Shown here one piece after another: positions 1-64,000 of a DNA stretch of 64,000 bases. A model generated the notes under the pieces. It worked only from the letters and a program-made list of their open reading frames with translations, was not told where the DNA came from and made no database searches. The stretch is from Haloferula luteola (lineage in GTDB: Bacteria > Verrucomicrobiota > Verrucomicrobiia > Verrucomicrobiales > Akkermansiaceae), in contig NZ_JACHFD010000011.1 in the NCBI RefSeq assembly GCF_014201715.1, positions 1 through 64,000 of the forward strand, given 5' to 3'. Made by a program: the position numbers and the translations under genes. How positions within the stretch are numbered: position 1 is the first letter of the stretch; every line of letters starts with the position of its first letter.

Positions 1-44
1 CCGAACAAAGTCCCCGACTTCGTCTGATAGGGGACCTTTGTCCG
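1..44. repeat. Imperfect inverted repeat at window edge
   Basis: Positions 1-15 (CCGAACAAAGTCCCC) pair with 30-44 (GGGGACCTTTGTCCG) around a 14-nt loop, with one mismatch and one bulge. It lies 36 bp beyond the premature stop of the rhomboid gene. It could be the end of a REP-like or insertion element that extends past the window, or a terminator. No transposase is visible here. Confidence 0.5.
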
Positions 45-79
45 TCGCTCCTCGAGCTCCTTATTGTCTGTCCAACTCT

Positions 80-652
80 TCAGGGGGACGCTCCAAGAAC
101 CAGGATCGCCGGGAGGGACACGATCCGAAAAAGCACGACGCAGTGAACGGAGTTCGTCGGAAATAAAACGATGTAGGCACCCAGCACTCCCGAAATGGCA
201 CCAGAAGCGCCGAGGGTGGGGACGATGCTGTCTGGGTCGACGGCAACTTGTGCCGCTGTGGCAGCGATGCCGCTGATGAGATAGAAGACCAGGAATCTCC
301 ACGCTCCGAAGCGATGCTCAACATTGTCGCCGAAGATCCACAGGTAGAGCATGTTGCCCGCGAGGTGGATCCATCCGGCATGCAGGAACATGGCGGATAG
401 GATCGTCAGATAAATGGGCTGAGGTCCAGGGCTGTGGTGAACCCAAGCCAACTGAGAACCCACGTTGAGGGGAAATTCACCGATGAGGTCTTTGCCTGTC
501 GTGATTTCAAATGGCACGGCACTGAAGCCGTGAGTGAACTCGGGATGGAGAAGTTGAGCAAAGAAGAGGCCGACGTTGGCGACGAGAAGTCCGATGGAAA
601 TCCAGGCAGGTCGCAGGAGGTTACGGTCGTCATCCGCCAGCGGAAATAGCAT
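80..652 (-). CDS. Rhomboid family intramembrane serine protease, C-terminally truncated
   Basis: The 190-residue membrane protein matches the first part of a rhomboid protease: an N-terminal membrane helix near residues 15-35, the L1-loop and TM2 region with the HAGWIHLAGNMLYLWIFGDN motif, and the GASGAISGVLGAY motif in TM4 that carries the nucleophilic serine. Family members continue through TM5 and TM6, where the catalytic histidine sits. Here the reading frame ends just after SLPAILVLG, so the histidine helix is missing. Neither of the other two frames restores a rhomboid-like sequence before the window edge, where an inverted repeat begins. It is therefore probably a broken gene that can no longer cleave substrates, or one interrupted by an element outside the window. 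The family assignment is secure; the state of the gene is inference. Start ATG at 652. Confidence 0.75.
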   Translation of the reverse strand: MLFPLADDDRNLLRPAWISIGLLVANVGLFFAQLLHPEFTHGFSAVPFEITTGKDLIGEFPLNVGSQLAWVHHSPGPQPIYLTILSAMFLHAGWIHLAGNMLYLWIFGDNVEHRFGAWRFLVFYLISGIAATAAQVAVDPDSIVPTLGASGAISGVLGAYIVLFPTNSVHCVVLFRIVSLPAILVLGASP

Positions 653-684
653 GCGCGAGTGTAGAAGCCGGAAATGCCGATCGA

Positions 685-724
685 CAAAAAGAAACGGCCG
701 ACCCCCTTCCCAGAGGTCGGCCGT
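685..724 (-). terminator. Intrinsic terminator of the YY-repeat lipoprotein gene
   Basis: Read on the minus strand, a 10-bp perfect stem (ACGGCCGACC with GGTCGGCCGT, + positions 694-703 and 715-724) is followed by TTTCTTTTTG. It lies 27 nt beyond the stop codon of the lipoprotein gene at 751. Confidence 0.85.
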
Positions 725-750
725 CGGTTGCTCAAGGCGCTTTCGCGCGC

Positions 751-1239
751 TTAGAAAGGATTCGCAACGATGACGTAACCGTTGTTTTGGGGTTGGTAAT
801 AGGTGTTACCTGCAACGTAGTAACGGGTGCCTCGATGGGTCACGACGCGATAGCCGGAAGGGAGCGTCTGAACGAAGTGCGCATGGGAATCGCGGTCGTA
901 GCGGCCGTCTCGGCGATCGTAGCGGTTGTCTCGCTGGTCACGCCAGTTGGGGCGGCCATCGCGATCACGATCTCCGTGGGGGCCAATGTATTGGCCTCCG
1001 GGACGCTCCACGACGACGTATCGGTTTCCACGTGGGCGGTAGTAGACGTCGTTGTGCCGATAGTAGGTGGTTCCACTGACGCTCACCGTGGAGTAGCCAG
1101 AAGGAAGGGTATTGACGACGTAGCCCGGTTGGTAGGTGGTCACCGAAGCAGGGCCAGCATAGTAGGGGTCGACACAACTCGAGAGGGAAAGTGCTGCGGT
1201 GAGGGCGGCAGCGGAGATGACAAGGTTTTGAAGTTTCAT
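751..1239 (-). CDS. Lipoprotein with two Tyr-rich LPSGY repeats
   Basis: This 162-residue protein starts with a lipoprotein signal (hydrophobic segment, then LSLSSC with the lipidation Cys near residue 22). The mature part holds two copies of one module, near residues 45-80 and 124-160. Each has the pattern LPSGY, then V-x-x-x-G-T-x-YY, then YY-x-P and a YVVV or YVIV strand. The copies are separated by an Arg/Asp-rich stretch (RDRDGRPNWRDQRDNRYDRR) that is probably disordered. Similar modules occur in DUF6515-type periplasmic proteins of unknown function. Membrane anchoring is predicted from the signal; the role is unknown. It is a single gene with its own terminator. Confidence 0.7.
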   Translation of the reverse strand: MKLQNLVISAAALTAALSLSSCVDPYYAGPASVTTYQPGYVVNTLPSGYSTVSVSGTTYYRHNDVYYRPRGNRYVVVERPGGQYIGPHGDRDRDGRPNWRDQRDNRYDRRDGRYDRDSHAHFVQTLPSGYRVVTHRGTRYYVAGNTYYQPQNNGYVIVANPF

Positions 1240-1389
1240 CAGTTACAGGGGTTGGAAAGAGCGTCGGGCACTTTCGTGTTGGCCTCTGTGTCGCATTCGC
1301 TGCGCCGATGATCTCAAATTTGAGTAGATGGCGTGTTATTAGTGGGTTGCGTGAATCCTTGTTGTCCGGGGTTCATTCGTTTGTCATGC

Positions 1390-1415
1390 ATCCCGCAACG
1401 GTGATGAAGCGGGAT
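1390..1415 (-). terminator. Possible terminator of the EF-hand gene
   Basis: A 7-bp inverted repeat (ATCCCGC, 1390-1396, with GCGGGAT, 1409-1415) lies 20 nt past the EF-hand stop codon. There is no T-tract after it, so termination is only a possibility. Confidence 0.3.
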
Positions 1416-1435
1416 TGCACGACGCAAACCACCGA

Positions 1436-1915
1436 TCAGAGGCGGGGGAAGAAGGGAGGCCAGACGACTACTTGATTGTTGCGAATCCCAAACTCCCAAC
1501 GGCTGAGGTAGTAGTTGTCGTCCTTGTCCTTTTTGGCGAACTGACGCAAAGCCTTGGCCCAAGATTTCCCTTGCCCGAGAGTGTTGGCATATTCTTCTGG
1601 ATTGAGGAGGCCATCGCCGTCTTCATCGGCAATTTCAAAAATCTCAGCCTTGTTGGGGTTGCCGCCTACTTTGCCACCTCGGGAGGCGAGGAACTCGACA
1701 CGATCAATGGTGCCATTCACATCGGCATCGGCCCAAGCGAAACGAAACATGGCCTTGGCCACTGAGTTTTGCCGAGGCTGGGTTTGCAACCATTCAACGG
1801 TATCGAGAACGAGATCTTTATCGATATCGAACCGCTCGAACTTCCGCTCAAGTTTCTTCAGTTGTGTGGCTTGAAGCGATCCGACCAGGAGGGGAAGGAG
1901 AAGGAGGTATTTCAT
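1436..1915 (-). CDS. Secreted EF-hand calcium-binding protein
   Basis: The 159-residue protein has a short signal peptide (MKYLLLLPLLVGSLQA) followed by four EF-hand-like loops. The loops start at DIDKDLVLD, DADVNGTID, DEDGDGLLN and KKDKDDNYY. The second and third are the best calcium sites, with D-x-D-x-N/D-G and the terminal Glu in RVEF and PEEY. The first and fourth are degenerate. Export suggests calcium binding in the periplasm or outside the cell. No enzymatic domain is present. A good sigma-70-type promoter sits at 1942-1970, about 27 nt upstream of the start codon, so this is probably a one-gene unit. Confidence 0.8.
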   Translation of the reverse strand: MKYLLLLPLLVGSLQATQLKKLERKFERFDIDKDLVLDTVEWLQTQPRQNSVAKAMFRFAWADADVNGTIDRVEFLASRGGKVGGNPNKAEIFEIADEDGDGLLNPEEYANTLGQGKSWAKALRQFAKKDKDDNYYLSRWEFGIRNNQVVVWPPFFPRL

Positions 1916-1941
1916 AAGAGCGATTTAAAATTAGGGAAACT

Positions 1942-1970
1942 TAAATAAATCTCGAGCGAGGTTTCGTCAA
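1942..1970 (-). promoter_or_regulatory. Sigma-70-like promoter of the EF-hand gene
   Basis: On the minus strand TTGACG (+ 1965-1970) and TATTTA (+ 1942-1947) are separated by exactly 17 nt. The start codon is at 1915, giving a leader of roughly 20 nt. Confidence 0.65.
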
Positions 1971-2279
1971 GGCAGGGGATTTTTCAAAATTTCCATGATG
2001 GGAGGCCTCGCCGTCGGTGGGGTGACGGCGGGCTTCATCAACAGGACGAGTCGATTCGGGAATTATTCAGGCAAAGTTGAAGAATCTCCGATGGAAAAGG
2101 CGGGTCGATTTGCCAAGAAGGTGCGGCTCAAGGGAAGTTGCTTCGAGAAGGGCATGTCGTGGCCGGTGGGGACCAAGGAATTTCGTGTCGTGCCTTCGCG
2201 AAGGGGCAAGTGTCCGTCTCCGTCGAAGGGATTCGAAGGGCCTCTCTGGGTTGAGATGAACCGATATGGAACGGCCGAT
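1971..2279. other. Intergenic region with no supported gene
   Basis: About 310 bp between the EF-hand promoter and the methyltransferase stop codon. The only structure seen is a GC-rich hairpin (CGCCGTC, 2009-2015, with GACGGCG, 2024-2030) without a T-tract. Open frames here have no recognisable features. Confidence 0.5.
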
Positions 2280-2975
2280 TCAGCGACGGATGGAAGACCA
2301 AGCGTGGATGAGGCCAACTTGGAAATAGGCCAGAGGGGTGTCGAATCCACCTTCTATGAGGAGAGCTTCCACCTGATCGGTCGGAACGACCGCAACGTCC
2401 TTCCGGTAAGCGTCGCGCATGCGGGTAACGCCTTCTTCTGTGATCCCATGGCCACTCATCATCTGGAACCAAATGTTGAGGAGTCGTTCCCCATCGGGGG
2501 AATTGAGGTCGCCAGAGAGATCGGAGCTGACGAAGGGGGCCCCGGGGCAGAGCCGGTTGGCAATGGATTGGAAAAAACTGATTCTTGCGGAACGCTTGGT
2601 GAGGAACTGGGAGACAAGAAATGCCGTGGCAGCGTGAAAGGGTGGACCTGCCGGAAGGGTGTCTAAAAAGCCGGCATGCAGGGTGCAGCGCGACAAGAGG
2701 TTCCGGGTAGCGGCCTTGCGACGAAATTCTTCCAGCATGGCGAAGGAGGGTTCGACGGCAGTGAAGCGCCAGCCAGGGAAGTGTTCGGCGAGCCCCAGAA
2801 TTTCGGCCCCGGTGCCCGCTCCGACACAGAGGATGTGGGCTTCGGCGGGTAGTGCGGAGAGCGCGGCACAGGTGAGGAGGTGAAGGGCTTCATTGAGGGC
2901 CGATAAAGCACTCCACTGGGAGTCATATTGGGCAGCTTGCTGGTCGAAAATCTGGGTGATGGCATCCGCGTCCAT
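2280..2975 (-). CDS. Class I SAM-dependent methyltransferase
   Basis: The 231-residue product has the Rossmann-type SAM-binding core: motif [13 protein letters not shown] near residue 50 and the acidic end of strand 2 in FTAVEPS about 20 residues later. A hydrophobic strand and a C-terminal EALLIEGGF helix follow. The acceptor substrate cannot be told from the sequence; the size fits small-molecule methyltransferases. The open frame extends upstream to a GTG at 3095, but that extension is Arg/Pro-rich and non-conserved in appearance, so ATG 2975 ([10 protein letters not shown]) is preferred. It lies 161 bp downstream of acnA on the same strand and may be read from the acnA transcript. Confidence 0.75.
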
Positions 2976-3136
2976 GGGTGGTGGGAAAAAAGCCGGGAAT
3001 CGTCGGAACGCAATGGGCGAGTCGCGGTGCGTGGGGAATTGCCATCGCGATGGATGGGTCTGGGGAAAGGCCACCGATCGACGGCGATCTCCCACGAACT
3101 CCGTGGAGATGCGACGCTAGGGAGTTGGAAGCGTCC

Positions 3137-5977
3137 TTAGCCGAGAATTTGGTTGAGAACGTAGGGTAGGATGCCACCCGAGGTGTAGTAGTCCACCTCT
3201 GCTGGGGTATCCAAGCGGACCTTGAGTGGTATCTCCAATGTGGAGTGATCGGCCTTGTGGGCGACGAGGGTGGCAGATTGTCCGGGTGTGAGATCACCTG
3301 CGATTCCGATGATGTCAAAAGTGGCGTCGGTGAGCTCTTTGACCTGATCGTAATCGGCTTTGTCGACGAAGTTGAGCGGAAGAACCCCCATGCCAATCAG
3401 ATTGGAGCGGTGAATGCGTTCGAAGCTCTTGGTGACGACTGCCTTCACGCCGAGCAGTCGAGTGCCTTTGGCGGCCCAATCGCGGCTACTTCCCATGCCG
3501 TAGTCGTCGCCACCCACGACGATAAGGGGGGTGCCTTCGGCTTGATAGGCCATGGAGGCGTCGTAGATAAAACAGGGCTTGGCTGAGCTGGCCGACGCGA
3601 TGTCCTGATCGGGAGCGGCGACGTCAAGTTTGCCGAAATACTGGGTGTATCCCCCTTCGATTCCGGGGCACATCAGATTCTTGATGCGGACGTTGGCGAA
3701 GGTTCCGCGTGTCATCACCCGATCGTTGCCACGGCGAGCGCCGTAGGAATTGAATTGAGATTTTTCGACGCCATTTTCCAAGAGGTACTGTCCAGCCGGG
3801 GAACTGGGCTGAATGGCTCCCGCAGGGGAAATATGGTCGGTGGTGACGGAATCTCCGAAAATGCCGAGGGGTCGTGCGCCTAGGAGATCCTCCGAGGTTC
3901 CGGCGGTGCCGTCGAAGAAGGGCGGAGATTGGATATAGGTCGAGGAATCGTCCCAATCGTAGGTGGCCCCGGAGCTTCCGTGGATTTCGCCCCACTTGGG
4001 GTTGGCGGAGGCAACGTCGCCATAGAGCTTTTGGTAGACCGCAGGCTTCAGGGCCGTTTCGAGTTGGGCTTTGATTTCCGCTTGGCTCGGCCAGAGGTCT
4101 TTGAGGAAGACCGGTTGACCTTGGGAGTCGTGACCCAAAGGTTCGGTGGTGAGATCGAGGTCCACGCGACCTGCGAGGGCGTAGGCGACGACGAGAGGAG
4201 GGCTCATGAGAAAGTTGGCCTTGATCGAACCATGGACCCGGGCTTCGAAGTTACGGTTTCCCGAGAGAACGGAGGCGCAGACGAGGTTGCCTTTTTTGAT
4301 GGCTCCTTCGATGGCGGGATGGAGGGGGCCTGAGTTTCCGATGCAGGTGGTGCAGCCATAGCCGACCGTTTGGAAGCCGAGGGCATCGAGTTCTGCCTGA
4401 AGGCCGGTGGCTTCGAGGTAGTCAGTCACGACGCGGGAGCCAGGGCCAAGTGATGTTTTGACGTAGGGGGCGATGGTCAGGCCAAGGGCGTTTGCTTTCT
4501 TCGCGACGAGTCCCGCGGCGAGCATCACGCTGGGGTTGCTGGTATTGGTGCAGGAGGTGATGGCCGCGATCAAGACGGCTCCGTGCCGGAGTTCGGTGGT
4601 GATGGGGGAAAAGGCTTCTCTGGCAAAGATCGTATGGGGAGCGGGGCGGTTGGTGGTCATTTCCGCCTGATCCATGTCGCAACCTGGTTCGGATGGTTCG
4701 AGCAGGGAGCCGACGGCATAGCCAGCGGGCTCGGGCATATTGAGTGCGAGCGTGGTTTCTCTTTGCTCGGAGGAAAGACCGTAGCCGCCCGATGATGGCG
4801 GGGCGGTGAAAAGGGCATCGAAAGTCTCGCGGAGTGCGGGGACATCGATCCGGTCTTGCGGCCGTTTCGGGCCGGAAACGGAAGGGACAATGGTGGAAAG
4901 GTCGAGTTCGAGCTCAGAGGAGTATTCGCATTGGCCTTTGTCGGGAATTCCGAAGAGGCCTTGGGCTTTGTAGTAGTTTTCGACGGTAGCACAGTGCTCG
5001 TCCGAGCGGCCGGTGCCACGGAGGTAGGCGAGAGTTTCCTCGTCGACAGGGAAGAAGCCCATCGTGGCCCCATATTCAGGGGCCATGTTGGCGATGGTGG
5101 CTCGATCAGGGAGCGAGAGGGCTTTGGCTCCGGGACCGTAGAATTCGACGAATTTTCCGACCACACCATGTTGGCGAAGCATTTGGGTCACGCGAAGGGT
5201 GAGGTCGGTCGCCGTGACCCCATCGGGAAGCGTTCCATGGAGGTAGACTCCCACGACCTCGGGAACGAGGAAGGTGACGGGTTGGCCGAGCATGCCGGCT
5301 TCCGCTTCAATGCCCCCCACACCCCAGCCGACAACCCCGAGTCCATTGATCATGGTGGTGTGGGAGTCGGTGCCAACGAGGGTGTCGGGGAAATACACGC
5401 CGTCTTTCGAGAGCACCCCTTTCGCGAGGTATTCAAGGTTTACTTGGTGGACGATTCCGATGCCCGGGGGAACGACGGAGAAGGTATCGAATGCTTGTTG
5501 GCCCCACTTAAGGAACTCATAGCGCTCGCGATTGCGGATAAATTCGATGGCCATGTTGCGGTCCAGCGCCGATTGCGAACCTGCAAAGTCGACTTGAACG
5601 GAATGGTCGACGACGAGATCGACAGGGACGAGGGGTTCGATCTGATCCGGGGAGGCGCCACGGGCAACGGCAGCATCTCGCATGGCGGCGACATCGACCA
5701 GCAGCGGCACTCCGGTGAAGTCTTGGAGGACGATGCGTGCGACGGTAAAGGGGATCTCGTAGTTGCCAGGTGACGGGGCGTGATAGCTCGCGAGGTTCTT
5801 GACGTCTTCTTCAGTGACCTTGCGGCCATCGATATTCCGCAGGAGCGATTCCAATACGATCCGAATGGAAACGGGGAGCTTGGCGAGGTGGGGAAATCCC
5901 TGCTCTGCGAGAGCGGGCAATGAGTGGAAATGGCCGTCAGCTCCAGAGCCGGTCTGAAAGGTGCGCAAGGTATCCAT
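3137..5977 (-). CDS. acnA: Aconitate hydratase A
   Basis: AcnA is a monomeric [4Fe-4S] enzyme that interconverts citrate and isocitrate in the cytoplasm (TCA cycle). The 946-residue length is slightly above the usual 890-900. The three cluster cysteines are visible: one in [10 protein letters not shown] near residue 475 and two in [14 protein letters not shown] near 541 and 544. The swivelling domain 4 follows, with [18 protein letters not shown] and the substrate-binding [13 protein letters not shown]. It lies directly downstream of acnB in the same direction, which is unusual. A -10-like TAGGCT ends 6 nt before ATG 5977, so the mRNA may be leaderless. As is common for AcnA, it may also act on 2-methyl-cis-aconitate, but that cannot be judged here. 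Confidence 0.97.
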
Positions 5978-5983
5978 GGCGCC

Positions 5984-5989
5984 AGCCTA
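5984..5989 (-). promoter_or_regulatory. Candidate -10 hexamer of acnA (leaderless)
   Basis: TAGGCT on the minus strand lies 6 nt upstream of the acnA ATG. The same hexamer with the same spacing precedes the cytochrome gene at 9845. No convincing -35 was found. Confidence 0.4.
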
Positions 5990-6175
5990 GAACAGAAATG
6001 GCAAAGCGTCGTGTGGAAATGAAGGTGGCACGACTAGGGGATGCCTGAGTCGGCAAAGCGTCCGCGCCGTTGACCTTCGCTTGGCTCCTGAATTTGCCTC
6101 TTCGACCGCAGTGGCTGCAGTCCGATGCCTCAGGAGAGCCGAATGGCCACTCATTAAGAGGAAACGAAAGGTCCG

Positions 6176-6225
6176 GGAGCACCTTCTCTTTCCGAATTTG
6201 ATTCGGAAGGCGGAGGAGGTGCTCC
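6176..6225 (-). terminator. Long hairpin after acnB, probable terminator
   Basis: An outer 9-bp stem (GGAGCACCT, 6176-6184, with AGGTGCTCC, 6217-6225) encloses an inner 7-bp stem (TTCCGAA, 6190-6196, with TTCGGAA, 6202-6208). It lies 50 nt after the acnB stop codon. Only a weak pyrimidine-rich tract (CCTTTCGTTTCC) follows, so it may terminate, attenuate or stabilise the acnB mRNA end. Confidence 0.6.
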
Positions 6226-6275
6226 ATGGATAGGAAGGATCGAGATGAGTGGAGGCCGCGAAAGGCCTGCTCGCA

Positions 6276-9047
6276 TCAGTTCGATACCATTTCGGCCACG
6301 GGAGGTGCGAATTGGGTGAGGGGGATGCCTTCGACGGCGACCTTGTATTCGTCGAGCGTCGGCGTCCGGCCGAGGATGGCGGAGAGAACGACGACCGGAG
6401 TGGAGGAGAGCAGCGACTCCCCCTTCTTCCGTTCGGAGTCTTCGACCACACGCCCTTGGAAGAGGCGGGTAGAAGTGGCCATGACGGTATCTCCCTTGGC
6501 GGCCTTTTCTTGGTTGCCCATGCAGAGGTTACAGCCAGGACGTTCAAGATACATCATGTTCTCGTATTCGGTGCGCGCGGCGGCCTTCGGCGCGTCGTCG
6601 TCGAATTCGAAGCCAGAGTATTTTTCGAGAGTCTCCCAGTCGCCTTCCGCTTTCAGCTCATCGATGATGTTGTAAGTAGGGGCCGCAACAACAAGCGGTG
6701 CCTGGAATTCGACCTTGCCCTTGGCTTGTTCGAGGTTCCGGAGCATTTGGGAGACGATCTTGAGATCGCCTTTGTGGACCATGCATGAGCCCACGAATCC
6801 GAGGTCCACGGTTTTCTCACCTGCATAGTAGGAGAGACCGCGAATGACGTCGTGGGTGTAGCGTTTGGAGACGTCATCGTTGTGGACATCGGGGTCGGCG
6901 ATCATCGGTTCGTCGATGATGTCGAGGTCGACCACGAATTCGGCATGGTACTTGGCATGGGCATCGGGAGCCAGAGGCGGTTTTTCGCCGGAGCGGATCT
7001 CGGCGATGCGTTTGTCGGCTTTGTCGATGAGGCCCTGGAGAACGCGTTCTGCGTTGTCCATGCCCTTATCGATCATGATTTGGATCCGCGCTTTGGCGAT
7101 TTCCAGGGACTCGATGAGGGTCTCGGGCTGAGAGATGCAGATGGAGGCCTTGGCCTTCATTTCTGCAGTCCAGTCGGTGAAGGTGAAGGCTTGGTCGGCG
7201 GGCAGGGTGCCGATGTGAACTTCGATGACGCGGCCTTGGAAGACATTCTCACCGAACTTTTTGAGCATCTGTGCCTGAGTGGCGTGAACGACGTCGCGGA
7301 AGTCCATGTAAGGTTTGAGCTCACCCTTGAAGGTGACCTTGACGGATTGCGGGATGGGCATGGTGGCCTCGCCCGTAGCGAGGGCGAGGGCGACGGTGCC
7401 GGAGTCCGCTCCGAATGCGACACCTTTGGACATCCGAGTGTGAGAGTCTCCGCCAATGATGATGTCCCAATCGTCCACAGTGAGGTCATTGAGGACCTTG
7501 TGAATGACGTCGGTCATGGCATGGTAGCCGTCTTTGGGATCCCGAGCCGTGATGAGTCCGAAGCCGTTCATGAATTTCATGAGCTTCGGGATGTTTGCTT
7601 GGGCTTTTTTGTCCCAAACGGAAGCGGTATGGCAACCGGACTGGTAAGCCGCATCGACGATGGGAGAGATGACGGTGGCCGCCATGGCCTCCAGTTCTTG
7701 AGAGGTCATCAGGCCGGTGGTGTCCTGAGAGCCCACAATATTGACTTGCACGCGAACGTCGGAACCGGCGTGCAAAGTCATGCCTGGCGTAGTGCCGACG
7801 GCATTTTTGTTGAAGATTTTTTCAACGGCGGTGAGTCCCTGACCTTCGTGAGAAATCTCTTTGGATGGGGCAAAGACGGCAGGTGCCTCCATGCCAAGAG
7901 TCTTGGCTGCGAAGGTTTGGAGTTTTTTACCAAAGACGATGGCGTAGGAGCCACCGGCTTTGATGAATTCCATCTTCTGCGGGGTGAGAGCTGAGGCGAT
8001 GTCGACAAGTTCTTTGCCGCTTCCGTAGAGTTTTTTGTCCTTGGTATTGATGGTGAGGACAGTGCCGGTCTCGACGGAGTAGACTTGTTCGAGAATCGGG
8101 TCGCCATTGGCATCGAGAACCGTTTTGCCATCGGCGTCGGTTTTCTTGACCCAGTTTTTGAGGTCGATGCCGATGCCACCGGTGACGCTGACGGTGGTGA
8201 GGAAGATCGGAGAGATCCCGTTGGTGCCAGCGACGATCGGGAAGATGTTGACGAAGGGTACGAACTTGCTGGCCTGCTTTCCGGTCCAGAGGGCGACGTT
8301 GTTGACGCCGGACATGCGCGAAGAACCGACGCCCATGGTGCCCTTTTCGGCGATGAGCATGACGCTCTTGTCGGGGTGAATGTTCTGCAGGCTGCGAATG
8401 GCAGATTGGGCTTCCGGGGAGATCATGCACTTCCCGTGCAGTTCACGATCGGAGCGTGAGTGGGCCTGGTTGCCAGGTGAAAGGAGGTCGGTGGAAATGT
8501 CGCCTTCGGCGGCAATGTAAGTGACGACGGGGATCTCTTCGGGGACCTCGGGGAGTTGGGTGAAGAACTCGGCTTGGGCGTAACTTTCGAGGATTTCCTT
8601 GGCGATGGGATTTCCGGCTTCGAAGGCTGCGGCGAGCCGTGCGGTGTCCGCCTCGTAGAGAAAAACCTGAGTTTTGAGAACCTTAGCGGCTTGCAGCGCG
8701 ACGGCTGGATTTTCTCCCAATGCGAGGTTGAGCAGGACCTCAATGGAGGGTCCTCCTTTCATGTGCGAGAGCATCTCGAAGGCGAACTCGGGCGAAATCT
8801 CGTCAACCAAGCTCGTTCCGAGAATGATTTCCTCAAGGAATTGGGCCTTTTCGCCGGCGGCGCTTGTGGTGCCGGGAAGGGTGTTGAAAATCAGAAACTG
8901 AAGGGAGTCCTTCCTTGCTTCATGGGCGGGGTCTTTGATCTGGGAAATGATTTCGGCCAGCAGCTCACCACTATCGATGGGCTTGGGGTGCAGGCCTTGT
9001 TCTTTCCGCTCCTCAATTTCCTTAATGTATTCTTGATACAGGCTCAT
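6276..9047 (-). CDS. acnB: Bifunctional aconitate hydratase 2 / 2-methylisocitrate dehydratase
   Basis: AcnB is the second aconitase family. The 923 residues begin with the family-specific HEAT-like domain (YQEYIKEIEERKEQG onward), followed by the swivelling domain and then the Fe-S domains. Cluster cysteines are seen in GSCMVHKGD and RPGCNLCMGN in the last third of the protein. The product interconverts citrate and isocitrate, and in the methylcitrate cycle can hydrate 2-methyl-cis-aconitate. In E. coli AcnB is the main vegetative TCA enzyme and an iron-responsive mRNA-binding protein; whether that holds here is unknown. A strong promoter lies at 9281-9308, giving a leader of roughly 230 nt that carries a palindrome at 9086-9102. 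Confidence 0.97.
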   Translation of the reverse strand: MSLYQEYIKEIEERKEQGLHPKPIDSGELLAEIISQIKDPAHEARKDSLQFLIFNTLPGTTSAAGEKAQFLEEIILGTSLVDEISPEFAFEMLSHMKGGPSIEVLLNLALGENPAVALQAAKVLKTQVFLYEADTARLAAAFEAGNPIAKEILESYAQAEFFTQLPEVPEEIPVVTYIAAEGDISTDLLSPGNQAHSRSDRELHGKCMISPEAQSAIRSLQNIHPDKSVMLIAEKGTMGVGSSRMSGVNNVALWTGKQASKFVPFVNIFPIVAGTNGISPIFLTTVSVTGGIGIDLKNWVKKTDADGKTVLDANGDPILEQVYSVETGTVLTINTKDKKLYGSGKELVDIASALTPQKMEFIKAGGSYAIVFGKKLQTFAAKTLGMEAPAVFAPSKEISHEGQGLTAVEKIFNKNAVGTTPGMTLHAGSDVRVQVNIVGSQDTTGLMTSQELEAMAATVISPIVDAAYQSGCHTASVWDKKAQANIPKLMKFMNGFGLITARDPKDGYHAMTDVIHKVLNDLTVDDWDIIIGGDSHTRMSKGVAFGADSGTVALALATGEATMPIPQSVKVTFKGELKPYMDFRDVVHATQAQMLKKFGENVFQGRVIEVHIGTLPADQAFTFTDWTAEMKAKASICISQPETLIESLEIAKARIQIMIDKGMDNAERVLQGLIDKADKRIAEIRSGEKPPLAPDAHAKYHAEFVVDLDIIDEPMIADPDVHNDDVSKRYTHDVIRGLSYYAGEKTVDLGFVGSCMVHKGDLKIVSQMLRNLEQAKGKVEFQAPLVVAAPTYNIIDELKAEGDWETLEKYSGFEFDDDAPKAAARTEYENMMYLERPGCNLCMGNQEKAAKGDTVMATSTRLFQGRVVEDSERKKGESLLSSTPVVVLSAILGRTPTLDEYKVAVEGIPLTQFAPPVAEMVSN

Positions 9048-9085
9048 GTCTGCTCAACGGCGTTGATTTTCTGGTGGGAGTGCCC

Positions 9086-9102
9086 CATGGCCGGAGGCCA
9101 TG
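9086..9102 (-). promoter_or_regulatory. Palindrome in the acnB 5' leader
   Basis: CATGGCC and GGCCATG flank a GGA loop, 38 nt upstream of the acnB start. It could be a protein-binding operator or an mRNA hairpin; the function is unknown. Confidence 0.4.
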
Positions 9103-9280
9103 CTCAGAACCCAGCAGGCGCGATTTCCTGAACACCGATGAGAGCCGGTGCGAAGGTGATGGCGCTGGGGTTTTCCATGGTGGCGGGCGGTTTGGGTTTC
9201 GGTGAGTTTTTCGGAGAGAGGTCGGAGTCAGGAACCCATCGGTTTCAGGGCAATCCGCGGACTCTGTGGGATGGGCGCGC

Positions 9281-9308
9281 AGATTACCGGGGGGGGGATG
9301 GATGTCAA
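9281..9308 (-). promoter_or_regulatory. Strong acnB promoter with a G9 tract in the spacer
   Basis: On the minus strand a consensus -35 TTGACA (+ 9303-9308) and a -10 TAATCT (+ 9281-9286) are separated by 16 nt. The spacer contains nine consecutive C (nine G on the plus strand, 9289-9297). No other candidate this close to consensus was seen between here and acnB. Changes in the tract length would alter promoter spacing. Confidence 0.7.
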
Positions 9309-9423
9309 AGAATGATGACTGTCAGAGGTGGCGGTCGGCCGAGGGTTGCGGATGTCTAGCAGGAGGCGCGCCGGGGTGGGGGTTTCTGTGAAGGGACCTC
9401 AGGTTTCGTTACAGTATGGGTGA

Positions 9424-9795
9424 GGGAAAGCGGTGATTCCGATGGGTGGTGTGGGAGAGTGGTGGAGGGGAGGGCGGAGCCGACATGTCGGCTCCGGGGA
9501 GGGTGGCGAGGTTGGGTGGAGGTGGTTGGGGAAAGCGGTGACGTGTCACCGCAGTCCGATGGGTGGGGTGGGAGAGAGGTGGAGGGCGGAGCCGACGTGT
9601 CGGCTCCGGGGAGGGTGGTGAGGTTGGGTGGAGGTGGTTGGGGAAAGCGGTGACGTGTCACCGCAGTCCGATGGGTGGGGTGGGAGAGAGGTGGAGGGAG
9701 GAGCCGACATGTCGGCTCCGGGGAGGGTGGTGAGGTTGGACGGAGGTGGAAGGGGAAAGCGGTGACGTGTCACCGCAGTCCGATGGGTGGGGATT
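9424..9795 (+). repeat. Dual-hairpin repeat array 1, period 112 bp
   Basis: Two different hairpin cores alternate. Core A (GCGGTGACGTGTCACCGC) is at 9535-9552, 9647-9664 and 9759-9776, and an internally deleted copy begins the array near 9424-9446. Core B (GGAGCCGACRTGTCGGCTCC) is at 9476-9495, 9588-9607 and 9700-9719. Every like-to-like interval is exactly 112 bp. Spacers are G-rich and almost free of C on the plus strand. The array lies between the divergent acnB and cytochrome genes. It is the same family as the arrays at 13995-14360 and 22523-22785. Confidence 0.95.
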
Positions 9796-9810
9796 TGGAT
9801 GATCCGAGTC

Positions 9811-9838
9811 TTGCTGTTGGAAGCTGGGGGGGTAGGCT
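9811..9838 (+). promoter_or_regulatory. Promoter of the cytochrome c lipoprotein gene (leaderless type)
   Basis: TTGCTG (9811-9816), a 16-nt spacer and TAGGCT (9833-9838) lie just 6 nt before ATG 9845, so transcription would start at or next to the start codon. No Shine-Dalgarno sequence fits in between. Confidence 0.55.
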
Positions 9839-9844
9839 GGGCGG

Positions 9845-10228
9845 ATGCATCGCATGTTGATGATGGCCGTCGGATTGGTGGCAGGTTGGGGGCTTTCGGG
9901 TTGTGCCGGAGGGCCTTCCGGAGCTTCGTCGGGTGAAATGGGCGATATTGCGACCGATGATGGTGCGACGGGCGGCATTTCTGAGGTCCCGAACCCGACG
10001 CCAGAGATGGCTCGGGCTAGTGGCACTTCGTTGGAGACGCTGCAGCGCGGTCATGTGGTCTACATGCTCAAATGTGGGGAGTGTCATGCGTATCAGCTGC
10101 CGAAGGATCTTTTCATCGATGAATGGGAGGATGCGATCCCCACCATGATTGGCCACGCAGGTCTCGGTTCCGAAGACGAGAAGGCGGTGCTTGCTTATGT
10201 GGTTGCGGTGAAAGGCGACGACGACTGA
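9845..10228 (+). CDS. Small monohaem cytochrome c-like lipoprotein
   Basis: The 127-residue protein has a lipoprotein signal ending at GLSGC (Cys near 20), a Gly/Ser/Asp-rich linker and a short cytochrome c domain. The domain has one haem-attachment motif, CGECH in MLKCGECHAYQLP near residue 77. A later methionine in IPTMIGHAGL is a plausible sixth haem ligand, and the C-terminal helix is EKAVLAYVVAV. It would be an electron carrier tethered on the periplasmic side of a membrane; the partner is unknown. It is 55 bp upstream of the Hsp70 gene and may be co-transcribed. The start is supported by the promoter placed 6 nt upstream. Confidence 0.75.
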   Translation: MHRMLMMAVGLVAGWGLSGCAGGPSGASSGEMGDIATDDGATGGISEVPNPTPEMARASGTSLETLQRGHVVYMLKCGECHAYQLPKDLFIDEWEDAIPTMIGHAGLGSEDEKAVLAYVVAVKGDDD

Positions 10229-10283
10229 TCTGAAGCTTGAATGCCGGGTTGCCAGCCGGGCGATGGTGGCCATCTTGGCCGGG

Positions 10284-12053
10284 ATGAGTGAGCTGATTGT
10301 CGGAATCGACTTGGGCACGACGAATTCTGCCATCGGGGTGGTGGATAGCGGATTCCCGATCCTGCTGGCCAATGCTGCCGGCCAAAGGATTACGCCGAGT
10401 GCGGTGGCCTTTGGTCCGGAGGGTGAGGTTCAGGTCGGGGAAAAGGCGCTGCGTCAGCGATCGATGCGACCGGTGGTCACCAGCGTGAAGCGGCTCATGG
10501 GGCGTCGAGGTGAGGAGGTGCTGGATTTTTCACTGCCTCTCGAGATCGACGGAGAAGGCCGGCTCCGGGTGGAGGGTCATACGCCCGAGGAGGTGAGCGC
10601 GGAGATTCTGCGGGAGTTGAAGCGCGTGGCGGAATGGCGGCTGGAGCAACCCGTGCACAAAGCGGTGATCACGGTTCCGGCATATTTCCATGATGGACAG
10701 AGGAATGCGACGAAGCGGGCCGGGGAGTTGGCGGGCTTGGAGGTGGTCCGGATCGTGAATGAGCCGACGGCTGCGGCGCTGGCGTATGGTTTGGACAAGC
10801 TTGGCGAGAAATCGCGGGTTGCCGTGTATGACTTCGGGGGGGGCACCTTTGATTTGTCGGTGTTGGAGATGCAGGATGGGGTATTTCAGGTGCTGGCGAC
10901 GCGGGGAGATACGCGGCTTGGAGGCGATGATCTGGATGCGGCCTTGGTGACGTGGTGCGCGAGGCAAGCCGGAGTGGAGTCGACCGATGTGCGATGGGTC
11001 GAGGAGGCGGAGCGGGTGAAGCGGGCATTGAGTCAGAAAGATTGGGAGACGTTCCGGTTGCCGTTTTTCGATGGTCAGAGGAGCTTGGAGATTCCAGTAA
11101 GCCGGGAGGACTTTGAGGCTCTTTCGCGACCGTTTGTTGAAAAGACTCTGCAATGTTGTCGGGGTGCCTTGGCGGATGCAGGGGTGACTGCGGACGAGTT
11201 GGATGCGGTGATTCTGGTGGGAGGGTCCACGCGGATTCCGTCAGTTCGGCAGGCCGTTGCGGAGGCATTCGGTCGAGAGCCGGACTTGTCGCAACATCCC
11301 GATGAAGCGGTGGCGCTGGGAGCCACGATTCAGGCGGGGGTGCTCAGTGGTGCCATGAAAAAGATGGTTCTGCTCGATGTGACTCCTCTGAGTTTGGGCA
11401 TTGAAACCTTTGGGGGGCTGATGAATGTGCTGATCCCGCGGAATACGACGATCCCCTGCAAGGCGGGTGAGATGTTTACGAATGCCGCTGCGGGGCAGCG
11501 TTCGATGCAAATTCGGGTGCTGCAGGGCGAACGGGAGATGGCCCGCGACAACTGGCCGTTAGGCGAAGTCGAAGTTCCCTTTGAGGCATCGGAGAAAGGT
11601 CGGGCTCGAGTGGGGGTGCAGTTCCGGATCGATGAAAATGGGATTCTAGAAGTTCTGGCGCGGGATACAGCAACCGGCCATGACACCGTGATGGAGATTC
11701 GCAGCGCAGCCGTGGATGTTTCTGATGAGCAGGTGGAAAGAATGGTGAGCGAATCGGTGGAGTATGCCTTTGACGACATGGCGGAGCGGATTTTCACGGA
11801 AGCCCGTTTGAAGGCCGAGGAACTCTTGCCAGCGGTGGATCAGGTGCTCACCCAAGGAGGCGATCTTGTCACGGAGGTGGAGGAAACGGAGATTCGCGCC
11901 GTGGTGGCGGAAGTGAAGGTGGCTTTGGAGGTCGGGAAGGCTCACGAGCTCAAAGCCGCGGTGCAAAAATTGGATCATGCGACGGAGGCGGTAGCCGCGC
12001 GATTGGTGGAACGGGCGATGGAAGAGGCGCTTCTTCGCAAAATGGGCGGGTAG
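10284..12053 (+). CDS. Hsp70 family chaperone (DnaK/HscA-like)
   Basis: The N-terminal ATPase domain is complete: IVGIDLGTTNSAIGV (phosphate 1), VYDFGGGTFDLSVLE (phosphate 2), NEPTAAALAYGLDK, and LVGGSTRIPSVR (adenosine). The substrate-binding domain follows (VLLDVTPLSLGIETFGG, FTNAAAGQRSMQIRVLQGE). The helical lid is short and lacks the Gly/Asp-rich EEVD-like tail of housekeeping DnaK. At 589 residues it is nearer HscA (about 615) than DnaK (about 640). No hscB, iscU or dnaJ/grpE neighbour is present, so it may be a specialised Hsp70. The frame opens at ATG 10263, but MSELIVGIDLG at 10284 fits the family start better. Confidence 0.88.
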   Translation: MSELIVGIDLGTTNSAIGVVDSGFPILLANAAGQRITPSAVAFGPEGEVQVGEKALRQRSMRPVVTSVKRLMGRRGEEVLDFSLPLEIDGEGRLRVEGHTPEEVSAEILRELKRVAEWRLEQPVHKAVITVPAYFHDGQRNATKRAGELAGLEVVRIVNEPTAAALAYGLDKLGEKSRVAVYDFGGGTFDLSVLEMQDGVFQVLATRGDTRLGGDDLDAALVTWCARQAGVESTDVRWVEEAERVKRALSQKDWETFRLPFFDGQRSLEIPVSREDFEALSRPFVEKTLQCCRGALADAGVTADELDAVILVGGSTRIPSVRQAVAEAFGREPDLSQHPDEAVALGATIQAGVLSGAMKKMVLLDVTPLSLGIETFGGLMNVLIPRNTTIPCKAGEMFTNAAAGQRSMQIRVLQGEREMARDNWPLGEVEVPFEASEKGRARVGVQFRIDENGILEVLARDTATGHDTVMEIRSAAVDVSDEQVERMVSESVEYAFDDMAERIFTEARLKAEELLPAVDQVLTQGGDLVTEVEETEIRAVVAEVKVALEVGKAHELKAAVQKLDHATEAVAARLVERAMEEALLRKMGG

Positions 12054-12059
12054 TTCGGA

Positions 12060-12088
12060 TTGACCCGGGCCGCTGAGCTGCCTTGGAT
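12060..12088 (+). promoter_or_regulatory. Possible promoter before the zinc-ribbon membrane protein
   Basis: TTGACC (12060-12065) and TTGGAT (12083-12088) are separated by 17 nt, with ATG 12106 17 nt further on. The -10 is weak. Confidence 0.35.
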
Positions 12089-12105
12089 CATGGCCGGACA
12101 TTGCC

Positions 12106-13206
12106 ATGACGGAGAAAGCGGAAGGTTGGTATCATTGCGGGCGCTGCGGCCATCTTTATGAGGCTGCAGACACGGGGCTGTGTCCACAATGTGGTGAGAG
12201 CCCGATCATCAGTGATTCGGAGGTGGCCTATCACCAGGCGGTGGCGGAGACCCGCGAAGTGGCGGCGACTTCTGCATCCCTCCGGCCACGCGGGAAATCC
12301 GATGGCCTGGTGAAGTTCACCCTGGCCTGGTTGGGATTTTTGGTGGTGATCGGCGGTGTGATCGCTTTGGCTCGAGCATTCCGAGAAGAAGGGCCGAAGG
12401 AGGCCCTCGATTTCAGCCAACAGACCGAGAGCCTTCAGGAGATCAATGAGGCGTTTTCGAAGTGCTATCCGAAAGTCCGGGCATATTATTCGAGTGTGTC
12501 GCCAGAGCTGCGGGGGCCATTGACCTTGCATCCGAGCCGGACGCTGGAGCGGATGAGCCGCTGGCCGGAGGAAATGGTCTTGATTGATGCCTCGACTTTG
12601 TTGCGCAACCAGACGTTCCGAGTTTTCCAAACCTCTGAGGGCGAGACAGCGGCAGGTCGTTGGGAGTTGGAGAACGGCGATCGGGTCGAGGCGGTGTTTC
12701 GGAAGGACGATGAAGATCAGTGGGCGATCGATTGGGAGCAGATGGTGCGCTACTCAAGTGAGGTGTGGCCTGTTTTTCTAAGTGGTCTGAGCCAACAAAG
12801 TGGTGAGTTTCGCCTACTCGCTCGCCGTCGGGCGACCGATTCACTGGGAGTGGGGGATGTTTCCCGCATCGTTTTTCATCAGCCAAGTGCCCGCCGTCCT
12901 GGGGAGTATGGTCATGCTTCTCCGGAGGTCATCGTGGATCCTAATTCGGAAGATGGGATGATGCTTTCGGAAGCCTTTCGCTTGCGGGATGCCGGAGATG
13001 CGCCATTTCACAGCCGGCTGACGGAGGGGGATCCCGCCGGGATGATTCGGGTGCGCGTCCGATTGACATTGGGTCCCAAAGACGAGCACGGTCGCGTAAC
13101 TCTGCGCCTCGACAAGGTGATGGCTTGCCATTGGATGGACCTCGGGGACTCTGGAATGGACGAAAAAAAGGCCCCCGCCGCAGCGGAGGCCCCAGAAGAA
13201 GAGTAG
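12106..13206 (+). CDS. Membrane-anchored protein with N-terminal zinc ribbon, unknown function
   Basis: The 366-residue protein is not a recognised family. It has a zinc ribbon at residues 11-30 (CGRC and CPQC), one transmembrane helix near 68-90 (FTLAWLGFLVVIGGVIALA) and a roughly 250-residue domain beyond the membrane. That domain contains the landmark QWAIDWEQMVRYSSEVWPVF and ends with a GRVTLRLDKVMACHWMDLG strand. The same layout and landmarks occur in the product at 42665-43768, which makes them diverged paralogues with different N-termini. The last codons (EKKAPAAAEAPEE) overlap the terminator of the convergent DUF1080 gene. It lies 52 bp downstream of the Hsp70 gene. Confidence 0.65.
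   Translation: MTEKAEGWYHCGRCGHLYEAADTGLCPQCGESPIISDSEVAYHQAVAETREVAATSASLRPRGKSDGLVKFTLAWLGFLVVIGGVIALARAFREEGPKEALDFSQQTESLQEINEAFSKCYPKVRAYYSSVSPELRGPLTLHPSRTLERMSRWPEEMVLIDASTLLRNQTFRVFQTSEGETAAGRWELENGDRVEAVFRKDDEDQWAIDWEQMVRYSSEVWPVFLSGLSQQSGEFRLLARRRATDSLGVGDVSRIVFHQPSARRPGEYGHASPEVIVDPNSEDGMMLSEAFRLRDAGDAPFHSRLTEGDPAGMIRVRVRLTLGPKDEHGRVTLRLDKVMACHWMDLGDSGMDEKKAPAAAEAPEEE
13162..13191 (-). terminator. Intrinsic terminator of DUF1080 gene, inside the opposing CDS
   Basis: On the minus strand an interrupted stem (GGCC plus CCGC, then GCGG plus GGCC; + 13170-13191) is followed by seven T (+ 13163-13169). It lies 31 nt beyond the DUF1080 stop codon and wholly within the 3' end of the convergent gene. 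Confidence 0.8.
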
Positions 13207-13222
13207 ATTCGGTCGATCTGCC

Positions 13223-13930
13223 TTACAGCTTACGCAGGCGGACCGTGCGGAAGGAAACGGTATCTCCGTGGTCCTGGAGGGCGATGTGGCCCTGTTTGGC
13301 TTTGTTGAAGTGTTCCCAGCCGTTGAACTTCGACTTGGAGAGCATCTCCTTGAATTCATCGGTGGTCGAATCGACGTCGGCGGTGACGGTGCCGTTCAGG
13401 TAAAGGGTGATCCGAGTGCCTTGGATGACGAGGCGGGCTTCGTTCCACTCTCCGGCGGGTTTGGACCACTCAGGCTTGGCGGACTTCAGGGCATAGAGGC
13501 CCCCGGCGAGGTTCTTGGCCTCGATTTCGTGAGGGTACTTGTGAGTCGGGCTCGGGAAGGAATCGAGGATTTGATATTCGGGACCGCTGACCCAAGGGTA
13601 GTTGTGCTCTTCGGTTGAGCGCCAGATGATTCCGGAATTGCCGCCGGAAACAATTTTCCATTCGCAGCGGAAATCGAAGTCACCAAATTCTTCCTTGGTG
13701 ATGAGGTCGCCACCGCCGCCTTCGGTCAGGGTGATGGTGCCATCGACGACTTTCCATTGGGCGCGAGGTTCTTCTTCGCGGAAAGTGCGCCAGCCATCCA
13801 GTGACTTGCCGTCGAACAAGAGTTCGAAGCCCTGTTCTTTTTCTTCAGGGGTCAGGGTGTTGGGTTCCGCAGCGAGGAGGGTCGGGGCGAGGAGGGCGAG
13901 GGCCAGAGGTAGGGTTGATACGGCTTTCAT
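13223..13930 (-). CDS. Secreted DUF1080 (3-keto-disaccharide hydrolase-like) protein
   Basis: The protein has a cleavable signal peptide (residues 1-20) and one DUF1080 domain, a concanavalin-like beta-sandwich. Its landmarks are FELLFDGKSLDGWRTF at the start, FGDFDFRCEWKIVSGGNSGIIWR in the middle and the HIALQDHGDTVSFRTVRLRKL end. The family includes hydrolases of 3-keto-glycosides and proteins of unknown specificity, and is greatly expanded in Verrucomicrobiota and Planctomycetota. At 235 residues the length is typical. It would act in the periplasm. It has its own terminator at 13162-13191 and lies just downstream of repeat array 2. A second DUF1080 gene is at 62966. Confidence 0.88.
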   Translation of the reverse strand: MKAVSTLPLALALLAPTLLAAEPNTLTPEEKEQGFELLFDGKSLDGWRTFREEEPRAQWKVVDGTITLTEGGGGDLITKEEFGDFDFRCEWKIVSGGNSGIIWRSTEEHNYPWVSGPEYQILDSFPSPTHKYPHEIEAKNLAGGLYALKSAKPEWSKPAGEWNEARLVIQGTRITLYLNGTVTADVDSTTDEFKEMLSKSKFNGWEHFNKAKQGHIALQDHGDTVSFRTVRLRKL

Positions 13931-13994
13931 TCGGGCGTGTCATACGCAGCCACGAGCTCTGGCATTTCGGCGGATTTTTATGAAGTGGATGAAG

Positions 13995-14360
13995 GGGAAA
14001 GCGGTGACGTGTCACCACAGTCCGAGAGGGGGTGGGAGAAAGGGGGAGGGCGGAGCCGACGTGTCGGCTCCGGGGAGGGTGATGGGGAGGGAGAAGGTGT
14101 GAAGGGAAAGCGGTGACGTGTCACCGCAGTCCGAGAAGGGGGTGGGAGAAAGGGAGAGGGCGGAGCCGACGTGTCGGCTCCGGGGAGGGTGATGGGGAGG
14201 GAGAAAGTGTGAAGGGAAAGCGGTGACGTGTCGCCGCAGTCCGAGAAGGGGGTGGGAGAAAGGGGGAGGGCGGAGCCGACGTGTCGGCTCCGGGGAGGGT
14301 GATGGGGAGGGAGAAGCTGGAAGGGGAAAGCGGTGACGTGTCACCGCAGTCCGAGAGGGG
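13995..14360 (+). repeat. Dual-hairpin repeat array 2, period 110 bp
   Basis: Core A is at 14001-14018 (ends CAC instead of CGC), 14110-14127, 14220-14237 (TCGCC variant) and 14330-14347. Core B is at 14052-14071, 14162-14181 and 14272-14291. Like-to-like spacing is 109-110 bp. Spacers differ in sequence from arrays 1 and 3 but are homogeneous within the array and again purine-rich with few C on the plus strand. The array fills the gap between the aminotransferase stop and the DUF1080 start, two genes on the minus strand. Confidence 0.95.
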
Positions 14361-14365
14361 GGTGG

Positions 14366-15439
14366 CTATCCAGCGAGGACCTCGTCCATGGCGTCGATGA
14401 GTTCCTGCATCGTCGCTTCGGTTTCATTGCCCATGTTGGAGATCCGGAATGTGAGGCCCTTGATTTTGCCGTAGCCGCCATTGATGAGGAAGCCGTGCTT
14501 CTCCTTGAGCGCCTTGATGAAACCAGGGAGATCAAAATCTTCGGGAGTGGTGAAGCAGGTAAGAGCCTGGGACTGATGCCCTGGCTGGGCAAAAATCTCG
14601 AAGCCGTGCTTGGCTCCCCAAGCGTGGATCATGGCATTGGTCCGAGCATGGCGGGCGAAGCGATTTTCAAGGCCTTCTTCGGCAATCTTGCTCAAGATGT
14701 ATTGGAGCCCGAAAAGAGTGGAGATCGCCGGGGTGGAAGGCGTGTTATTCGCTTCGTCGTTCTTGGCGAACTCCAAGAAATCAAAGTAGTAACCGCGGTT
14801 CGAGGTGGCGGCAGCCCGAGCCATGGCGGCTTCGGAAACGGCGAACACGGCGAGGCCGGGCGGAAGGGCCAGAGCCTTTTGGACACCGGCAATCATGACG
14901 TCGATCCCGAGCTCGTCGAATTTCACCGGAACGGTGGAAAGTGATGAAACGGTATCGACAATCAGCAGGGTATCGGGGAACGACTTGACGACCTTGGCCA
15001 CGCCTTCGAGGTCATTGAGAACTCCAGTGGAAGTTTCCGAATGGATGAAGGTCACGGTGTCAAAACCACCCTCTTCCAATTTCGCGCGGACGAGTTCCGG
15101 ATCGATGGCCTGTCCCCATTCGACCTGAACTTTGTCAGCTTGATAGCCTAAGCTTTTGGCGACGCTGAACCACTTGTCGGAAAAGGCGCCGCAGCACAGA
15201 CAGAGAACCTTTTCACGGACGAGATTGCGGAGCGCTCCCTCCATCACGCCCCAGGCGGAGGAGGTGGAAAGAAAGACGGGGCGGGTGGTGCCGACGATTT
15301 CCTGGAGGCCGGGGCGAAGCGAGGCGTAGAGGGCCTCGAAGTCCTTGCCGCGGTGCCCGATCATCGTGCGGGACATCGCCGCGTAGGTCTCGGGCGAAAC
15401 ATCGATGGGACCGGGTGCGAACAGTTTCGGGGACGACAT
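14366..15439 (-). CDS. Class V PLP-dependent aminotransferase (alanine/serine-glyoxylate type)
   Basis: The 357-residue product has the fold type I class V pattern: the N-terminal KLFAPGPIDVSPET substrate loop, MIGHRGKDFEALY, HSETSTGVLNDLEG, the aspartate in LIVDTVSSLSTVPVKFDELG, and the PLP lysine in IAGVQKALALPPG. These features place it with alanine-glyoxylate, serine-glyoxylate and serine-pyruvate aminotransferases, and exact substrates cannot be separated by eye. It is cytoplasmic. The frame stays open to 15616, but that extension overlaps the upstream gene. ATG 15439 (MSSPKLFAPGP) is favoured, and a promoter hexamer ends 7 nt before it. No neighbour indicates a specific pathway. Confidence 0.88.
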   Translation of the reverse strand: MSSPKLFAPGPIDVSPETYAAMSRTMIGHRGKDFEALYASLRPGLQEIVGTTRPVFLSTSSAWGVMEGALRNLVREKVLCLCCGAFSDKWFSVAKSLGYQADKVQVEWGQAIDPELVRAKLEEGGFDTVTFIHSETSTGVLNDLEGVAKVVKSFPDTLLIVDTVSSLSTVPVKFDELGIDVMIAGVQKALALPPGLAVFAVSEAAMARAAATSNRGYYFDFLEFAKNDEANNTPSTPAISTLFGLQYILSKIAEEGLENRFARHARTNAMIHAWGAKHGFEIFAQPGHQSQALTCFTTPEDFDLPGFIKALKEKHGFLINGGYGKIKGLTFRISNMGNETEATMQELIDAMDEVLAG

Positions 15440-15446
15440 GCGCGGA

Positions 15447-15474
15447 ACCGTAACGGCGTCAGGGAGAAGGCCAA
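15447..15474 (-). promoter_or_regulatory. Promoter of the aminotransferase gene (leaderless type)
   Basis: On the minus strand TTGGCC (+ 15469-15474), a 16-nt spacer and TACGGT (+ 15447-15452) precede ATG 15439 by 7 nt. It lies in the 41-bp gap after the giant gene's stop codon. Confidence 0.5.
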
Positions 15475-15480
15475 GCGGAA

Positions 15481-18400
15481 TTAGGGGCGGCTGACACGGA
15501 GTCTGAGGAACTGTCGAGGGGCTTCCGGGATGGGAGTTGGAGAGGCGAAAATGACGGTTTCGGTGCCATCTCCATGGTCGAGCGGATAGCCGGGAAGGAG
15601 CATGGCGGGTTGCCAATCGGTGCCGAGGTGGGTGCCGGTTTGGTGCCAGTAGCTCAGTCCTTCAAGAGCCGGGTGGGGGCGTCGGTAGGTCGAGGTCAGG
15701 TAACGGATTCCGTCGATCTCACGGAGTGCTGGCGCAGGCAGGACATCGGTGTCGGCATGCAGAGGGTGGGTGCCGAGGGCTGCTTCGAGAAGGTTGTCGA
15801 GGCCATCACCGTCGGGATCAGCATCATCGGCGGCTTGATCGCTTGCCGCGCCTGTTAGGCCGCCGAAGGATTCGATTTTCCATTCGTTGACGGGAGAATC
15901 TTCGAGAACCGCGGTGGCACTGGCGGGATCGGCGGTATAGCCATCGATTTCCTCGGCGATCAGAGTGAGGGTTCGTGGGCCAGTGGGATGGGTCGCATCG
16001 AGCGGAGTGACCCGCAGTGTGGCACTGGAGGCTCCGGCAGGGATGAGGAAGTATGAGGTGAGGGGGGAGGTGGTGAAGTCGATTCCGGGAGTGGCCGAAG
16101 TGGCGCTTTCCTCAAAAGAAAGAGGGATTTCGAGGGCGTGGGTGGTGGGGCCAGTCCGGCTCAGGGTGAACTCGGCGGTGTCTCCTGTGCCACGGCGGGC
16201 GAGGGAGTCCGTCGCGGTGAGGGAGAGTCGACTTCCTTGGACAGCGAGAGTGGCGAGTTCTTTGGAGGTTAGGGCTCGTGCGTAGAGCCGGACATCATCC
16301 AAATCACCATCGAGAGTGTTTTTTCCGGATCCATTGGGAAGTTTGGTGCCGAGATAAAGGGGATCGGTACTGGATGCCAGGAGTCCGGAGTGGTCGGCGG
16401 AAGCGATTTCCTCTCCGTCGTAGTAGAGGATCATGTGCAAGCCGTCGAAGGTGGCGGCGACGTGAACCCAGCGACCGGTGTCCGGCAGGGGAGCTTCGAG
16501 GCGGCCGATGCCTGCGAGTTGCCAAATAAAGAAGCCATTTTCGGCGTGAAAGCGGTATTGGTTGTCGCTCGATCCCTTCTGAAGGATGCGTCCATTGTCG
16601 ATCCAGTTGTTGGCCCGGACCCATGCGGAAATGCTGATGGCGACGGGAGGGTTGAGGGCATCGGTAGAGGCGACGGTGACGGATTGGCCGATGGAGTGAT
16701 CAAAGGCGAGAGCTTGGCCGAGGCGGCCGTCGTCGACCCAGCTTGGGTAGGGGCTGGTGAGGGTGCCGTGGTGGCCTCGTCCAGAGGTGTCGCGGGCGAC
16801 GGTCCCAGAACTGGCATCAAGGGGCCAGTGAGCGACCAGCCCGCTGTCGAGACTGGCTTCGGCCAGCGCCGCGATGTCCGCGCCGGAGAGGGCGAGGTTG
16901 TAGAGACGGATTTCGTCGAGGTCCCCGGACCAGTGGTCCCCGGCAATGGAGTTGGGAGTTTTGGTGCCGATCCAAAGGGGATCATTGGTCGTGGGGATGG
17001 CTCCGCTGGCTTCGTCCCAGGCTACCGGAATGCCGTCGACATAGAGGATCATGAGAGAGCCATCGTAGGTGGCGGCAAAATGGTGCCAGCTCCCCGCGGA
17101 AGGGAGCGCGGATTCGATGCGGCCTATGTTGGTGATTTCGAAAACGAGGGCCCCTCCTTCGGCGAGGAGTCGATATTGGTTGTCGTTGGTGCTTTTCTGA
17201 ATGATGCGCCGGTTTCCGGACCAATCGGCGGCCAATCCCCAAGCGGTGAGGGTGAGGGCCGTGGTGGGATTGAGGTCGGGATGCGAGGGCACTTCGAGGC
17301 TTTGACCTTGTTCGCCGGAGAAGGTCAGGGATCCCCCAAGGTGGCCCGCTGAGTTCCATACGGGGAGGGGGGCAGAGAAGGTGCCATTGTGACCGGCACC
17401 CGTCGCATCCATGGCGGTGGTCCCGGATCCATCATCCAATCGCCACCAGGCGACGAGCCCGACATCAAGGGGCGTGCCCGCAATGGCGAAGGTGAAAAGG
17501 GGCTCATCCGGATCATTGGATGCGATGGAGACCGTGGCCTCCTGACGGGACGCTCCGATGGGGTCGAAGGTGATGGAGAAGGTGGTTTCGGAGCGGGCGG
17601 CGATGGGAGATTCTGGAGTGATCGTGAGAGAGAAGGAGGGGGATCCCGGGCCTTGAAGCGTCACCGCGGGTGTGGTGGTGAGCTGGAGAGGAAGGTTGCC
17701 GAGGTTTCTCAGGGTGAAGGTCCGGGTCACGGGACCGGTCTCTGCCGTGACGACGCCAAAATCGGTGCCATCGAGGAGATCAGGAACGAGATCGGCGTGG
17801 AAAATTTCGGTGCCGAGTCCGGCGAGTTGGATCTCGGGAGCGGGCGGGCCGACATCGGGGATGGCCGTGGCGGAGTTGGACGGGTCCGACTGGACGTATT
17901 CGCCGTAGGCTTTGACGCGATAGGTGTTTTCCTGGAAGGGCGCGGCAGCCGTATCGATGAAGCGGGTGGAACCCGGATCGACATAGCCAAGTATTCCGAA
18001 CGCGCCTCCGGCGATGGAACGTTCGATGACGAATCCCTGTTCGTTGTCTGAGAGGTCGGCCCAGGCCAGTTCGACTGTCGAGTTGGAGGTGGGGAGTGCG
18101 GTGAGCTGAGTGGGGGCGGCGACTTCTTCTTCGGGGAGGGAAAGGATCCATTCCGCAAGCATGGCGACGCCTTCCTCGTCGATGCGATTGCGGGCGAGAG
18201 GAGGCATATGGATCTCGCCGTTGGTATTGACTCGTCGATAGAGCACGGAGTGGTCGAGATCGGCGGGAACTACGACGCGATTGTCGGCATCTCCAAGTTC
18301 GTTGACGAGCATTCCATAGTAGATGCCCTGCTCGGAAAATTCGGCATCGTAGCGGGCGTCCCAGAATGCCTGAACGCCATTTGGGCGGTGGCAGTAGGCA

Positions 18401-21042
18401 CAGTTGGAATCGAGGTAGGACTTGGCTCGTTGCTGAAGGGTGGAGGTGGTGTCGTCGTGGTCGTGAAGCCGGTCGAAGGTGGCGAGGTCGGCTGCGCTGA
18501 GAGGGGTATCGAAGAGGCCAACATGGTCCCATGCGAGCAGCTGCTCGTCGGTGATTCCATTGGGATATTCGAGGGTGCGATTGAACTGCCGGGTGTTGAG
18601 TCCAAGGGCGCCTCCAGCCTGGGGGTTGTGGCAGGTGAGGCAATCGCTACGGCTTGGGTAGTACCATGGCTGACGGCGGGTGCCGACCTCGAAACGGGCG
18701 GTGGTTTCGGCATCTGCAGTATGGGCGGTGACGGCGAGGCCGAATTCTACGGAATCGGGGAAATCGAGAGTGACGCGAGCATACTCCATCCAGGTGAAGC
18801 CATCGCTGCCGGAATAGGCGATGAAGGTATCTCCGCTCCGTTGGAGGCGTAGCCAGGTGTTCGGGTAGCTGACGGTGGGTTGGGGGAGGGGAGGATACAG
18901 GGCCGTGGCATTGCCTCCGGTGGTGGCTCGGTACTGGAATTCGTAGCCGCCCGTGTTGTTGTTGCGCTCCGCGTTGCTTGGAAAGACCAATGCCATGATG
19001 TGGCGGGCATCGGGCGCCAAGGAGTCCCGAACCATCAGGCCGGACTTGGTGTAGAGGTCGGATTGGACGACACTTTCGACCCGTACGGCGACGTCGAAGT
19101 CCCCGGTGCGGGTCTGGTGAGCGAAGTGGAATTGATCGGAGGTGTTCCAAATGTCGGTGCCACCGGCGTGGATGGTCACGAGATTGCCATTGCGGGAAGT
19201 AGAGCCTGGATAGGTGGGATTGCCGATGTCCACGGAGGTGAGGGCGTCCCAAGGGTCGGTGGTGATGGTCACACTTTCCGCCAGGGATCCGTCGAGCAAG
19301 TCTGCCTCCGTCTGATCGGCGCGCCATTTGTAAGTGGCACCGTAAACTTCGCCGTCTTCCTTCACGACCAAGACGCGGGTTTCGAGGTTGCGCAGGATGC
19401 TGGGATTGGAGGCGTCCACAGGCAATTGGAAGTGTTTCACAAAGACACTGCCGGGTGGAAAATCCCATCCTCCTGTGGCGTGAAATCCAACGGTGGTGCC
19501 GGCTGGGATCATCGCGAATCGAGTTTTGACGGCGCCGTCCGACCAGAATGGAGCATTGATTTCGTAGGGGATCAGCTGATCGCCGGGTTCCAGAGTCGTA
19601 AGGTTCTGAAAAATTCCGGTGGCGCTGAGAGTTGCTGGAAGCGGTTCGCCGGGTTCGGTGGCTCCTCGATCAAGTTTGTAGATGCGTCCCTCGGTGCTAC
19701 TGAGTTGGCAGAGGTAGATTTCTCCCTGGGCGTCGGTGCCGAAGGAGCCGAGGCCCCGATAGTCGTTACCAGAATTCGGACCGGGTCCGTCGGGAAGGAT
19801 GGCGAGAGGTACCTTGGTGGCGGGAGAGACGCTTTCGTCGAGATACCAGACGATTCCGCTCATGTTGTCGCCGAAGAGATATTTTCCGAAGAGTTCGGGG
19901 AAGCGGCTACCTCGGTAGACGTAGCCACCGATGACGCAGCTGCCGTCGCCAGTGCCGTGAGGGTAGTCGATGATGGGGCGCTTGCTGATGCCGGGATACG
20001 GAGGGGTGAGGTCTCCGGTATTGCCTTCAATTCTGGGCCACTGAAAATTCAGGCCGGGAGGATCGTCCGGTTCGATCACGCTGATCTCTTCGCGGGCTTC
20101 CGCGCCGACGTCGCCGATGAAAATCCGTCCTGTAATGGCGTCGACAGTCATGCGGTGGGGGCTGCGCAGACCGAGGGCATAGAACTCTTCGAGGGCTTCG
20201 GGTTGGCCTACGAAGGGGTTGTCATTGGGGATGAAATAGCGGGGCCAGTCCGGGCTGATTTCATTGATGGCTCGGACGGTGGGGGGGTGGCTGATGTCGC
20301 CGCCCCGCTGGTCCACATCGATGCGCAGGACACCGGAGAATAGTCCGGTATCGATGACTTGGCCGTTGCGACCGGGATTGGCATCGTCACCATTGGTGAG
20401 GTAGAGAAATCCGTTGTCGGGGTGGAAGAACATGCCGCCACCATTGTGCCATACGGTGGCGTCCTGTTGGTCGATGACGACGTATTCGTCGTTGGGGTCG
20501 GCTTGGTAGGTGGCGTCGAGCGTGAAGCGCGACAGGCGGTCACGAGTTGGGGTGGCGGTGGGAGGGCGATTGTTGGCATCGCCGAGAACCGGGCCGAGGT
20601 CACCACTGGCACCCGAGATGCCACCACGCCAGTTGTAGTAGACAAAGATCTGGCGGTTGTTTTGGAAATCCGGGTGAGGGGCGACGGCGAGCATCCCCGA
20701 GTCGTCCCACCCCTGAGTGTTTCCTGAGAGGTCGATGACCAGAGTTTTCTCGGTGGTCTCGGGATCGTTCTCGAAGGACCAGATTTTCCCTTCCCTTTCC
20801 CAGACAATGAGTCGTTGAGTGCCGGGGATGGAGGTCAGGCCGACGGGATTGAGAAATGTGAGGTTGGGAAAGGCGAGAACCGTCGAATAGTCCGTGGGGA
20901 TGGCCGGAGGCTCTGTTGGGAAGGTTCCGTCCCAATAGGGGCCCACAGTAGGACGCTCGGACAAGCCGTGGGTCTGGGCGGGGAGATGGGACGAGAGAAT
21001 CGCGAAGAGGGCGGAGAGGAGAAGACCTTTGGGTTGTGCCAT
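15481..21042 (-). CDS. Giant secreted mosaic: PQQ sugar dehydrogenase, dihaem cytochrome, Fn3, LamG x2, Calx-beta
   Basis: The 1853-residue protein is a chain of recognisable modules. A signal peptide (1-22) is followed by a PQQ-dependent sugar dehydrogenase-like six-bladed propeller, about 50-460 (DSGMLAVAPHPDF, ATVWHNGGGMFFHPDNGFLY, GLRSPHRMTVD, IFIGDVGAEAREEI). An SO2930-type dihaem cytochrome module begins near 470 (INAPFWSDGAVKTRFAMIP). This module is split by an inserted beta-sandwich domain (about 595-785, GDFDVAVRVESV) and resumes with haem motifs CLTCH at about 801 and CAYCH at about 881. Then come fibronectin III (about 975-1065), a choice-of-anchor-D-like Ig domain (about 1075-1190), two LamG domains (about 1193-1390 and 1400-1600), Calx-beta (about 1605-1715) and a calcium-binding DADPDGDGLDN segment. 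It probably oxidises sugar outside the inner membrane and passes electrons to its own haems. No sorting signal is evident at the C-terminus. Confidence 0.85.
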   Translation of the reverse strand: MAQPKGLLLSALFAILSSHLPAQTHGLSERPTVGPYWDGTFPTEPPAIPTDYSTVLAFPNLTFLNPVGLTSIPGTQRLIVWEREGKIWSFENDPETTEKTLVIDLSGNTQGWDDSGMLAVAPHPDFQNNRQIFVYYNWRGGISGASGDLGPVLGDANNRPPTATPTRDRLSRFTLDATYQADPNDEYVVIDQQDATVWHNGGGMFFHPDNGFLYLTNGDDANPGRNGQVIDTGLFSGVLRIDVDQRGGDISHPPTVRAINEISPDWPRYFIPNDNPFVGQPEALEEFYALGLRSPHRMTVDAITGRIFIGDVGAEAREEISVIEPDDPPGLNFQWPRIEGNTGDLTPPYPGISKRPIIDYPHGTGDGSCVIGGYVYRGSRFPELFGKYLFGDNMSGIVWYLDESVSPATKVPLAILPDGPGPNSGNDYRGLGSFGTDAQGEIYLCQLSSTEGRIYKLDRGATEPGEPLPATLSATGIFQNLTTLEPGDQLIPYEINAPFWSDGAVKTRFAMIPAGTTVGFHATGGWDFPPGSVFVKHFQLPVDASNPSILRNLETRVLVVKEDGEVYGATYKWRADQTEADLLDGSLAESVTITTDPWDALTSVDIGNPTYPGSTSRNGNLVTIHAGGTDIWNTSDQFHFAHQTRTGDFDVAVRVESVVQSDLYTKSGLMVRDSLAPDARHIMALVFPSNAERNNNTGGYEFQYRATTGGNATALYPPLPQPTVSYPNTWLRLQRSGDTFIAYSGSDGFTWMEYARVTLDFPDSVEFGLAVTAHTADAETTARFEVGTRRQPWYYPSRSDCLTCHNPQAGGALGLNTRQFNRTLEYPNGITDEQLLAWDHVGLFDTPLSAADLATFDRLHDHDDTTSTLQQRAKSYLDSNCAYCHRPNGVQAFWDARYDAEFSEQGIYYGMLVNELGDADNRVVVPADLDHSVLYRRVNTNGEIHMPPLARNRIDEEGVAMLAEWILSLPEEEVAAPTQLTALPTSNSTVELAWADLSDNEQGFVIERSIAGGAFGILGYVDPGSTRFIDTAAAPFQENTYRVKAYGEYVQSDPSNSATAIPDVGPPAPEIQLAGLGTEIFHADLVPDLLDGTDFGVVTAETGPVTRTFTLRNLGNLPLQLTTTPAVTLQGPGSPSFSLTITPESPIAARSETTFSITFDPIGASRQEATVSIASNDPDEPLFTFAIAGTPLDVGLVAWWRLDDGSGTTAMDATGAGHNGTFSAPLPVWNSAGHLGGSLTFSGEQGQSLEVPSHPDLNPTTALTLTAWGLAADWSGNRRIIQKSTNDNQYRLLAEGGALVFEITNIGRIESALPSAGSWHHFAATYDGSLMILYVDGIPVAWDEASGAIPTTNDPLWIGTKTPNSIAGDHWSGDLDEIRLYNLALSGADIAALAEASLDSGLVAHWPLDASSGTVARDTSGRGHHGTLTSPYPSWVDDGRLGQALAFDHSIGQSVTVASTDALNPPVAISISAWVRANNWIDNGRILQKGSSDNQYRFHAENGFFIWQLAGIGRLEAPLPDTGRWVHVAATFDGLHMILYYDGEEIASADHSGLLASSTDPLYLGTKLPNGSGKNTLDGDLDDVRLYARALTSKELATLAVQGSRLSLTATDSLARRGTGDTAEFTLSRTGPTTHALEIPLSFEESATSATPGIDFTTSPLTSYFLIPAGASSATLRVTPLDATHPTGPRTLTLIAEEIDGYTADPASATAVLEDSPVNEWKIESFGGLTGAASDQAADDADPDGDGLDNLLEAALGTHPLHADTDVLPAPALREIDGIRYLTSTYRRPHPALEGLSYWHQTGTHLGTDWQPAMLLPGYPLDHGDGTETVIFASPTPIPEAPRQFLRLRVSRP

Positions 21043-21221
21043 GAGTCGGGTGGGTTTTGCCGAGACGTGGAATGAAAGAAGACCTCAGGGTGCCGATCTT
21101 GGGACGGTCCCCCGAGGGTAACCCGATCAGGTTAGAAGGGGATTCAGAGAGGTGGTGGATTGTTTGGTGGCGAATTCGTCACGGAAATGCGGGGTTGGAC
21201 TGACTGGAGGAGTTTCCCATT

Positions 21222-21240
21222 GCATCCGATGGCCGGATGC
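21222..21240 (+). promoter_or_regulatory. Inverted repeat upstream of fabG
   Basis: GCATCC (21222-21227) and GGATGC (21235-21240) lie 13 nt before the fabG ATG. It could be an operator or a hairpin over the ribosome-binding region. The rest of the 211-bp divergent gap shows nothing convincing. Confidence 0.3.
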
Positions 21241-21253
21241 GCAGCCTCGGGGC

Positions 21254-22003
21254 ATGCAATCCTTTGAAGGAAAAGTGGCGGTCGTGACCGGTGGTGGTCG
21301 GGGTATTGGCGGAGCGATCGCGCGGGCATTGGCCGAGCGGGGTGCGAAGGTGGCGGTGATCAGCCGAAGTGAATCCAGTTGTGGGGCGACAGCAGAGGCG
21401 ATCCATGCGGATTTCCCGGGTGCGGCAAAGGCCTATGCGGTGGACGTGGCGGATCACGAGGCCGTGCAAGCGTTGGGCAAACAGGTTTTGGCGGATTTTG
21501 GGTCCGTCGATATTTTGGTGAACAATGCAGGGGTGACCCGCGATGGCTTGTTGATGCGGATGAAAGATGAGGACTGGATGGCGGTGCTTGATACCAATTT
21601 GAAGGGCGCGTTCAACACGGTGAAGGCATTCATGCGGCCGATCATGAAGTCGGATCAGGGTCGGATTTTGAATATAGCTTCGGTGATCGGTTTGATGGGC
21701 AATGCGGGCCAAGCGAACTATGCGGCGAGCAAGGCGGGCTTGATTGGTTTCACCAAATCCGTGGCTCGTGAGCTGGCGGGTAAAGCCGTGACCTGCAATG
21801 CCATCGCGCCTGGATTTATCTCGACGGACATGACGGATGTGCTCCCTGAAAAGGTGCGTGAGGACATCATGGCGAAGATTCCGCTCGGGAGTTTTGGCAA
21901 GGTCGAGGATGTGACCCAGCTGGTATTGTTTCTCGCGGGTCCCGGAGCACGCTACATCACGGGTCAGGTGATGGCGGTGGATGGCGGGATGACCATGCAA
22001 TAA
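21254..22003 (+). CDS. fabG: 3-oxoacyl-[acyl-carrier-protein] reductase
   Basis: FabG is an NADPH-dependent short-chain dehydrogenase that reduces 3-oxoacyl-ACP in fatty-acid elongation. The 249 residues carry the cofactor motif TGGGRGIGGAIA at about 11-22, the NNAG motif in DILVNNAGVTRDGLLMRMKDE, the catalytic Ser in NIASVIG and Tyr/Lys in YAASKAG. They end in the family-typical ITGQVMAVDGGMTM. The frame opens earlier, at 21152, but ATG 21254 (MQSFEGKVAVVTGG) fits the family. SixA begins 8 bp after its stop codon, so the two form an operon. FabV at 30170 supplies the enoyl-reductase step of the same pathway. Confidence 0.93.
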   Translation: MQSFEGKVAVVTGGGRGIGGAIARALAERGAKVAVISRSESSCGATAEAIHADFPGAAKAYAVDVADHEAVQALGKQVLADFGSVDILVNNAGVTRDGLLMRMKDEDWMAVLDTNLKGAFNTVKAFMRPIMKSDQGRILNIASVIGLMGNAGQANYAASKAGLIGFTKSVARELAGKAVTCNAIAPGFISTDMTDVLPEKVREDIMAKIPLGSFGKVEDVTQLVLFLAGPGARYITGQVMAVDGGMTMQ

Positions 22004-22011
22004 GGAGAACC

Positions 22012-22485
22012 ATGGAGCTGATTCTGCTGCGTCACGGAAAGGCCGAAGACCACCGGTCGGAAGGCGATTTTGATCGTCGACTGGTGGACAAAGGGATGCG
22101 CCAGGCGCGGCGGGCAGCGCGTTTGCTGGGCGGGCTGGATCGACTGCCGGAGGTGGTTCTGAGCAGCCCTCGAATCCGAGCAAAGGAGACGGCTGAACAC
22201 TTCTGCGATGAGGTGGGATTGGGGGCGCCGGTGATTCAGTCATGGCTGGACTGCGGGATGAATCCCGAGGAAGCCATGCGAGAGCTGGCAGCGTTCAGTG
22301 AGTTTGAAAGAGTAATGATCGTGGGACACGAGCCGGATTTTTCGATGCTGGTGGAAAGCTGGATCGAATGCCGGGGAGGGGTGGAGGTGAAGAAGGGGGC
22401 GCTGGTGGGGCTGGAGGTGATGCCTCCTAGGCGCGGGGGGAGGTTGGTGTTTTTGGTTCCGCCCAAGATGGTGGGTGGTTCGTAG
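22012..22485 (+). CDS. sixA: Phosphohistidine phosphatase SixA
   Basis: A 157-residue histidine phosphatase superfamily protein. It begins with the RHG catalytic motif (LILLRHGKAEDH, His at 8) and has the second conserved region VVLSSPRIRAKETAEHF and the later catalytic histidine in VMIVGHEPDFS. In E. coli SixA dephosphorylates phosphohistidine proteins of the nitrogen-related phosphotransferase system. Here it faces ptsI, ptsH and hprK across 341 bp, which fits the same substrate (inference). A Shine-Dalgarno AAGGAG precedes ATG 22012, and it is co-transcribed with fabG. Confidence 0.88.
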   Translation: MELILLRHGKAEDHRSEGDFDRRLVDKGMRQARRAARLLGGLDRLPEVVLSSPRIRAKETAEHFCDEVGLGAPVIQSWLDCGMNPEEAMRELAAFSEFERVMIVGHEPDFSMLVESWIECRGGVEVKKGALVGLEVMPPRRGGRLVFLVPPKMVGGS

Positions 22486-22522
22486 GATGGGGGACCGGCG
22501 TCCGATGAGGGCGAGGGTTTTG

Positions 22523-22785
22523 GGAAAGCGGTGACGTGTCACCAAAGTCCGAAAAGGTTTGGGGTGAGGCGGATGGTGGAGGGCGGAGCCGACGTGTCGG
22601 CTCCGGGGTGGTGTTTGGGGTGGGGGCGAGGGTTCTGGGAAAGCGGTGACGTGTCACCGCAGTCCGAAAAGGTTTGGGGTGGGGCGGATGGTGGAGGGCG
22701 GAGCCGACGTGTCGGCTCCGGGGTGGTGTTTGAGGTGGGGGCGAGGGTTTTGGGAAAGCGGTGACGTGTCACCGCAGTCCGAAGG
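22523..22785 (+). repeat. Dual-hairpin repeat array 3, period 115 bp
   Basis: Core A is at 22528-22545 (ends CCAA, so the last pairs are lost), 22643-22660 and 22758-22775. Core B is at 22585-22604 and 22700-22719. Every like-to-like interval is 115 bp. The spacers have their own sequence (GGTTTGGGG and GGATGGTGG blocks), again G-rich on the plus strand. It sits between the convergent sixA and ptsI genes. Read on the minus strand, each core A hairpin is followed by TTTCCC, so it might also help terminate ptsI. Confidence 0.95.
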
Positions 22786-22801
22786 TGGTGCCGAGTTCGG
22801 A

Positions 22802-22826
22802 ATCCGTCGATCCGTCGATCCGTCGA

Positions 22827-22833
<7 letters not shown>
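22802..22833. repeat. Short tandem octamer repeat at the ptsI 3' end
   Basis: ATCCGTCG is present three times in a row (22802-22825), followed by a variant ATCAATCG. The last unit overlaps the end of the ptsI coding sequence, so unit changes could alter its C-terminus or stop codon. Confidence 0.7.
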
Positions 22834-24593
<1,760 letters not shown>

Positions 24594-24635
24594 CAGCGCG
24601 ATGCTGGTCGACGGAGGGGGGAGGGAAAAGAAGAA

Positions 24636-24902
24636 TTAATCTTCCTCGAACTTGCGCTCAACGAGGTCAGCCAGTGCATCCATGGCGGATTGGGCGTCAT
24701 CGCCTTCAGCGAAAACCGTGATGACGGAGCCATGCCCGGCAGCGAGCATCATCAGGCCCATAATGCTCTTGCCATCAACCTCCTCGCCGTCTTTCTCCAC
24801 CCGAATTTCGGAGGTGAAACGGCTTGCGGTTTTGACGAATTGGGCGGCAGGCCGGGCGTGGATTCCCAGCTTGTTTTGGATGGTGAATGCTCGTTGGACC
24901 AT
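24636..24902 (-). CDS. ptsH: HPr phosphocarrier protein
   Basis: The 88-residue protein has both HPr phosphorylation sites: the histidine in NKLGIHARPAAQFVK (phosphorylated by enzyme I) and the regulatory serine in GKSIMGLMML (target of HPr kinase). The C-terminal helix DALADLVERKFEED is typical. It passes phosphate from EI to EIIA-type proteins or acts as a regulator. It lies between hprK (65 bp upstream) and ptsI (42 bp downstream) on the same strand. Confidence 0.96.
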   Translation of the reverse strand: MVQRAFTIQNKLGIHARPAAQFVKTASRFTSEIRVEKDGEEVDGKSIMGLMMLAAGHGSVITVFAEGDDAQSAMDALADLVERKFEED

Positions 24903-24967
24903 CAGGGTAAATTGCCTTGGGGCGGCGGAAGTCTAGGGAGAGGCGGTGAGGTTGGCCAAGGGATTTT

Positions 24968-25936
24968 TCAAAGCTCCCTCGTCGGGTTGTTACGTGACAT
25001 GTGTTGGAGCAGACGTTCGTTGAACTCATCGGCCATGTTGTATCCGAGTCGCCGGAGTTGCTGGTGGAGGGCAGCGATGGCGACCATGCGGGCGGTATCG
25101 CGACCGGGCGCCACGGGGATTTCGACCATGGCAACCGGTTGACCGAGAACCTCGAAGGTCTTCTGTTGGATGCCGACGCGGTCGACCTCATTGAGGTCAC
25201 CATGGGTCGTGAGGGTGACGACGAGATCGAGGCGTTTTTCGGGGCGAATGGAGGTGAGGCCGAACAGGTTGGCGGCGTTGACGATGCCGATGCCACGAAT
25301 TTCGATATAGCCGCGGGAAAGCTCTGGTGCGCTGGCGGTGAGTTCGCCATTGGCCCAGCGAACGCGGACCATGTCATCGGCGACGAGGGCGGCTCCGCGT
25401 TCGAGGAGGCCGATGGCGGTCTCGCTTTTGCCGCTGCCGCTCTTACCCATGATGAGGACTCCGATGCCCCGGATATCGACCATGCAGCCGTGAAGCGTCG
25501 TCGATGGTGCGAATTCCGCCTCCAATTTGAGGGTAGCGGCGTTGAGGAAGTTCATGGTCACCAGCGTGGTGGAAAACACCGGGATGTGGTGATGGGAGGA
25601 GATTTCCAAGAGATCGGGAGGGACGGGGATGCCACGGGAGACGACGATGGCGGGAATGTCTCGCTCGCACATCCGGCCGAATCGTTCGGCGCGCATCTGT
25701 GGCGTGAGCTTTTTCAGATAGGACATCTCTGAGTTGCCCAGCACCTGAATGCGCTTTTTGGCGAAGTAGGAGAAGAATCCGGCGAGGGCGAGGCCTGGTC
25801 GGTTGGGCGCAGGTTCGCCGATGGGGCGTTCGAAGCCGTGCCGCTCACTGATGAGTGACATCGAAAGTTCGCTTCCATGGCGTTCGAAAAACTCCCCGAT
25901 GGGCACAGAGAAGACTTTTTTGATCCGCGGCGGCAT
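24968..25936 (-). CDS. hprK: HPr kinase/phosphorylase
   Basis: HprK phosphorylates HPr on its serine and removes that phosphate when energy is low. The 322-residue protein has the N-terminal domain (LGNSEMSYLKKLTPQMR), the kinase P-loop MGKSGSGKSETAIGLLERG near residue 165, the DD pair in LVADDMVRVRW and the family signature GYIEIRGIGIVNAANLFG. The C-terminal helix is near full length. A minus-strand TATAAA 8 nt before ATG 25936 is a possible -10. It heads the hprK-ptsH-ptsI operon. Confidence 0.96.
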   Translation of the reverse strand: MPPRIKKVFSVPIGEFFERHGSELSMSLISERHGFERPIGEPAPNRPGLALAGFFSYFAKKRIQVLGNSEMSYLKKLTPQMRAERFGRMCERDIPAIVVSRGIPVPPDLLEISSHHHIPVFSTTLVTMNFLNAATLKLEAEFAPSTTLHGCMVDIRGIGVLIMGKSGSGKSETAIGLLERGAALVADDMVRVRWANGELTASAPELSRGYIEIRGIGIVNAANLFGLTSIRPEKRLDLVVTLTTHGDLNEVDRVGIQQKTFEVLGQPVAMVEIPVAPGRDTARMVAIAALHQQLRRLGYNMADEFNERLLQHMSRNNPTREL

Positions 25937-26023
25937 GGTGGGGATTTATAGGAATGAACGATGGGGAAGCGATGGAAAACACACGCCGTTTCGGTGAATC
26001 CGGGGTGCTGGGGAGGGTTTCCC

Positions 26024-27247
26024 TCAGAAGGTTCCAGAAACGCCCAGGGAAACGATATGACTGCCACCGGAGACGGTGCCGGTAAAGTTGCCACCGGGAT
26101 TGGTTTCGTTCAGGTAGACGGAGTCGGTGAAGAGGTGCGTGTAGCCCAAATCGACATTCCAACAGGGGTTGAAATGCCAACTGGCGCCGCAACTCAGCCA
26201 AATGCGGTCGGTATCCGGAATGCGCAGGGTGCGGTTGCGAGATTCGACGGGCGATTCGTCGTAGGCGATCCCGGCGCGGAGGGTAAGGGGGTCACAAGCT
26301 TTCCAGGTGGTGCCGACCGAGAATCTCCAGACATCGCTCCAGTTTTCGGAGGTGACGGGAGGCTGGGCCGCCGGAGGATTGCCGGTGACCTGGGGGGCGA
26401 GGGTTTGGAAGTCGCTCCATCCGGTCCAGAGGGCATCGGCGTGGAGTGCCCAGCGGTCGTCGATTGCATGATAACCACTGATTTCAAGGGTGTCCGGAAG
26501 GGTTAGGGCGGCGGTGCCAGGCCCATTGAAGGCGGGAATGGCGGCGGAGATGACTCGTCCTTTGAGGGTGAAGTCGACTTCTGAACGATAGTGGATGCCG
26601 ATGCGGGTGCGATCGCTGATCTCGTAAAGCACACCGACATTGAATCCGTAGCCCCAGTCATCGCCTGCGGTATCGAGGAGCACGGGCGAGGTGGGCACAG
26701 GGATGGAGGAGGACAAGGTGGCATCGGCATAGACCGCATCGAAGCCGAGGCCGAGGGACCATCCGGGAAGGAAGCGCCAGGCAAGGGACGGGTTGAGGTT
26801 GACGGTTTTAAGTTCGCTTTTGTCCGCCATCATGCGCGCGGCAAAGGACTGAGGGTATTGGGTCGACAGCCCATAGAGGGTGAAGGAGCCGAAGCCGATG
26901 GCCAGATCCTCGGTGAGCGCATGGGTGAAGTAGACAAAGGGGATGTAGGCGTCTTCGGCGAGGTCATCCGCGGAAGTGGCGACGCGAGTGGCGCCCGTTT
27001 GATAGATGCCGCGCAATTCAATGTTGGGGAGAACGGCCGTGATGCCTACAGAAACGGAGTTGTCCCCGGGGATGAGGAGCATGGCGGCCGGGTTTGAAGC
27101 GAGAGCCGATGCGTCTTCGGCGATGGCCGCTTCACCGGAAAAGGCGCGGCCGAGGCCAGAAGCGGAACGTTCTTGGAGCTGGAACCCGGCACCGGGAGCG
27201 GTGTCGGCAAGGAGGACAGTGGCGCAGAGGGCGCGCGGGACTTTCAT
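26024..27247 (-). CDS. FadL-type outer membrane transport protein (OmpP1/TodX family)
   Basis: The mature N-terminus carries the FadL hatch signature GFQLQERSASGLGRAFSGEAAIAEDASALASNPAAM. The rest consists of alternating amphipathic strands typical of a 14-stranded barrel and ends in a strand with terminal Phe (HIVSLGVSGTF). FadL proteins let long-chain fatty acids or other hydrophobic compounds cross the outer membrane. The start ATG 27247 (MKVPRALCATVLL) gives a signal peptide; the open frame upstream to 27376 is unlikely to be coding and overlaps the divergent DUF3817 gene. The length, 407 residues, is normal. It shows that the cell has an outer membrane. Confidence 0.88.
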   Translation of the reverse strand: MKVPRALCATVLLADTAPGAGFQLQERSASGLGRAFSGEAAIAEDASALASNPAAMLLIPGDNSVSVGITAVLPNIELRGIYQTGATRVATSADDLAEDAYIPFVYFTHALTEDLAIGFGSFTLYGLSTQYPQSFAARMMADKSELKTVNLNPSLAWRFLPGWSLGLGFDAVYADATLSSSIPVPTSPVLLDTAGDDWGYGFNVGVLYEISDRTRIGIHYRSEVDFTLKGRVISAAIPAFNGPGTAALTLPDTLEISGYHAIDDRWALHADALWTGWSDFQTLAPQVTGNPPAAQPPVTSENWSDVWRFSVGTTWKACDPLTLRAGIAYDESPVESRNRTLRIPDTDRIWLSCGASWHFNPCWNVDLGYTHLFTDSVYLNETNPGGNFTGTVSGGSHIVSLGVSGTF

Positions 27248-27367
27248 GCAAAGGGAAGGGTGGAGTAGAATTCCATCATGAGAGGAAGAAAGATGGCGGC
27301 AAGCGGGAAACGACAAGCTCGTGTCAGCCCGAGTTGACATTCGCTGAGGTCTGCACGAGGGGGCGGC

Positions 27368-27682
27368 ATGTCGCATGCCTCACTCAAGGATCCCATCGGC
27401 CGCATTCGCTGGGTTGGCCGTATCGAAGCGGTGTCATTCCTGTTTTTATTGGGGGTCGCGATGCCGATGAAGTATCTGGCCGACCAGGAGATTTGGGTGA
27501 AGGTAACGGGGATGGCTCACGGTGTTCTGTTCCTTCTCCTGTTGCTTTTGGTGGGCATTGCTTGGCTGGAGAAATGCATCCCGTTGAAGACAGCGGCGAT
27601 GGTGATGGGGGCTTCGTTGCTGCCATTTGGCCCCTTTGTGGTCGATTCCCGGCTGGCAAAAAGGGAAACGGACGCCGGTTGA
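27368..27682 (+). CDS. DUF3817 small membrane protein
   Basis: The 104-residue protein has three hydrophobic helices and the DUF3817 pattern: GRIEAVSFLFLLGVAMPMKY, then GMAHGVLFLLLLLL, then LPFGPFVVDSRL. The family is found in the inner membrane of many bacteria and has no established function. It is divergent from the FadL gene across 120 bp. A GAGGGGG Shine-Dalgarno element precedes ATG 27368. The FKBP gene starts 34 bp after it and may be co-transcribed. Confidence 0.8.
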   Translation: MSHASLKDPIGRIRWVGRIEAVSFLFLLGVAMPMKYLADQEIWVKVTGMAHGVLFLLLLLLVGIAWLEKCIPLKTAAMVMGASLLPFGPFVVDSRLAKRETDAG

Positions 27683-27716
27683 CACCGCCGGTCGTCCGTG
27701 GATGCTTCCGCGAAGC

Positions 27717-28922
27717 ATGAAGAAACGGATCCGATTCACCGCCGCTGCGGCCATGGCCGCGGCAATTGCCCCCCTGCACGCGGAGGAATCCGCCGTTACC
27801 CCGCCCGTGGAAGTCCCCGCGGCCCAACCTGCTGAAAATATGCCTGAAACTCCTGCTGATGTTGCTGCTCCTCCCGCCGATGCCGAAAAAACCGAATCCG
27901 GTTTGGCCTCGAAAGTTCTCACTCCTGGCACGGGCGATCAAAAGCCTACGGCGACGGATACGGTGACGGTCCACTACTCGGGCTGGACGACGGACGGAAA
28001 GCTTTTCGATAGCTCGGTGAAGCGGGGTCAGCCGACCAGCTTCCCTCTGAACGGAGTGATCAAGGGTTGGACGGAAGGTCTGCAATTGATGACCGTCGGG
28101 GAAAAGCGTCGTTTCTGGATTCCGGCCGATCTTGCCTACGGTGAAAACCCCGGTGGGGGTCGTCCGGGTGGCTTGTTGGTTTTCGACGTGGAGCTTCTGG
28201 GCATCAAGGAAGTGCCTAAGGTCCCGGCGGATGCGGAAAAGACTGCCGATGGAGTGGCTTTCCAGAAGGTTTCGCCCGCCACCGCGGAAGGCAAGCCGGC
28301 TGAGGGGGACTTGGTGACATTCCACTTCAAGGGTTCCACGATGGAAGGCCAGGATCTGCAGGATACGCATCAACAGCCGACTCCGCCGACGGTTCCTCTG
28401 GCCCAGTTGCCGCCTGAAATGAAGGGCATGCTTGGCGATATGGGTCCGGGTGAAGTCCGCAAGGCTTGGTTGCCTGAGGCCCGTCTGCCCGGTGGCTTTA
28501 TCGTGGCTGAGCTGGAATTGATTTCCTTCAAGCCTGCACCTCCGGCACCTGAAGCTCCTGAGGAGGTGGCCGCAGTGCCCGCCGATGCGGCAAAGACCGA
28601 GAGCGGTCTGGCTTCGAAGGTTCTCACGGCGGCTCCTGAGGGGGCCGAAAAGCCGAAGGCGACCGATACGGTGAAGGTCCACTACACGGGTTGGACGACC
28701 GATGGCAAAATGTTCGACAGCTCGGTGGTTCGTGATGAGCCGGCTGAGTTTCCGCTCAACGGGGTGATCAAGGGTTGGACGGAAGGTGTCCAGCTGATGG
28801 GCGTGGGTGAGAAGCGCCGCTTCTGGATTCCCGCAGACCTTGCCTATGGCGAAAACCCCGGCGGTGGTCGTCCGGGTGGCATGCTCGTCTTCGACGTCGA
28901 GCTGCTGGAGATCGTGAAGTGA
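27717..28922 (+). CDS. Secreted protein with three FKBP-type peptidyl-prolyl isomerase domains
   Basis: The 401-residue protein has a signal peptide (1-20, ending near APLHA), a Pro/Ala-rich linker and three FKBP units at about 58-165, 166-280 and 285-401. Units 1 and 3 are nearly identical (TVHYSGWTTDGKLFDSS and KVHYTGWTTDGKMFDSS; NGVIKGWTEGLQLM and VQLM; GEKRRFWIPADLAYG). Both keep the residues expected for isomerase activity. Unit 2 (VTFHFKGSTMEGQDLQDT) is shortened and lacks the GWTEG and PADLAYG segments, so it is probably inactive. It would assist protein folding in the periplasm. ATG 27717 is chosen over the longer frame because it gives a clean signal peptide. Confidence 0.88.
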   Translation: MKKRIRFTAAAAMAAAIAPLHAEESAVTPPVEVPAAQPAENMPETPADVAAPPADAEKTESGLASKVLTPGTGDQKPTATDTVTVHYSGWTTDGKLFDSSVKRGQPTSFPLNGVIKGWTEGLQLMTVGEKRRFWIPADLAYGENPGGGRPGGLLVFDVELLGIKEVPKVPADAEKTADGVAFQKVSPATAEGKPAEGDLVTFHFKGSTMEGQDLQDTHQQPTPPTVPLAQLPPEMKGMLGDMGPGEVRKAWLPEARLPGGFIVAELELISFKPAPPAPEAPEEVAAVPADAAKTESGLASKVLTAAPEGAEKPKATDTVKVHYTGWTTDGKMFDSSVVRDEPAEFPLNGVIKGWTEGVQLMGVGEKRRFWIPADLAYGENPGGGRPGGMLVFDVELLEIVK

Positions 28923-28936
28923 TCTCGATCTGATTG

Positions 28937-29671
28937 ATGCCGGGCATGTGGCGGTTTGTGGCGCTCTTGGTGTCGTCGCTCCTGTTGCCGGGCTGCATGA
29001 TCGCGTTTCCGAAGGATCGGGAACGCGAGGCAGTCCGAAGAGAGGAAGTCGCGCGACCTGCGGATGAGCCGCGCACAGTGCCGGTGGTGATCTTTGCGGA
29101 CCGCCTGCACACGGGGGTGATCCTCGATCTTCGCTGGTTGCGCCGCCACGGATATGTGCCGCCCGAGGAGGTGAAATCCTACCGTTGGGCGGCCTTCAGC
29201 TGGGGGGATGAAACGGCCTATGTGCAGAAGGAATGGCTGACGCCGGGCCAGGTGTTTCAGGCATTCGCGTTGCCGTCTCGGTCGGTGATGGAGATCATCG
29301 CTTTCGACTACAACATTCCCGAAGTCTGCCACCATCAGCGGCTCTATCAGGGTTTCACGACCGAAGCGGCGGGTGAAGACATTGCCGCCTACTTGAATTT
29401 CACGACATTGCGCGATGCTCAAGGGGTGCCATCGGTGCTCGGGCCCTCGAGTTGGGGGGGCGGAGAGATGGTTCGTTCTCCCCACTCTTACTATTTCCCT
29501 CGGATCTGCAACGTGTGGACGGTCGAGGCACTCGATGCCGCGGGTTTTGAGTTCCACCGCTGGACGGGGTTGTCTGCCGCGGGAGTGATCCGCCAGGCGA
29601 CGGCTCGGAAGAATGGATTTGCCCAGATTTGGGATCCCTCATGGCAGATGAGCGGGAAGCTGTCTCCATGA
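28937..29671 (+). CDS. DUF2459 lipoprotein
   Basis: The 244-residue protein has a lipoprotein signal (ALLVSSLLLPGC). The DUF2459 domain follows: VVIFADRLHTGVILD, the YRWAAFSWGDETAYV region, then SPHSYYFPRICNVWTVEALDAAGFEF near the end. A conserved His and Asp in DRLHTGVILD and the Cys in ICNVWT suggest a papain-like or NlpC-like fold, but this is inference; the function is not established. It begins 14 bp after the triple-FKBP gene and is probably in its operon. ATG 28937 follows a TTG; ATG 28946 is also possible. Confidence 0.75.
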   Translation: MPGMWRFVALLVSSLLLPGCMIAFPKDREREAVRREEVARPADEPRTVPVVIFADRLHTGVILDLRWLRRHGYVPPEEVKSYRWAAFSWGDETAYVQKEWLTPGQVFQAFALPSRSVMEIIAFDYNIPEVCHHQRLYQGFTTEAAGEDIAAYLNFTTLRDAQGVPSVLGPSSWGGGEMVRSPHSYYFPRICNVWTVEALDAAGFEFHRWTGLSAAGVIRQATARKNGFAQIWDPSWQMSGKLSP

Positions 29672-30103
29672 GAGATTGAGGATGCTGCCCTCGAGTGGAG
29701 AGGGGACACCGGCGTTCCTCCTGGGGGAGTCCGAGGAAGCCCGCCGGTGTCGAAGGGGGAAGCCTTCCAGGCTCAGGTCCAAAGGACTTCCCCACAGTTT
29801 GGAGTTCCGTCCGGTTGCGGGCGGAGGGTGTCTCCGTGAAAAGACCGATTGCGGGGGGAAGGCAATATGGTCGCGTGGACCTGCGGTGGGAGGAGTGCCG
29901 CAGGAGTTTCCCCCGTAATCGAGGGACTTGAATCGTCCGACCTCGCCCGGAAATGAGGGGAGGAAAAGATGGGGAAGGTGCCGACGTTCAAGGGCTTGAT
30001 CCTGACCTGGCGGGCGACCTTTTCCCATCACGGGATGGCGGGGCAGGTGATCGCGTGATCCGGGAAGGCTTGCCCTAGGAGGAAGTCCGGGGGGCTCGGG
30101 GCG
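29672..30103. repeat. Non-coding convergent gap with several inverted repeats
   Basis: About 430 bp between the DUF2459 stop and the fabV terminator with no recognisable gene. The strongest structure is a long hairpin: GACACCGGCG (29705-29714) pairs with CGCCGGTGTC (29742-29751), and TTCCTC (29715-29720) pairs with GAGGAA (29733-29738). Another is CCTGCGG (29880-29886) with CCGCAGG (29898-29904). There are no T-tracts. It could be a decayed element, REP-like sequence or a structured RNA. Confidence 0.5.
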
Positions 30104-30144
30104 GAAAAACAAACGGACAGGGGAATTGGATTCCCACTGTCCGT
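30104..30144 (-). terminator. Intrinsic terminator of fabV
   Basis: On the minus strand an 8-bp stem (ACGGACAG with CTGTCCGT) is extended by 6 bp (GGGAAT with ATTCCC) past one bulged A. TTTGTTTTT (+ 30104-30112) follows. It lies 25 nt after the fabV stop codon. Confidence 0.9.
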
Positions 30145-30169
30145 AAATAGAGGGGGCTTGAGCCAGCGT

Positions 30170-31363
30170 TTAGCCGAGAGAAGGGACGCTGGTGGCAGGG
30201 TCGGTGTCGGCACTGTAGTCCACGCCATCGAGTCCGAAGCCGAACAGGCGCAGGAAGGAACTTTCGTAGCCTTCGACATCTGCAAGTTCCAAAAGGTTGG
30301 CGGTATTCACGGCCTCCCACACTTCGGCAATTTGAGCCTGAACCGCTGGTTCCATTTCCCAGTCGTCGACGCGGATCCGGCCGGCTTCGTCGGGCTGGGG
30401 GTCGGCCTTGCCATAGAGACGATCGCGGAACAGTCGGTCCATTTGCTCAATGGTATCCTCGTGGGTGCCCTGCTCTTTCATGATTTTGTAGAGCAGCGAG
30501 ATGTAGAGAGGCACGACAGGAATGGCCGAGGAGGCTTGAGTGACGAGCGCTTTGTTGACGGAGACCCAGGCTTTTCCGCTGAGCTCGGAGAGTTTTTCAT
30601 CGAGGGCTTGTTGCGCGCGTTCGAGATCGATTTTGGCTGCGCCAATGGTGCCGTCCTTATAGATGGGCCAGGTCACTTCAGGGCCGATGTAGGAGTAGGC
30701 AACCGTGACGACGCCATCGGCGAGCACGCCGGCTTCTTTCAGAGCGTCGATCCACATTTCCCAGTCTTCGCCGCCCATCACGGCGACGGTCTGATCGATT
30801 TCCTCCTGGCTGGCGGGTTCGATGGTGACTTCGTCGACGACCTTGGTGGAGGTGTTGAGATTCTTGTTGGTGTAGGTCTGCCCGATGGGTTTGAGGCAGG
30901 ACTTGAAGGTCTCGCCTGATTTCGGGTGGGTGCGGCGTGGGGAGGCGAGGGAGTAAATGACGCAATCGACTTGTCCCAGATCGGCTTTGATGGCCTCGAT
31001 CACGGTTTGTTTCATTTCGTCGGAGAAGGCGTCGCCATTGAACGAACGGGCGTAGAGACCGGCAGCTTGGGCTTCCTTTTCGAAAGCTGCGGAGTTGTAC
31101 CAGCCCGCCGTACCCGTGCGACGTTCTTCACCGGGCTTTTCGAAGAAGACACCGACGGTTGCCGCGCCGCAGCCGAAGGCCGCCGCAATGCGCGAGGAAA
31201 GACCGTAACCGGTGGAAGATCCCACCACGAGGACCTTCTTTGGGCCGTGATCGACGGGACCGCGTGAGCGGACGAGGGCGATTTGGTCGGCGACATGTTG
31301 GGCGCAGCCATCGGGATGCGCGGTGGTGCAGATAAAACCTCGGATCTTCGGTTCGACGATCAT
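30170..31363 (-). CDS. fabV: Trans-2-enoyl-CoA/ACP reductase (NADH), FabV
   Basis: FabV reduces trans-2-enoyl-ACP or -CoA with NADH in the last step of fatty-acid elongation and is often triclosan-resistant. The 397-residue length is exactly that of the family. The N-terminal [20 protein letters not shown], the cofactor motif [40 protein letters not shown] and the active-site region [24 protein letters not shown] (Tyr and Lys) are all clear. It has its own promoter with a -10 only 9 nt before the start codon, and a strong terminator, so it is a single-gene unit. Confidence 0.96.
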
Positions 31364-31372
31364 GATGGCGCG

Positions 31373-31401
31373 ACGCTAGGGGGCGGTTCCCGGCGCGGCA
31401 A
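31373..31401 (-). promoter_or_regulatory. fabV promoter (leaderless type)
   Basis: On the minus strand TTGCCG (+ 31396-31401), a 17-nt spacer and TAGCGT (+ 31373-31378) precede ATG 31363 by 9 nt. It lies directly after the stop codon of the upstream amidohydrolase gene. Confidence 0.6.
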
Positions 31402-31408
31402 GTCCATC

Positions 31409-32665
31409 TCACAAGGGGGTGGCGGCTTGTCTTCGGATCCATGCCAAGACCTTGTCGGCCAGCCGGTCGAAGGCCGTTACCGATTGGAGAATGTGCTCTT
31501 CCAGGGTGTCTTCGATCTTGTTGTGGCTGATGCCATGGAGGCTTTGGACAAACATCATCACGGTAGGGACGCCCGCGGCGGCGATCTCGGCAGCATCGTG
31601 AAGGGGACCGGAAGGCAGGCGGTGCGAGACACCGCAGGTTTCTAGAATCGCCTCATCGCAGAGGTCGATGAGTTCGGGATGAAAGGGGCGAGGGGCGATG
31701 TGCCAAAGCCGCTCCCAATCCACGGTAAGCCCGCCTTCCTCGGCGAAACGGGTTGAGGCATCGCGGGCCTCAATCAGCATCGAAGAGAGCTTTTCTGCAT
31801 CGAGGTGGCGTTGGTCGAGGGTGATGCGGCAGGTTTCGACCACGCTGGTGACGATGCCCGGTGTGGTGGTGCAGGAGCCAATGGTGCACACGCCTTCTCC
31901 GCTGCGGTCGGCGATGGCATAGATATCGGCGCTCATTTTGCCAGCGGCGAGCAGGGCATCCCGGCGGCGATTCATGGGGGTGCTGCCCGAGTGAGCGGCT
32001 TGGCCATGGAATGTGATGGCGTGGCGCTCGACACCGAAAGTTCCAAGGACGGCCCCAAGGGGGAGGTCGAGGTCGAGCAAGACGGGACCTTGCTCGATGT
32101 GGAGCTCGATGTAAGCCGCTGCGTGGGTGAGTTCGCGACCACTGGTGAGCACGGCATCAAGGTCAAGGCCGCAAGCGGCGAGGGCCTCGGGGAGGGGGAT
32201 GCCGTCTCGATCGATCAGACCACGGGCTTCCTCAATATCGAGGTTCCCCGAGCAGGCGGAGGAGCCAAAGAGGCTTTTCCCAAAGCGGGCGCCTTCTTCG
32301 TCAGCCCAATCGACAAGGCGGATCGTGATGGGTGGGCAACCGTCGTATTCGGCCACTAGGCGACGCAGGATGGCGACTCCTGTGAGCAGGTTGAGGCAGC
32401 CATCGAGCCAGCCGCCATTGGGCACGGAGTCGATATGACCGCCGATGAGCAAGGCGTGCTCGGATTCGCCACGCAGGGTGCTCCAGAGATTCCCGGCCGC
32501 ATCGCGGTGTGTCTCGACCGGGAGATCTTCGAGCAGTCCCAGAAACCACTCGCGGGCGCGTGACCAAGTTTCGGTAAAAGCCACGCGCTGGGCCCCATTT
32601 TCGTCTCCGGTGAGGGAGCGCAGTTCCTTCAACTCGGCGAGCGTGCGTTGCGGATCCAGACTCAT
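31409..32665 (-). CDS. Zn-dependent M20-family amidase (hydantoinase/carbamoylase/allantoate amidohydrolase type)
   Basis: The 418-residue protein matches the hydantoinase/carbamoylase branch of the M20 family. Metal ligands are visible in order: His and Asp in IGGHIDSVPNGGWLDGCLN, the Glu pair in DWADEEGARFGKSLFGS, His in AYIELHIEQGPVL and the final His in SLHGISHNKIEDT. The dimerisation domain sits between (FHGQAAHSGSTPMNRRRDAL). Enzymes of this group hydrolyse N-carbamoyl amino acids, ureidoglycine-type compounds or allantoate in the cytoplasm; the substrate cannot be assigned. No purine or hydantoin gene is adjacent. TACTTT ends 8 nt before ATG 32665, a possible -10. Confidence 0.88.
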   Translation of the reverse strand: MSLDPQRTLAELKELRSLTGDENGAQRVAFTETWSRAREWFLGLLEDLPVETHRDAAGNLWSTLRGESEHALLIGGHIDSVPNGGWLDGCLNLLTGVAILRRLVAEYDGCPPITIRLVDWADEEGARFGKSLFGSSACSGNLDIEEARGLIDRDGIPLPEALAACGLDLDAVLTSGRELTHAAAYIELHIEQGPVLLDLDLPLGAVLGTFGVERHAITFHGQAAHSGSTPMNRRRDALLAAGKMSADIYAIADRSGEGVCTIGSCTTTPGIVTSVVETCRITLDQRHLDAEKLSSMLIEARDASTRFAEEGGLTVDWERLWHIAPRPFHPELIDLCDEAILETCGVSHRLPSGPLHDAAEIAAAGVPTVMMFVQSLHGISHNKIEDTLEEHILQSVTAFDRLADKVLAWIRRQAATPL

Positions 32666-32719
32666 GGTCGGGAAAAGTAGCGAATGACGTGCCGCAAGTC
32701 GGGGGAAATCTTCGGGTGG

Positions 32720-35700
32720 CTAGCTTCGGGTATGGGCCAGTTCGGCCTGCAAGAAAGGGGCGGTGGCGGATTTCTTGGATCGAGCGACTTTCTCTGGTGG
32801 GCCTGAGGCGACGAGGAGCCCGCCACCGTCGCCCCCTTCAGGGCCAAGGTCGAGTATCCAGTCGGCTTCGGCCGCAACCGCCATGTGGTGTTCGATGACA
32901 ACGACGGTGTGGCCTTCATCGACGAGGCGATGGAGGACGTCGATGAGTCGCCGGACGTCTTCGAGGTGGAGTCCCACGGTGGGCTCCTCAATCAAGTAGA
33001 GGTTGCTGGTTTTGAGTTCCCGGGTGGTGAGCTGGGCTTTGGCCGAGCGACCTCGAATGAGTTGGGAAACCAATTTGATGCGTTGGGCCTCTCCGCCGCT
33101 GAGTGTGGGTGATGGTTGGCCGAGCTGGAGATATCCGAGGCCGGTATCCGCCAGGAGTTGAAGGGGGCTTGCGATCCGAGGTTGGCTTTCGAAGAAAGCA
33201 GCAGCCTGCTCGATGGTCATGCGCAAGACTTCGCCGATATTCTTTTCCCGGAACCGTACGTCGAGCGTGGCGGGATTGTAGCGGAGTTCGTCGCAGGCCT
33301 CACAGGGGACCCAGGTGGTGGGGAGAAAGTCCATTTCCAGTTTCACGCGGCCATTGCCCTCACAGACGGGGCAACGACCTCCGCCGGTGTTGAAGGAAAA
33401 ACGGGAAGCATCGTAGCCACGCATGCGGGATTCCGGGAGCTGGGCAAACAGTTTGCGGATGTCGTCGAAGATTTTGACGTAAGTCGCGGGGCAGGAGCGC
33501 GAAGTTTTCCCGATGGGGGATTGATCGACTTCGTAGACGGACTTGATTCCCTTGTGGCCGGAGACGGATTTGTAGGTTTTGGCGGCGGCGTTTTGGCGTT
33601 CGAAAGCGGCCGCGAGGCATTGGTGCATGAGAGTGGATTTTCCGGATCCGGAAATGCCGGTCAGAACGGTCAGGCGGCCCAAGGGGATGGCCACATCGAT
33701 CGACCTCAAATTGTGGGCATGGCAGCCGATGAGTTTGAGGAGGGGGTGAGTTTTGCCGATCGGGCGGCGCTCACCGCGCATGGGGTGAGAAATGGGATGG
33801 GTGAGGGCCTGATAGGTGGGAGAGGCGGCGGCGTGGGAGGGCGTGACTGCCGTGGTGGAGGCGTTTTCGTTCTTCTTGCGAGAGGGGGGCGCATTGGGGA
33901 GGGGCGGACTCGGGATTTGGGGAGGGGCACCTTGATAGACGATTTCACCACCAAGACGACCGGCTCCGGGGCCGAGGTCGATGAGATGATCGGCACGGGC
34001 GATGGTGTCCTCATCGTGTTCGACGATGATGAGGGAGTTGCCCCGGTCGCGAAGTGCGGTGAGGGTGTCGAGGAGACGGGTGTTGTCGCGTGGGTGGAGG
34101 CCGATGGTGGGCTCGTCGAGGACGTAGAGGACGCCTTGAAGGTTTGAGCCCAGTTGGGCGGCGAGGCGGATGCGTTGGCTTTCACCACCGCTGAGGGTTT
34201 TTGCCGAGCGATCGAGTTGGAGGTAGCCGAGCCCGACGTGGTCGAGGAAGGAGAGACGTTGGGTGATTTCGGGAAGGATATCGCGGGCGATGAGTTGGTC
34301 GCGCTCCGTGGTGAAGTGAACTTTGGCGAAATGGCGGGTGGCGTCGGAAACGGGAAGGTGTGCGAGGTCTGCGATGGGCGTGGAACCGAGCCGGACCGCG
34401 CGGGACTCGGGGTTGAGGCGGGAACCTTGGCAGGCGGAGCAGGTGATCAATTCGGCTTCATCCATGCGGTCGATTTGCCGATCGGCGTCCAATTCCGCGG
34501 CGAGAACCGAGTCATGCCTGGAAAGGTCAAGACGTTGGCCTCGTTTGGGAGTGCGGCCATGTCCGCGGCAGGTCGGGCACCAGCCATGGGGGGAGTTGAA
34601 AGAAAACAGGCGTGGGTCGAGCTCGTCGAAGGAGCGTCGGCAGCTCGGGCAGGCGGCTTCCGTGGAGAGAACCACGATTTTCTTTTCTGGGGTGATGATT
34701 TTGAGAGTGCCTTTTCCGATATCAAGGGCGCGCTCAATGGAGGAGGGGTCAAGCCCCTGGGAGGCACCCAGGTTTTTGGCAGCTGGGGATGAGCGCGAGA
34801 CCTCGGCTTGGGCGACTTCGGCGACGACCACATCGATGTCGTGCTCCTTGAATCTCTCGAGGCGGGTGAAGCCTTCCGCCTGGCGAAGTTGACCGTCGAC
34901 GAGAAGGCGTTGGAAGCCTTGTTTGAGGGCCCACTCTGCGACTTCGCTATGGTAGCCTTTGCGACCGCGAATGACGGGGGCGAGGAGGGCGACCGGGCCT
35001 CTTTTGAGGTGTTCACGAATGCTCTTTTCGATGGCAGCGAGCGATTGTTTTTCCACGGGAACCTGGCAGTCGGGGCAGTAGCGGGTGCCGAGTTTGGCGT
35101 AGAGAAGCCGGATGAAGTTCCAGAGTTCGGTGACGGTGGCGACGGTCGATTTCATGCCGCCTTGGGAAACTCGCTGTTCGATGGCGACGGTGGGTGGGAG
35201 CCCGCTCAATTGGTCGAGGTCGGGTTTTTCGAGCTGCTCGGCAAATTGGCGGGCATAGGCGGACATCGAGTCCAGGAATCGCCGTTGGCCTTCGGCAAAG
35301 AGGATATCGAAGGCGAGGGTGGATTTGCCCGAGCCGGAGAGGCCGGAGACGACGACCAGCTGATCGCGGGGGATATCGACGGAAATATTCTTGAGGTTGT
35401 GCTCGCGGGCTCCGCGGAGGGAGATCACTGCGCCTGCTGTTGAGGTAGGAGGGGACGAGGTGGGAGATGCGTCCGGACGCGGTGAGTGGCTGGCCGGTCG
35501 AAGGAATCGTGCGGTTTCGGTCGCGAGCTTGGCGACTTGGGCCGGCGGGCCCTCGGCGACGATTTGCCCGCCGTTTTTTCCAGCGCCGGGACCGAGTTCG
35601 ACGAGCCAATCGGCCGAGCGAATGACATCGAGGTTGTGTTCGATGACGAGGAGTGAATGGCCGTGATCGACGAGTCGTTGGAACACTCCGAGCAGCCGTT

Positions 35701-38497
35701 CGACGTCGGAAAAATGAAGCCCAGTGGTGGGCTCATCAAGGATCAGCAATTTCGAGCGTGAGTGGCGTGCATCGGCTTTGCCACCTGTTTGAGCGATGAT
35801 CTGGCACAGTTTGAGGCGCTGGGATTCTCCTCCAGAGAGGGTGTTGAGAGGTTGTCCGAGCTTGATGTATCCGAGGCCCACTTCGCTCAGGGGGAGCAGG
35901 GCGCGCCGAATGGAGCTGTGCCGTTTGCGGGTGGAAGAAGTGGAAGAGGGATCGTCGGCGTAGAACGTGAGGGCTTGATCGATGGTCAGCTCGAGGACAT
36001 CGGCGATCGATTTTCCGCGATACAACATGTCGAGGGTCGACGGCTTGTAGCGACGTCCGCCGCAGTCTGGGCAGGTGACCTGAATGTCGGAAAGGAACTG
36101 CATTTCCACTTTTTCAAAGCCGGCACCGGAGCAACGGTCGCAGCGCCCTTCTCCGGAGTTGAACGAGAAGAAGCCGGTATTGCAGTTTCGGGATTTGGCG
36201 TCGGGAGTTTGGGCGAAAAGTTGTCGAATCTCGTTGAAGGCACCCAGGAGGATGGCAGGTGTCGATCGCGGTGTGCGAGCCAGCGGAGATTGATCGACGA
36301 TGAGCACATCACTCAAGTACTGGGTTCCTCGGAGTTCTTTGAGGGGCGCGGGATCGAGTTCCGGAATGTCTTTTTTGAGCCGCTTGGCAAGGTTGGCGAA
36401 GAGGACATCGTGGGCGAGGGTGGACTTGCCCGATCCAGACACTCCGGTGAGGCAGACGAAGAGTCCTAGGGGGAGATCGAGATTGAGCTTTTTTAAGTTG
36501 TGGCGGGTGGCTCCGCGCAGGTGAAGGAACCCGTCCCCCGGTTCTCGAACGGTCTTGGGCGGGGCGATGGAACGCTCGCCGGTGAGCCATGGCAGTGTTC
36601 CCGTGCCGGGAAGGTGCCGGGCGAGTTCCGATCGTTCTGACGTGACGCCGTGATTGGACGAGCGAGGAGACTTTTCGGGATGATGGACGGGGCCCTGATA
36701 AATGAGGGATCCGCCCTGATCGCCGGATGCGGGGCCGATGTCGATGATTTCGTCGGCGGCGCGCATCACCGATTCCTCATGCTCGACGACGACGAGAGTA
36801 TTGCCCTTGTCGCGCAGGTCGTGCATGACGCCGACGAGGCGCTCGACGTCGCGCGGGTGAAGGCCGACGGTCGGCTCATCCAGTACAAAGAGGGTGTTGG
36901 ACAGGGAGGCGCCGAGACAGGTGGTGAGGTTGACGCGTTCGATTTCACCCCCAGAGAGGGTGCGGGCTGGACGATCGAGCGTGAGATAGGAAAGGCCGAC
37001 TTCGTCGAGATACCGGAGCCGGCTGGTGATTTCGGTGAGGACGAGGTCGATAGGGGAATCCTTGCTGCCGGTGGTGGGGCGGCTGCGATCCATGGATTGG
37101 AAAAGCAGCCGCAATTCGGCGAGGGGGAGCTGCCACATTTCAGGGAGGGTTTTCCCGGCAACTTTGAAGCACAGGGCCTCGGGCTGGAGGCGTTTGCCCC
37201 GGCATTTCGGACAGGCGGTGTAGGAACGGAAACGGCTGAGAAAGACGCGGACGTGCATCTTGTAGGCCTTGGTTTCCAGCCAATCGAAGAAGCCTTTGAT
37301 GCCATACCAGCCACCGTCTCGCCAGAGTGCTTCCATTTCGTCCATGGAGGCATCTGGGCGGTCTCCGTATTTGACCCACTCCTGGAGGTCTTCCGAGAGT
37401 TCTTCAAAGGGCGTGGTGATGGAGATGCCTCGTTCCCGGCAATTGCGGAGGAGATCGCGTTGGCATTCTTCACCTCGTTCTCCTTGGAAAGGTTTCACGG
37501 CTCCCTGTTTGAGGGAGAGGGAAGGGTCGGGGAGGGCCTTATTGAGGTCGATGCCGATGACGCGTCCGAAACCGCGGCAGTGGGGACATGCCCCCAAGGG
37601 ATTGTTGAAGGAGAAGAGCGCTGGGGAGGGGGGCCTCAGGGTGAAGCCGGTGGCGGGATTTTCCCAGAGGCTCGAGAAATCTTGGCGGGTTTGGCGAGAG
37701 ACCGTGGTGATCTGGGCATGGCCCTTGCCGAGTTGGAAGGCATGCTCGAGGGCTTCGAACAGTCGCGCGCGGGTCCTGGAGGAAACCGTTAGGCGGTCTT
37801 GGATGACATCAACGGAGCGTGCGAGGAGATCAGGGGCCGACTCCGGTTCGTCGGTCCGCAGGATTTCTCCTTCTGCCGTGAGGATGCGCAGGTAGCCCTG
37901 TTGATTGAGAAAAGGGAAAAGCTCATTGGGTTTGGTCTCCGCGGGGATGGGAACCGGGAAGGTGATGAGGACGGCTTCTCCCGGGAGGTGCTCGTGGGCC
38001 CATGCGGCGGCCGACTCCGGGCTATCCGGGTGGATTTCTTCACCGGTTTTGGGGTCGAAGCCTGTTGCTGCCCGGGCAAACAGGAGTTTCAGGTAGTCGT
38101 TGATTTCGGTGAGGGTGCCGACGGTCGAGCGGGTGGTGCGGATGTGGTTTTTTTGCTCGATGGCGATGGCTGGGGGGATGCCGTCGATGCGATCGACATC
38201 GGGCTTGTCCATGCGATCAAAGAACTGGCGGACGTACGGCGAGAAGGTCTCCACATAGCGTCGTTGGCCCTCGGCATACAAAGTGTGGAAGGCGAGCGAG
38301 GACTTCCCGGAGCCGGAGGGACCGGTGACGACCGTGAGTTTGCCTAAGGGGATGTCGAGATCGAGGTCCTTGAGGTTGTGCTGGCGAGCACCGCGAATTT
38401 GGATCGACGACGCGGGCTGAGGGGAAACTGGAAGGGATGGGGGAGGAGTTTTGGACGTTCCCTTTTTCTTCGCAGCGGATTTTTTTTTCGCGGGCAC
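32720..38497 (-). CDS. uvrA: Double-length excinuclease ABC subunit A
   Basis: UvrA recognises bulky DNA lesions and loads UvrB in nucleotide excision repair. This 1925-residue protein is two UvrA units in one chain, roughly 1-1010 and 1020-1925. Four P-loops are visible: [12 protein letters not shown] near 58, [13 protein letters not shown] near 687, [13 protein letters not shown] near 1050 and [13 protein letters not shown] near 1610. There are four LSGGE signatures (EIERVNL, ESQRLKL, ESQRIRL, EAQRIKL). CxxC pairs of zinc fingers are present in both halves. The halves are clearly diverged. A Lys-rich head ([13 protein letters not shown]) precedes the first unit. Chlamydia also has a double UvrA, so this form is known in the PVC group. 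The start is a GTG, with TAATCT 6 nt before it. It is divergent from the globin gene. Confidence 0.95.
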
Positions 38498-38503
38498 GGC
38501 GGG

Positions 38504-38554
38504 AGATTAGGCAGCTCAGGGAGGGTTGCCAGTGGAGTTTGCAGGCACTATGCC
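38504..38554. promoter_or_regulatory. Overlapping divergent promoters of uvrA and globin genes
   Basis: Rightward: TTGCCA (38526-38531), a 17-nt spacer and TATGCC (38549-38554), 5 nt before globin ATG 38560. Leftward: TAATCT (+ 38504-38509), 6 nt before the uvrA GTG, with the same six bases 38526-38531 read as TGGCAA at a 16-nt spacing. The two start codons are only 62 bp apart, so the promoters must interfere. Confidence 0.5.
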
Positions 38555-38559
38555 GAGGC

Positions 38560-38937
38560 ATGGAAACATTGGAGCAGGTCGTGGCGCGGGAGCTGGATCG
38601 AGAGGGATTGGATGCCCTGGTGGCGGCTTTCTACCGCAGAGTGCCGGGCGATGATTTGCTGGGCCCGATGTATCCTTCTTCGGATCTGGAGGGGGCGGAG
38701 GAGCGACTGCGGGATTTCCTGAAGTTCCGTCTGTTGGGGGATCCTATGTATCAGCTCAAGCGCGGGCATCCTCGACTGCGGATGAGGCACATGCCCTTTT
38801 CGATTGGGGAGGCCGAGCGGGATCGTTGGCTGAGTTTGATGGAATCCGCCATGGAGGAAACCAAGGTGAGCGCTGAGGCGCAGAGGGTTCTCGTGCCCTT
38901 TTTCGCCCAAGTGGCTGATTTCATGCGGAATCAATGA
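38560..38937 (+). CDS. Group II truncated haemoglobin
   Basis: The 125-residue globin starts with METLEQVVARELDREG and has the truncated-haemoglobin landmarks: FYRRVPGDDLLGPMYP, FLKFRLLGDPMYQLKRGHPRLRMRHMPF with the proximal histidine and the His-Pro-Arg-Leu-Arg-x-Arg-His block, and ERDRWLSLMESAMEE. This pattern is characteristic of the TrHbO (group II) family, which binds O2 and other diatomic ligands and is linked with peroxide or nitric-oxide handling. It is cytoplasmic. ATG 38560 is preferred over the longer open frame from 38437, which would run across the divergent promoter region. Confidence 0.88.
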   Translation: METLEQVVARELDREGLDALVAAFYRRVPGDDLLGPMYPSSDLEGAEERLRDFLKFRLLGDPMYQLKRGHPRLRMRHMPFSIGEAERDRWLSLMESAMEETKVSAEAQRVLVPFFAQVADFMRNQ

Positions 38938-38964
38938 GATTCGCGCGACTTCGGATCCGTGATG

Positions 38965-39360
38965 TCAGGGATCGGTGCGAGGATCAGGAAGGATCTCGGC
39001 GAGCTCGAAATCGATGAGGCAGAAGCGACCGGCTTTGGAGTTGTAGGTGACATTGCGGCGTTCGGCATCGAGGTGACGGACGCCATAGTGTGTTTCCAGA
39101 TCGGCAAAGAGCATGGCGGCCTTTTCCTTGCTGATGGTCGTGGCGGGTTCGCCACAGGATGTGGTGACGAAATAGAGCTCCTCGGGATGCTCTTCAAGAA
39201 GCCGTGGGACATAGGGGCAGCCGCGTTCTTCAAGGGTTCGAAGGACTTTGACCTCAACGGCGTATCGTTGGTCTGCATCGGTGCCGCGAAAGCGTTTGTG
39301 GACACGGCCCATCCAATCGAGCCGGACTTCAGAGCGGATGCCGTCTTTGAGTTCTCTCAT
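38965..39360 (-). CDS. Very small protein kinase-like protein
   Basis: Only 131 residues long, it shows the order of kinase landmarks in miniature: a Lys in RVHKRFRG, a Glu in KVLRTLEERG, a hinge-like YFVTTSCGEPA, a catalytic-loop-like RHLDAERRNVTYN and a metal-loop-like CLIDFELAE (DFE in place of DFG). This resembles the compact RIO/Bud32/lipopolysaccharide-kinase group, but the glycine-rich N-lobe and the C-terminal helices are missing. It may be a minimal kinase, a pseudokinase or a regulatory relic. It starts 4 bp after the mgtE stop codon, so both are translated from one message, which suggests a link to Mg2+ transport. The family name is inference. Confidence 0.55.
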   Translation of the reverse strand: MRELKDGIRSEVRLDWMGRVHKRFRGTDADQRYAVEVKVLRTLEERGCPYVPRLLEEHPEELYFVTTSCGEPATTISKEKAAMLFADLETHYGVRHLDAERRNVTYNSKAGRFCLIDFELAEILPDPRTDP

Positions 39361-39364
39361 AGGA

Positions 39365-40765
39365 TCAGAGGCCGAGGAGGGTGCGGACGACGGAGAAGTA
39401 GATGACCATCCCCGAAACGTCTACGATAGCGGCGATGGCGGGGGCCGAAACCACCGCGGGATCGAGTTTCATGGCGCGGGCGCCAAAGGGCAAAAGCGAG
39501 CCGAGAAAAGTGGCGGATGTGACCTGCGCTGTGAGGGCCACGGCGACGGAGAGGGCGAGCCGTGGGTAGCCGATGCCCGCCGGCAATCCGGGGCTGAAGG
39601 CGGGAAGAATGAATGCTGTGAACAGGGCCATGCAGATTCCCAGCAATAGCCCAAGCAGGAAGCCAGTGCGAAGCTCTTTCCACGCCACCCGGGTTCCGGT
39701 GCCTTGGATCAACTCGTTGAGCGACATGGCTCGAATGACCATGGTGGTGGCCTGTCCGCCGGAATTGCCCCCGGCTGCGACGACCATCGGTAGGAAGAGC
39801 GAGAGGACGAAGGCCTGGCTGAGAACACTGCCAAATCGCATCATGACGTAACCCGACACGATGGAAACAAAGGCCAATCCCACCAACCAGCCAGCACGGC
39901 GTCGAAAATGGCTGAAAGTCGGAGTATTCAGATAGGTGGCCTCGTCCTGATCCCCTGCAATCCCGCCGAAGCGTTCGAAGTCCTCCGTGCTTTCTTCCTG
40001 AAGGATTTCCATCGCATCGTCGTGAGTGATGATTCCCAGGAGATGGTCAAATTCATCAATGACCGGGAGCACGACCAAGTCGTATTTCAGGAGGATATTG
40101 GCCGCTTCTTCCTGGTCGGCGGTGGCGAGCACCCGTTGCTCGGAGCCGACTTCCGCCATGATATCGCGGATCGGGGTATCCCAGGTGTTGAAAGCAAGGT
40201 CGCGGAGGCGCACGCGCCCAATGAGATGGCCTTTGGCATCGACCACGAAGATGCGGGAGAGGGTCTCGGTGTTGTCCTGATCGCGACGCAGGTATTCGAT
40301 GGCTTGCTTGACCGTCATGCTGGCGAACAGACGGCCGAAGCGGGTGGTCATCCGACCGCCGGCGGTGTCGTATTCGTAGCGCAGCAGGCTGCGGGTGAGC
40401 TCTTCATCTTCCGGGCCGAGCAGCCCGAGATAGCGCAGCCGAGCTTCATCTCCTACAGCTTGGAGCATGTCGACCCGGTCATCGTCCGAGAGTTCGCGGA
40501 AAAGGACTTTCAGCTCGGCAGGACGGAAGTGGTCGAGGGCTTCCTCGATCATCGATTCCGGCAGTTCGACCAGCATATCGGCGGCGAGTTCCGGGCCGAT
40601 CGATTTGAGAAACACCGGATGCCGTTCTTCGTCCAAGTCTTGATAGGCTTGGGCAAGGTCGGCGTAGTGAATCTCCGAGGCGATCGCCAGAACAGCGCTC
40701 TGATCATCCGCTTCCACCGCGCGCAGCAGCGCTTCGACGGGGTGGGCGGTGGTCTCCTCGGGCAT
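39365..40765 (-). CDS. mgtE: Magnesium transporter MgtE
   Basis: MgtE is a Mg2+ channel gated by intracellular Mg2+. The 466-residue protein has the N domain (superhelical, about 1-130: MIEEALDHFRPAELKVLFRELSDDDRVDMLQ). Two CBS domains follow (about 130-255: IFVVDAKGHLIGRVRLRDL and VLPVIDEFDHLLGIITHDDAMEIL), then five membrane helices with the family signature VVAAGGNSGGQATTMVIRAMSLNEL. The Asp/Glu-rich plug helix before the membrane part is present. ATG 40765 (MPEETTAHPVEALL) is preferred to the longer open frame. The kinase-like gene follows at 4 bp. Confidence 0.95.
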   Translation of the reverse strand: MPEETTAHPVEALLRAVEADDQSAVLAIASEIHYADLAQAYQDLDEERHPVFLKSIGPELAADMLVELPESMIEEALDHFRPAELKVLFRELSDDDRVDMLQAVGDEARLRYLGLLGPEDEELTRSLLRYEYDTAGGRMTTRFGRLFASMTVKQAIEYLRRDQDNTETLSRIFVVDAKGHLIGRVRLRDLAFNTWDTPIRDIMAEVGSEQRVLATADQEEAANILLKYDLVVLPVIDEFDHLLGIITHDDAMEILQEESTEDFERFGGIAGDQDEATYLNTPTFSHFRRRAGWLVGLAFVSIVSGYVMMRFGSVLSQAFVLSLFLPMVVAAGGNSGGQATTMVIRAMSLNELIQGTGTRVAWKELRTGFLLGLLLGICMALFTAFILPAFSPGLPAGIGYPRLALSVAVALTAQVTSATFLGSLLPFGARAMKLDPAVVSAPAIAAIVDVSGMVIYFSVVRTLLGL

Positions 40766-40813
40766 GCGTCCAGTCTCAACGCCGACCCGGGGACCCGCAA
40801 GCCTCACGGTAAG

Positions 40814-41404
40814 CTAATCCTGAAGACGATTGGCGGCGTCGCGGTTAGGAATCGCGCGGGGAATCCCGGCGGCAAATTTTTTGACGGCCTTGGCAACGGG
40901 GCGCATGGCCCAAATCGTCAGCTCAATGCGGTCGGCGGAATCCCGTATCCACTCGAGCATCAGATCGCTGCTGATGCCGTCGCATTCGATGGGAAACATC
41001 GCCTTCTGGTGAGTTCCGGGTTTGTGAAGATCGATGCGCTCGAGGAGCGACTGGACCTGATCGTCACCCAATCCGCGATCGATGGTTTCGCGAATGCGCT
41101 CGATGAGGAAGGGGAGGTATTCCGTGTGGGTCCTCACGGTGACCTTGCGGCGCTGGATGAAGCCGTGGCGGAGTTCGTCGAGAAGCTCCTCGCTGGTGAG
41201 GCTGTCCGGATGTTCCGCCTCGCGCAGTTGTCGCTCGGCACGGTGTTTGAGGAGGAAATAGAGGCCCAAACCCAGCCCCCAAAAGCCGAGAACGGCGAGG
41301 AAGGGGTAAAGGAACAGGGAGGAAAGGGCCAAAATCACAGGTGCACCATGGTAGTCCTTCCACCGGAAATGGAAAGAAGTTGGCCGAAAAAAGCGTGGCC
41401 TCAA
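40814..41404 (-). CDS. Hypothetical membrane-anchored protein
   Basis: Not a recognised family. Up to 196 residues, with one or two hydrophobic helices near the N-terminus (VILALSSLFLYPFLAVLGFWGLGLGLYFLL) followed by a charged cytoplasmic-looking domain with SLTSEELLDELRHGFIQRRK and LPFLIERIRETIDRGLGDDQ. The start is uncertain: the frame is open to 41404, and a GTG at 41338 would begin just before the helix. It lies 48 bp upstream of mgtE on the same strand, so it may share the transcript and have a role tied to mgtE, but that is only context. Confidence 0.55.
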   Translation of the reverse strand: MRPRFFRPTSFHFRWKDYHGAPVILALSSLFLYPFLAVLGFWGLGLGLYFLLKHRAERQLREAEHPDSLTSEELLDELRHGFIQRRKVTVRTHTEYLPFLIERIRETIDRGLGDDQVQSLLERIDLHKPGTHQKAMFPIECDGISSDLMLEWIRDSADRIELTIWAMRPVAKAVKKFAAGIPRAIPNRDAANRLQD

Positions 41405-41483
41405 GAGTCCAGTCGTTCAGCGGGAGTCTCTTGCCCCGATCGGACGGATCGAAAGGCCGCTAGAAAAGGGACGATCTCGCCCC

Positions 41484-42590
41484 TCAAGTGATGGGTAGAC
41501 GGTCGAGGACGAAGCGGGCTGCGGCGAGGGCGCCGTCGTGACGTCCGTGATTTTCGAGGGCTTGCTTCATGTCGCGCCATGCGGCGGCATCGTTTTCTAG
41601 CAGGCGAGTGAGTTGGCTGCGGATGGCTTCGGGGCCGGGTGCGTAGTCCCCGCCGCCGATGCGTCGGAGGAGCTCCAAATTACCCTCTTCCTGACCGGGG
41701 ACGAGGTGGTGGACGAGCATCGGGCAGCAGGCAGCGATGGACTCGTGGACGGTGGCGCCTCCGGCCTTGCCGATGACCAAATGATGGGAGCTGAGAAGCT
41801 GAGGCACCCGGCGGGTCCATCCCTTAAGCATGACGCGGCCGGGAAAGCGGGATTGGATTTCGTGCGCCTTGCGATAGAGCAGGCGGACATTTTTTCCGAG
41901 AATGAGGGTGATGCGGGTCCGAGGGGAGGCGTGAAGGACGGCTTTAGCGATGCGGCGGACGTGGGGAACCTTCGAGGTGGTGAAGTAGATGACGTCAAAG
42001 GGATCGCAGGGGTCTTCCACCGGGCGACGAGGAAGCCGGGAGAAGGAGGGATGCACGGGAAAACCGGTTTCGACGATTTTTTGAGCGGGGATGCCAGCCT
42101 GCACCATGGAGGCACGAGTATCGGAATCCGTGACGAGCCAGGCATCGGCCGGGCCCTGAGTCCAAGCTGGATTGACCTCGATGGAGTCGGTGACCACGGT
42201 GTAGGCGGGAATTCGCTTTCCACGGGCCTTGAAGATGCGGTCGAGAAAATAGGGATAGAGAGGATAGGTGCTGACGATGGCGTCAGGCGCAAAGTCTCGG
42301 ATGAGGTCTTCGACGAGGTTTTCCGGGCGGCGCATGAGCGGCATGCGCTGTTTGGAGAAATCGACATCACCGGTATGTTTGTAGAGGACTTCCCAAAGTT
42401 TCGGCGAGTAAGTGGTGACCAAACGATATCCCTTGGAAAGTGCTCGCGTCGTGACAGGGGCACCGAGCATGCAAGGGTCTTCGACGCGGGAAACCGCGCC
42501 AAGCTCTTCCAGCGCAAGGGCAAGGTGCTTGGCTGCGCTGTTGTGACCTTCGCCGAAAGCGGCAGTGAGAATGAGGATTCGAGGCGACAT
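41484..42590 (-). CDS. MGDG synthase-like glycosyltransferase (GT28 family)
   Basis: The 368-residue protein begins with the N-terminal motif ILILTAAFGEGHNSAAKHLA, which defines monogalactosyldiacylglycerol synthase and MurG-like GT28 enzymes. Further landmarks are PDAIVSTYPLYPYFLDRI, ETGFPVHPSF and the nucleotide-sugar site GKAGGATVHESIAACCPMLVHHLVPGQEEGN. Relatives transfer a sugar from UDP-sugar to diacylglycerol at the inner membrane; here the sugar and acceptor are unknown. ATG 42590 (MSPRILILTAAFG) is chosen because the upstream extension is not family-like. It is divergent from the gene at 42665 across 74 bp. Confidence 0.85.
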   Translation of the reverse strand: MSPRILILTAAFGEGHNSAAKHLALALEELGAVSRVEDPCMLGAPVTTRALSKGYRLVTTYSPKLWEVLYKHTGDVDFSKQRMPLMRRPENLVEDLIRDFAPDAIVSTYPLYPYFLDRIFKARGKRIPAYTVVTDSIEVNPAWTQGPADAWLVTDSDTRASMVQAGIPAQKIVETGFPVHPSFSRLPRRPVEDPCDPFDVIYFTTSKVPHVRRIAKAVLHASPRTRITLILGKNVRLLYRKAHEIQSRFPGRVMLKGWTRRVPQLLSSHHLVIGKAGGATVHESIAACCPMLVHHLVPGQEEGNLELLRRIGGGDYAPGPEAIRSQLTRLLENDAAAWRDMKQALENHGRHDGALAAARFVLDRLPIT

Positions 42591-42664
42591 GGGGAGCCGG
42601 CGCAGGGATTTAGAGGTGCGAGGGGTATTGCGTCGAATCGCAAATGCAGGTTTGTTTGCGCCGG

Positions 42665-43768
42665 ATGTCAGACCGAAAACCGCATCGAGATGTCGAGCTG
42701 AGACTCGTCGAGGAAGATTCCGAGGAATCGGAAGAAGTGCTTCGTTTGGAGGGCAATAAGGCGGTGAAGGTGGATTCGGCACCGATGCCGAAATTGTCAC
42801 CGAAGGTGACCCGGCTGGAGCGGGAAGGAGAGGGTGCGGCGCGACGCGAGAAGGAGCCGGATGTTTCGGTGCTCCTTGAAGATGGCCGGGTGGAAATGGA
42901 TCCAGAGGCAGAGTGGAAAGAGGCGGAGGGCCGGAAATCGGCTGTGCCGCACGGGTGGTTCGTCGCGATCTTCATTTTGCTGGCGACCGCGATCGGCGTC
43001 TCGGTGTTTTTCCTACGTCGTCCTGCGGGTGAGCAGGAAACGGAAATTGCTCGCCATGCGGCGATGGAAAAGATCGCTGAGGACAAAGAGGCGGATAAGG
43101 AAGCGGCAGCATTTGTGGCAAAGATTCGCCAGTTGGTGACGGATTTTGTGGCGGCGGATTCGGCAGATGATTGGTTGCCGTTGATTCGGGAGCCGGAGCG
43201 GGTCGCCCCATTGGTGCACGATTGGGTCTCGCGATATCCCATCCAAACCCCGCCGATGAGTTTCTTTGGCGGGGTGTCCCCGGTGATGCAAAGGGGGAAA
43301 CATGTGTTCTGGAGGGTGGAATACATTGATCAACAGGAAGTCACGAGGACCTTATTGGTGGATGCGGATCCCGATGGGCAGGTGAAAGTCGATTGGGAAA
43401 CCTTCGTGTGTTACCAGCCGATGGAGTGGGAGGATTTCATCGAAAAGCGCCCTGAGAATGACGGAATGGACTTCCGCATCTATCTGGAACCGGATTTGGG
43501 GAATCTCTATGCCTTTGAATTCCAGAATGAAGAGGAGTGGTCAGGGTATCTGCTGACGACCCGCGACTCCTCCGATTATTTGATTGGCTACGTGAAGCGC
43601 GGGGAGCCGCTGGATCAATTTTTCCGTCAAATGATCGTGGCCAATCAGGGCATGAAGGTGGCCCTGGTGCTGAGGTTGCGGGTTCCGGAGAACGCGGGAT
43701 CGATCCGTGGGGTCTATATTGACCGATTGGTCAGTGACAATTGGGTGATCTCGACCGATCCCTCCTGA
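42665..43768 (+). CDS. Membrane-anchored protein, paralogue of the product at 12106
   Basis: The 367-residue protein has a long acidic cytoplasmic region (1-95), one membrane helix (WFVAIFILLATAIGVSVFFL, about 100-120) and a C-terminal domain of about 220 residues. That domain shares landmarks with the product at 12106-13206: VKVDWETFVCYQPMEWEDFI against WAIDWEQMVRYSSEVWPVFL, and a final LRVPENAGSIRGVYIDRLVSDNWV against RVTLRLDKVMACHWM. The N-termini are unrelated (acidic here, zinc ribbon there). The function is unknown. It stops 5 bp before the sulfatase-type gene, so the two are co-translated. Confidence 0.65.
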   Translation: MSDRKPHRDVELRLVEEDSEESEEVLRLEGNKAVKVDSAPMPKLSPKVTRLEREGEGAARREKEPDVSVLLEDGRVEMDPEAEWKEAEGRKSAVPHGWFVAIFILLATAIGVSVFFLRRPAGEQETEIARHAAMEKIAEDKEADKEAAAFVAKIRQLVTDFVAADSADDWLPLIREPERVAPLVHDWVSRYPIQTPPMSFFGGVSPVMQRGKHVFWRVEYIDQQEVTRTLLVDADPDGQVKVDWETFVCYQPMEWEDFIEKRPENDGMDFRIYLEPDLGNLYAFEFQNEEEWSGYLLTTRDSSDYLIGYVKRGEPLDQFFRQMIVANQGMKVALVLRLRVPENAGSIRGVYIDRLVSDNWVISTDPS

Positions 43769-43773
43769 GGCAC

Positions 43774-45957
43774 ATGGAGAACGAAAATTGTAGGGAGAGG
43801 GTGAGCGACCGGCGGGCAGGCTGGGCGGTGGCCTTGGGCATCGGGCTGTTTCTCGTCATCCAGTATGGCATCGCACTGTTCCGGTTGAGTTCGAATACGG
43901 GCAGCATGGACAGCAAGTTCAGTAAGCTGGCGGTGTCGGAATATCTGTCGTTTCTGATCGCACAGAATCTTCGGGTGGGGGTCGCCTATCTGCTATTGGG
44001 CGTGGCGGCATGGTTGTTGTTGTTTCCGTTGATGAGACGGTTTGCCCGTGGACGAGCCCCCTTGGTGAAGACCGCGGCACTGACCCTCGTGGCGGTTTGG
44101 GCCATCCATGGTTACTTCATGTTTCGGCTGATTTGGTCGCGTCCGTATTTCATGGGGGAGGGTCATTTCGGGGGGGGATATGAGCGTTGGCTGCAGCTTC
44201 CTCCGGAATCCTGGCGGCCCGTGATCCACGGCTTGGTTTTTGTCGCTTTGCCTTGGGTGGGAGTGGTTCTGGCAGCGATTTCCTGGGCGCGCAGGGTGGC
44301 GTGGGTACGCCGCTGGGGTGTGGGATTGATTTTGGTCGCGGCGGTGGGGTCAGGGGTGATGCATTTGGGTCGCGCATGGCGAGTTTCGGCAGCCCCGATG
44401 GCGGGAGGAAATCGCGCTCCGAATGTGTTGATCATTGGTTCGGACTCATTGCGTGGCGATAAGTTGGGGTTTGCCGGATATCGGCCTCAACGATCGGACG
44501 GTCTTGCCGCGCAGGGAGTCTCTCCTCACATCGACCAGTGGGCATCCGACGCCTATCAGTTTCTCCAATGCCGGACGCCGATGGGTTCCACGTTGGAGTC
44601 GAACATCTCGACGATGACCTCGTCGTATCCACACACGCACGGCATTCGCCAAATGTTCCCCCCGCGGGAGGAAGTGGAGGCGATGCAGCAATCGACGATT
44701 CCCGTGGCAGAAGTGCTTGAGGCTCGCGGCTATCAGACATTCGCCATCGGGGATTGGTGTGCCGGATTTTTCGATGTGGCTCCCCTGGGCTTCGACGATA
44801 TCCGGGTCTCAAGTTTCGACAATTTTCGGATCTACATGACGCAGGCTGTGATGATGGCTCACTTTGTGGTGCCTCTCTACTTTGACAACGAACTGGGTTA
44901 TCAACTGTTTCCTCAGATCCAATCGTTTGCCTCATTTGTGACTCCTGAGGTGGTGACAGGTCGTGTGGAAAAGCTGCTACGGCAGCAGTCGGCGTCTGAC
45001 CGGCCGTTCTTCATGAACGTGTTTTTCTCCTGCAATCACCTTCCTTATCGGTCGGCGGAGCCGTACTGCAGCATGTTTGCGGATCCAAACTACGAGGGAC
45101 CGAACAAATCAGGGGTCGATTTCGACATTGATGAGTTCATTGGCGGAACCGATCTCGAACAGAAATGGAAAGCTTTGCCGGAGAAGGAAGCACGGCAGAT
45201 TCGAGCGCTCTATGATGGATGCACTCGGCAGTTCGATGATTGTTTTGGACGCATTTTGAAAGCTCTCGCGGAGAATGGGTTGGAGAACGATACGATCGTG
45301 GTGCTTTCCGCGGACCATGGGGATGATCTCTATGAGCCAAAGGTGACTCTGGGCCATGGGCTGACCTTTGCTGGGGGAGATCAGGGGTTTCACATCCCTT
45401 TGGTGATTCGCGTTCCTGGAACTTCCGGAGGCCGTTTCACGGAGCAAGTGAGGACACTGGATATTGCTCCGACCTTGGCTGATTTCGCTGGCGCAGAAAA
45501 ACCCGAGCGGTGGGAAGGACAGAGTTTGATGCCTTGGATTCGCGGGACGGGCACCCCTCAGGACCGACCCTATTTCGGAGAAACCCAGTTTCCTTTCATT
45601 CAATTCCACGTCGCCGGGATCGAGCGGCCGCTCTTGCCACCGATGGACGAGCTCACCACGATCGATCCGTCCTTCAATCATCAGTTTGTGATGAAAGCGG
45701 AGTACCGCCAGCCAGTGGTGGATGCGAAGCAGCGTTGCCTGCGCACGGGACAATGGAAGTTGGTGATGACTCCGACTCGCAGCGGTGGGCGGCACTATCA
45801 GCTCTTTCACACGGCCGAAGATCCGGATGCGATGGTGGATCTAGCGGCGCAGAGGCCTGAAGTTTTAGCCCCGATGAAAGCGGCGATGGATCGGTGGATG
45901 GATGCTCACGAGGAAACCGCCGTGGACGAAATTTTTCCTGCTGGCGAACCGAACTGA
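43774..45957 (+). CDS. Membrane-bound sulfatase/phosphatase superfamily enzyme
   Basis: The 727-residue protein has about five membrane helices in the first 215 residues, then an alkaline-phosphatase-superfamily domain. The metal-binding elements NVLIIGSDSLRGDKLGFAGY and VVLSADHGDDLYEPKVTLGHG are clear, as is SSYPHTHGIRQMF. The usual sulfatase nucleophile motif CxPxR is absent: aligned from SYPHTHG, its Cys corresponds to Thr in GSTLESNIS. That makes a phosphoethanolamine- or glycerophosphate-transferase-like reaction, or an unmodified hydrolase, plausible (inference). The catalytic domain would face the periplasm. It is coupled to the membrane protein gene 5 bp upstream. Confidence 0.75.
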   Translation: MENENCRERVSDRRAGWAVALGIGLFLVIQYGIALFRLSSNTGSMDSKFSKLAVSEYLSFLIAQNLRVGVAYLLLGVAAWLLLFPLMRRFARGRAPLVKTAALTLVAVWAIHGYFMFRLIWSRPYFMGEGHFGGGYERWLQLPPESWRPVIHGLVFVALPWVGVVLAAISWARRVAWVRRWGVGLILVAAVGSGVMHLGRAWRVSAAPMAGGNRAPNVLIIGSDSLRGDKLGFAGYRPQRSDGLAAQGVSPHIDQWASDAYQFLQCRTPMGSTLESNISTMTSSYPHTHGIRQMFPPREEVEAMQQSTIPVAEVLEARGYQTFAIGDWCAGFFDVAPLGFDDIRVSSFDNFRIYMTQAVMMAHFVVPLYFDNELGYQLFPQIQSFASFVTPEVVTGRVEKLLRQQSASDRPFFMNVFFSCNHLPYRSAEPYCSMFADPNYEGPNKSGVDFDIDEFIGGTDLEQKWKALPEKEARQIRALYDGCTRQFDDCFGRILKALAENGLENDTIVVLSADHGDDLYEPKVTLGHGLTFAGGDQGFHIPLVIRVPGTSGGRFTEQVRTLDIAPTLADFAGAEKPERWEGQSLMPWIRGTGTPQDRPYFGETQFPFIQFHVAGIERPLLPPMDELTTIDPSFNHQFVMKAEYRQPVVDAKQRCLRTGQWKLVMTPTRSGGRHYQLFHTAEDPDAMVDLAAQRPEVLAPMKAAMDRWMDAHEETAVDEIFPAGEPN

Positions 45958-46047
45958 TGGAAGTGAGGGTCTTGCCTTCTAGCAGAAAATGGGGCCGAGC
46001 GTAGAATCCGACTGACGGGAGAGGTCTCGGCGTGGCAGGATGGGGAT

Positions 46048-46785
46048 GTGGAAAGACGCTCTTTGCCATTCGTGCCGAAGACCTGGGATTTGCCGGTTTC
46101 GATTCGTCGCCGCTTGGGAGATGAGGCGGGGCGTCAGCGGTGGATGGACGAGGATGGGCATCTGTTGCTGATTCTTCATGAAGTTCCGCAGCCGGAAGAT
46201 GATGAATTGCGTCGACCGTTTCTTTTGTGGTCCTTGCCGGACGGAACGTGGAAGAGTCATCCCGGCCCCGGTGGCCTGGCGGCCTTGGAAGAGCACCTCA
46301 AGAGCTACGCCACGGCCATCCATGCCGTGGACACCGATGGGGAAGCCGCGCAAGAGCCGCAGGAGTATTTTGCGGTGATGAGGCGGGCACAGCCTTTGCT
46401 GCGGGCCACCAGAAACCTGCTGACGGTGATGGAAGGGGCCCGGAAAGCACGGTCCGATGAGCGCCGACTGATTGTTTTGCGTGACCGGGCGATCGATTTG
46501 GAGCGTGCGATCGATCTCGCCACCGGGGATGCGAAGGCGGGGATGGACTTTTCGCTGGCGATGAGTGGGGAGCGTCAAGCGTGCGCGGCCCATGCTGCTG
46601 GGATGGAAGCGCGCCGGTTGAATCGGCTGGTGGCGTTCTTTTTCCCGCTGGCCACTTTGGTGGCGATCTTCGGCATGAACCCGCCCCGAGAGGTCATGGT
46701 GATGCCAGGGTTCTGGCAGGTGATCGTCGGTGGGGCGGTGGCCGGAGTGGTGGTGTTTTCCCTGAGCTTGGCGAAGGGGAAGTGA
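46048..46785 (+). CDS. CorA-like divalent cation transporter, short form
   Basis: The last 60 residues hold the CorA signature: a first helix ending in LVAIFGMNPP with the GMN selectivity motif, and a second helix WQVIVGGAVAGVVVFSLSLAKG. A long alpha-helical stalk precedes it. The 245-residue length is short of the usual 315, because the N-terminal cytoplasmic domain is reduced. CorA proteins form pentameric Mg2+, Co2+ or Zn2+ channels in the inner membrane. The start is a GTG at 46048. The product would act alongside MgtE in this region. Confidence 0.7.
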   Translation: MERRSLPFVPKTWDLPVSIRRRLGDEAGRQRWMDEDGHLLLILHEVPQPEDDELRRPFLLWSLPDGTWKSHPGPGGLAALEEHLKSYATAIHAVDTDGEAAQEPQEYFAVMRRAQPLLRATRNLLTVMEGARKARSDERRLIVLRDRAIDLERAIDLATGDAKAGMDFSLAMSGERQACAAHAAGMEARRLNRLVAFFFPLATLVAIFGMNPPREVMVMPGFWQVIVGGAVAGVVVFSLSLAKGK

Positions 46786-46832
46786 TCGACGGCTTCAAGG
46801 GAGAATTCGCTGCGACCTCGTCGATCGCAGCG
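46784..46832. repeat. Two competing hairpins between convergent corA-like and speA
   Basis: GATCGACG (46784-46791) can pair with CGTCGATC (46819-46826), while CGCTGCGA (46808-46815) can pair with TCGCAGCG (46825-46832). The second hairpin overlaps the right arm of the first. No T-tract follows in either direction, so termination is not certain. Confidence 0.4.
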
Positions 46833-46848
46833 GTGGGGCACCTTCGAT

Positions 46849-48804
46849 TTAGCTCTCGAAGTAGGTGTAGCCGTTGAGGTTGGTGCGGAATAAATCCATG
46901 ACCTCCCGGCGTTCCTTGGGGCTGATGCGACCTTGGGTGACGGCTTTCTCGGCAAAGCCGCGGAAGCGGGTGACGAGTTCCTTGGGGTCGTATTCGACGT
47001 AGGAAAGAACGTCTGCGACGGTGTCACCTTCCACTTCGTGAGTGTAGACAGGTTTGCCTTCTTCGAGGTGAACACCGACGACGTTGGTGTCGCCAAGGAG
47101 GTTGTGGAGATCCCCCAGAGTTTCTTGATAGGCACCCACGAGAAAGACCCCGACGTAGTAGGGTTCATCGGGCTTGAGGGCGTGGAGGGGCAGGACCTTG
47201 GCGACATCCTCGCGGTCGATGAAGCGATCGATTTTGCCGTCACAATCGCAGGTGATGTCGGCAAGTACCGCGCGCTGGCGCGGGCGCTCTTCGAGGCGAT
47301 GAATGGGCATGACGGGGAAGAGCTGTTTGATCGCCCATGAATCGGGAAGCGATTGGAACAAACTGAAATTCCCGTAGTAGAAGTCGACGAGGCTGTCAGA
47401 GAGTTCGCGGAGATCCTCAGGAATCACGTCGAGTTCCTGGAGGAGCTTGGAAATGCGCGTCATGATGTGCCAGAACCAAGCCTCGGCGAGGCCGCGTTCC
47501 CGCAAGGTGGCGGCGCCGTAGAAGAACTGGGCGCGGACTTGATCCCGATAGTAGACGGCGTCGTTGAAGCACTCCTGGAGATTGCGTTTGGAGAGGTCTT
47601 TGTTGACGTGAATGAGGTTCAGTAGGTTTTGCGGCGCGTTCTCGGGAACAGGAGGAGCTTCCTCAGTGGTTTGGACGGTCGAGACGTCGAGGATGTTGAA
47701 GACGAGCACGGAGTAGTAGGCCACAATGGCGCGGCCGGACTCGGAAATCAGGTTGGGGTGGGTGACTCCGGCTTTGTCGCAAACCTGCATGATGGTTTCG
47801 ATCACGTCGGTGCAGTATTCGAGGACCGAGTAGTTGCAGGAGGATTGGAAGTTGGTGTGAGAGCCATCGTAGTCGATGGCCATGCCGCCGCCCATGTCGA
47901 GGACTCCCATGGGAGCGCCTTCTTTGACGAGATCGCAGTACATGCGGGTGACCTCGGTGGCCCCCTCACGAATGGCCGCGATGTTGGGGATTTGGCTCCC
48001 TTGGTGGTAGTGGAGCATTTTCAGACAGCCGAGGTAGCCGGTCTCCTTGAGTCGATCGACGACGGCGATGACTTGGCTGGCGGAAAGTCCGAAGACGGAT
48101 TTGTCGCCGGCGCTTTCCTGCCAGTGACCGGAGCCACGGGTGGAAAGACGGACGCGAACTCCGAGGTTCGGCAGAACTCCGAGTTTGCGGGAGCGCTCGA
48201 GAACCAGCTCAAGTTCGGTCGGCATCTCCAGGACGAGCATGACCTTGAGGCCCATTTTTTGGGCGTGCAGGGCGAGGTCGATGAATTCCTCATCCTTGTA
48301 GCCGTTGCAGACGATGTAGGCCTCGGTGTCGTGCATGTGCGACAGCGCGGCAATGAGTTCGGGCTTGGAGCCGGCCTCGAGGCCGTAGTGGTATTTTTTC
48401 CCGAATTCGGAGATTTCCTCGATGACCTGGCGTTGTTGGTTGACCTTGATGGGATAGACGCCGCGGTATTCTCCGTGATATCCGGTGGTCTTGATGGCCT
48501 CGCGGAAGGATTCGTTGAGTTCGGCGATGCGAGAATGGAGGAGGTCTCGGAATCGCAGGAGGACAGGCAGGTCGGTGCCTCGGTCACGGAGGCCTTCCAC
48601 AATTTCGTGGAGGGAGATGTCCTTCTTCTTTGAACCGCCTTCGTCTTCGGGAAGGCGGACAGTGACGTGTCCGTGTTTATTGACTCCGAAGAAGCCATGG
48701 CCCCACGCTTCGACTCCATAGAGGTCGGAGGACTGCTCGGGGGACCAAGAGTTTTGAGACTTTTTCGGCTTGGCAGCCGTGGTGCGGGAAGGCGGCGGAA
48801 CCAT
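46849..48804 (-). CDS. speA: Biosynthetic arginine decarboxylase
   Basis: SpeA decarboxylates arginine to agmatine, the first step of a polyamine route. It is a PLP enzyme of fold type III. The 651-residue length matches the family (about 630-660). Landmarks are the PLP lysine in GVYPIKVNQQRQVIEE, the glycine-rich PLP-phosphate site in GVLDMGGGMAIDYDG, the LKMLHYHQGSQIPN histidine segment, and SESGRAIVAYYSVLVF. The C-terminal VADVLSYVEYDPKELVTRF is typical. ATG 48804 is preferred to the longer open frame, whose extension is Pro-rich. No agmatinase gene is adjacent. Confidence 0.95.
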   Translation of the reverse strand: MVPPPSRTTAAKPKKSQNSWSPEQSSDLYGVEAWGHGFFGVNKHGHVTVRLPEDEGGSKKKDISLHEIVEGLRDRGTDLPVLLRFRDLLHSRIAELNESFREAIKTTGYHGEYRGVYPIKVNQQRQVIEEISEFGKKYHYGLEAGSKPELIAALSHMHDTEAYIVCNGYKDEEFIDLALHAQKMGLKVMLVLEMPTELELVLERSRKLGVLPNLGVRVRLSTRGSGHWQESAGDKSVFGLSASQVIAVVDRLKETGYLGCLKMLHYHQGSQIPNIAAIREGATEVTRMYCDLVKEGAPMGVLDMGGGMAIDYDGSHTNFQSSCNYSVLEYCTDVIETIMQVCDKAGVTHPNLISESGRAIVAYYSVLVFNILDVSTVQTTEEAPPVPENAPQNLLNLIHVNKDLSKRNLQECFNDAVYYRDQVRAQFFYGAATLRERGLAEAWFWHIMTRISKLLQELDVIPEDLRELSDSLVDFYYGNFSLFQSLPDSWAIKQLFPVMPIHRLEERPRQRAVLADITCDCDGKIDRFIDREDVAKVLPLHALKPDEPYYVGVFLVGAYQETLGDLHNLLGDTNVVGVHLEEGKPVYTHEVEGDTVADVLSYVEYDPKELVTRFRGFAEKAVTQGRISPKERREVMDLFRTNLNGYTYFES

Positions 48805-48985
48805 GGCCGGGAAGAAAAGGGATTTTCCGGGAATTGAAAGGGAAATGCCCGGGAGAGGGAGAAGTTTTGCGCGAGGGCAACTGGGAGGGGGCGCTGCGGA
48901 TCTGACCGAGCCAGGGGCACGGCTTATCCTGATGCCGGAGGTGGGGGGAGGTGAGGGGGGGCGCACGTGGGGTGCGCGGAGCGAA

Positions 48986-49687
48986 TCACTCGGCGGGTTT
49001 TTTCAAGAAAGCCACGATGTCAGCGGGTTCCGCGCGCTTGCGGTAATCGGCATCGAGGAAAGCCCACTGGATTTTGCCATCCTGGCCGATGATGTAGGTG
49101 GCGGCGAGTGGAAGGGTGGCATGGCCGGCTTCGGCGCCATTGAATTCGGTGAGGTCGAAGAACTTTTGGTAGAGTTCGCGAACGGTGGGAGTGAGTTCAA
49201 AGGCGATCCCGTAGGTTTTGGCGACCTGATGATTGAGGTCGGTGAGAACTTGGAACTCGAGGTGGTTTTTTTCCGCGGTGCTAAGGGATTTGTCCGGAAG
49301 TTCGGGAGTGAGTGCGATGAGTTGCGCCCCGGCACGGCGAATTTCAGGAAGTTTCTCCTGCAGGGCCGCTAGCGCGATGTTGCAGTAGGGGCACCATCCG
49401 CCGCGGTACCATGTCAGGACCACGGGACCCTGGGTAAGTTCTTTGGATAGTTGGACTTCTTGGCCGAGAGCGTTTTTTAGAGTGAAATCCGGGGCGGTGT
49501 CCCCGACTTGAAGAGCACGGTCGAGAATTCCGGATGCGGCGACGGCTTCGATGCCTTTGGCAAACTCGCGGCGGACGGCGGGATCTCCCTGCTTGTCGGC
49601 TTCGGCCGATCGAGCCTCAAGTTTTTCAGCGAGGGTTTCGGCGTGAACGGAACCGAGGAGGAGCAGGGAGGCGAGAAACAAGCGCAT
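48986..49687 (-). CDS. Secreted peroxiredoxin-like protein (AhpC/TSA fold)
   Basis: The 233-residue protein has a signal peptide (MRLFLASLLLLGSVHA) and a thioredoxin-like redoxin domain: VGDTAPDFTLKNALGQEVQLSKEL, then the active site VLTWYRGGWCPYCNIALAALQ, then AATYIIGQDGKIQWAFLDADYRKRAEP. The active site is CxxC (WCPYC) rather than the peroxiredoxin PxxxTxxC, which is the pattern of the peroxiredoxin-like family. It would reduce peroxides or handle disulfides in the periplasm. A short helical segment (EKLEARSAEADKQGDP) precedes the domain. ATG 49687 gives the clean signal peptide. Confidence 0.85.
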   Translation of the reverse strand: MRLFLASLLLLGSVHAETLAEKLEARSAEADKQGDPAVRREFAKGIEAVAASGILDRALQVGDTAPDFTLKNALGQEVQLSKELTQGPVVLTWYRGGWCPYCNIALAALQEKLPEIRRAGAQLIALTPELPDKSLSTAEKNHLEFQVLTDLNHQVAKTYGIAFELTPTVRELYQKFFDLTEFNGAEAGHATLPLAATYIIGQDGKIQWAFLDADYRKRAEPADIVAFLKKPAE

Positions 49688-49753
49688 GGCGATACGAGGT
49701 CCGCGTGACCCAGGCATTCCCAAAAGTATCGAGAAGCGATGGGGGACCGGTCT

Positions 49754-51730
49754 TTAGGCTTCCAGCTCGGCTTGGACTTTTTCGATTTGGTCGGAAAGTT
49801 CCCCCCAGCGGGAGTAGGCCATTTCGAGTTTGTCGGTGAGTTGTTGCACGGCGTTGGCCGTTTGCCGAAGCTTGTCGGGATCTGCTGCCACGTCGTCGCT
49901 GGAAAGCGCCTGGGTCAAAGTGGCCTGAGCTCCTTCGAGTTCTGCGATCCGAGTTTCGAGTTGTTCCAATTCGGACTCAAGGGGTTTGAGCAGTTTGGCT
50001 TTTTTCTGCCGGAGCTCGGCTTCCTGTTTGCGCTGCTCTTTGCGATTGCCGGAAGGAGCTGAGGCACTCACCGAAGATGCCAAGGCAGGCTTGGTGGAGG
50101 GACCTGTCGACGCTGTGGATTCTTCAGCGGTTTTTTCCAGATAGTAGGAGATATTCCCGGCGAAGGGACGGGGAGAGTGACCTGGCCGGAATTCAAGGGT
50201 CTTGGAAACCAAGGGATCGAGGAACGATCGGTTGTGGGAGACGATGATGACGGTCCCTTCGTAGTCGCGGAGGGCGTTTTGGAGGACTTCCTGACTTTGA
50301 ACGTCAAGGTGGTTGGTCGGTTCGTCGAGGATCAGGAAGTTTGCTGGCTGGACGAGCATGCGAACAAGGGCCACGCGGGAGCGTTCGCCACCAGAGAGAA
50401 CGCCGACTTTTTTGAAGACTTCATCGCCGCGAAAAAGGAAGCAGCCGAGGAGGTTGCGCGCTTGGCCTTCCATTTCGCGGGAGGTGGCTTCCTCGATGGT
50501 TTCGAGGACGGTTTTCTCGGGGTCCAGAGTGTCAGCGTGGGTCTGAGAGAAGAAGGAAGTCGCGACCTTTCCGCCGAATTCGTGGCTGCCGGAGATGGGC
50601 TCCTCCTGGCCGGTGATCATGCGGCAAAAGGTGGATTTGCCGGCTCCATTTGGGCCGACAATCGCAAGTTTTTCGCCACGGTTGATTTCAAAATCAAAGT
50701 TCTCGAAGACGGTCAATGGACCATAGCGTTGCGTGGCGGCGGAGAGACGAGCGACGAGGTGAGCAGAGGGCTTCGGTTGCGGGAAACGGAAGCTCATCAC
50801 GGCATCATCGTCCTCGGGCGCGGGAATGAGTTCGATCTTTTCGAGCAGTTTGATGCGAGACTGGACGAGGGAAGCCTTGTTGGCGGAGGCGCGGAAGCGG
50901 TCGATGAAGCGTTTGGTTTCGGCGATTTCCCGCTGCTGGGCTTCGTAGCGTTTGCGGTGGACTTCCTTGCGGTGGACCGACTCCCGGAGAAAGTAGGAGA
51001 AGTTCCCAGAGTATTCTTCAGCACGCCCGTGGTGGAAGGCGATGGTGCGGGTGCAGAGGGCGTCGAGGAGGGAAAGATCGTGGGAAATGATCAGGATCGC
51101 ACCGGGATAGGCGTGAAGATATTGTTCGACCCAACGCTGGCTTTCGATGTCGAGGTGGTTGGTGGGTTCGTCGAGGAGGAGGATGTCCGGCTCGGAAAGG
51201 AACAGCTTGGCCATGGCGATGCGCATCTGCCAGCCCCCGGAGAATTCGCCGCAATCGCGGGTGAAGTCCTCGCGTTTGAAGCCGAGGCCTTGAAGGACGG
51301 ATTCGGCGCGGGGTTTGAGCCGGGCAGGATCGGCCGCTTCAAGGCGAAGTTCGAGGTCTCCGATTTCCTCCAGAAGCTCCGCATAGGGCGAGGACCGAGG
51401 ATCCAACTTGGGAAGCTCCGCTGCGAGCCGGTCGATCTTTTCCTGGAGGCTAAGGGCTTCGCCAAAAGCGGACATGGTTTCATCCCACAAGCTACAGCCG
51501 TGGACGTGGATGCCCTCCTGAGGGAGATACCCGATTTGAAAGCCTTTGGGGTGGGCGATTTTTCCTGAGGTCGCTTCGATGACTCCAGCGACGCACTTCA
51601 TCAGGGTCGACTTCCCTGCGCCATTGTGGCCGGCGAAGGCGATTCGCTCCTTCGGTTGAACGGTGAAGGAGAGGTCTTCGAAGAGGATGCGTGGACCGAA
51701 TTCGACGCGGAGGTTCTGGATGGAAAGCAT
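49754..51730 (-). CDS. ABC-F family ATPase
   Basis: The 658-residue protein has two fused ABC ATPase domains and no membrane part, as in the ABC-F family of ribosome-associated translation factors. Domain 1 has GHNGAGKSTLMK, FSGGWQMRIAMAKLFLSEPDILLLDEPTNHLD and ISHDLSLLD. Domain 2 has GPNGAGKSTFCRMI, LSGGERSRVALVRM and LILDEPTNHLDVQSQE. The linker between them is rich in charged residues (EVHRKRYEAQQREIAETKRFID), as expected for the P-site tRNA interaction motif. A C-terminal coiled coil (EQRKQEAELRQKKAKLLKPL, then ELEQLETRIAELEG) resembles Uup/YheS types. ATG 51730 (MLSIQNLRVEFG) is favoured. Confidence 0.92.
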   Translation of the reverse strand: MLSIQNLRVEFGPRILFEDLSFTVQPKERIAFAGHNGAGKSTLMKCVAGVIEATSGKIAHPKGFQIGYLPQEGIHVHGCSLWDETMSAFGEALSLQEKIDRLAAELPKLDPRSSPYAELLEEIGDLELRLEAADPARLKPRAESVLQGLGFKREDFTRDCGEFSGGWQMRIAMAKLFLSEPDILLLDEPTNHLDIESQRWVEQYLHAYPGAILIISHDLSLLDALCTRTIAFHHGRAEEYSGNFSYFLRESVHRKEVHRKRYEAQQREIAETKRFIDRFRASANKASLVQSRIKLLEKIELIPAPEDDDAVMSFRFPQPKPSAHLVARLSAATQRYGPLTVFENFDFEINRGEKLAIVGPNGAGKSTFCRMITGQEEPISGSHEFGGKVATSFFSQTHADTLDPEKTVLETIEEATSREMEGQARNLLGCFLFRGDEVFKKVGVLSGGERSRVALVRMLVQPANFLILDEPTNHLDVQSQEVLQNALRDYEGTVIIVSHNRSFLDPLVSKTLEFRPGHSPRPFAGNISYYLEKTAEESTASTGPSTKPALASSVSASAPSGNRKEQRKQEAELRQKKAKLLKPLESELEQLETRIAELEGAQATLTQALSSDDVAADPDKLRQTANAVQQLTDKLEMAYSRWGELSDQIEKVQAELEA

Positions 51731-51866
51731 GCGGCGGGCGCAGCATGCACGTCCGGCTGCGGAGGTCCACTGTGGACTGGAGGAGGGAGAGGACCGGCCG
51801 GATGCCCGGGGCAAGGCTGTGCGAAAAAAGCCCGTTCACCCGGCCGGTACCTCGAGAAGGATGCGA

Positions 51867-52340
51867 TCAGCGGAGTTGCGCGGTTTCCGTGCCGTCCAGA
51901 GGAGCCTGGAGGGCGACGATGACTGGCGTTTCCGGCGCTACGGCTACGATGGCCCGCGTTTGGCGGGTAAAGTAGTCGAGCCGCCGCGGATCCAAGGGTG
52001 CGGATCCATCTGCTTGCTGGAGCGTGATGCGCTCGGCTCGGATCCAATCGCGATTGCGGCGGAGGAAGTCTTTCCAAGACATCAGGCGGCCCAAGGGGCG
52101 ATCGACGATGTGAGTCTGGAGGGCTTCCGGGAAAAACAAGAAAGCGCCCTGCGGAACCATGGTCCAGTTGGTGCCATCGTGAAGGATGACGGAATCTCCG
52201 GGGGATTCGGATTCCTTCTTCACGCTTCCATCGCCAAGGGCGGTGGCCGAGACGGGGGAGCTCGGAGTTTCGGGGGTGGGTCGAGCGGCGGTGAGGCCGC
52301 AGACCATGACCCATCCAAAGAGGATCAGGGCTGCTTTCAT
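51867..52340 (-). CDS. Secreted hypothetical protein
   Basis: No family is recognised. The 157-residue protein has a probable signal peptide (MKAALILFGWVMVCGLTAARP), a Ser/Pro-rich stretch and a small domain with DSVILHDGTNWTMVPQGAFLF, RPLGRLMSWKDFLRRNRDWI and the C-terminal VIVALQAPLDGTE. The frame extends upstream through a G-rich tract to 52457, but that extension is low-complexity. ATG 52340 is immediately preceded by the C-run (sense strand) described at 52342-52400. It is upstream of the ABC-F gene on the same strand (136 bp). Confidence 0.55.
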   Translation of the reverse strand: MKAALILFGWVMVCGLTAARPTPETPSSPVSATALGDGSVKKESESPGDSVILHDGTNWTMVPQGAFLFFPEALQTHIVDRPLGRLMSWKDFLRRNRDWIRAERITLQQADGSAPLDPRRLDYFTRQTRAIVAVAPETPVIVALQAPLDGTETAQLR

Positions 52341-52341
52341 C

Positions 52342-52400
52342 GGGGGACGGGGGGACGGGGGTGTCTTTTTTTGGGGGGTGGGGTTTGGGGGATGTGGGGG
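52342..52400 (+). other. G-quadruplex-prone G-run cluster before the secreted hypothetical gene
   Basis: Plus-strand runs of 5, 6, 5, 6, 4, 5 and 5 G lie within 59 bp, with short loops and one T7 loop. The gene on the minus strand begins at 52340, so the tract is in its template strand and would be C-rich in the transcript. It meets the usual G-quadruplex pattern several times over. Confidence 0.75.
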
Positions 52401-52579
52401 AAATCCGGCCGGGAAATGCCGGGATGGGGGGAAGTTCCAACGGGGGAGTCGGAACACGTCTGGAGCCTTGGGTCGATCTGATAGGGAATCAACCTCAGTT
52501 TCCCTGACTACGCGATCGCGTGGGAAGCGATTGGGATGAAAATGTCCGGATGAGTCAATTATCCGGGATTTTGGTCATC

Positions 52580-52613
52580 AAAAAAGCCCTGAATTCTGAG
52601 AAGAATTCAGGGC
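52580..52613 (-). terminator. Intrinsic terminator of the cyclophilin gene
   Basis: An 11-bp perfect stem (GCCCTGAATTC, 52586-52596, with GAATTCAGGGC, 52603-52613) with a 6-nt loop is followed on the minus strand by six T. It lies 54 nt past the cyclophilin stop codon. Confidence 0.93.
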
Positions 52614-52667
52614 CTAAGAAGGTTCGAGACTTTCAGAAGAAGTTAAACAAACTTCCAAACCTGAGGG

Positions 52668-53210
52668 TTATTTTTTTAAAATCGAGTCCCAATGTTCGAT
52701 ATGATCTTTCTGTGATTCGAAGAGATCGGTGGTGTCATCAAGGATCGTGATTGAGCGGATGGCGTCTCCCTTGCCGTCGGCTTTGCAACCCGGCTCGCCC
52801 GTGTTGACCTTCCCGATGATGTTGGCGACGACGTCCTGGCCCTCGGTCACCTCACCGAAGACGGAGTGGCGATTGTCCAGGAAAGGGGTGGGGACGAGGG
52901 TGATGAAGAACTGCGAACCATTGGTGCCAGGCCCGGCGTTCGCCATGGAGAAGATCCCCGGCTTGTTGTGGCGGAGCTCGGGGTGAAATTCATCGGCAAA
53001 TTTGTAGCCTGGGCCCCCGCGGCCGGTGCCGGTGGGGTCACCTCCTTGGATCATGAACCGATCGATGACCCGGTGGAAAGCAACGCCATCGTAGTAGCCA
53101 TTTTTGGCCAGGTTGAGGAAGTTGGCGACCGTCAGAGGGGCCTTGTCGGCAAACATCGTGGCTTGGATGTCACCTTTGTCAGTGTGCAGCGTGATGCGAA
53201 TATCAGACAT
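52668..53210 (-). CDS. Cyclophilin-type peptidyl-prolyl cis-trans isomerase
   Basis: The 180-residue protein has the cyclophilin core: [22 protein letters not shown], then [40 protein letters not shown]. It keeps the catalytic Arg and the Phe/His residues. There is no signal peptide, so it works in the cytoplasm. The C-terminal segment ([18 protein letters not shown]) is a short charged tail beyond the domain. It is followed by a strong terminator and is probably transcribed alone, 63 bp downstream of thiG. Confidence 0.95.
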
Positions 53211-53273
53211 GGCCGGAAGCTTCGTGTGGGCCGGGTCTGCGGGCCAGCGAAAAGCGAGGCACCCGAAGTCGCT

Positions 53274-54056
53274 TCACGAATGAAGAAACGCATCGATGGG
53301 GCTGGTGGCACTGGCGGTGTCCAGGATATCGGGCAGGCCGATTTCGAAGGCTTCTCGACCGGCTTCGACCGCTGCTCGAAAAGCGCGAGCCATGCGCACG
53401 GGATCAGGGGCGATGGCAATGGCGGTGTTGACGAGGACAGCATCGGCACCGAGTTCCATTGCCTCGGCCGCGTGACTGGGGGCACCGATGCCGGCGTCGA
53501 CAACGACGGGGACGGTGGCTTGGTCAATGATGATGCGGAGTTGGTCTCGAGTGGCGAGCCCACGGTTCGATCCGATGGGCGCTCCGAGGGGCATCACCGT
53601 AGCGGTTCCCACTTCCTGAAGACGTTTGGCGAGGACCGGATCGGCATTGATATATGGCAGAACGGTGAACCCTTCTTTGACGAGGGTTTCCGCGGCTTTG
53701 AGGGTTTCGATGGGATCGGGAAGGAGGTAGGTCGGATCCGGGTGAATCTCGAGTTTGACCCATTTCGGCAGACCCGCGGCCGCCGCGAGGCGAGCGAGGC
53801 GGACCGCTTCCTCGGCATTCATCGCGCCGCTGGTGTTGGGAAGTAGCAGGTACTTTTCGGAGTCGATGAAATCGAGGATGTTGGCGAAAGGATCATGGCT
53901 GCCCGAGAGGTCTGCCCGCCGTAGGGCGACGGTGACGATTGAGGTCCCTGAGGCAGCGAGGGCGTCGCGCATGGATTCGTTCGACGAAAATTTCCCGGTT
54001 CCGAGAAAGAGGCGTGAGTCGAAGGTGCGATCAGCGATGGTGAGAAGTGCGGGCAC
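53274..54056 (-). CDS. thiG: Thiazole synthase
   Basis: ThiG assembles the thiazole phosphate of thiamine from deoxyxylulose phosphate, dehydroglycine and the sulfur on ThiS. It is a TIM barrel with an essential lysine, seen in [19 protein letters not shown]. Other landmarks are [89 protein letters not shown] and DPVRMARAF. The frame stays open into the upstream gene. GTG 54056 gives 260 residues, close to the 255 normal for ThiG. No thiS, thiF, thiH or thiC gene is next to it, and no TPP riboswitch is seen upstream. Confidence 0.93.
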
Positions 54057-54113
54057 GGCGGGAGGTTGGCGTATCCGGTGGATCACGTCCAACCCGGATC
54101 GATGGTTTCCAGG

Positions 54114-54149
54114 CAAGAAAAGGCCCGACTCTACGGAGAGAGCCGGGCT
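54114..54149 (-). terminator. Intrinsic terminator of mdh
   Basis: On the minus strand AGCCCGGCTCT pairs with AGAGTCGGGCC (+ 54121-54149, one mismatch), followed by TTTTCTT (+ 54114-54120). It lies 30 nt past the mdh stop codon and separates mdh from thiG. Confidence 0.85.
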
Positions 54150-54178
54150 AGTGACTTTTCGCGGAAAGAGAGAAGGGG

Positions 54179-55168
54179 TCAGCCAGGGATCAGGTCCTTG
54201 ACGGCTTCTCGTTCTTCTTTGAGTTCGGCGATGGTGGCATCGATTTTTGCTTGGCTGAAGGCATCGATTTCGAGGCCTTCGACCACTTCCCACGAGCCAT
54301 CCGCCTTGGTGCGAATGGGCATGGAAGCGATCAATCCCGGTTCAATGCCATATTCGCCCTTCGAGCACACGGCGACGCTGTGCCAATCCCCTTCAGCGGT
54401 GGGTTGGCTGAGGGCCATGACCGTATCGAGAGCGGCATTGGCGGCGGATGCCGCTGAGGAAGCGCCGCGGGCCTTGATGATGGCGGCACCACGTTGCTGC
54501 ACGGTGGTGATGAATTCTCCTTCCAGCCAGGCGCGATCGGAAATCACCTCAGTGACCGGTTTGCCGTCGATCTTGGCGTGGACGAAATCTGGATACTGAG
54601 TGGCCGAGTGGTTGCCCCAAATGCAAAGGTTGCTGACCTGGGAAGAATGGACTCCAGCTTTTGCCGCGAGCTGTGACTTGGCGCGATTTTCATCGAGCCG
54701 GGTCATGGCGAAGAAGCGTTCGTTCGGAATGCCCTCAGCATTGGCCATGGCGATGAGGGCGTTGGTGTTGCACGGATTGCCGACGACGAGAGTGCGGACA
54801 TCCGAGGCTGCGTTGGCGGCGATGGCCTGACCTTGGCCGGTGAAAATCTTGCCGTTGATGCCGAGTAGGTCACCGCGCTCCATGCCGGCTTTCCGGGGAA
54901 CGGAGCCGACCAGAAGTGCCCAATTGGCTCCGCGAAAGCCTTCGGCCAGATCCGAGGTCGGAACGATCTCGCGAAGCAGTGGGAACGCGCAATCGTCGAG
55001 CTCCATCACCACCCCTTGCAGGGCGGGAAGCGCCGGTTCGATTTCAATGAGGCGCAGGTTGACGGGTTGATCGGGTCCGAAAACCGAGCCGGAAGCGATG
55101 CGGAAAAGAAGAGCGTAACCAATTTGACCGGCGGCGCCGGTGATCGAGACGGTAATGGGATCCTTCAT
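54179..55168 (-). CDS. mdh: Malate dehydrogenase
   Basis: Mdh oxidises malate to oxaloacetate with NAD+ in the TCA cycle. The 329-residue length and the sequence fit the Type 1 group (as in Thermus and cytosolic eukaryotic enzymes), not the 312-residue E. coli form. The NAD motif is [18 protein letters not shown] at about 10-27. The substrate loop has [21 protein letters not shown] with the mobile arginines; the catalytic Asp is in [14 protein letters not shown] and the catalytic His in [16 protein letters not shown] good promoter lies 43 nt upstream and a terminator follows, so it is transcribed alone. Confidence 0.96.
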
Positions 55169-55210
55169 AGGTTCAGTGGATGGATGCGCTTTTTCGAAGT
55201 CGCAATAAAG

Positions 55211-55239
55211 GAATTAGGTGCAGCTCGGAGGTGGGTCAA
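55211..55239 (-). promoter_or_regulatory. Promoter of mdh
   Basis: On the minus strand TTGACC (+ 55234-55239), a 17-nt spacer and TAATTC (+ 55211-55216). The transcript would have a leader of roughly 35 nt. Confidence 0.6.
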
Positions 55240-55430
55240 CGATGGACGACCGACAAGGGAAGGGGTGCGTGGAGCTTGATCGGATGTGCGCATTCCTCCA
55301 CGGAAAGAGGGAAAGTTGTTTCCGTTTTAGTTGGGATTTGTTAATCACCCCCCCGTCGTTGCCGAAGAAATCTCCAGCTCCCCGGGCCAAGATCAGCCGT
55401 TTGCGTGCGCAAACGAAGGCGATCCGTGGG

Positions 55431-55703
55431 ATGAACGGGGTGATTTTGTGTCTTTTGGGCATTTCCATTGGGGCTCTCACGGTGGCTTCTGCGTGGCCGC
55501 AGCGCCGCAAGCTTGACGAGAAAGAGCTGGAGCTGGCGCAGATTCTCGAACAGGAGCGAAAGGTGATTGCCGAAAAAGAGGATCATCAGGCTGCCCTTGA
55601 CGCGATGCGGGACGATCAGGAATACCTTGAGCTTCACGCGGTGGACCGCCTCAATTTGTACCGCCCGGGTACGACGGTTTACCGCATCGAACGCCAACGC
55701 TAA
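55431..55703 (+). CDS. FtsB/DivIC-like septum formation protein
   Basis: The protein has one membrane helix (VILCLLGISIGALTVASAW), a helical coiled-coil region (KLDEKELELAQILEQERKVIAEKEDHQ) and the typical ending of the FtsB/DivIC family, YLELHAVDRLNLYRPGTTVYRIER. In this family these small bitopic proteins join FtsL and FtsQ at the division septum. The start is uncertain: ATG 55431 gives 90 residues; the frame is open further upstream to 55218, and a basic segment (LPKKSPAPRAKISRLRAQT) ahead of the helix would suit a TTG start near 55340. Its stop overlaps the hpt start by 1 bp. Confidence 0.65.
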   Translation: MNGVILCLLGISIGALTVASAWPQRRKLDEKELELAQILEQERKVIAEKEDHQAALDAMRDDQEYLELHAVDRLNLYRPGTTVYRIERQR

Positions 55704-56236
55704 TGGAACAGGATGTCGAACGGGTGCTGATCGCTGAGGACGTGATCGACAAGCGACTGGACGTGCTCGCGAAGCGGATCGAATCGGACTTTCCCGGTGA
55801 GGTGATTCAGGTGGTTGTTTTGCTGAAAGGGGCCCTGGTGTTTGCGGCCGATTTGACGAGGCGAATTCCGCGGATGCTGGAGATCGAGTGCATCAATGTG
55901 GCGAGTTACCACGGAGGAATGGAGAGTTCCGGTCAGGTGAACTTCCTCGATCACAAGCTCCCGGAGGTGAAAGGCCGCCAGGTGCTGGTGCTGGACGACA
56001 TTCTCGATACTGGGCTCACTTTGAGAGCCGTAGTCGACCGCTTGAAATTGGAAGGTGCCGCGCAGGTGAAAACCGCCGTGTTGCTGGCCAAGGACAAAGA
56101 ACGCAACGCCGAGGTGGAGGCGGACTATGTGGGGTTCGTCATCGGCGATGAATTCGTCATTGGCTACGGACTCGACTATCAGGGTCGATACCGGAATTTG
56201 CCCTATGTCGGCACCCTGAGTCCGGACGCGATCTGA
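55703..56236 (+). CDS. hpt: Hypoxanthine phosphoribosyltransferase
   Basis: Hpt salvages hypoxanthine or guanine by transfer to PRPP. The 177-residue protein has the PRPP-binding motif VLVLDDILDTGLTLRAVVDRL, the preceding INVASYHGGMESSGQV loop, the base-binding lysine of VKTAVLLAKDKERN and the C-terminal FVIGDEFVIGYGLDYQGRYRNLPYVGTL. It is cytoplasmic. ATG 55703 overlaps the stop of the FtsB-like gene (TAATG), a sign of translational coupling. Confidence 0.95.
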   Translation: MEQDVERVLIAEDVIDKRLDVLAKRIESDFPGEVIQVVVLLKGALVFAADLTRRIPRMLEIECINVASYHGGMESSGQVNFLDHKLPEVKGRQVLVLDDILDTGLTLRAVVDRLKLEGAAQVKTAVLLAKDKERNAEVEADYVGFVIGDEFVIGYGLDYQGRYRNLPYVGTLSPDAI

Positions 56237-56251
56237 TCCGCCCCGCGCGGC

Positions 56252-56971
56252 TCAGGGAGTCGAAGCAGTGGGGACCCGATCGAGAAGTCCTTCGATATCT
56301 TCCGCGGAGATGGGTGCCATGTGGAGGTCCGCGAACACAACGCCTCCCCTTTGATCCTCATCCGGCGGCAAGATGAGCAGTGGGAATGTGTCGCTCTGAC
56401 TCAACGGCTGACCGGCTGCGGGATACAGCACACCCTTTTGGCGTGTCCACGACAGTGCCCGGGTGTCGAAGGCATCCATGTCTTCCGAAAGGAAGATGGA
56501 TTCCAAAGATTCGGGATACCGGCTGGCATCACCCACCGAGTCCTCCAAGACAAGTGCCAGCATCTTGAGGTGACCGAGATGGGAGGGACGATGAGTCTGG
56601 GTCCAGGATCCATCCATCGGCGTTCGAACCATGAGTAAGATCCCAGGAATGAGGAACGAAGCCCCAAAGAGCACACTCGTCCCCGCAACGACGGCAAGCG
56701 AGGTGCGGAATCTCCAGCCGGGGAGGCGAAAGGCACGGCGGGCGAGGTGGTGGAGGATCCCGATGGTCGCCAAGCTGGCCACTCCCCACGCGACGAGAAT
56801 CTCGGGATCGATCGACATCGAGGAAAGGTTTCTCCTCAAAAACCCCATCCAACCCCAAAGGAGATGCTTGAGAAAGGAGAGGGTTGCGGGAAGCCCTCGA
56901 CCGGTAAGGAACAGGACGAGAACGAAAAGGAACGCTCCGAGCGCCCATCGGGAGAAGCTTGAACTCTTCAT
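56252..56971 (-). CDS. Membrane protein with pseudopilin-like C-terminus, cassette gene 3
   Basis: No known family is recognised. The 239-residue protein has about three membrane helices (WALGAFLFVLVLFLT; ILVAWGVASLATIGILHH; TSVLFGASFLIPGILLMV) and a C-terminal soluble part with YPESLESIFLSEDMDAFDTRA, GVLYPAAGQP, LLILPPDEDQRGGVVFADLH and ISAEDIEGLLDRV. That tail resembles the C-terminal part of pseudopilin-like proteins. It overlaps the preceding gene by 4 bp (ATGA), and the same pattern of domains is found in that gene and the next one. It is the last gene of the trio at 56252-58397. Confidence 0.55.
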   Translation of the reverse strand: MKSSSFSRWALGAFLFVLVLFLTGRGLPATLSFLKHLLWGWMGFLRRNLSSMSIDPEILVAWGVASLATIGILHHLARRAFRLPGWRFRTSLAVVAGTSVLFGASFLIPGILLMVRTPMDGSWTQTHRPSHLGHLKMLALVLEDSVGDASRYPESLESIFLSEDMDAFDTRALSWTRQKGVLYPAAGQPLSQSDTFPLLILPPDEDQRGGVVFADLHMAPISAEDIEGLLDRVPTASTP

Positions 56972-57699
56972 GGCGGGAGGAGGGCGTCGAGCTTTTGAGG
57001 AGAAACGAATTGGTGGGAACCATCCGCGAAGATGATCAGCGGAGCGTTTCCTTCCACTTCGGTAGCGACGAGGATGGGCGTCGAGGACGGGAGAGTGGTG
57101 ATGTCGGCCCCGGGTTGGAGCAGGATGAACGGCTCCATGTGACGGCTCGACTGGGATGGAGGGTAGCGGACCAGATGGACGGCCGCAGGATCCGCGGCGA
57201 CGATGTCCTCAATGGTGCGAGGATGCCTACCTTTGGCTGCGGATTCCATGAGCCAATGATGGAGATGAATCCCCCGATTGAGGGCCATGACTCTTGCTAA
57301 GCGGAAGGAGTGAACGATCATGCGATTCCTGCCCAGCCAGACGCTTTCGTGGACGATGCCGATCATGGAGGTGGCGGCTGCCATGGCAGCGAGAAGAAGT
57401 CCGGTCGCGCGGAGAGTGGTGGAGAATGGCTGGATCCACGTGGTCATTCGGCGAAGAAATCCGTGGAGCAGGAGCACGGCGGCAGCAGTCGCGAAGAGAG
57501 AGAAAGCAAGAGTGAGTGGATCCCACGAGAGGTGGGGTAAATTGACGATCGGGTGGCGGATCCAACCAGTGCCGAGATGCCAGATGATGAGGAAGATCCA
57601 AACCACCGGACCGGATCCAAAGAGGAGCATCCACCCGAACAAGGAGAGGCTGACCACGAGTCCCCATCGAAAGCGACGGCGCGGACGCTCCGGACTCAT
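56968..57699 (-). CDS. Membrane protein with pseudopilin-like C-terminus, cassette gene 2
   Basis: No known family is recognised. The 243-residue protein has three or four membrane helices (WGLVVSLSLFGWMLLFG; VVWIFLIIWHLGTGWI; LTLAFSLFATAAAVLLLHG; AAMAAATSMIGIVHESVWLG). A soluble tail contains HPRTIEDIVAADPAAVHLVRYPP, PILVATEVEGNAPLIIFADGSHQF and VSPQKLDALLPP. The tail follows the same order as in both neighbours: a small-residue helix, a YP element, a hydrophobic strand pair ending in F-A-D-G, then an S-x-x-x-L-D-x-L-L helix. It overlaps the genes on both sides by 4 bp (ATGA). Confidence 0.55.
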   Translation of the reverse strand: MSPERPRRRFRWGLVVSLSLFGWMLLFGSGPVVWIFLIIWHLGTGWIRHPIVNLPHLSWDPLTLAFSLFATAAAVLLLHGFLRRMTTWIQPFSTTLRATGLLLAAMAAATSMIGIVHESVWLGRNRMIVHSFRLARVMALNRGIHLHHWLMESAAKGRHPRTIEDIVAADPAAVHLVRYPPSQSSRHMEPFILLQPGADITTLPSSTPILVATEVEGNAPLIIFADGSHQFVSPQKLDALLPP

Positions 57700-58397
57700 G
57701 GCTTTTCTTGCTGGCTGAGGGCCGAATCAAGACGGCCTTCCGACCAGTCTTCGATCGAGCCGTCGTTGAGAAGCACATAGCGCCGGGGACCTGCGGATGT
57801 GGGCTCATAGGCAACAATGTCACGGCCAGTGCCGATTTTCTGCGGACGCGAGTAGCCCAAGTAGTGGCCATCGTGGAGCCGCCACAGGGCGCGTGGGACT
57901 TCCCCGGAAAAGGGGCTCAAGGGCGCCTCGCCCTGATGGTCCTCGGCATACTCCCAAATTTGATCGCGTAGGGTCTCGAAGCGGCTGCGACGCAGCTCTT
58001 TGCTTTCCATTTTCCCCTCGTTCTGGCGAAGGCGGTAGCCGATGCCCTGTTTTTCCCATGCGCCGGGGGTGAGCAGCTCTCGAGCCCCGGAGATCATCGT
58101 AAGGATCACGTAGAGGAACAGCCCTGAGAGTAGCAACAGGGCGAGCGCATTTCGGTAGCTGAGCCTCGGTAACCGGGGATGGCTTCTGGATAGTGAATTC
58201 CACAAGCCTTTCACCGCCAATCCCAGAACGAGATAGGCGAAGAGAAAAAACGAAAGGACATCGAGTCGGGCGCGAGCGGCATCGGTCAGCGTGATCACCG
58301 TCATGCCGGCATGAGCGGGCAAAGTGAGCAGGATCGCTCCCATCAGCCCGTAGGCAACTCCATGAGGAACTCTTCGAGGATAGGAGTGAAGTGACAT
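57696..58397 (-). CDS. Membrane protein with pseudopilin-like C-terminus, cassette gene 1
   Basis: The first gene of the trio codes for 233 residues: three membrane helices (MGAILLTLPAHAGMTVI; VLSFFLFAYLVLGLAVKGLW; NALALLLLSGLFLYVIL) and a soluble tail. The tail has RFETLRDQIWEYAEDHQGEAPLSPF, YLGYSRPQKIGTGRDIVAYEP, RRYVLLNDGSIEDWSEGRLDSAL. The V-L-L-N-D-G element matches F-A-D-G in the other two. No family is recognised. It starts 30 bp after the stop codon of the upstream sugar isomerase-type gene on the same strand, so it may be transcribed with that cluster. Confidence 0.55.
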   Translation of the reverse strand: MSLHSYPRRVPHGVAYGLMGAILLTLPAHAGMTVITLTDAARARLDVLSFFLFAYLVLGLAVKGLWNSLSRSHPRLPRLSYRNALALLLLSGLFLYVILTMISGARELLTPGAWEKQGIGYRLRQNEGKMESKELRRSRFETLRDQIWEYAEDHQGEAPLSPFSGEVPRALWRLHDGHYLGYSRPQKIGTGRDIVAYEPTSAGPRRYVLLNDGSIEDWSEGRLDSALSQQEKP

Positions 58398-58427
58398 GAC
58401 GGGAATGTCATCACTCTCGATCGTTCG

Positions 58428-59315
58428 TTAGATGTCGGCAAGCAACTCTTGGAATTGTCGGCCGTAGTTGACATAAGATTGATAGCATTGCTGCCAATCA
58501 ACGGCAGACGGATCGGGCGCATGGAACACGGTGGCGACATGGGGTTCGATGGCGATCCAGCCTTGGTAGCCACGGGCTTTGGCATCCGCGAGAATTTCAC
58601 GGAGTTTCGCCTGTCCCTCTCCCGGCATGGTATAGACGGGTTCGACGTCGGGAGAGCTTGGGTTGAGGCAATCTTTGATATGGATGTGGGCGACGTGATC
58701 GCGCACCTTTTCCCAGAATTCGAAGGGATCCTGCCAGGGGAAGGAACCATCGGCCCTCGGCTTGGAACGATCGAGCTGAAAGACGGGATTACCGGTGTCG
58801 AAGACCAGCTTCATGCCGGGGACTTCATCGACGAGGCGAAGGGTATGTTCCGCGGAAAAACCTCCCCAGTTCATGCAGTTTTCGTGGATGGGGGTGAGGC
58901 CGGCATCGGCGAAGCGGGAAACGATTTCGCGCAGTCGACGAAAGCGCTCTTGTTCGTGTTGATCGGTCCCCCAGGGTTCCTGAGCATAGGACATGATCCG
59001 GACGAGGGAAGTTCTGAGGCGCTGCATGCGTGGAATGCAGCGCTGGATCTCGGCCAGGGTGACGTCGAAATCGGAGTCGATTTTTTTGCCCCAGTTGGCA
59101 ATCAAGGATCCAAATTCAGGGACTTCAATCTCGGCCTCATCCAAGCGGTCGGCGACTTGATCGAAGGTGTCTTGTGGCAATTCGTGAAGGTTGGCATTTC
59201 CGACCATTCGGGCGGAGAGGGCCGTCCAACCCAATTCGCGTGTCGCTTGAATCTGGGTCTCGAGATCCCGAGATGCTTCGTCGGCGAAGCCAGTCAGTTT
59301 GAAATGGGGCGTCAT
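58428..59315 (-). CDS. Sugar phosphate isomerase/epimerase (AP-endonuclease 2-like TIM barrel)
   Basis: The 295-residue protein is a xylose-isomerase-like TIM barrel. Metal- and substrate-binding elements are seen in PIHENCMNWGGFSAEH, KLVFDTGNPVFQLDRSK, VAHIHIKDC and QGWIAIEPHVATVF (Glu, Asp, His and Glu). Members isomerise or epimerise sugars, inositols or 3-keto-sugars; the exact reaction is not visible. It lies 115 bp downstream of the Gfo/Idh/MocA dehydrogenase gene on the same strand, in the sugar cluster 58-64 kb, and there is a second one at 62123. Confidence 0.85.
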   Translation of the reverse strand: MTPHFKLTGFADEASRDLETQIQATRELGWTALSARMVGNANLHELPQDTFDQVADRLDEAEIEVPEFGSLIANWGKKIDSDFDVTLAEIQRCIPRMQRLRTSLVRIMSYAQEPWGTDQHEQERFRRLREIVSRFADAGLTPIHENCMNWGGFSAEHTLRLVDEVPGMKLVFDTGNPVFQLDRSKPRADGSFPWQDPFEFWEKVRDHVAHIHIKDCLNPSSPDVEPVYTMPGEGQAKLREILADAKARGYQGWIAIEPHVATVFHAPDPSAVDWQQCYQSYVNYGRQFQELLADI

Positions 59316-59430
59316 GATCGAGAGAAGGGTGATGGAGTGGGTATCGTCTCGCAGGGTGCGGAGGATGCAGCGGTAGGGTGAGCTCGGAATGGCGCAATCG
59401 AGGGTCCGGCCTTGGTGAAATGGCGATGGG

Positions 59431-60471
59431 TTAGAGTGAAACGCTTTTCCCGGTCCGAGCGCTCTCGTAGATGGCGTGGATCAGGGCGACGGATTTGCGG
59501 GCTTCGGTGGCGGAGGTCGTCGGTTGGCGGCCTTCGCGCAGCGCGAGCACGACCTCTTCGAAATTCCGTTGGTGTTGAAGATAACCGATGGCTTTCGGGT
59601 CGTTGGCGCCCAGGCCGGCTTCGGCCCCTTTCATGAGGGTGGCTCGCAAGGTGGCATCTCCCGGTCGTTCGGTCCGAAAGTCCCAAAGTTCGAAAGTCTC
59701 GTCCGCGAGAAACACCGAGCCATCTGTCCCACAAAGTTGGACTCGAGCTGGATGGCCGTCTTTCGACCAGGTGCAGGTGGAGCCCTCGATGACGCCACGG
59801 GCTCCATTTTCAAATTCGAGGAGAGCCACGGCGATGTCTTCGACTTCGATGCGCTCGTGGGCCAAGCAGGCGGTATGGGCGTGAACTGCTCGAACAGGGC
59901 CGGCGAGATGAAGCAGCGCGTCGATGGTGTGGATGGACTGGTTCATCAAGGCGCCACCTCCGTCGAGGGCCCAGGTGCCCCGCCATGCTGCGGAGTCGTA
60001 GTAGGCCTGGTCGCGAAACCATTTGATGTAGGCGGATGCCGAAGTCAGGCGGCCGAACCTTCCCTCATCGACGGCAGCCTTGAAAGCGTCCATGGCGGGG
60101 TGGAATCGACGATTGAGGATGGCTGCGAGGGTTTTTCCCGCGGTCTGGGCGGCCTCGATCATGGTGTCGATGCGATCGGGCGTGATCTCGAGAGGTTTTT
60201 CGCAGATGACGTGCTTGCCCGCGGCGAGAGCGGCAAGGGTCGGCTCAAGATGGGCCCCAGAAGGGGTTGCGATGGTGACGATATCGAGTTCGGGATCGTC
60301 GAGAAACGCATCGAGATGGGAAAATGCCGGGACGTTGAATTCGCGGCCAAAGGCTTCCGCAGCCTCCGGGCGTTTGGCAAAGACCGAGTGCAAGGTGCCG
60401 CCCGACATGGCCTGGAGGGCGCGGGCGTGGAATTGGCCGATCATGCCGGCCCCGATGATTCCGAATTTCAT
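59431..60471 (-). CDS. Gfo/Idh/MocA family oxidoreductase
   Basis: The 346-residue protein has the NAD(P) motif GIIGAGMIGQFHARALQ and the family signature HVICEKPLEITPD with the catalytic Lys. The second domain has GGGALMNQSIHTIDALLHLAGP, with the His of the active site. Members oxidise sugars, inositols or sugar derivatives at a hydroxyl, often giving 3-keto products. ATG 60471 overlaps the stop of the transporter gene by 4 bp (ATGA), so the two are translationally coupled. This suggests that the transported substrate is oxidised directly. Confidence 0.92.
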   Translation of the reverse strand: MKFGIIGAGMIGQFHARALQAMSGGTLHSVFAKRPEAAEAFGREFNVPAFSHLDAFLDDPELDIVTIATPSGAHLEPTLAALAAGKHVICEKPLEITPDRIDTMIEAAQTAGKTLAAILNRRFHPAMDAFKAAVDEGRFGRLTSASAYIKWFRDQAYYDSAAWRGTWALDGGGALMNQSIHTIDALLHLAGPVRAVHAHTACLAHERIEVEDIAVALLEFENGARGVIEGSTCTWSKDGHPARVQLCGTDGSVFLADETFELWDFRTERPGDATLRATLMKGAEAGLGANDPKAIGYLQHQRNFEEVVLALREGRQPTTSATEARKSVALIHAIYESARTGKSVSL

Positions 60472-62090
60472 GGGAGAGTGCGTCGTTCGTTGCGAAGGAA
60501 ACCAAGGGTACCGATGAGGAAGAGAAGCCCGAGGAACAGCAGACCTCCCCAGCCAAAGTAACGCTCCCAGTTGGTGGCTTGCGTTTTGCCCCATAGGACC
60601 CACACCGAGCCCCCCGTGGCGATGGCGGTGGCTGGAATCATGAGGGCATTCCAAACCCAGCGTCGGCGGCCAGTAGGGCGCTCATGACCGAGGATCTGCC
60701 GGGAGTTCATCATGAGAAGGAAGGTGAAGTAGGCGATCGGGATGAGTGAGCCTCCGATCACCGACGTCGGAACCGCGAGAGCGGCCTTGGAAGCTCCATT
60801 CCAGAACAAGGGGAACAGGCAGCCGGAGATGCCGGAAAGGGCACACCCGAGGAAAAAGATGGCGCGCTCACGGGCGGGCTCGGTTTCCAGGGACGGCGCG
60901 TCGTGGGGAGACGAAAAGGCCTCCATGAAGGCGGTGCCGTTCATGAGCATGAGGATGACGATCGTGGATAGCGCCATCCCGAGAACGCCAATGCCGAAAA
61001 TCTTCTGGGAGATGACGGGGCCGGCGAAGGGCTCAAGGGTGATCGCCAGCGCGTTGGCATCGCGTTTGACGAGCATGTCGGCGAGTTCTCGATCGGCCTC
61101 GTTCGGGGTGATCGTTGGATGGGCAGCGGAGAGAGACTCGATGAGGGGAGCGCCCGCTCCTGGAGCGACATCGTGAGTCCGAGTGTGAAAGGACGACGCG
61201 GAAGCGATGACGACGCAGGAGGTGGCGAGGAAGAAGGGGATGAACAGGCCCACGGAAAGGTCGGTGATCGAGAGACCCCGATGGCGTTTTCCCCATTTCT
61301 TTTTGAGCAAGGTGTAGGGCAGCAGAAAGGTCATGTTGATGCCCACCGCGGTGCCGAAGGCCGTGATGATGATATCCCGCTGGTCACTGGAGATGCGCTT
61401 GCCCCACCACGAGGGCGATGACGAGCGCTCAATGAGATCGCTAAAGCCGCTCGCGGGTTTGAAAAGAAGGGAAAAGTCCGGGACAAAGCCGCGAAAAACC
61501 GAACTCCATTCCAGTTGTCCGGAACGAGTCAGGGCGACCACCACGGCAAAGAAAGAAACGACGATCGTGCCGACCATGATCTTGATGATGAGGTCGAATG
61601 CTTTCGCCGCTCCTCCACCAGCTTGGTAGAGGGCATTGACTCCCATTCCGATCAGAAAGAGGACGACAATGATGGCGGTTTGGGGGATTTTCTCCGAGAG
61701 CAGATTTTGTTGGATCGCTGCAGTCGCGAGAGAGAACTGGGGCATGATCCACACCATGTTGGCGAGGACGGTGGCGCCGAGCCAAGACCAACCAAGAAGA
61801 GGGTGAAGGTGGCGCTGGATGGCATGGAAGGGGCGCTGTCCCGTTGTGAGCGTCACATAGGCGATGGCCGACAGCATGATGATCCCGCAGACCATGGCGA
61901 GAGGCTGGAGCCACATCAGTCCAAAGCCGGCAATGACGCCGAGGTAGAGGGCTCCGGTGAGCGAGCCTCCGCCGAGGGTGATGGCGCCTTGGAGCCATCC
62001 TGGGCCGGAGAGACGGGCGTAGATGAAAAAGCGACCAAGGGGGCCCTTTTGGGCAGCCTCGTCGAGCAGCTGGGTTTCGCGGTCGGACAT
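60468..62090 (-). CDS. Nramp-fold transporter, non-canonical
   Basis: The 540-residue protein has about 11 membrane helices with the Nramp layout. The normal DPGN motif of helix 1 is replaced by SGPGWLQGAITLGGGSLTGAL. The MPHN-type motif of helix 6 is replaced by AVGINMTFLLPYTLLKKKWG. Both are the metal-coordination sites of true Nramp proteins, so this is unlikely to be an ordinary Mn/Fe importer. A long periplasmic insert sits near residues 270-370 (FHTRTHDVAPGAGAPLIE). It lies between the sugar isomerase-type gene (32 bp upstream) and the Gfo/Idh gene, which suggests a sugar or organic substrate (inference). Confidence 0.75.
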   Translation of the reverse strand: MSDRETQLLDEAAQKGPLGRFFIYARLSGPGWLQGAITLGGGSLTGALYLGVIAGFGLMWLQPLAMVCGIIMLSAIAYVTLTTGQRPFHAIQRHLHPLLGWSWLGATVLANMVWIMPQFSLATAAIQQNLLSEKIPQTAIIVVLFLIGMGVNALYQAGGGAAKAFDLIIKIMVGTIVVSFFAVVVALTRSGQLEWSSVFRGFVPDFSLLFKPASGFSDLIERSSSPSWWGKRISSDQRDIIITAFGTAVGINMTFLLPYTLLKKKWGKRHRGLSITDLSVGLFIPFFLATSCVVIASASSFHTRTHDVAPGAGAPLIESLSAAHPTITPNEADRELADMLVKRDANALAITLEPFAGPVISQKIFGIGVLGMALSTIVILMLMNGTAFMEAFSSPHDAPSLETEPARERAIFFLGCALSGISGCLFPLFWNGASKAALAVPTSVIGGSLIPIAYFTFLLMMNSRQILGHERPTGRRRWVWNALMIPATAIATGGSVWVLWGKTQATNWERYFGWGGLLFLGLLFLIGTLGFLRNERRTLP

Positions 62091-62122
62091 GGGTTTGGGT
62101 TTGGGAATCGATGGGGCAGCGA

Positions 62123-62947
62123 CTAACTGCCAAAGAACCGTCGGAGGTGGTCGCGGCTGGCGATGGCGACCTGTTCGGGGCTGGGGTCGTAGCGGAAGAC
62201 CTCGACGGAGATCCAGCCGTCGTAGTGAGTTTCGCGAAGGGCGTCGACGATCGGAGGGTAGTCCACTTCACCCATGCCGGGCCCGTAGAGGTTGGGGTCG
62301 TTGGCGTGAAAGTGCGCGGTCCAATCGCGGCTTTGGCGAATGATCTCTGGGATCGGAGTGGGCTCCGAACTCATGGCTTTGACGTCGAGGTGGAGACGAC
62401 AAGAGGGATGATCGACGAGTTGGCAGAGCTGAATGCCTTGCTCGGCGGTGTTGAGGAAGTTGGTTTCGTTCGGTCCGAGAGGCTCGATGGCCAAGGTCAC
62501 ACCGAGAGGTCCGGCATGATGGGCGACTTCGCGTAGCAAGTCGGCGGCTCGGTGGAAAGCCGATGTCGGGTCCCAGTCGGATTCCAAGGAGCGTTGTTGG
62601 GGGCTGCCCCAGACCATGACGGTGCCGCCGAGGGCATGACAAAGATCCGCGAGGTGGCGCGCGTAGTCCAGAGTGGCCTGGCGAACCGCCGTGTCAGGGG
62701 TGGTGAGGTGGAGGCCGGAAGTGTGGGCAAGAAGCCAGTGAAGACCAATGACTTCGATTCCCAGATCGCGAGCTTGGCGCCCTCGTTCGGCGGCCTCCGA
62801 CAATGTGAACTTCCTGACCTCGTCGGAAAGCGTGTACGGTGCGACCTCAAGACCGGAGTAACCGTGCTTGGCAGCAAGGCGGATCGACTCAAGCCACGGC
62901 ACCGTGCCGTAGGTCTCGTTGCAGATGGCAAATTTTCCGTCGCTCAT
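62123..62947 (-). CDS. Sugar phosphate isomerase/epimerase, tagatose/psicose epimerase-like
   Basis: The 274-residue TIM barrel has the D-tagatose 3-epimerase-like pattern: FAICNETYGTVPWLESIRLA, LGIEVIGLHWLLAHTSGLHL, VTLAIEPLGPNETNFLNTAEQG (first Glu), CRLHLDVKAMSSEPT (Asp), WTAHFHANDPN (His) and DGWISVEVFRYDPSPEQVA (second Glu). These residues normally bind a Mn2+ ion for epimerisation at C3 of keto-sugars. It is cytoplasmic, and sits 18 bp after the DUF1080 gene and 32 bp before the transporter gene in the cluster. Confidence 0.88.
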   Translation of the reverse strand: MSDGKFAICNETYGTVPWLESIRLAAKHGYSGLEVAPYTLSDEVRKFTLSEAAERGRQARDLGIEVIGLHWLLAHTSGLHLTTPDTAVRQATLDYARHLADLCHALGGTVMVWGSPQQRSLESDWDPTSAFHRAADLLREVAHHAGPLGVTLAIEPLGPNETNFLNTAEQGIQLCQLVDHPSCRLHLDVKAMSSEPTPIPEIIRQSRDWTAHFHANDPNLYGPGMGEVDYPPIVDALRETHYDGWISVEVFRYDPSPEQVAIASRDHLRRFFGS

Positions 62948-62965
62948 GCGAAGCGCGGCGGAGGC

Positions 62966-63619
62966 TCAGAGTTCCTTGATGCGAAGGTTGCGCCAGCGCA
63001 CATGACAGGAGTCACCGGCGTGAACCTGAAGGGCAAAGAAGCCTTCTGGGGTGAAATCATCGCCTTCGTCCGTGTAATCGACACGGAGTTCGTCATTGAG
63101 CCAGATTTGCAAGTGGCGATCTTGGCAGACGATGCGGATTTCATTCCAATCCGTCCACTTGAAGATTTTCTTCCCTTGTTGGGTGAAGGCCTTTTCAGCC
63201 TTGGCATCTCCCGCGGCAGGGACGAGCCAACCGCGTCGGGCCTCATCGTAGAGACCTGCGGTCCAAGCACGGTCCTTGCGGTTGTCGTGTTCGCACTGAT
63301 AGCCAAACACGCGGCCGTCTTCACCGGGTTTTTGGAGACCTCGGAACATCATGCCGGAGTTGCCAGTGAGGTCGTCGAACTTGATCTCGAAGCGGAAATC
63401 AAAGTTGCCGTAGGTCTTGGTGGTGCGAAGGAAGGTGTTGTTTGCGACCTTTTCTCCAGATCCGACGATTTCTCCGTCGACCACAGAATACTCCCCGGAG
63501 CCATTGACGCGGGTCCAGCCGTCGAGATTGGAGCCATTGAATAGGGCCGTAAATCCTTCCTCGAGCGCGGAGGCGGAGAGGGCAAGGAGCCCGGTGAAGA
63601 GCAGAGTTTTGAAAATCAT
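62966..63619 (-). CDS. Secreted DUF1080 (3-keto-disaccharide hydrolase-like) protein
   Basis: The 217-residue protein has a signal peptide (MIFKTLLFTGLLALSASA) and one DUF1080 domain: FTALFNGSNLDGWTRVNGSGEYSVVDGEIVG, YGNFDFRFEIKFDDLTGNSGMMFRGLQ and CQDRHLQIWLNDELRVDYTD, ending WRNLRIKEL. In Bacteroides and Agrobacterium, members of this family hydrolyse 3-keto-glycosides after a Gfo/Idh-type oxidation. A Gfo/Idh gene, two epimerase-type genes and uxuA nearby support such a role. It starts 59 bp after the uxuA stop codon. Confidence 0.88.
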   Translation of the reverse strand: MIFKTLLFTGLLALSASALEEGFTALFNGSNLDGWTRVNGSGEYSVVDGEIVGSGEKVANNTFLRTTKTYGNFDFRFEIKFDDLTGNSGMMFRGLQKPGEDGRVFGYQCEHDNRKDRAWTAGLYDEARRGWLVPAAGDAKAEKAFTQQGKKIFKWTDWNEIRIVCQDRHLQIWLNDELRVDYTDEGDDFTPEGFFALQVHAGDSCHVRWRNLRIKEL

Positions 63620-63678
63620 GAGTGAAGCGGTTGGCCTGCCTGCTACGGTGCGGATCGGCAGATCTTTTCAAACTTGTC

Positions 63679-64000
63679 CTACAAGTGGGCGCCGAGTTCA
63701 AGCCCGAGAATGAGTCCCCGGATTTCGGCGAGGCCTTTCATGCGTCCAAGGGCGGAATAGCCGGGAGTGATGCCTTCGGGTTTGGCGAGGTCATCCATGA
63801 TGACGAGTCCGTGATCCGGGCGGAAGGGCACTTCTTCGGGTCGACGACGGTGGCGGAGGAAAGATATGAGAACTTCGGCGAGAGAGGTGGATCCTTCGAG
63901 ATGGGGAGCTTCATGGAACGCGCCCTGAGATTCCAATGAGGTGCTGCGCAGGTGGAGAGCGTGAATGCGATCGGCGAAACGGCCCGCCAGTTCGGGCAGA
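63679..64000 (-). CDS. uxuA: Mannonate dehydratase, C-terminal part (continues past the window)
   Basis: The frame enters from beyond position 64000 and ends at 63679. The visible C-terminal 106 residues match UxuA: RIHALHLRSTSLESQGAFHEAPHLEGSTSLAEVL, then VPFRPDHGLVIMDDLAKPEGITPGYSALGRMKGLAEIRGLI. UxuA dehydrates mannonate to 2-keto-3-deoxygluconate in glucuronate breakdown. The metal-binding His of PDHG and the HLR element are present. It is upstream of the DUF1080 gene and probably in the same operon. Confidence 0.88.
   Translation of the reverse strand, partial: LPELAGRFADRIHALHLRSTSLESQGAFHEAPHLEGSTSLAEVLISFLRHRRRPEEVPFRPDHGLVIMDDLAKPEGITPGYSALGRMKGLAEIRGLILGLELGAHL

Follow-up and report, generated by a model that had tools for sequence, protein, structure and literature searches.

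Nramp-related groups that lack the canonical DPGN and MPH motifs have already been described, among them the "G-motif" groups, and except for the NRMT-like group and G-motif 3 they are termed entirely uncharacterised (PMC12873925). The NrmT/NRMT magnesium transporters are Nramp-related proteins with an altered binding site (PMC4072509, PMC8806188). Uptake of 5-oxoproline has been inferred for PxpT of Corynebacterium glutamicum and YcsG (MntG) of Bacillus subtilis, Nramp family members that adjoin catabolic genes and are needed to use an organic compound (PMC13274462). Another group has reported YcsG as a manganese importer (PMC10448178), and whether motif-less Nramp relatives carry metal or organic cargo is disputed for this protein (PMC10448178, PMC13274462). 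Among enzyme systems, BT2157 has been named a 3-ketotrehalose hydrolase (PMC9007349). The 3-keto-glycoside pathways combine a DUF1080 hydrolase of this type with dehydrogenases, and the inositol module IolG/IolE/IolO combines a Gfo/Idh enzyme with xylose-isomerase-like TIM barrels.

We analyzed an operon at the end of a stretch of 64,000 nucleotides from Haloferula luteola, referred to here as the window, in which DUF1080 and Gfo/Idh genes and two TIM barrels of the xylose-isomerase type are found together with uxuA and an Nramp-related transporter (Table 1). Open reading frames and Pfam matches place all six genes on the minus strand in the order given by the earlier note. It had also reported 4-bp overlaps; one is present, the ATGA at 60468-60471 that joins the transporter stop to the Gfo/Idh start, and there is no other in the operon, where the remaining intergenic gaps calculated from ORF coordinates are 18, 32, 59 and 115 bp. 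A scan of positions 1000-10000 of the corresponding locus (L003) predicted zero promoters (1.9 in shuffles) and 8 terminator-like sites (7.4 in shuffles), so we claim no transcript ends.

Table 1. Genes of the operon in the window, with Pfam support.
Gene or product	Position	Strand	Pfam match
uxuA (mannonate dehydratase)	63679..64000, truncated at the window end; whole gene reaches contig position 64848 (L003:6680-7849)	-	PF03786 on window part
DUF1080 protein	62966..63619	-	PF06439, 140.7 bits (cut-off 26.8)
TIM barrel A, IolO / D-tagatose 3-epimerase-like	62123..62947	-	PF01261, 142.7 bits (cut-off 31.1)
Nramp-related transporter, 540 aa	60468..62090	-	PF01566, 75.9 bits (cut-off 29.8)
Gfo/Idh/MocA dehydrogenase, 346 aa	59431..60471	-	PF01408, 106.2 bits (cut-off 24); also PF22725, PF02894
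TIM barrel B, xylose-isomerase-like, weakly IolE / fructoselysine-epimerase-like	58428..59315	-	PF01261, 93.4 bits (cut-off 31.1)

The whole uxuA gene passes the TIGR00695 model (403.6 bits, cut-off 199.55) and matches PDB entry 4eac (E 6.2e-113). The DUF1080 protein, which accounts for one of the genome's 14 PF06439 matches, matches 4jqt (E 9.9e-45); its N-terminus, judged by eye, is like a Sec signal. TIM barrel A can be aligned with 4pgl and 2ou4, the closest solved structure to the Gfo/Idh enzyme is 3q2k (E 1.3e-49), and TIM barrel B has no PDB sequence match at E 0.001.

The Nramp layout that had been read from the sequence of the transporter is borne out by its AlphaFold2 model (mean pLDDT 81, pTM 0.83), for which the top structural match is DraNramp (6d91; Z 32.9, rmsd 2.7 Å, 390 residues), ahead of EleNRMT (Z 28.6) and the YcsG model 9a52 (Z 27.3), as well as by a PF01566 score above cut-off. 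The score against NF037982, the NCBIfam equivalog for canonical Nramp proteins, is 29.3 bits and thus below the cut-off of 50. Since matches to PDB sequences were weak, both with a single-sequence query (DMT1, E 0.0031; NRAMP1, E 0.0066) and with an alignment query (NRAMP1, E 0.016), motif positions were mapped by aligning the transporter in MAFFT with 30 further PF01566 proteins from the same order, rather than through residue pairs of the structural comparison; the MAFFT alignment carries a one-residue gap right after MPH. As had been proposed, both motifs are missing: G40-G41-G42-S43 aligns to DPGN in TM1 and G250-I251-N252 to MPH in TM6. The clade to which the transporter belongs has the signature LGGG[S/T] in TM1 (LGGGS in the window member) and GIN in TM6. 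Each of the 93 aligned members departs from the canonical residue at all four metal-ligand positions: D40, N43, M250 and H252 are each found in 0/93, and glycine stands at the canonical D position in every one. M253 is invariant in the clade, yet lies one position past MPH.

With an Nramp fold and without the TM1 and TM6 substrate motifs, the window carrier is a protein of the kind described in PMC12873925, and its altered binding site is a feature shared with NRMT, although NRMT retains the D of DxxG-TxxA/T (PMC8806188) where the window clade has G. Because motif-less relatives are known and 5-oxoproline has been proposed for PxpT/YcsG (PMC13274462), the carrier is not a first, and the earlier suggestion of a new substrate class for the fold was too strong. 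The locus differs from that of PxpT/YcsG in its partners, which are UxuA, DUF1080, Gfo/Idh and TIM barrels rather than the 5-oxoprolinase PxpABC. The accessible text of PMC12873925 gives no genomic context for its groups, while the window clade is tied to a dehydrogenase. Among the matches listed in our search of open-licence papers, none linked an Nramp-type carrier to sugar catabolism.

Conservation of the transporter-dehydrogenase pair, the check proposed with the initial reading, goes beyond chance both in the linkage of loci and in co-occurrence across the phylum. After removal of eight duplicates (L061, L119, L120, L124, L125, L126, L129 and L131) from 101 loci, with near-copies such as L046/L048 kept, tblastn showed the transporter to be followed directly by a Gfo/Idh gene (identity 50% or more) in 46 of 93 non-redundant loci, and in 41 of the 79 whose downstream DNA extends for 1 kb or more. 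Within 1.2 kb of the transporter, the density of Gfo/Idh matches was 44 times that found farther away in the same loci. In an even draw of 387 genomes across the phylum, with a Gfo/Idh threshold of E 1e-100, both genes occurred together in 20 (the window genome included), the transporter alone in 9 and Gfo/Idh alone in 9, where absences are not firm since the searches scored at most the best three or five candidates per genome. The association is strong (odds ratio 86, uncorrected for kinship; Fisher p 6e-20, and 5e-19 when the window genome is left out), and 16 of the 20 genomic pairs lie within 1.7 kb in the same strand and order, the other four being on different contigs.

The remaining gene families of the operon behave differently. 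uxuA, which had been put forward as a pathway partner, is near the transporter in 1/93 loci, that of the window itself, and DUF1080, named in the same role, lies within 3 kb in 6/93, so neither defines the pathway; because these two are not conserved beside the transporter, the six genes were rejected as a single pathway unit. UbiA and oxidase-assembly genes were also rejected as partners, being divergent and present whether or not Gfo/Idh is there, while a tRNA-synthetase block in Planctomycetes is a possible partner. Of the proposed link to 3-keto-glycoside pathways, the DUF1080 assignment stands, but the Gfo/Idh enzyme falls outside the BT_2158 and BT_2159 families, scoring 22.4 and 28.1 bits against cut-offs of 750 and 650. 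A BT2157-type pathway was rejected on this dehydrogenase, and a 3-keto pathway for this operon is not established. An inositol pathway was rejected as well, with all cut-offs missed by Gfo/Idh (IolG, TIGR04380: 142.5 bits, cut-off 355), TIM barrel B (IolE, TIGR04379: 28.6 bits, cut-off 290) and TIM barrel A (IolO, NF041099: 100 bits, cut-off 300).

The adjacency could in principle be historical, with the carrier playing no part in the Gfo/Idh pathway. Of the 79 loci with enough downstream DNA, 38 have no Gfo/Idh gene next to the transporter, 9 of the 29 carrier-bearing phylum genomes have none at E 1e-100, and members in Planctomycetes and some Verrucomicrobia stand beside other genes; neighbours of unlinked members include a sulfatase, gluconolactonase-like genes, 2-oxoacid dehydrogenase subunits, a protein kinase and a tRNA synthetase. 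Since these neighbours vary, the cargo may differ from branch to branch of the clade. We nevertheless consider a purely historical adjacency very improbable, given the co-occurrence across the 387 genomes, the scatter of the 46 linked rows across the transporter tree (16 changes) and the recurrent 4-bp transporter/Gfo/Idh overlap, which is found in 6 of the 45 linked loci measurable by script, including the window. The genus of the window also argues against it: in comparisons among its seven carrier-bearing genomes (21 pairs), the carriers share a median identity of 52%, the Gfo/Idh enzymes 77% and the TIM barrel B proteins 79%, so that different branches of the clade adjoin similar enzymes.

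All 18 genomes of the genus contain Gfo/Idh. The carrier beside it is Nramp-type in 6, a major facilitator superfamily (MFS) protein in 10, both in one (G006) and neither in one, two genomes of the set (G005 and G011) being merely 61% and 72% complete. This split gives a Fisher p of 0.0025, but the genomes are kin, and it requires no more than two switches of carrier type on the Gfo/Idh tree and one on the TIM barrel B tree. The MFS gene lies on the strand opposite to Gfo/Idh in 10/10 cases and the Nramp-type gene on the same strand in 7/7, so control may differ between the two arrangements. PF00083/PF07690 was found in all nine MFS proteins scanned, out of ten from MFS-only genomes. For four of them the top NCBIfam matches were TIGR00895 and TIGR00891, models of aromatic-acid and sialate symporters, with every match below cut-off (for three of the four, among the best 25 rows).

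These observations bear on whether the carrier still imports a metal, such as Mn2+ or Fe2+ for the metal-dependent TIM barrels and UxuA of the operon, which we regard as unlikely. Its Pfam family and fold are those of Nramp, and the alignment of TIM barrel A matches the E, D, H and E positions that we take to be the metal ligands of D-tagatose 3-epimerase; metal-dependent TIM barrels would be compatible with a metal importer. In the window genome no PF01566 protein besides the carrier was found, and overexpression of YcsG, a member of the Nramp-related groups that lack the canonical motifs (PMC12873925), raised cellular manganese (PMC10448178). However, the canonical ligand positions are altered throughout the clade, and the ten sister genomes with MFS in the slot have the same Gfo/Idh and no match to the Nramp-type carrier. 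A ZnuA-type binding protein (PF01297, 207.4 bits) is encoded once in the window genome, so an alternative Zn/Mn route is possible, and an Rfam scan of seven loci gave zero matches, so that no M-box or other known metal riboswitch was found there.

The carrier might instead move another organic compound, such as an amino acid, a 5-oxoproline-like lactam or a short organic acid, with the pathway acting on a 2-oxo acid or on a conjugate of sugar and amino compound rather than on a sugar acid. PxpT/YcsG, the nearest functional precedent, is required for growth on 5-oxoproline (PMC13274462), a clade member at locus L079 precedes 2-oxoacid dehydrogenase subunits, and TIM barrel B weakly resembles fructoselysine 3-epimerase (24 bits). 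Because the operon partners are carbohydrate-type enzymes, and Pfam names no pxpABC homologue among the window-operon genes, we judge this alternative improbable too.

We favour a role for the carrier in supplying the organic substrate of the pathway over a role in metal supply. The MFS organic-compound carrier in sister species, the lost metal residues and the conserved sugar-type cluster together indicate that the predicted cargo is probably an organic molecule, for example a sugar acid, and not a metal. The operon likely serves the catabolism of a sugar derivative, with the organic substrate imported by the predicted Nramp-fold carrier. The carrier would bring this substrate across the inner membrane, Gfo/Idh would use NAD(P) to oxidise or reduce one hydroxyl or keto group, and the product would be epimerised, isomerised or cleaved by the two TIM barrels. 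In the window species and a few others, DUF1080 may add extracellular hydrolysis, and UxuA may direct mannonate into the Entner-Doudoroff route. We infer that the cargo is the substrate of the pathway and, more weakly, that it has a carboxylate, as in a uronate, aldonate or keto-sugar acid. The carboxylate is suggested by the best models of the MFS proteins, by the 3q2k/3q2i relatives of Gfo/Idh, presumably WlbA-type enzymes of a UDP-sugar uronate, and by the glycine-rich TM1 turn of the carrier, which we take to resemble the carboxylate-binding turn of APC amino-acid carriers.

The strong tie of this clade to one Gfo/Idh family is the new part of the finding. More tentatively, and at slightly less than an even chance, the whole LGGG[S/T]/GIN clade of Verrucomicrobiota, Planctomycetota and Saprospiraceae could be secondary transporters of sugar acids or keto-sugars, interchangeable with organic-anion MFS proteins and binding substrate through the TM1 glycine backbone at the canonical metal place. 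We know of no earlier case of a carbohydrate-derived cargo for an Nramp fold, and this would be the first. The clade provides a clean test case, as the same Gfo/Idh is accompanied by an Nramp-type carrier in some species and by MFS in others. If the cargo is indeed organic, hundreds of proteins (one scan gave at least 551 confirmed stretches) would carry misleading metal-transporter names taken over from the models of the Nramp family.

The operon and transporter observed in the earlier note were confirmed. The window is the initial 64,000 bases of contig NZ_JACHFD010000011.1, and the operon lies at its end. An ATGA overlap joins the transporter and dehydrogenase genes, while the remaining intergenic gaps calculated from ORF coordinates are 59, 18, 32 and 115 bp; of the several 4-bp overlaps described previously, one therefore stands. 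The 4.9 Mb genome holds 13 Gfo/Idh matches and seven PF01261 matches (one of them within uxuA), which makes a Gfo/Idh gene adjoining two TIM barrels unlikely by chance. A 457-aa protein that looks porin-like (outer-membrane) by eye, with neither a Pfam nor an NCBIfam match, is encoded by a gene on that same strand whose end lies 193 bp upstream of uxuA, and may be part of the operon. Downstream, three successive ORFs (233-243 aa) have hydrophobic N-terminal parts; the one scanned (57696-58397) had no Pfam or NCBIfam match.

Genes of the operon in transcription order, with neighbouring ORFs
Feature	Coordinates	Strand	Remark
457-aa porin-like protein	contig 65042-66415 (L003, extended region: 8043-9416)	-	upstream of uxuA
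uxuA	63679 to contig 64848	-	first; extends past window end
DUF1080/PF06439 protein	62966-63619	-	second
TIM barrel A	62123-62947	-	third
Nramp-family transporter	60468-62090	-	fourth
Gfo/Idh/MocA dehydrogenase	59431-60471	-	fifth; ATG at 60471
TIM barrel B	58428-59315	-	last
Three successive ORFs	56252-58397	-	downstream of operon

The transporter matches PF01566 (75.9 bits, Pfam), and its AlphaFold2 model (mean pLDDT 81, pTM 0.83) is closest to solved Nramps, with DraNramp 6d91 at the top (Z 32.9). Human NRAMP1 (Z 31.2), EleNRMT (28.6) and a YcsG model (27.3) also matched, and the first non-Nramp structures, such as SLC7A10, KimA and AdiC, scored Z 23.0 to 21.8. In an alignment with 30 other PF01566 proteins from the same order, L39-G40-G41-G42-S43 falls on the canonical M-D-P-G-N and G250-I251-N252 on M-P-H. 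Across 93 non-redundant relatives, G40, G42, G250, N252 and M253 never vary; G41 and I251 hold in 92, and position 43 carries S in 88 sequences and T in five. The absence of DPGN and MPH read earlier from this one sequence is thus borne out and holds throughout the sampled clade. These 93 rows fall on one side of a branch, opposite nine other PF01566 proteins, in a quick tree that carried long-branch warnings. The clade has many members: when one genome per species was scanned, at least 551 stretches were confirmed, the best 80 of which were retained, and among the matches listed the records are labelled Verrucomicrobiota, Planctomycetota, Bacteroidota, Lentisphaerota and Kiritimatiellota and are mostly metagenome bins. 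A separate Nramp-related clade from the same order (L146-L164), with GPGS in TM1 and no MPH in TM6, likewise lacks the canonical metal motifs.

Nramp-related proteins missing the TM1 and TM6 motifs are described in a preprint (PMC12873925), which distinguishes an NRMT-like group and G-motif 3 (the latter with MntG), terms the other groups uncharacterised and places YcsG among the Nramp-related groups. Further sources cover magnesium carriers (PMC4072509; PMC8806188), DUF1080 and 3-keto sugars (PMC9007349) and Slc11 outgroups (PMC10606218), and one reports that growth on 5-oxoproline requires PxpT, an Nramp family member (PMC13274462). Among the matches listed, no literature linked an Nramp-type carrier to sugar catabolism. 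The clade is a variant of known Nramp-related proteins, with a well-conserved partner.

This partner is the Gfo/Idh dehydrogenase. Among 93 non-redundant loci (the window, 79 from the scan and 13 from relatives), 46 have a Gfo/Idh gene (at least 50% identity) directly downstream and on the same strand; counting only the 79 loci where the downstream sequence reaches 1 kb or more, the figure is 41. Gfo/Idh matches numbered 48 per 208 kb near the transporter against 6 per 1,142 kb farther away, a 44-fold difference. Where the flanking DNA is long enough, TIM A (at least 45% identity) turns up no more than 1 kb upstream in 21 of 89 loci, and TIM B no more than 3 kb downstream in 15 of 70. Because the scan had retained its best 80 matches, linkage was tested again across the phylum in 387 evenly drawn genomes (transporter at E 1e-50, Gfo/Idh at E 1e-100). 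Each gene was found in 29 genomes, with 20 containing the two together; ignoring kinship, Fisher p was 6e-20, and 5e-19 once the window genome was removed. The pair shares a contig, strand and order in 16 of these 20, at most 1.7 kb apart; three have space for one intervening gene, and three further gaps are inflated, only the carrier's first half having been mapped. In the other four the genes are on different contigs. By hand count in the 57 nearest relatives, 25 genomes have the carrier and 21 of them also have Gfo/Idh (E 1e-60); another 15 have Gfo/Idh without the carrier. The transporter-dehydrogenase pair is therefore conserved, and the earlier interpretation of a keto-sugar operon whose carrier may import a sugar derivative is partly supported. 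DUF1080 (within 3 kb, 6/93 loci) and UxuA (within 5 kb, 1/93, the window itself) are seldom near the transporter.

About half of the clade does not adjoin Gfo/Idh and has varied neighbours, so a single function for the whole clade is not shown. A class II tRNA-synthetase-like gene follows the clade member in six Planctomycetes loci (L072, L073, L076, L077, L080, L091); most also have a GltX-like gene after that and a pyridine-nucleotide oxidoreductase gene in front. Three related loci (L087, L093, L102) have a small protein-kinase-like gene within ~20 bp after the Nramp-type gene. At L079:2344-7993, a TauE/SafE-type gene and 2-oxoacid dehydrogenase E1/E2 genes flank it, a hint of organic-acid cargo.

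Within the genus of the window, the linked Gfo/Idh family is present in all 18 genomes and the transporter in only seven. We examined the Gfo/Idh surroundings in the 11 transporter-less genomes and in nine from other genera. An MFS carrier adjoins Gfo/Idh on the opposite strand in ten of the 11 (with an additional small ORF between them in G011) and sits between TIM A and Gfo/Idh in six (G003, G004, G008, G010, G011, G016). All nine scanned MFS proteins match Sugar_tr/MFS_1; the tenth (G005) was assigned by similarity alone, and an ammonium transporter from another genus, scanned with them, was left out of the count. Four were compared with NCBIfam; their best models, all scoring under the cut-off, were the aromatic-acid and sialate symporter subfamilies. 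G006 (L128:8138-12629) has Gfo/Idh, Nramp-type carrier and MFS in a row, an arrangement that looks like insertion of one carrier next to the other, and G001 has neither carrier. This 6/10/1/1 split (Nramp-type/MFS/both/neither) gave Fisher p 0.0025, and represents one or two exchanges in addition to G006 rather than ten separate events, since the Gfo/Idh tree (24 rows, six from other genera) requires two carrier-type changes and the TIM B tree (18 rows, three from other genera) one, both with few well-supported branches. Over the 21 pairs of Nramp-type genus genomes, the carriers share a median identity of 52%, compared with 77% for Gfo/Idh and 79% for TIM B. The genus carriers are scattered over the family tree (L121 near Saprospiraceae, L128 with L066, and L133 near Planctomycetes on a long, unsure branch). 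The lower identity and separate branches suggest further carrier exchange inside the Nramp-type group.

The main rival explanation is a metal importer serving the metal-dependent TIM barrels and UxuA. Mn import has been reported for YcsG (PMC10448178), one of the Nramp-related proteins of the preprint, so absent motifs are in themselves compatible with metal transport. Against this rival, the carrier lacks the canonical metal ligands, sister genomes keep the same Gfo/Idh beside an MFS protein and show no match to the Nramp-type carrier, and a ZnuA-type binding protein is encoded elsewhere in the window genome.

The straightforward and favoured reading is that the carrier position encodes uptake of the pathway's substrate, a task that would fall to an Nramp-fold protein in certain lineages and to an MFS protein elsewhere, cargo identity and coupling ion being the weakest steps. 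Gfo/Idh carries an EKP motif, read off the sequence, and its nearest solved structures are 3q2k and 3q2i, which we take to be WlbA-type dehydrogenases acting on a UDP-sugar uronate. The presumed metal-ligand residues of D-tagatose 3-epimerase (E, D, H and E) are matched by TIM A in an alignment. Directly upstream in three Bacteroidota loci (L105, L106 and L111, the last scanned) is a DUF7133-cytochrome c protein, which would fit sugar oxidation outside the cell followed by uptake; L092 and L099 have such a gene and lack the linked Gfo/Idh family. We favour an acidic or oxidised sugar as cargo on these hints, which do not fix it. A clade of Nramp-related carriers with a well-conserved partner is a natural test for organic cargo.
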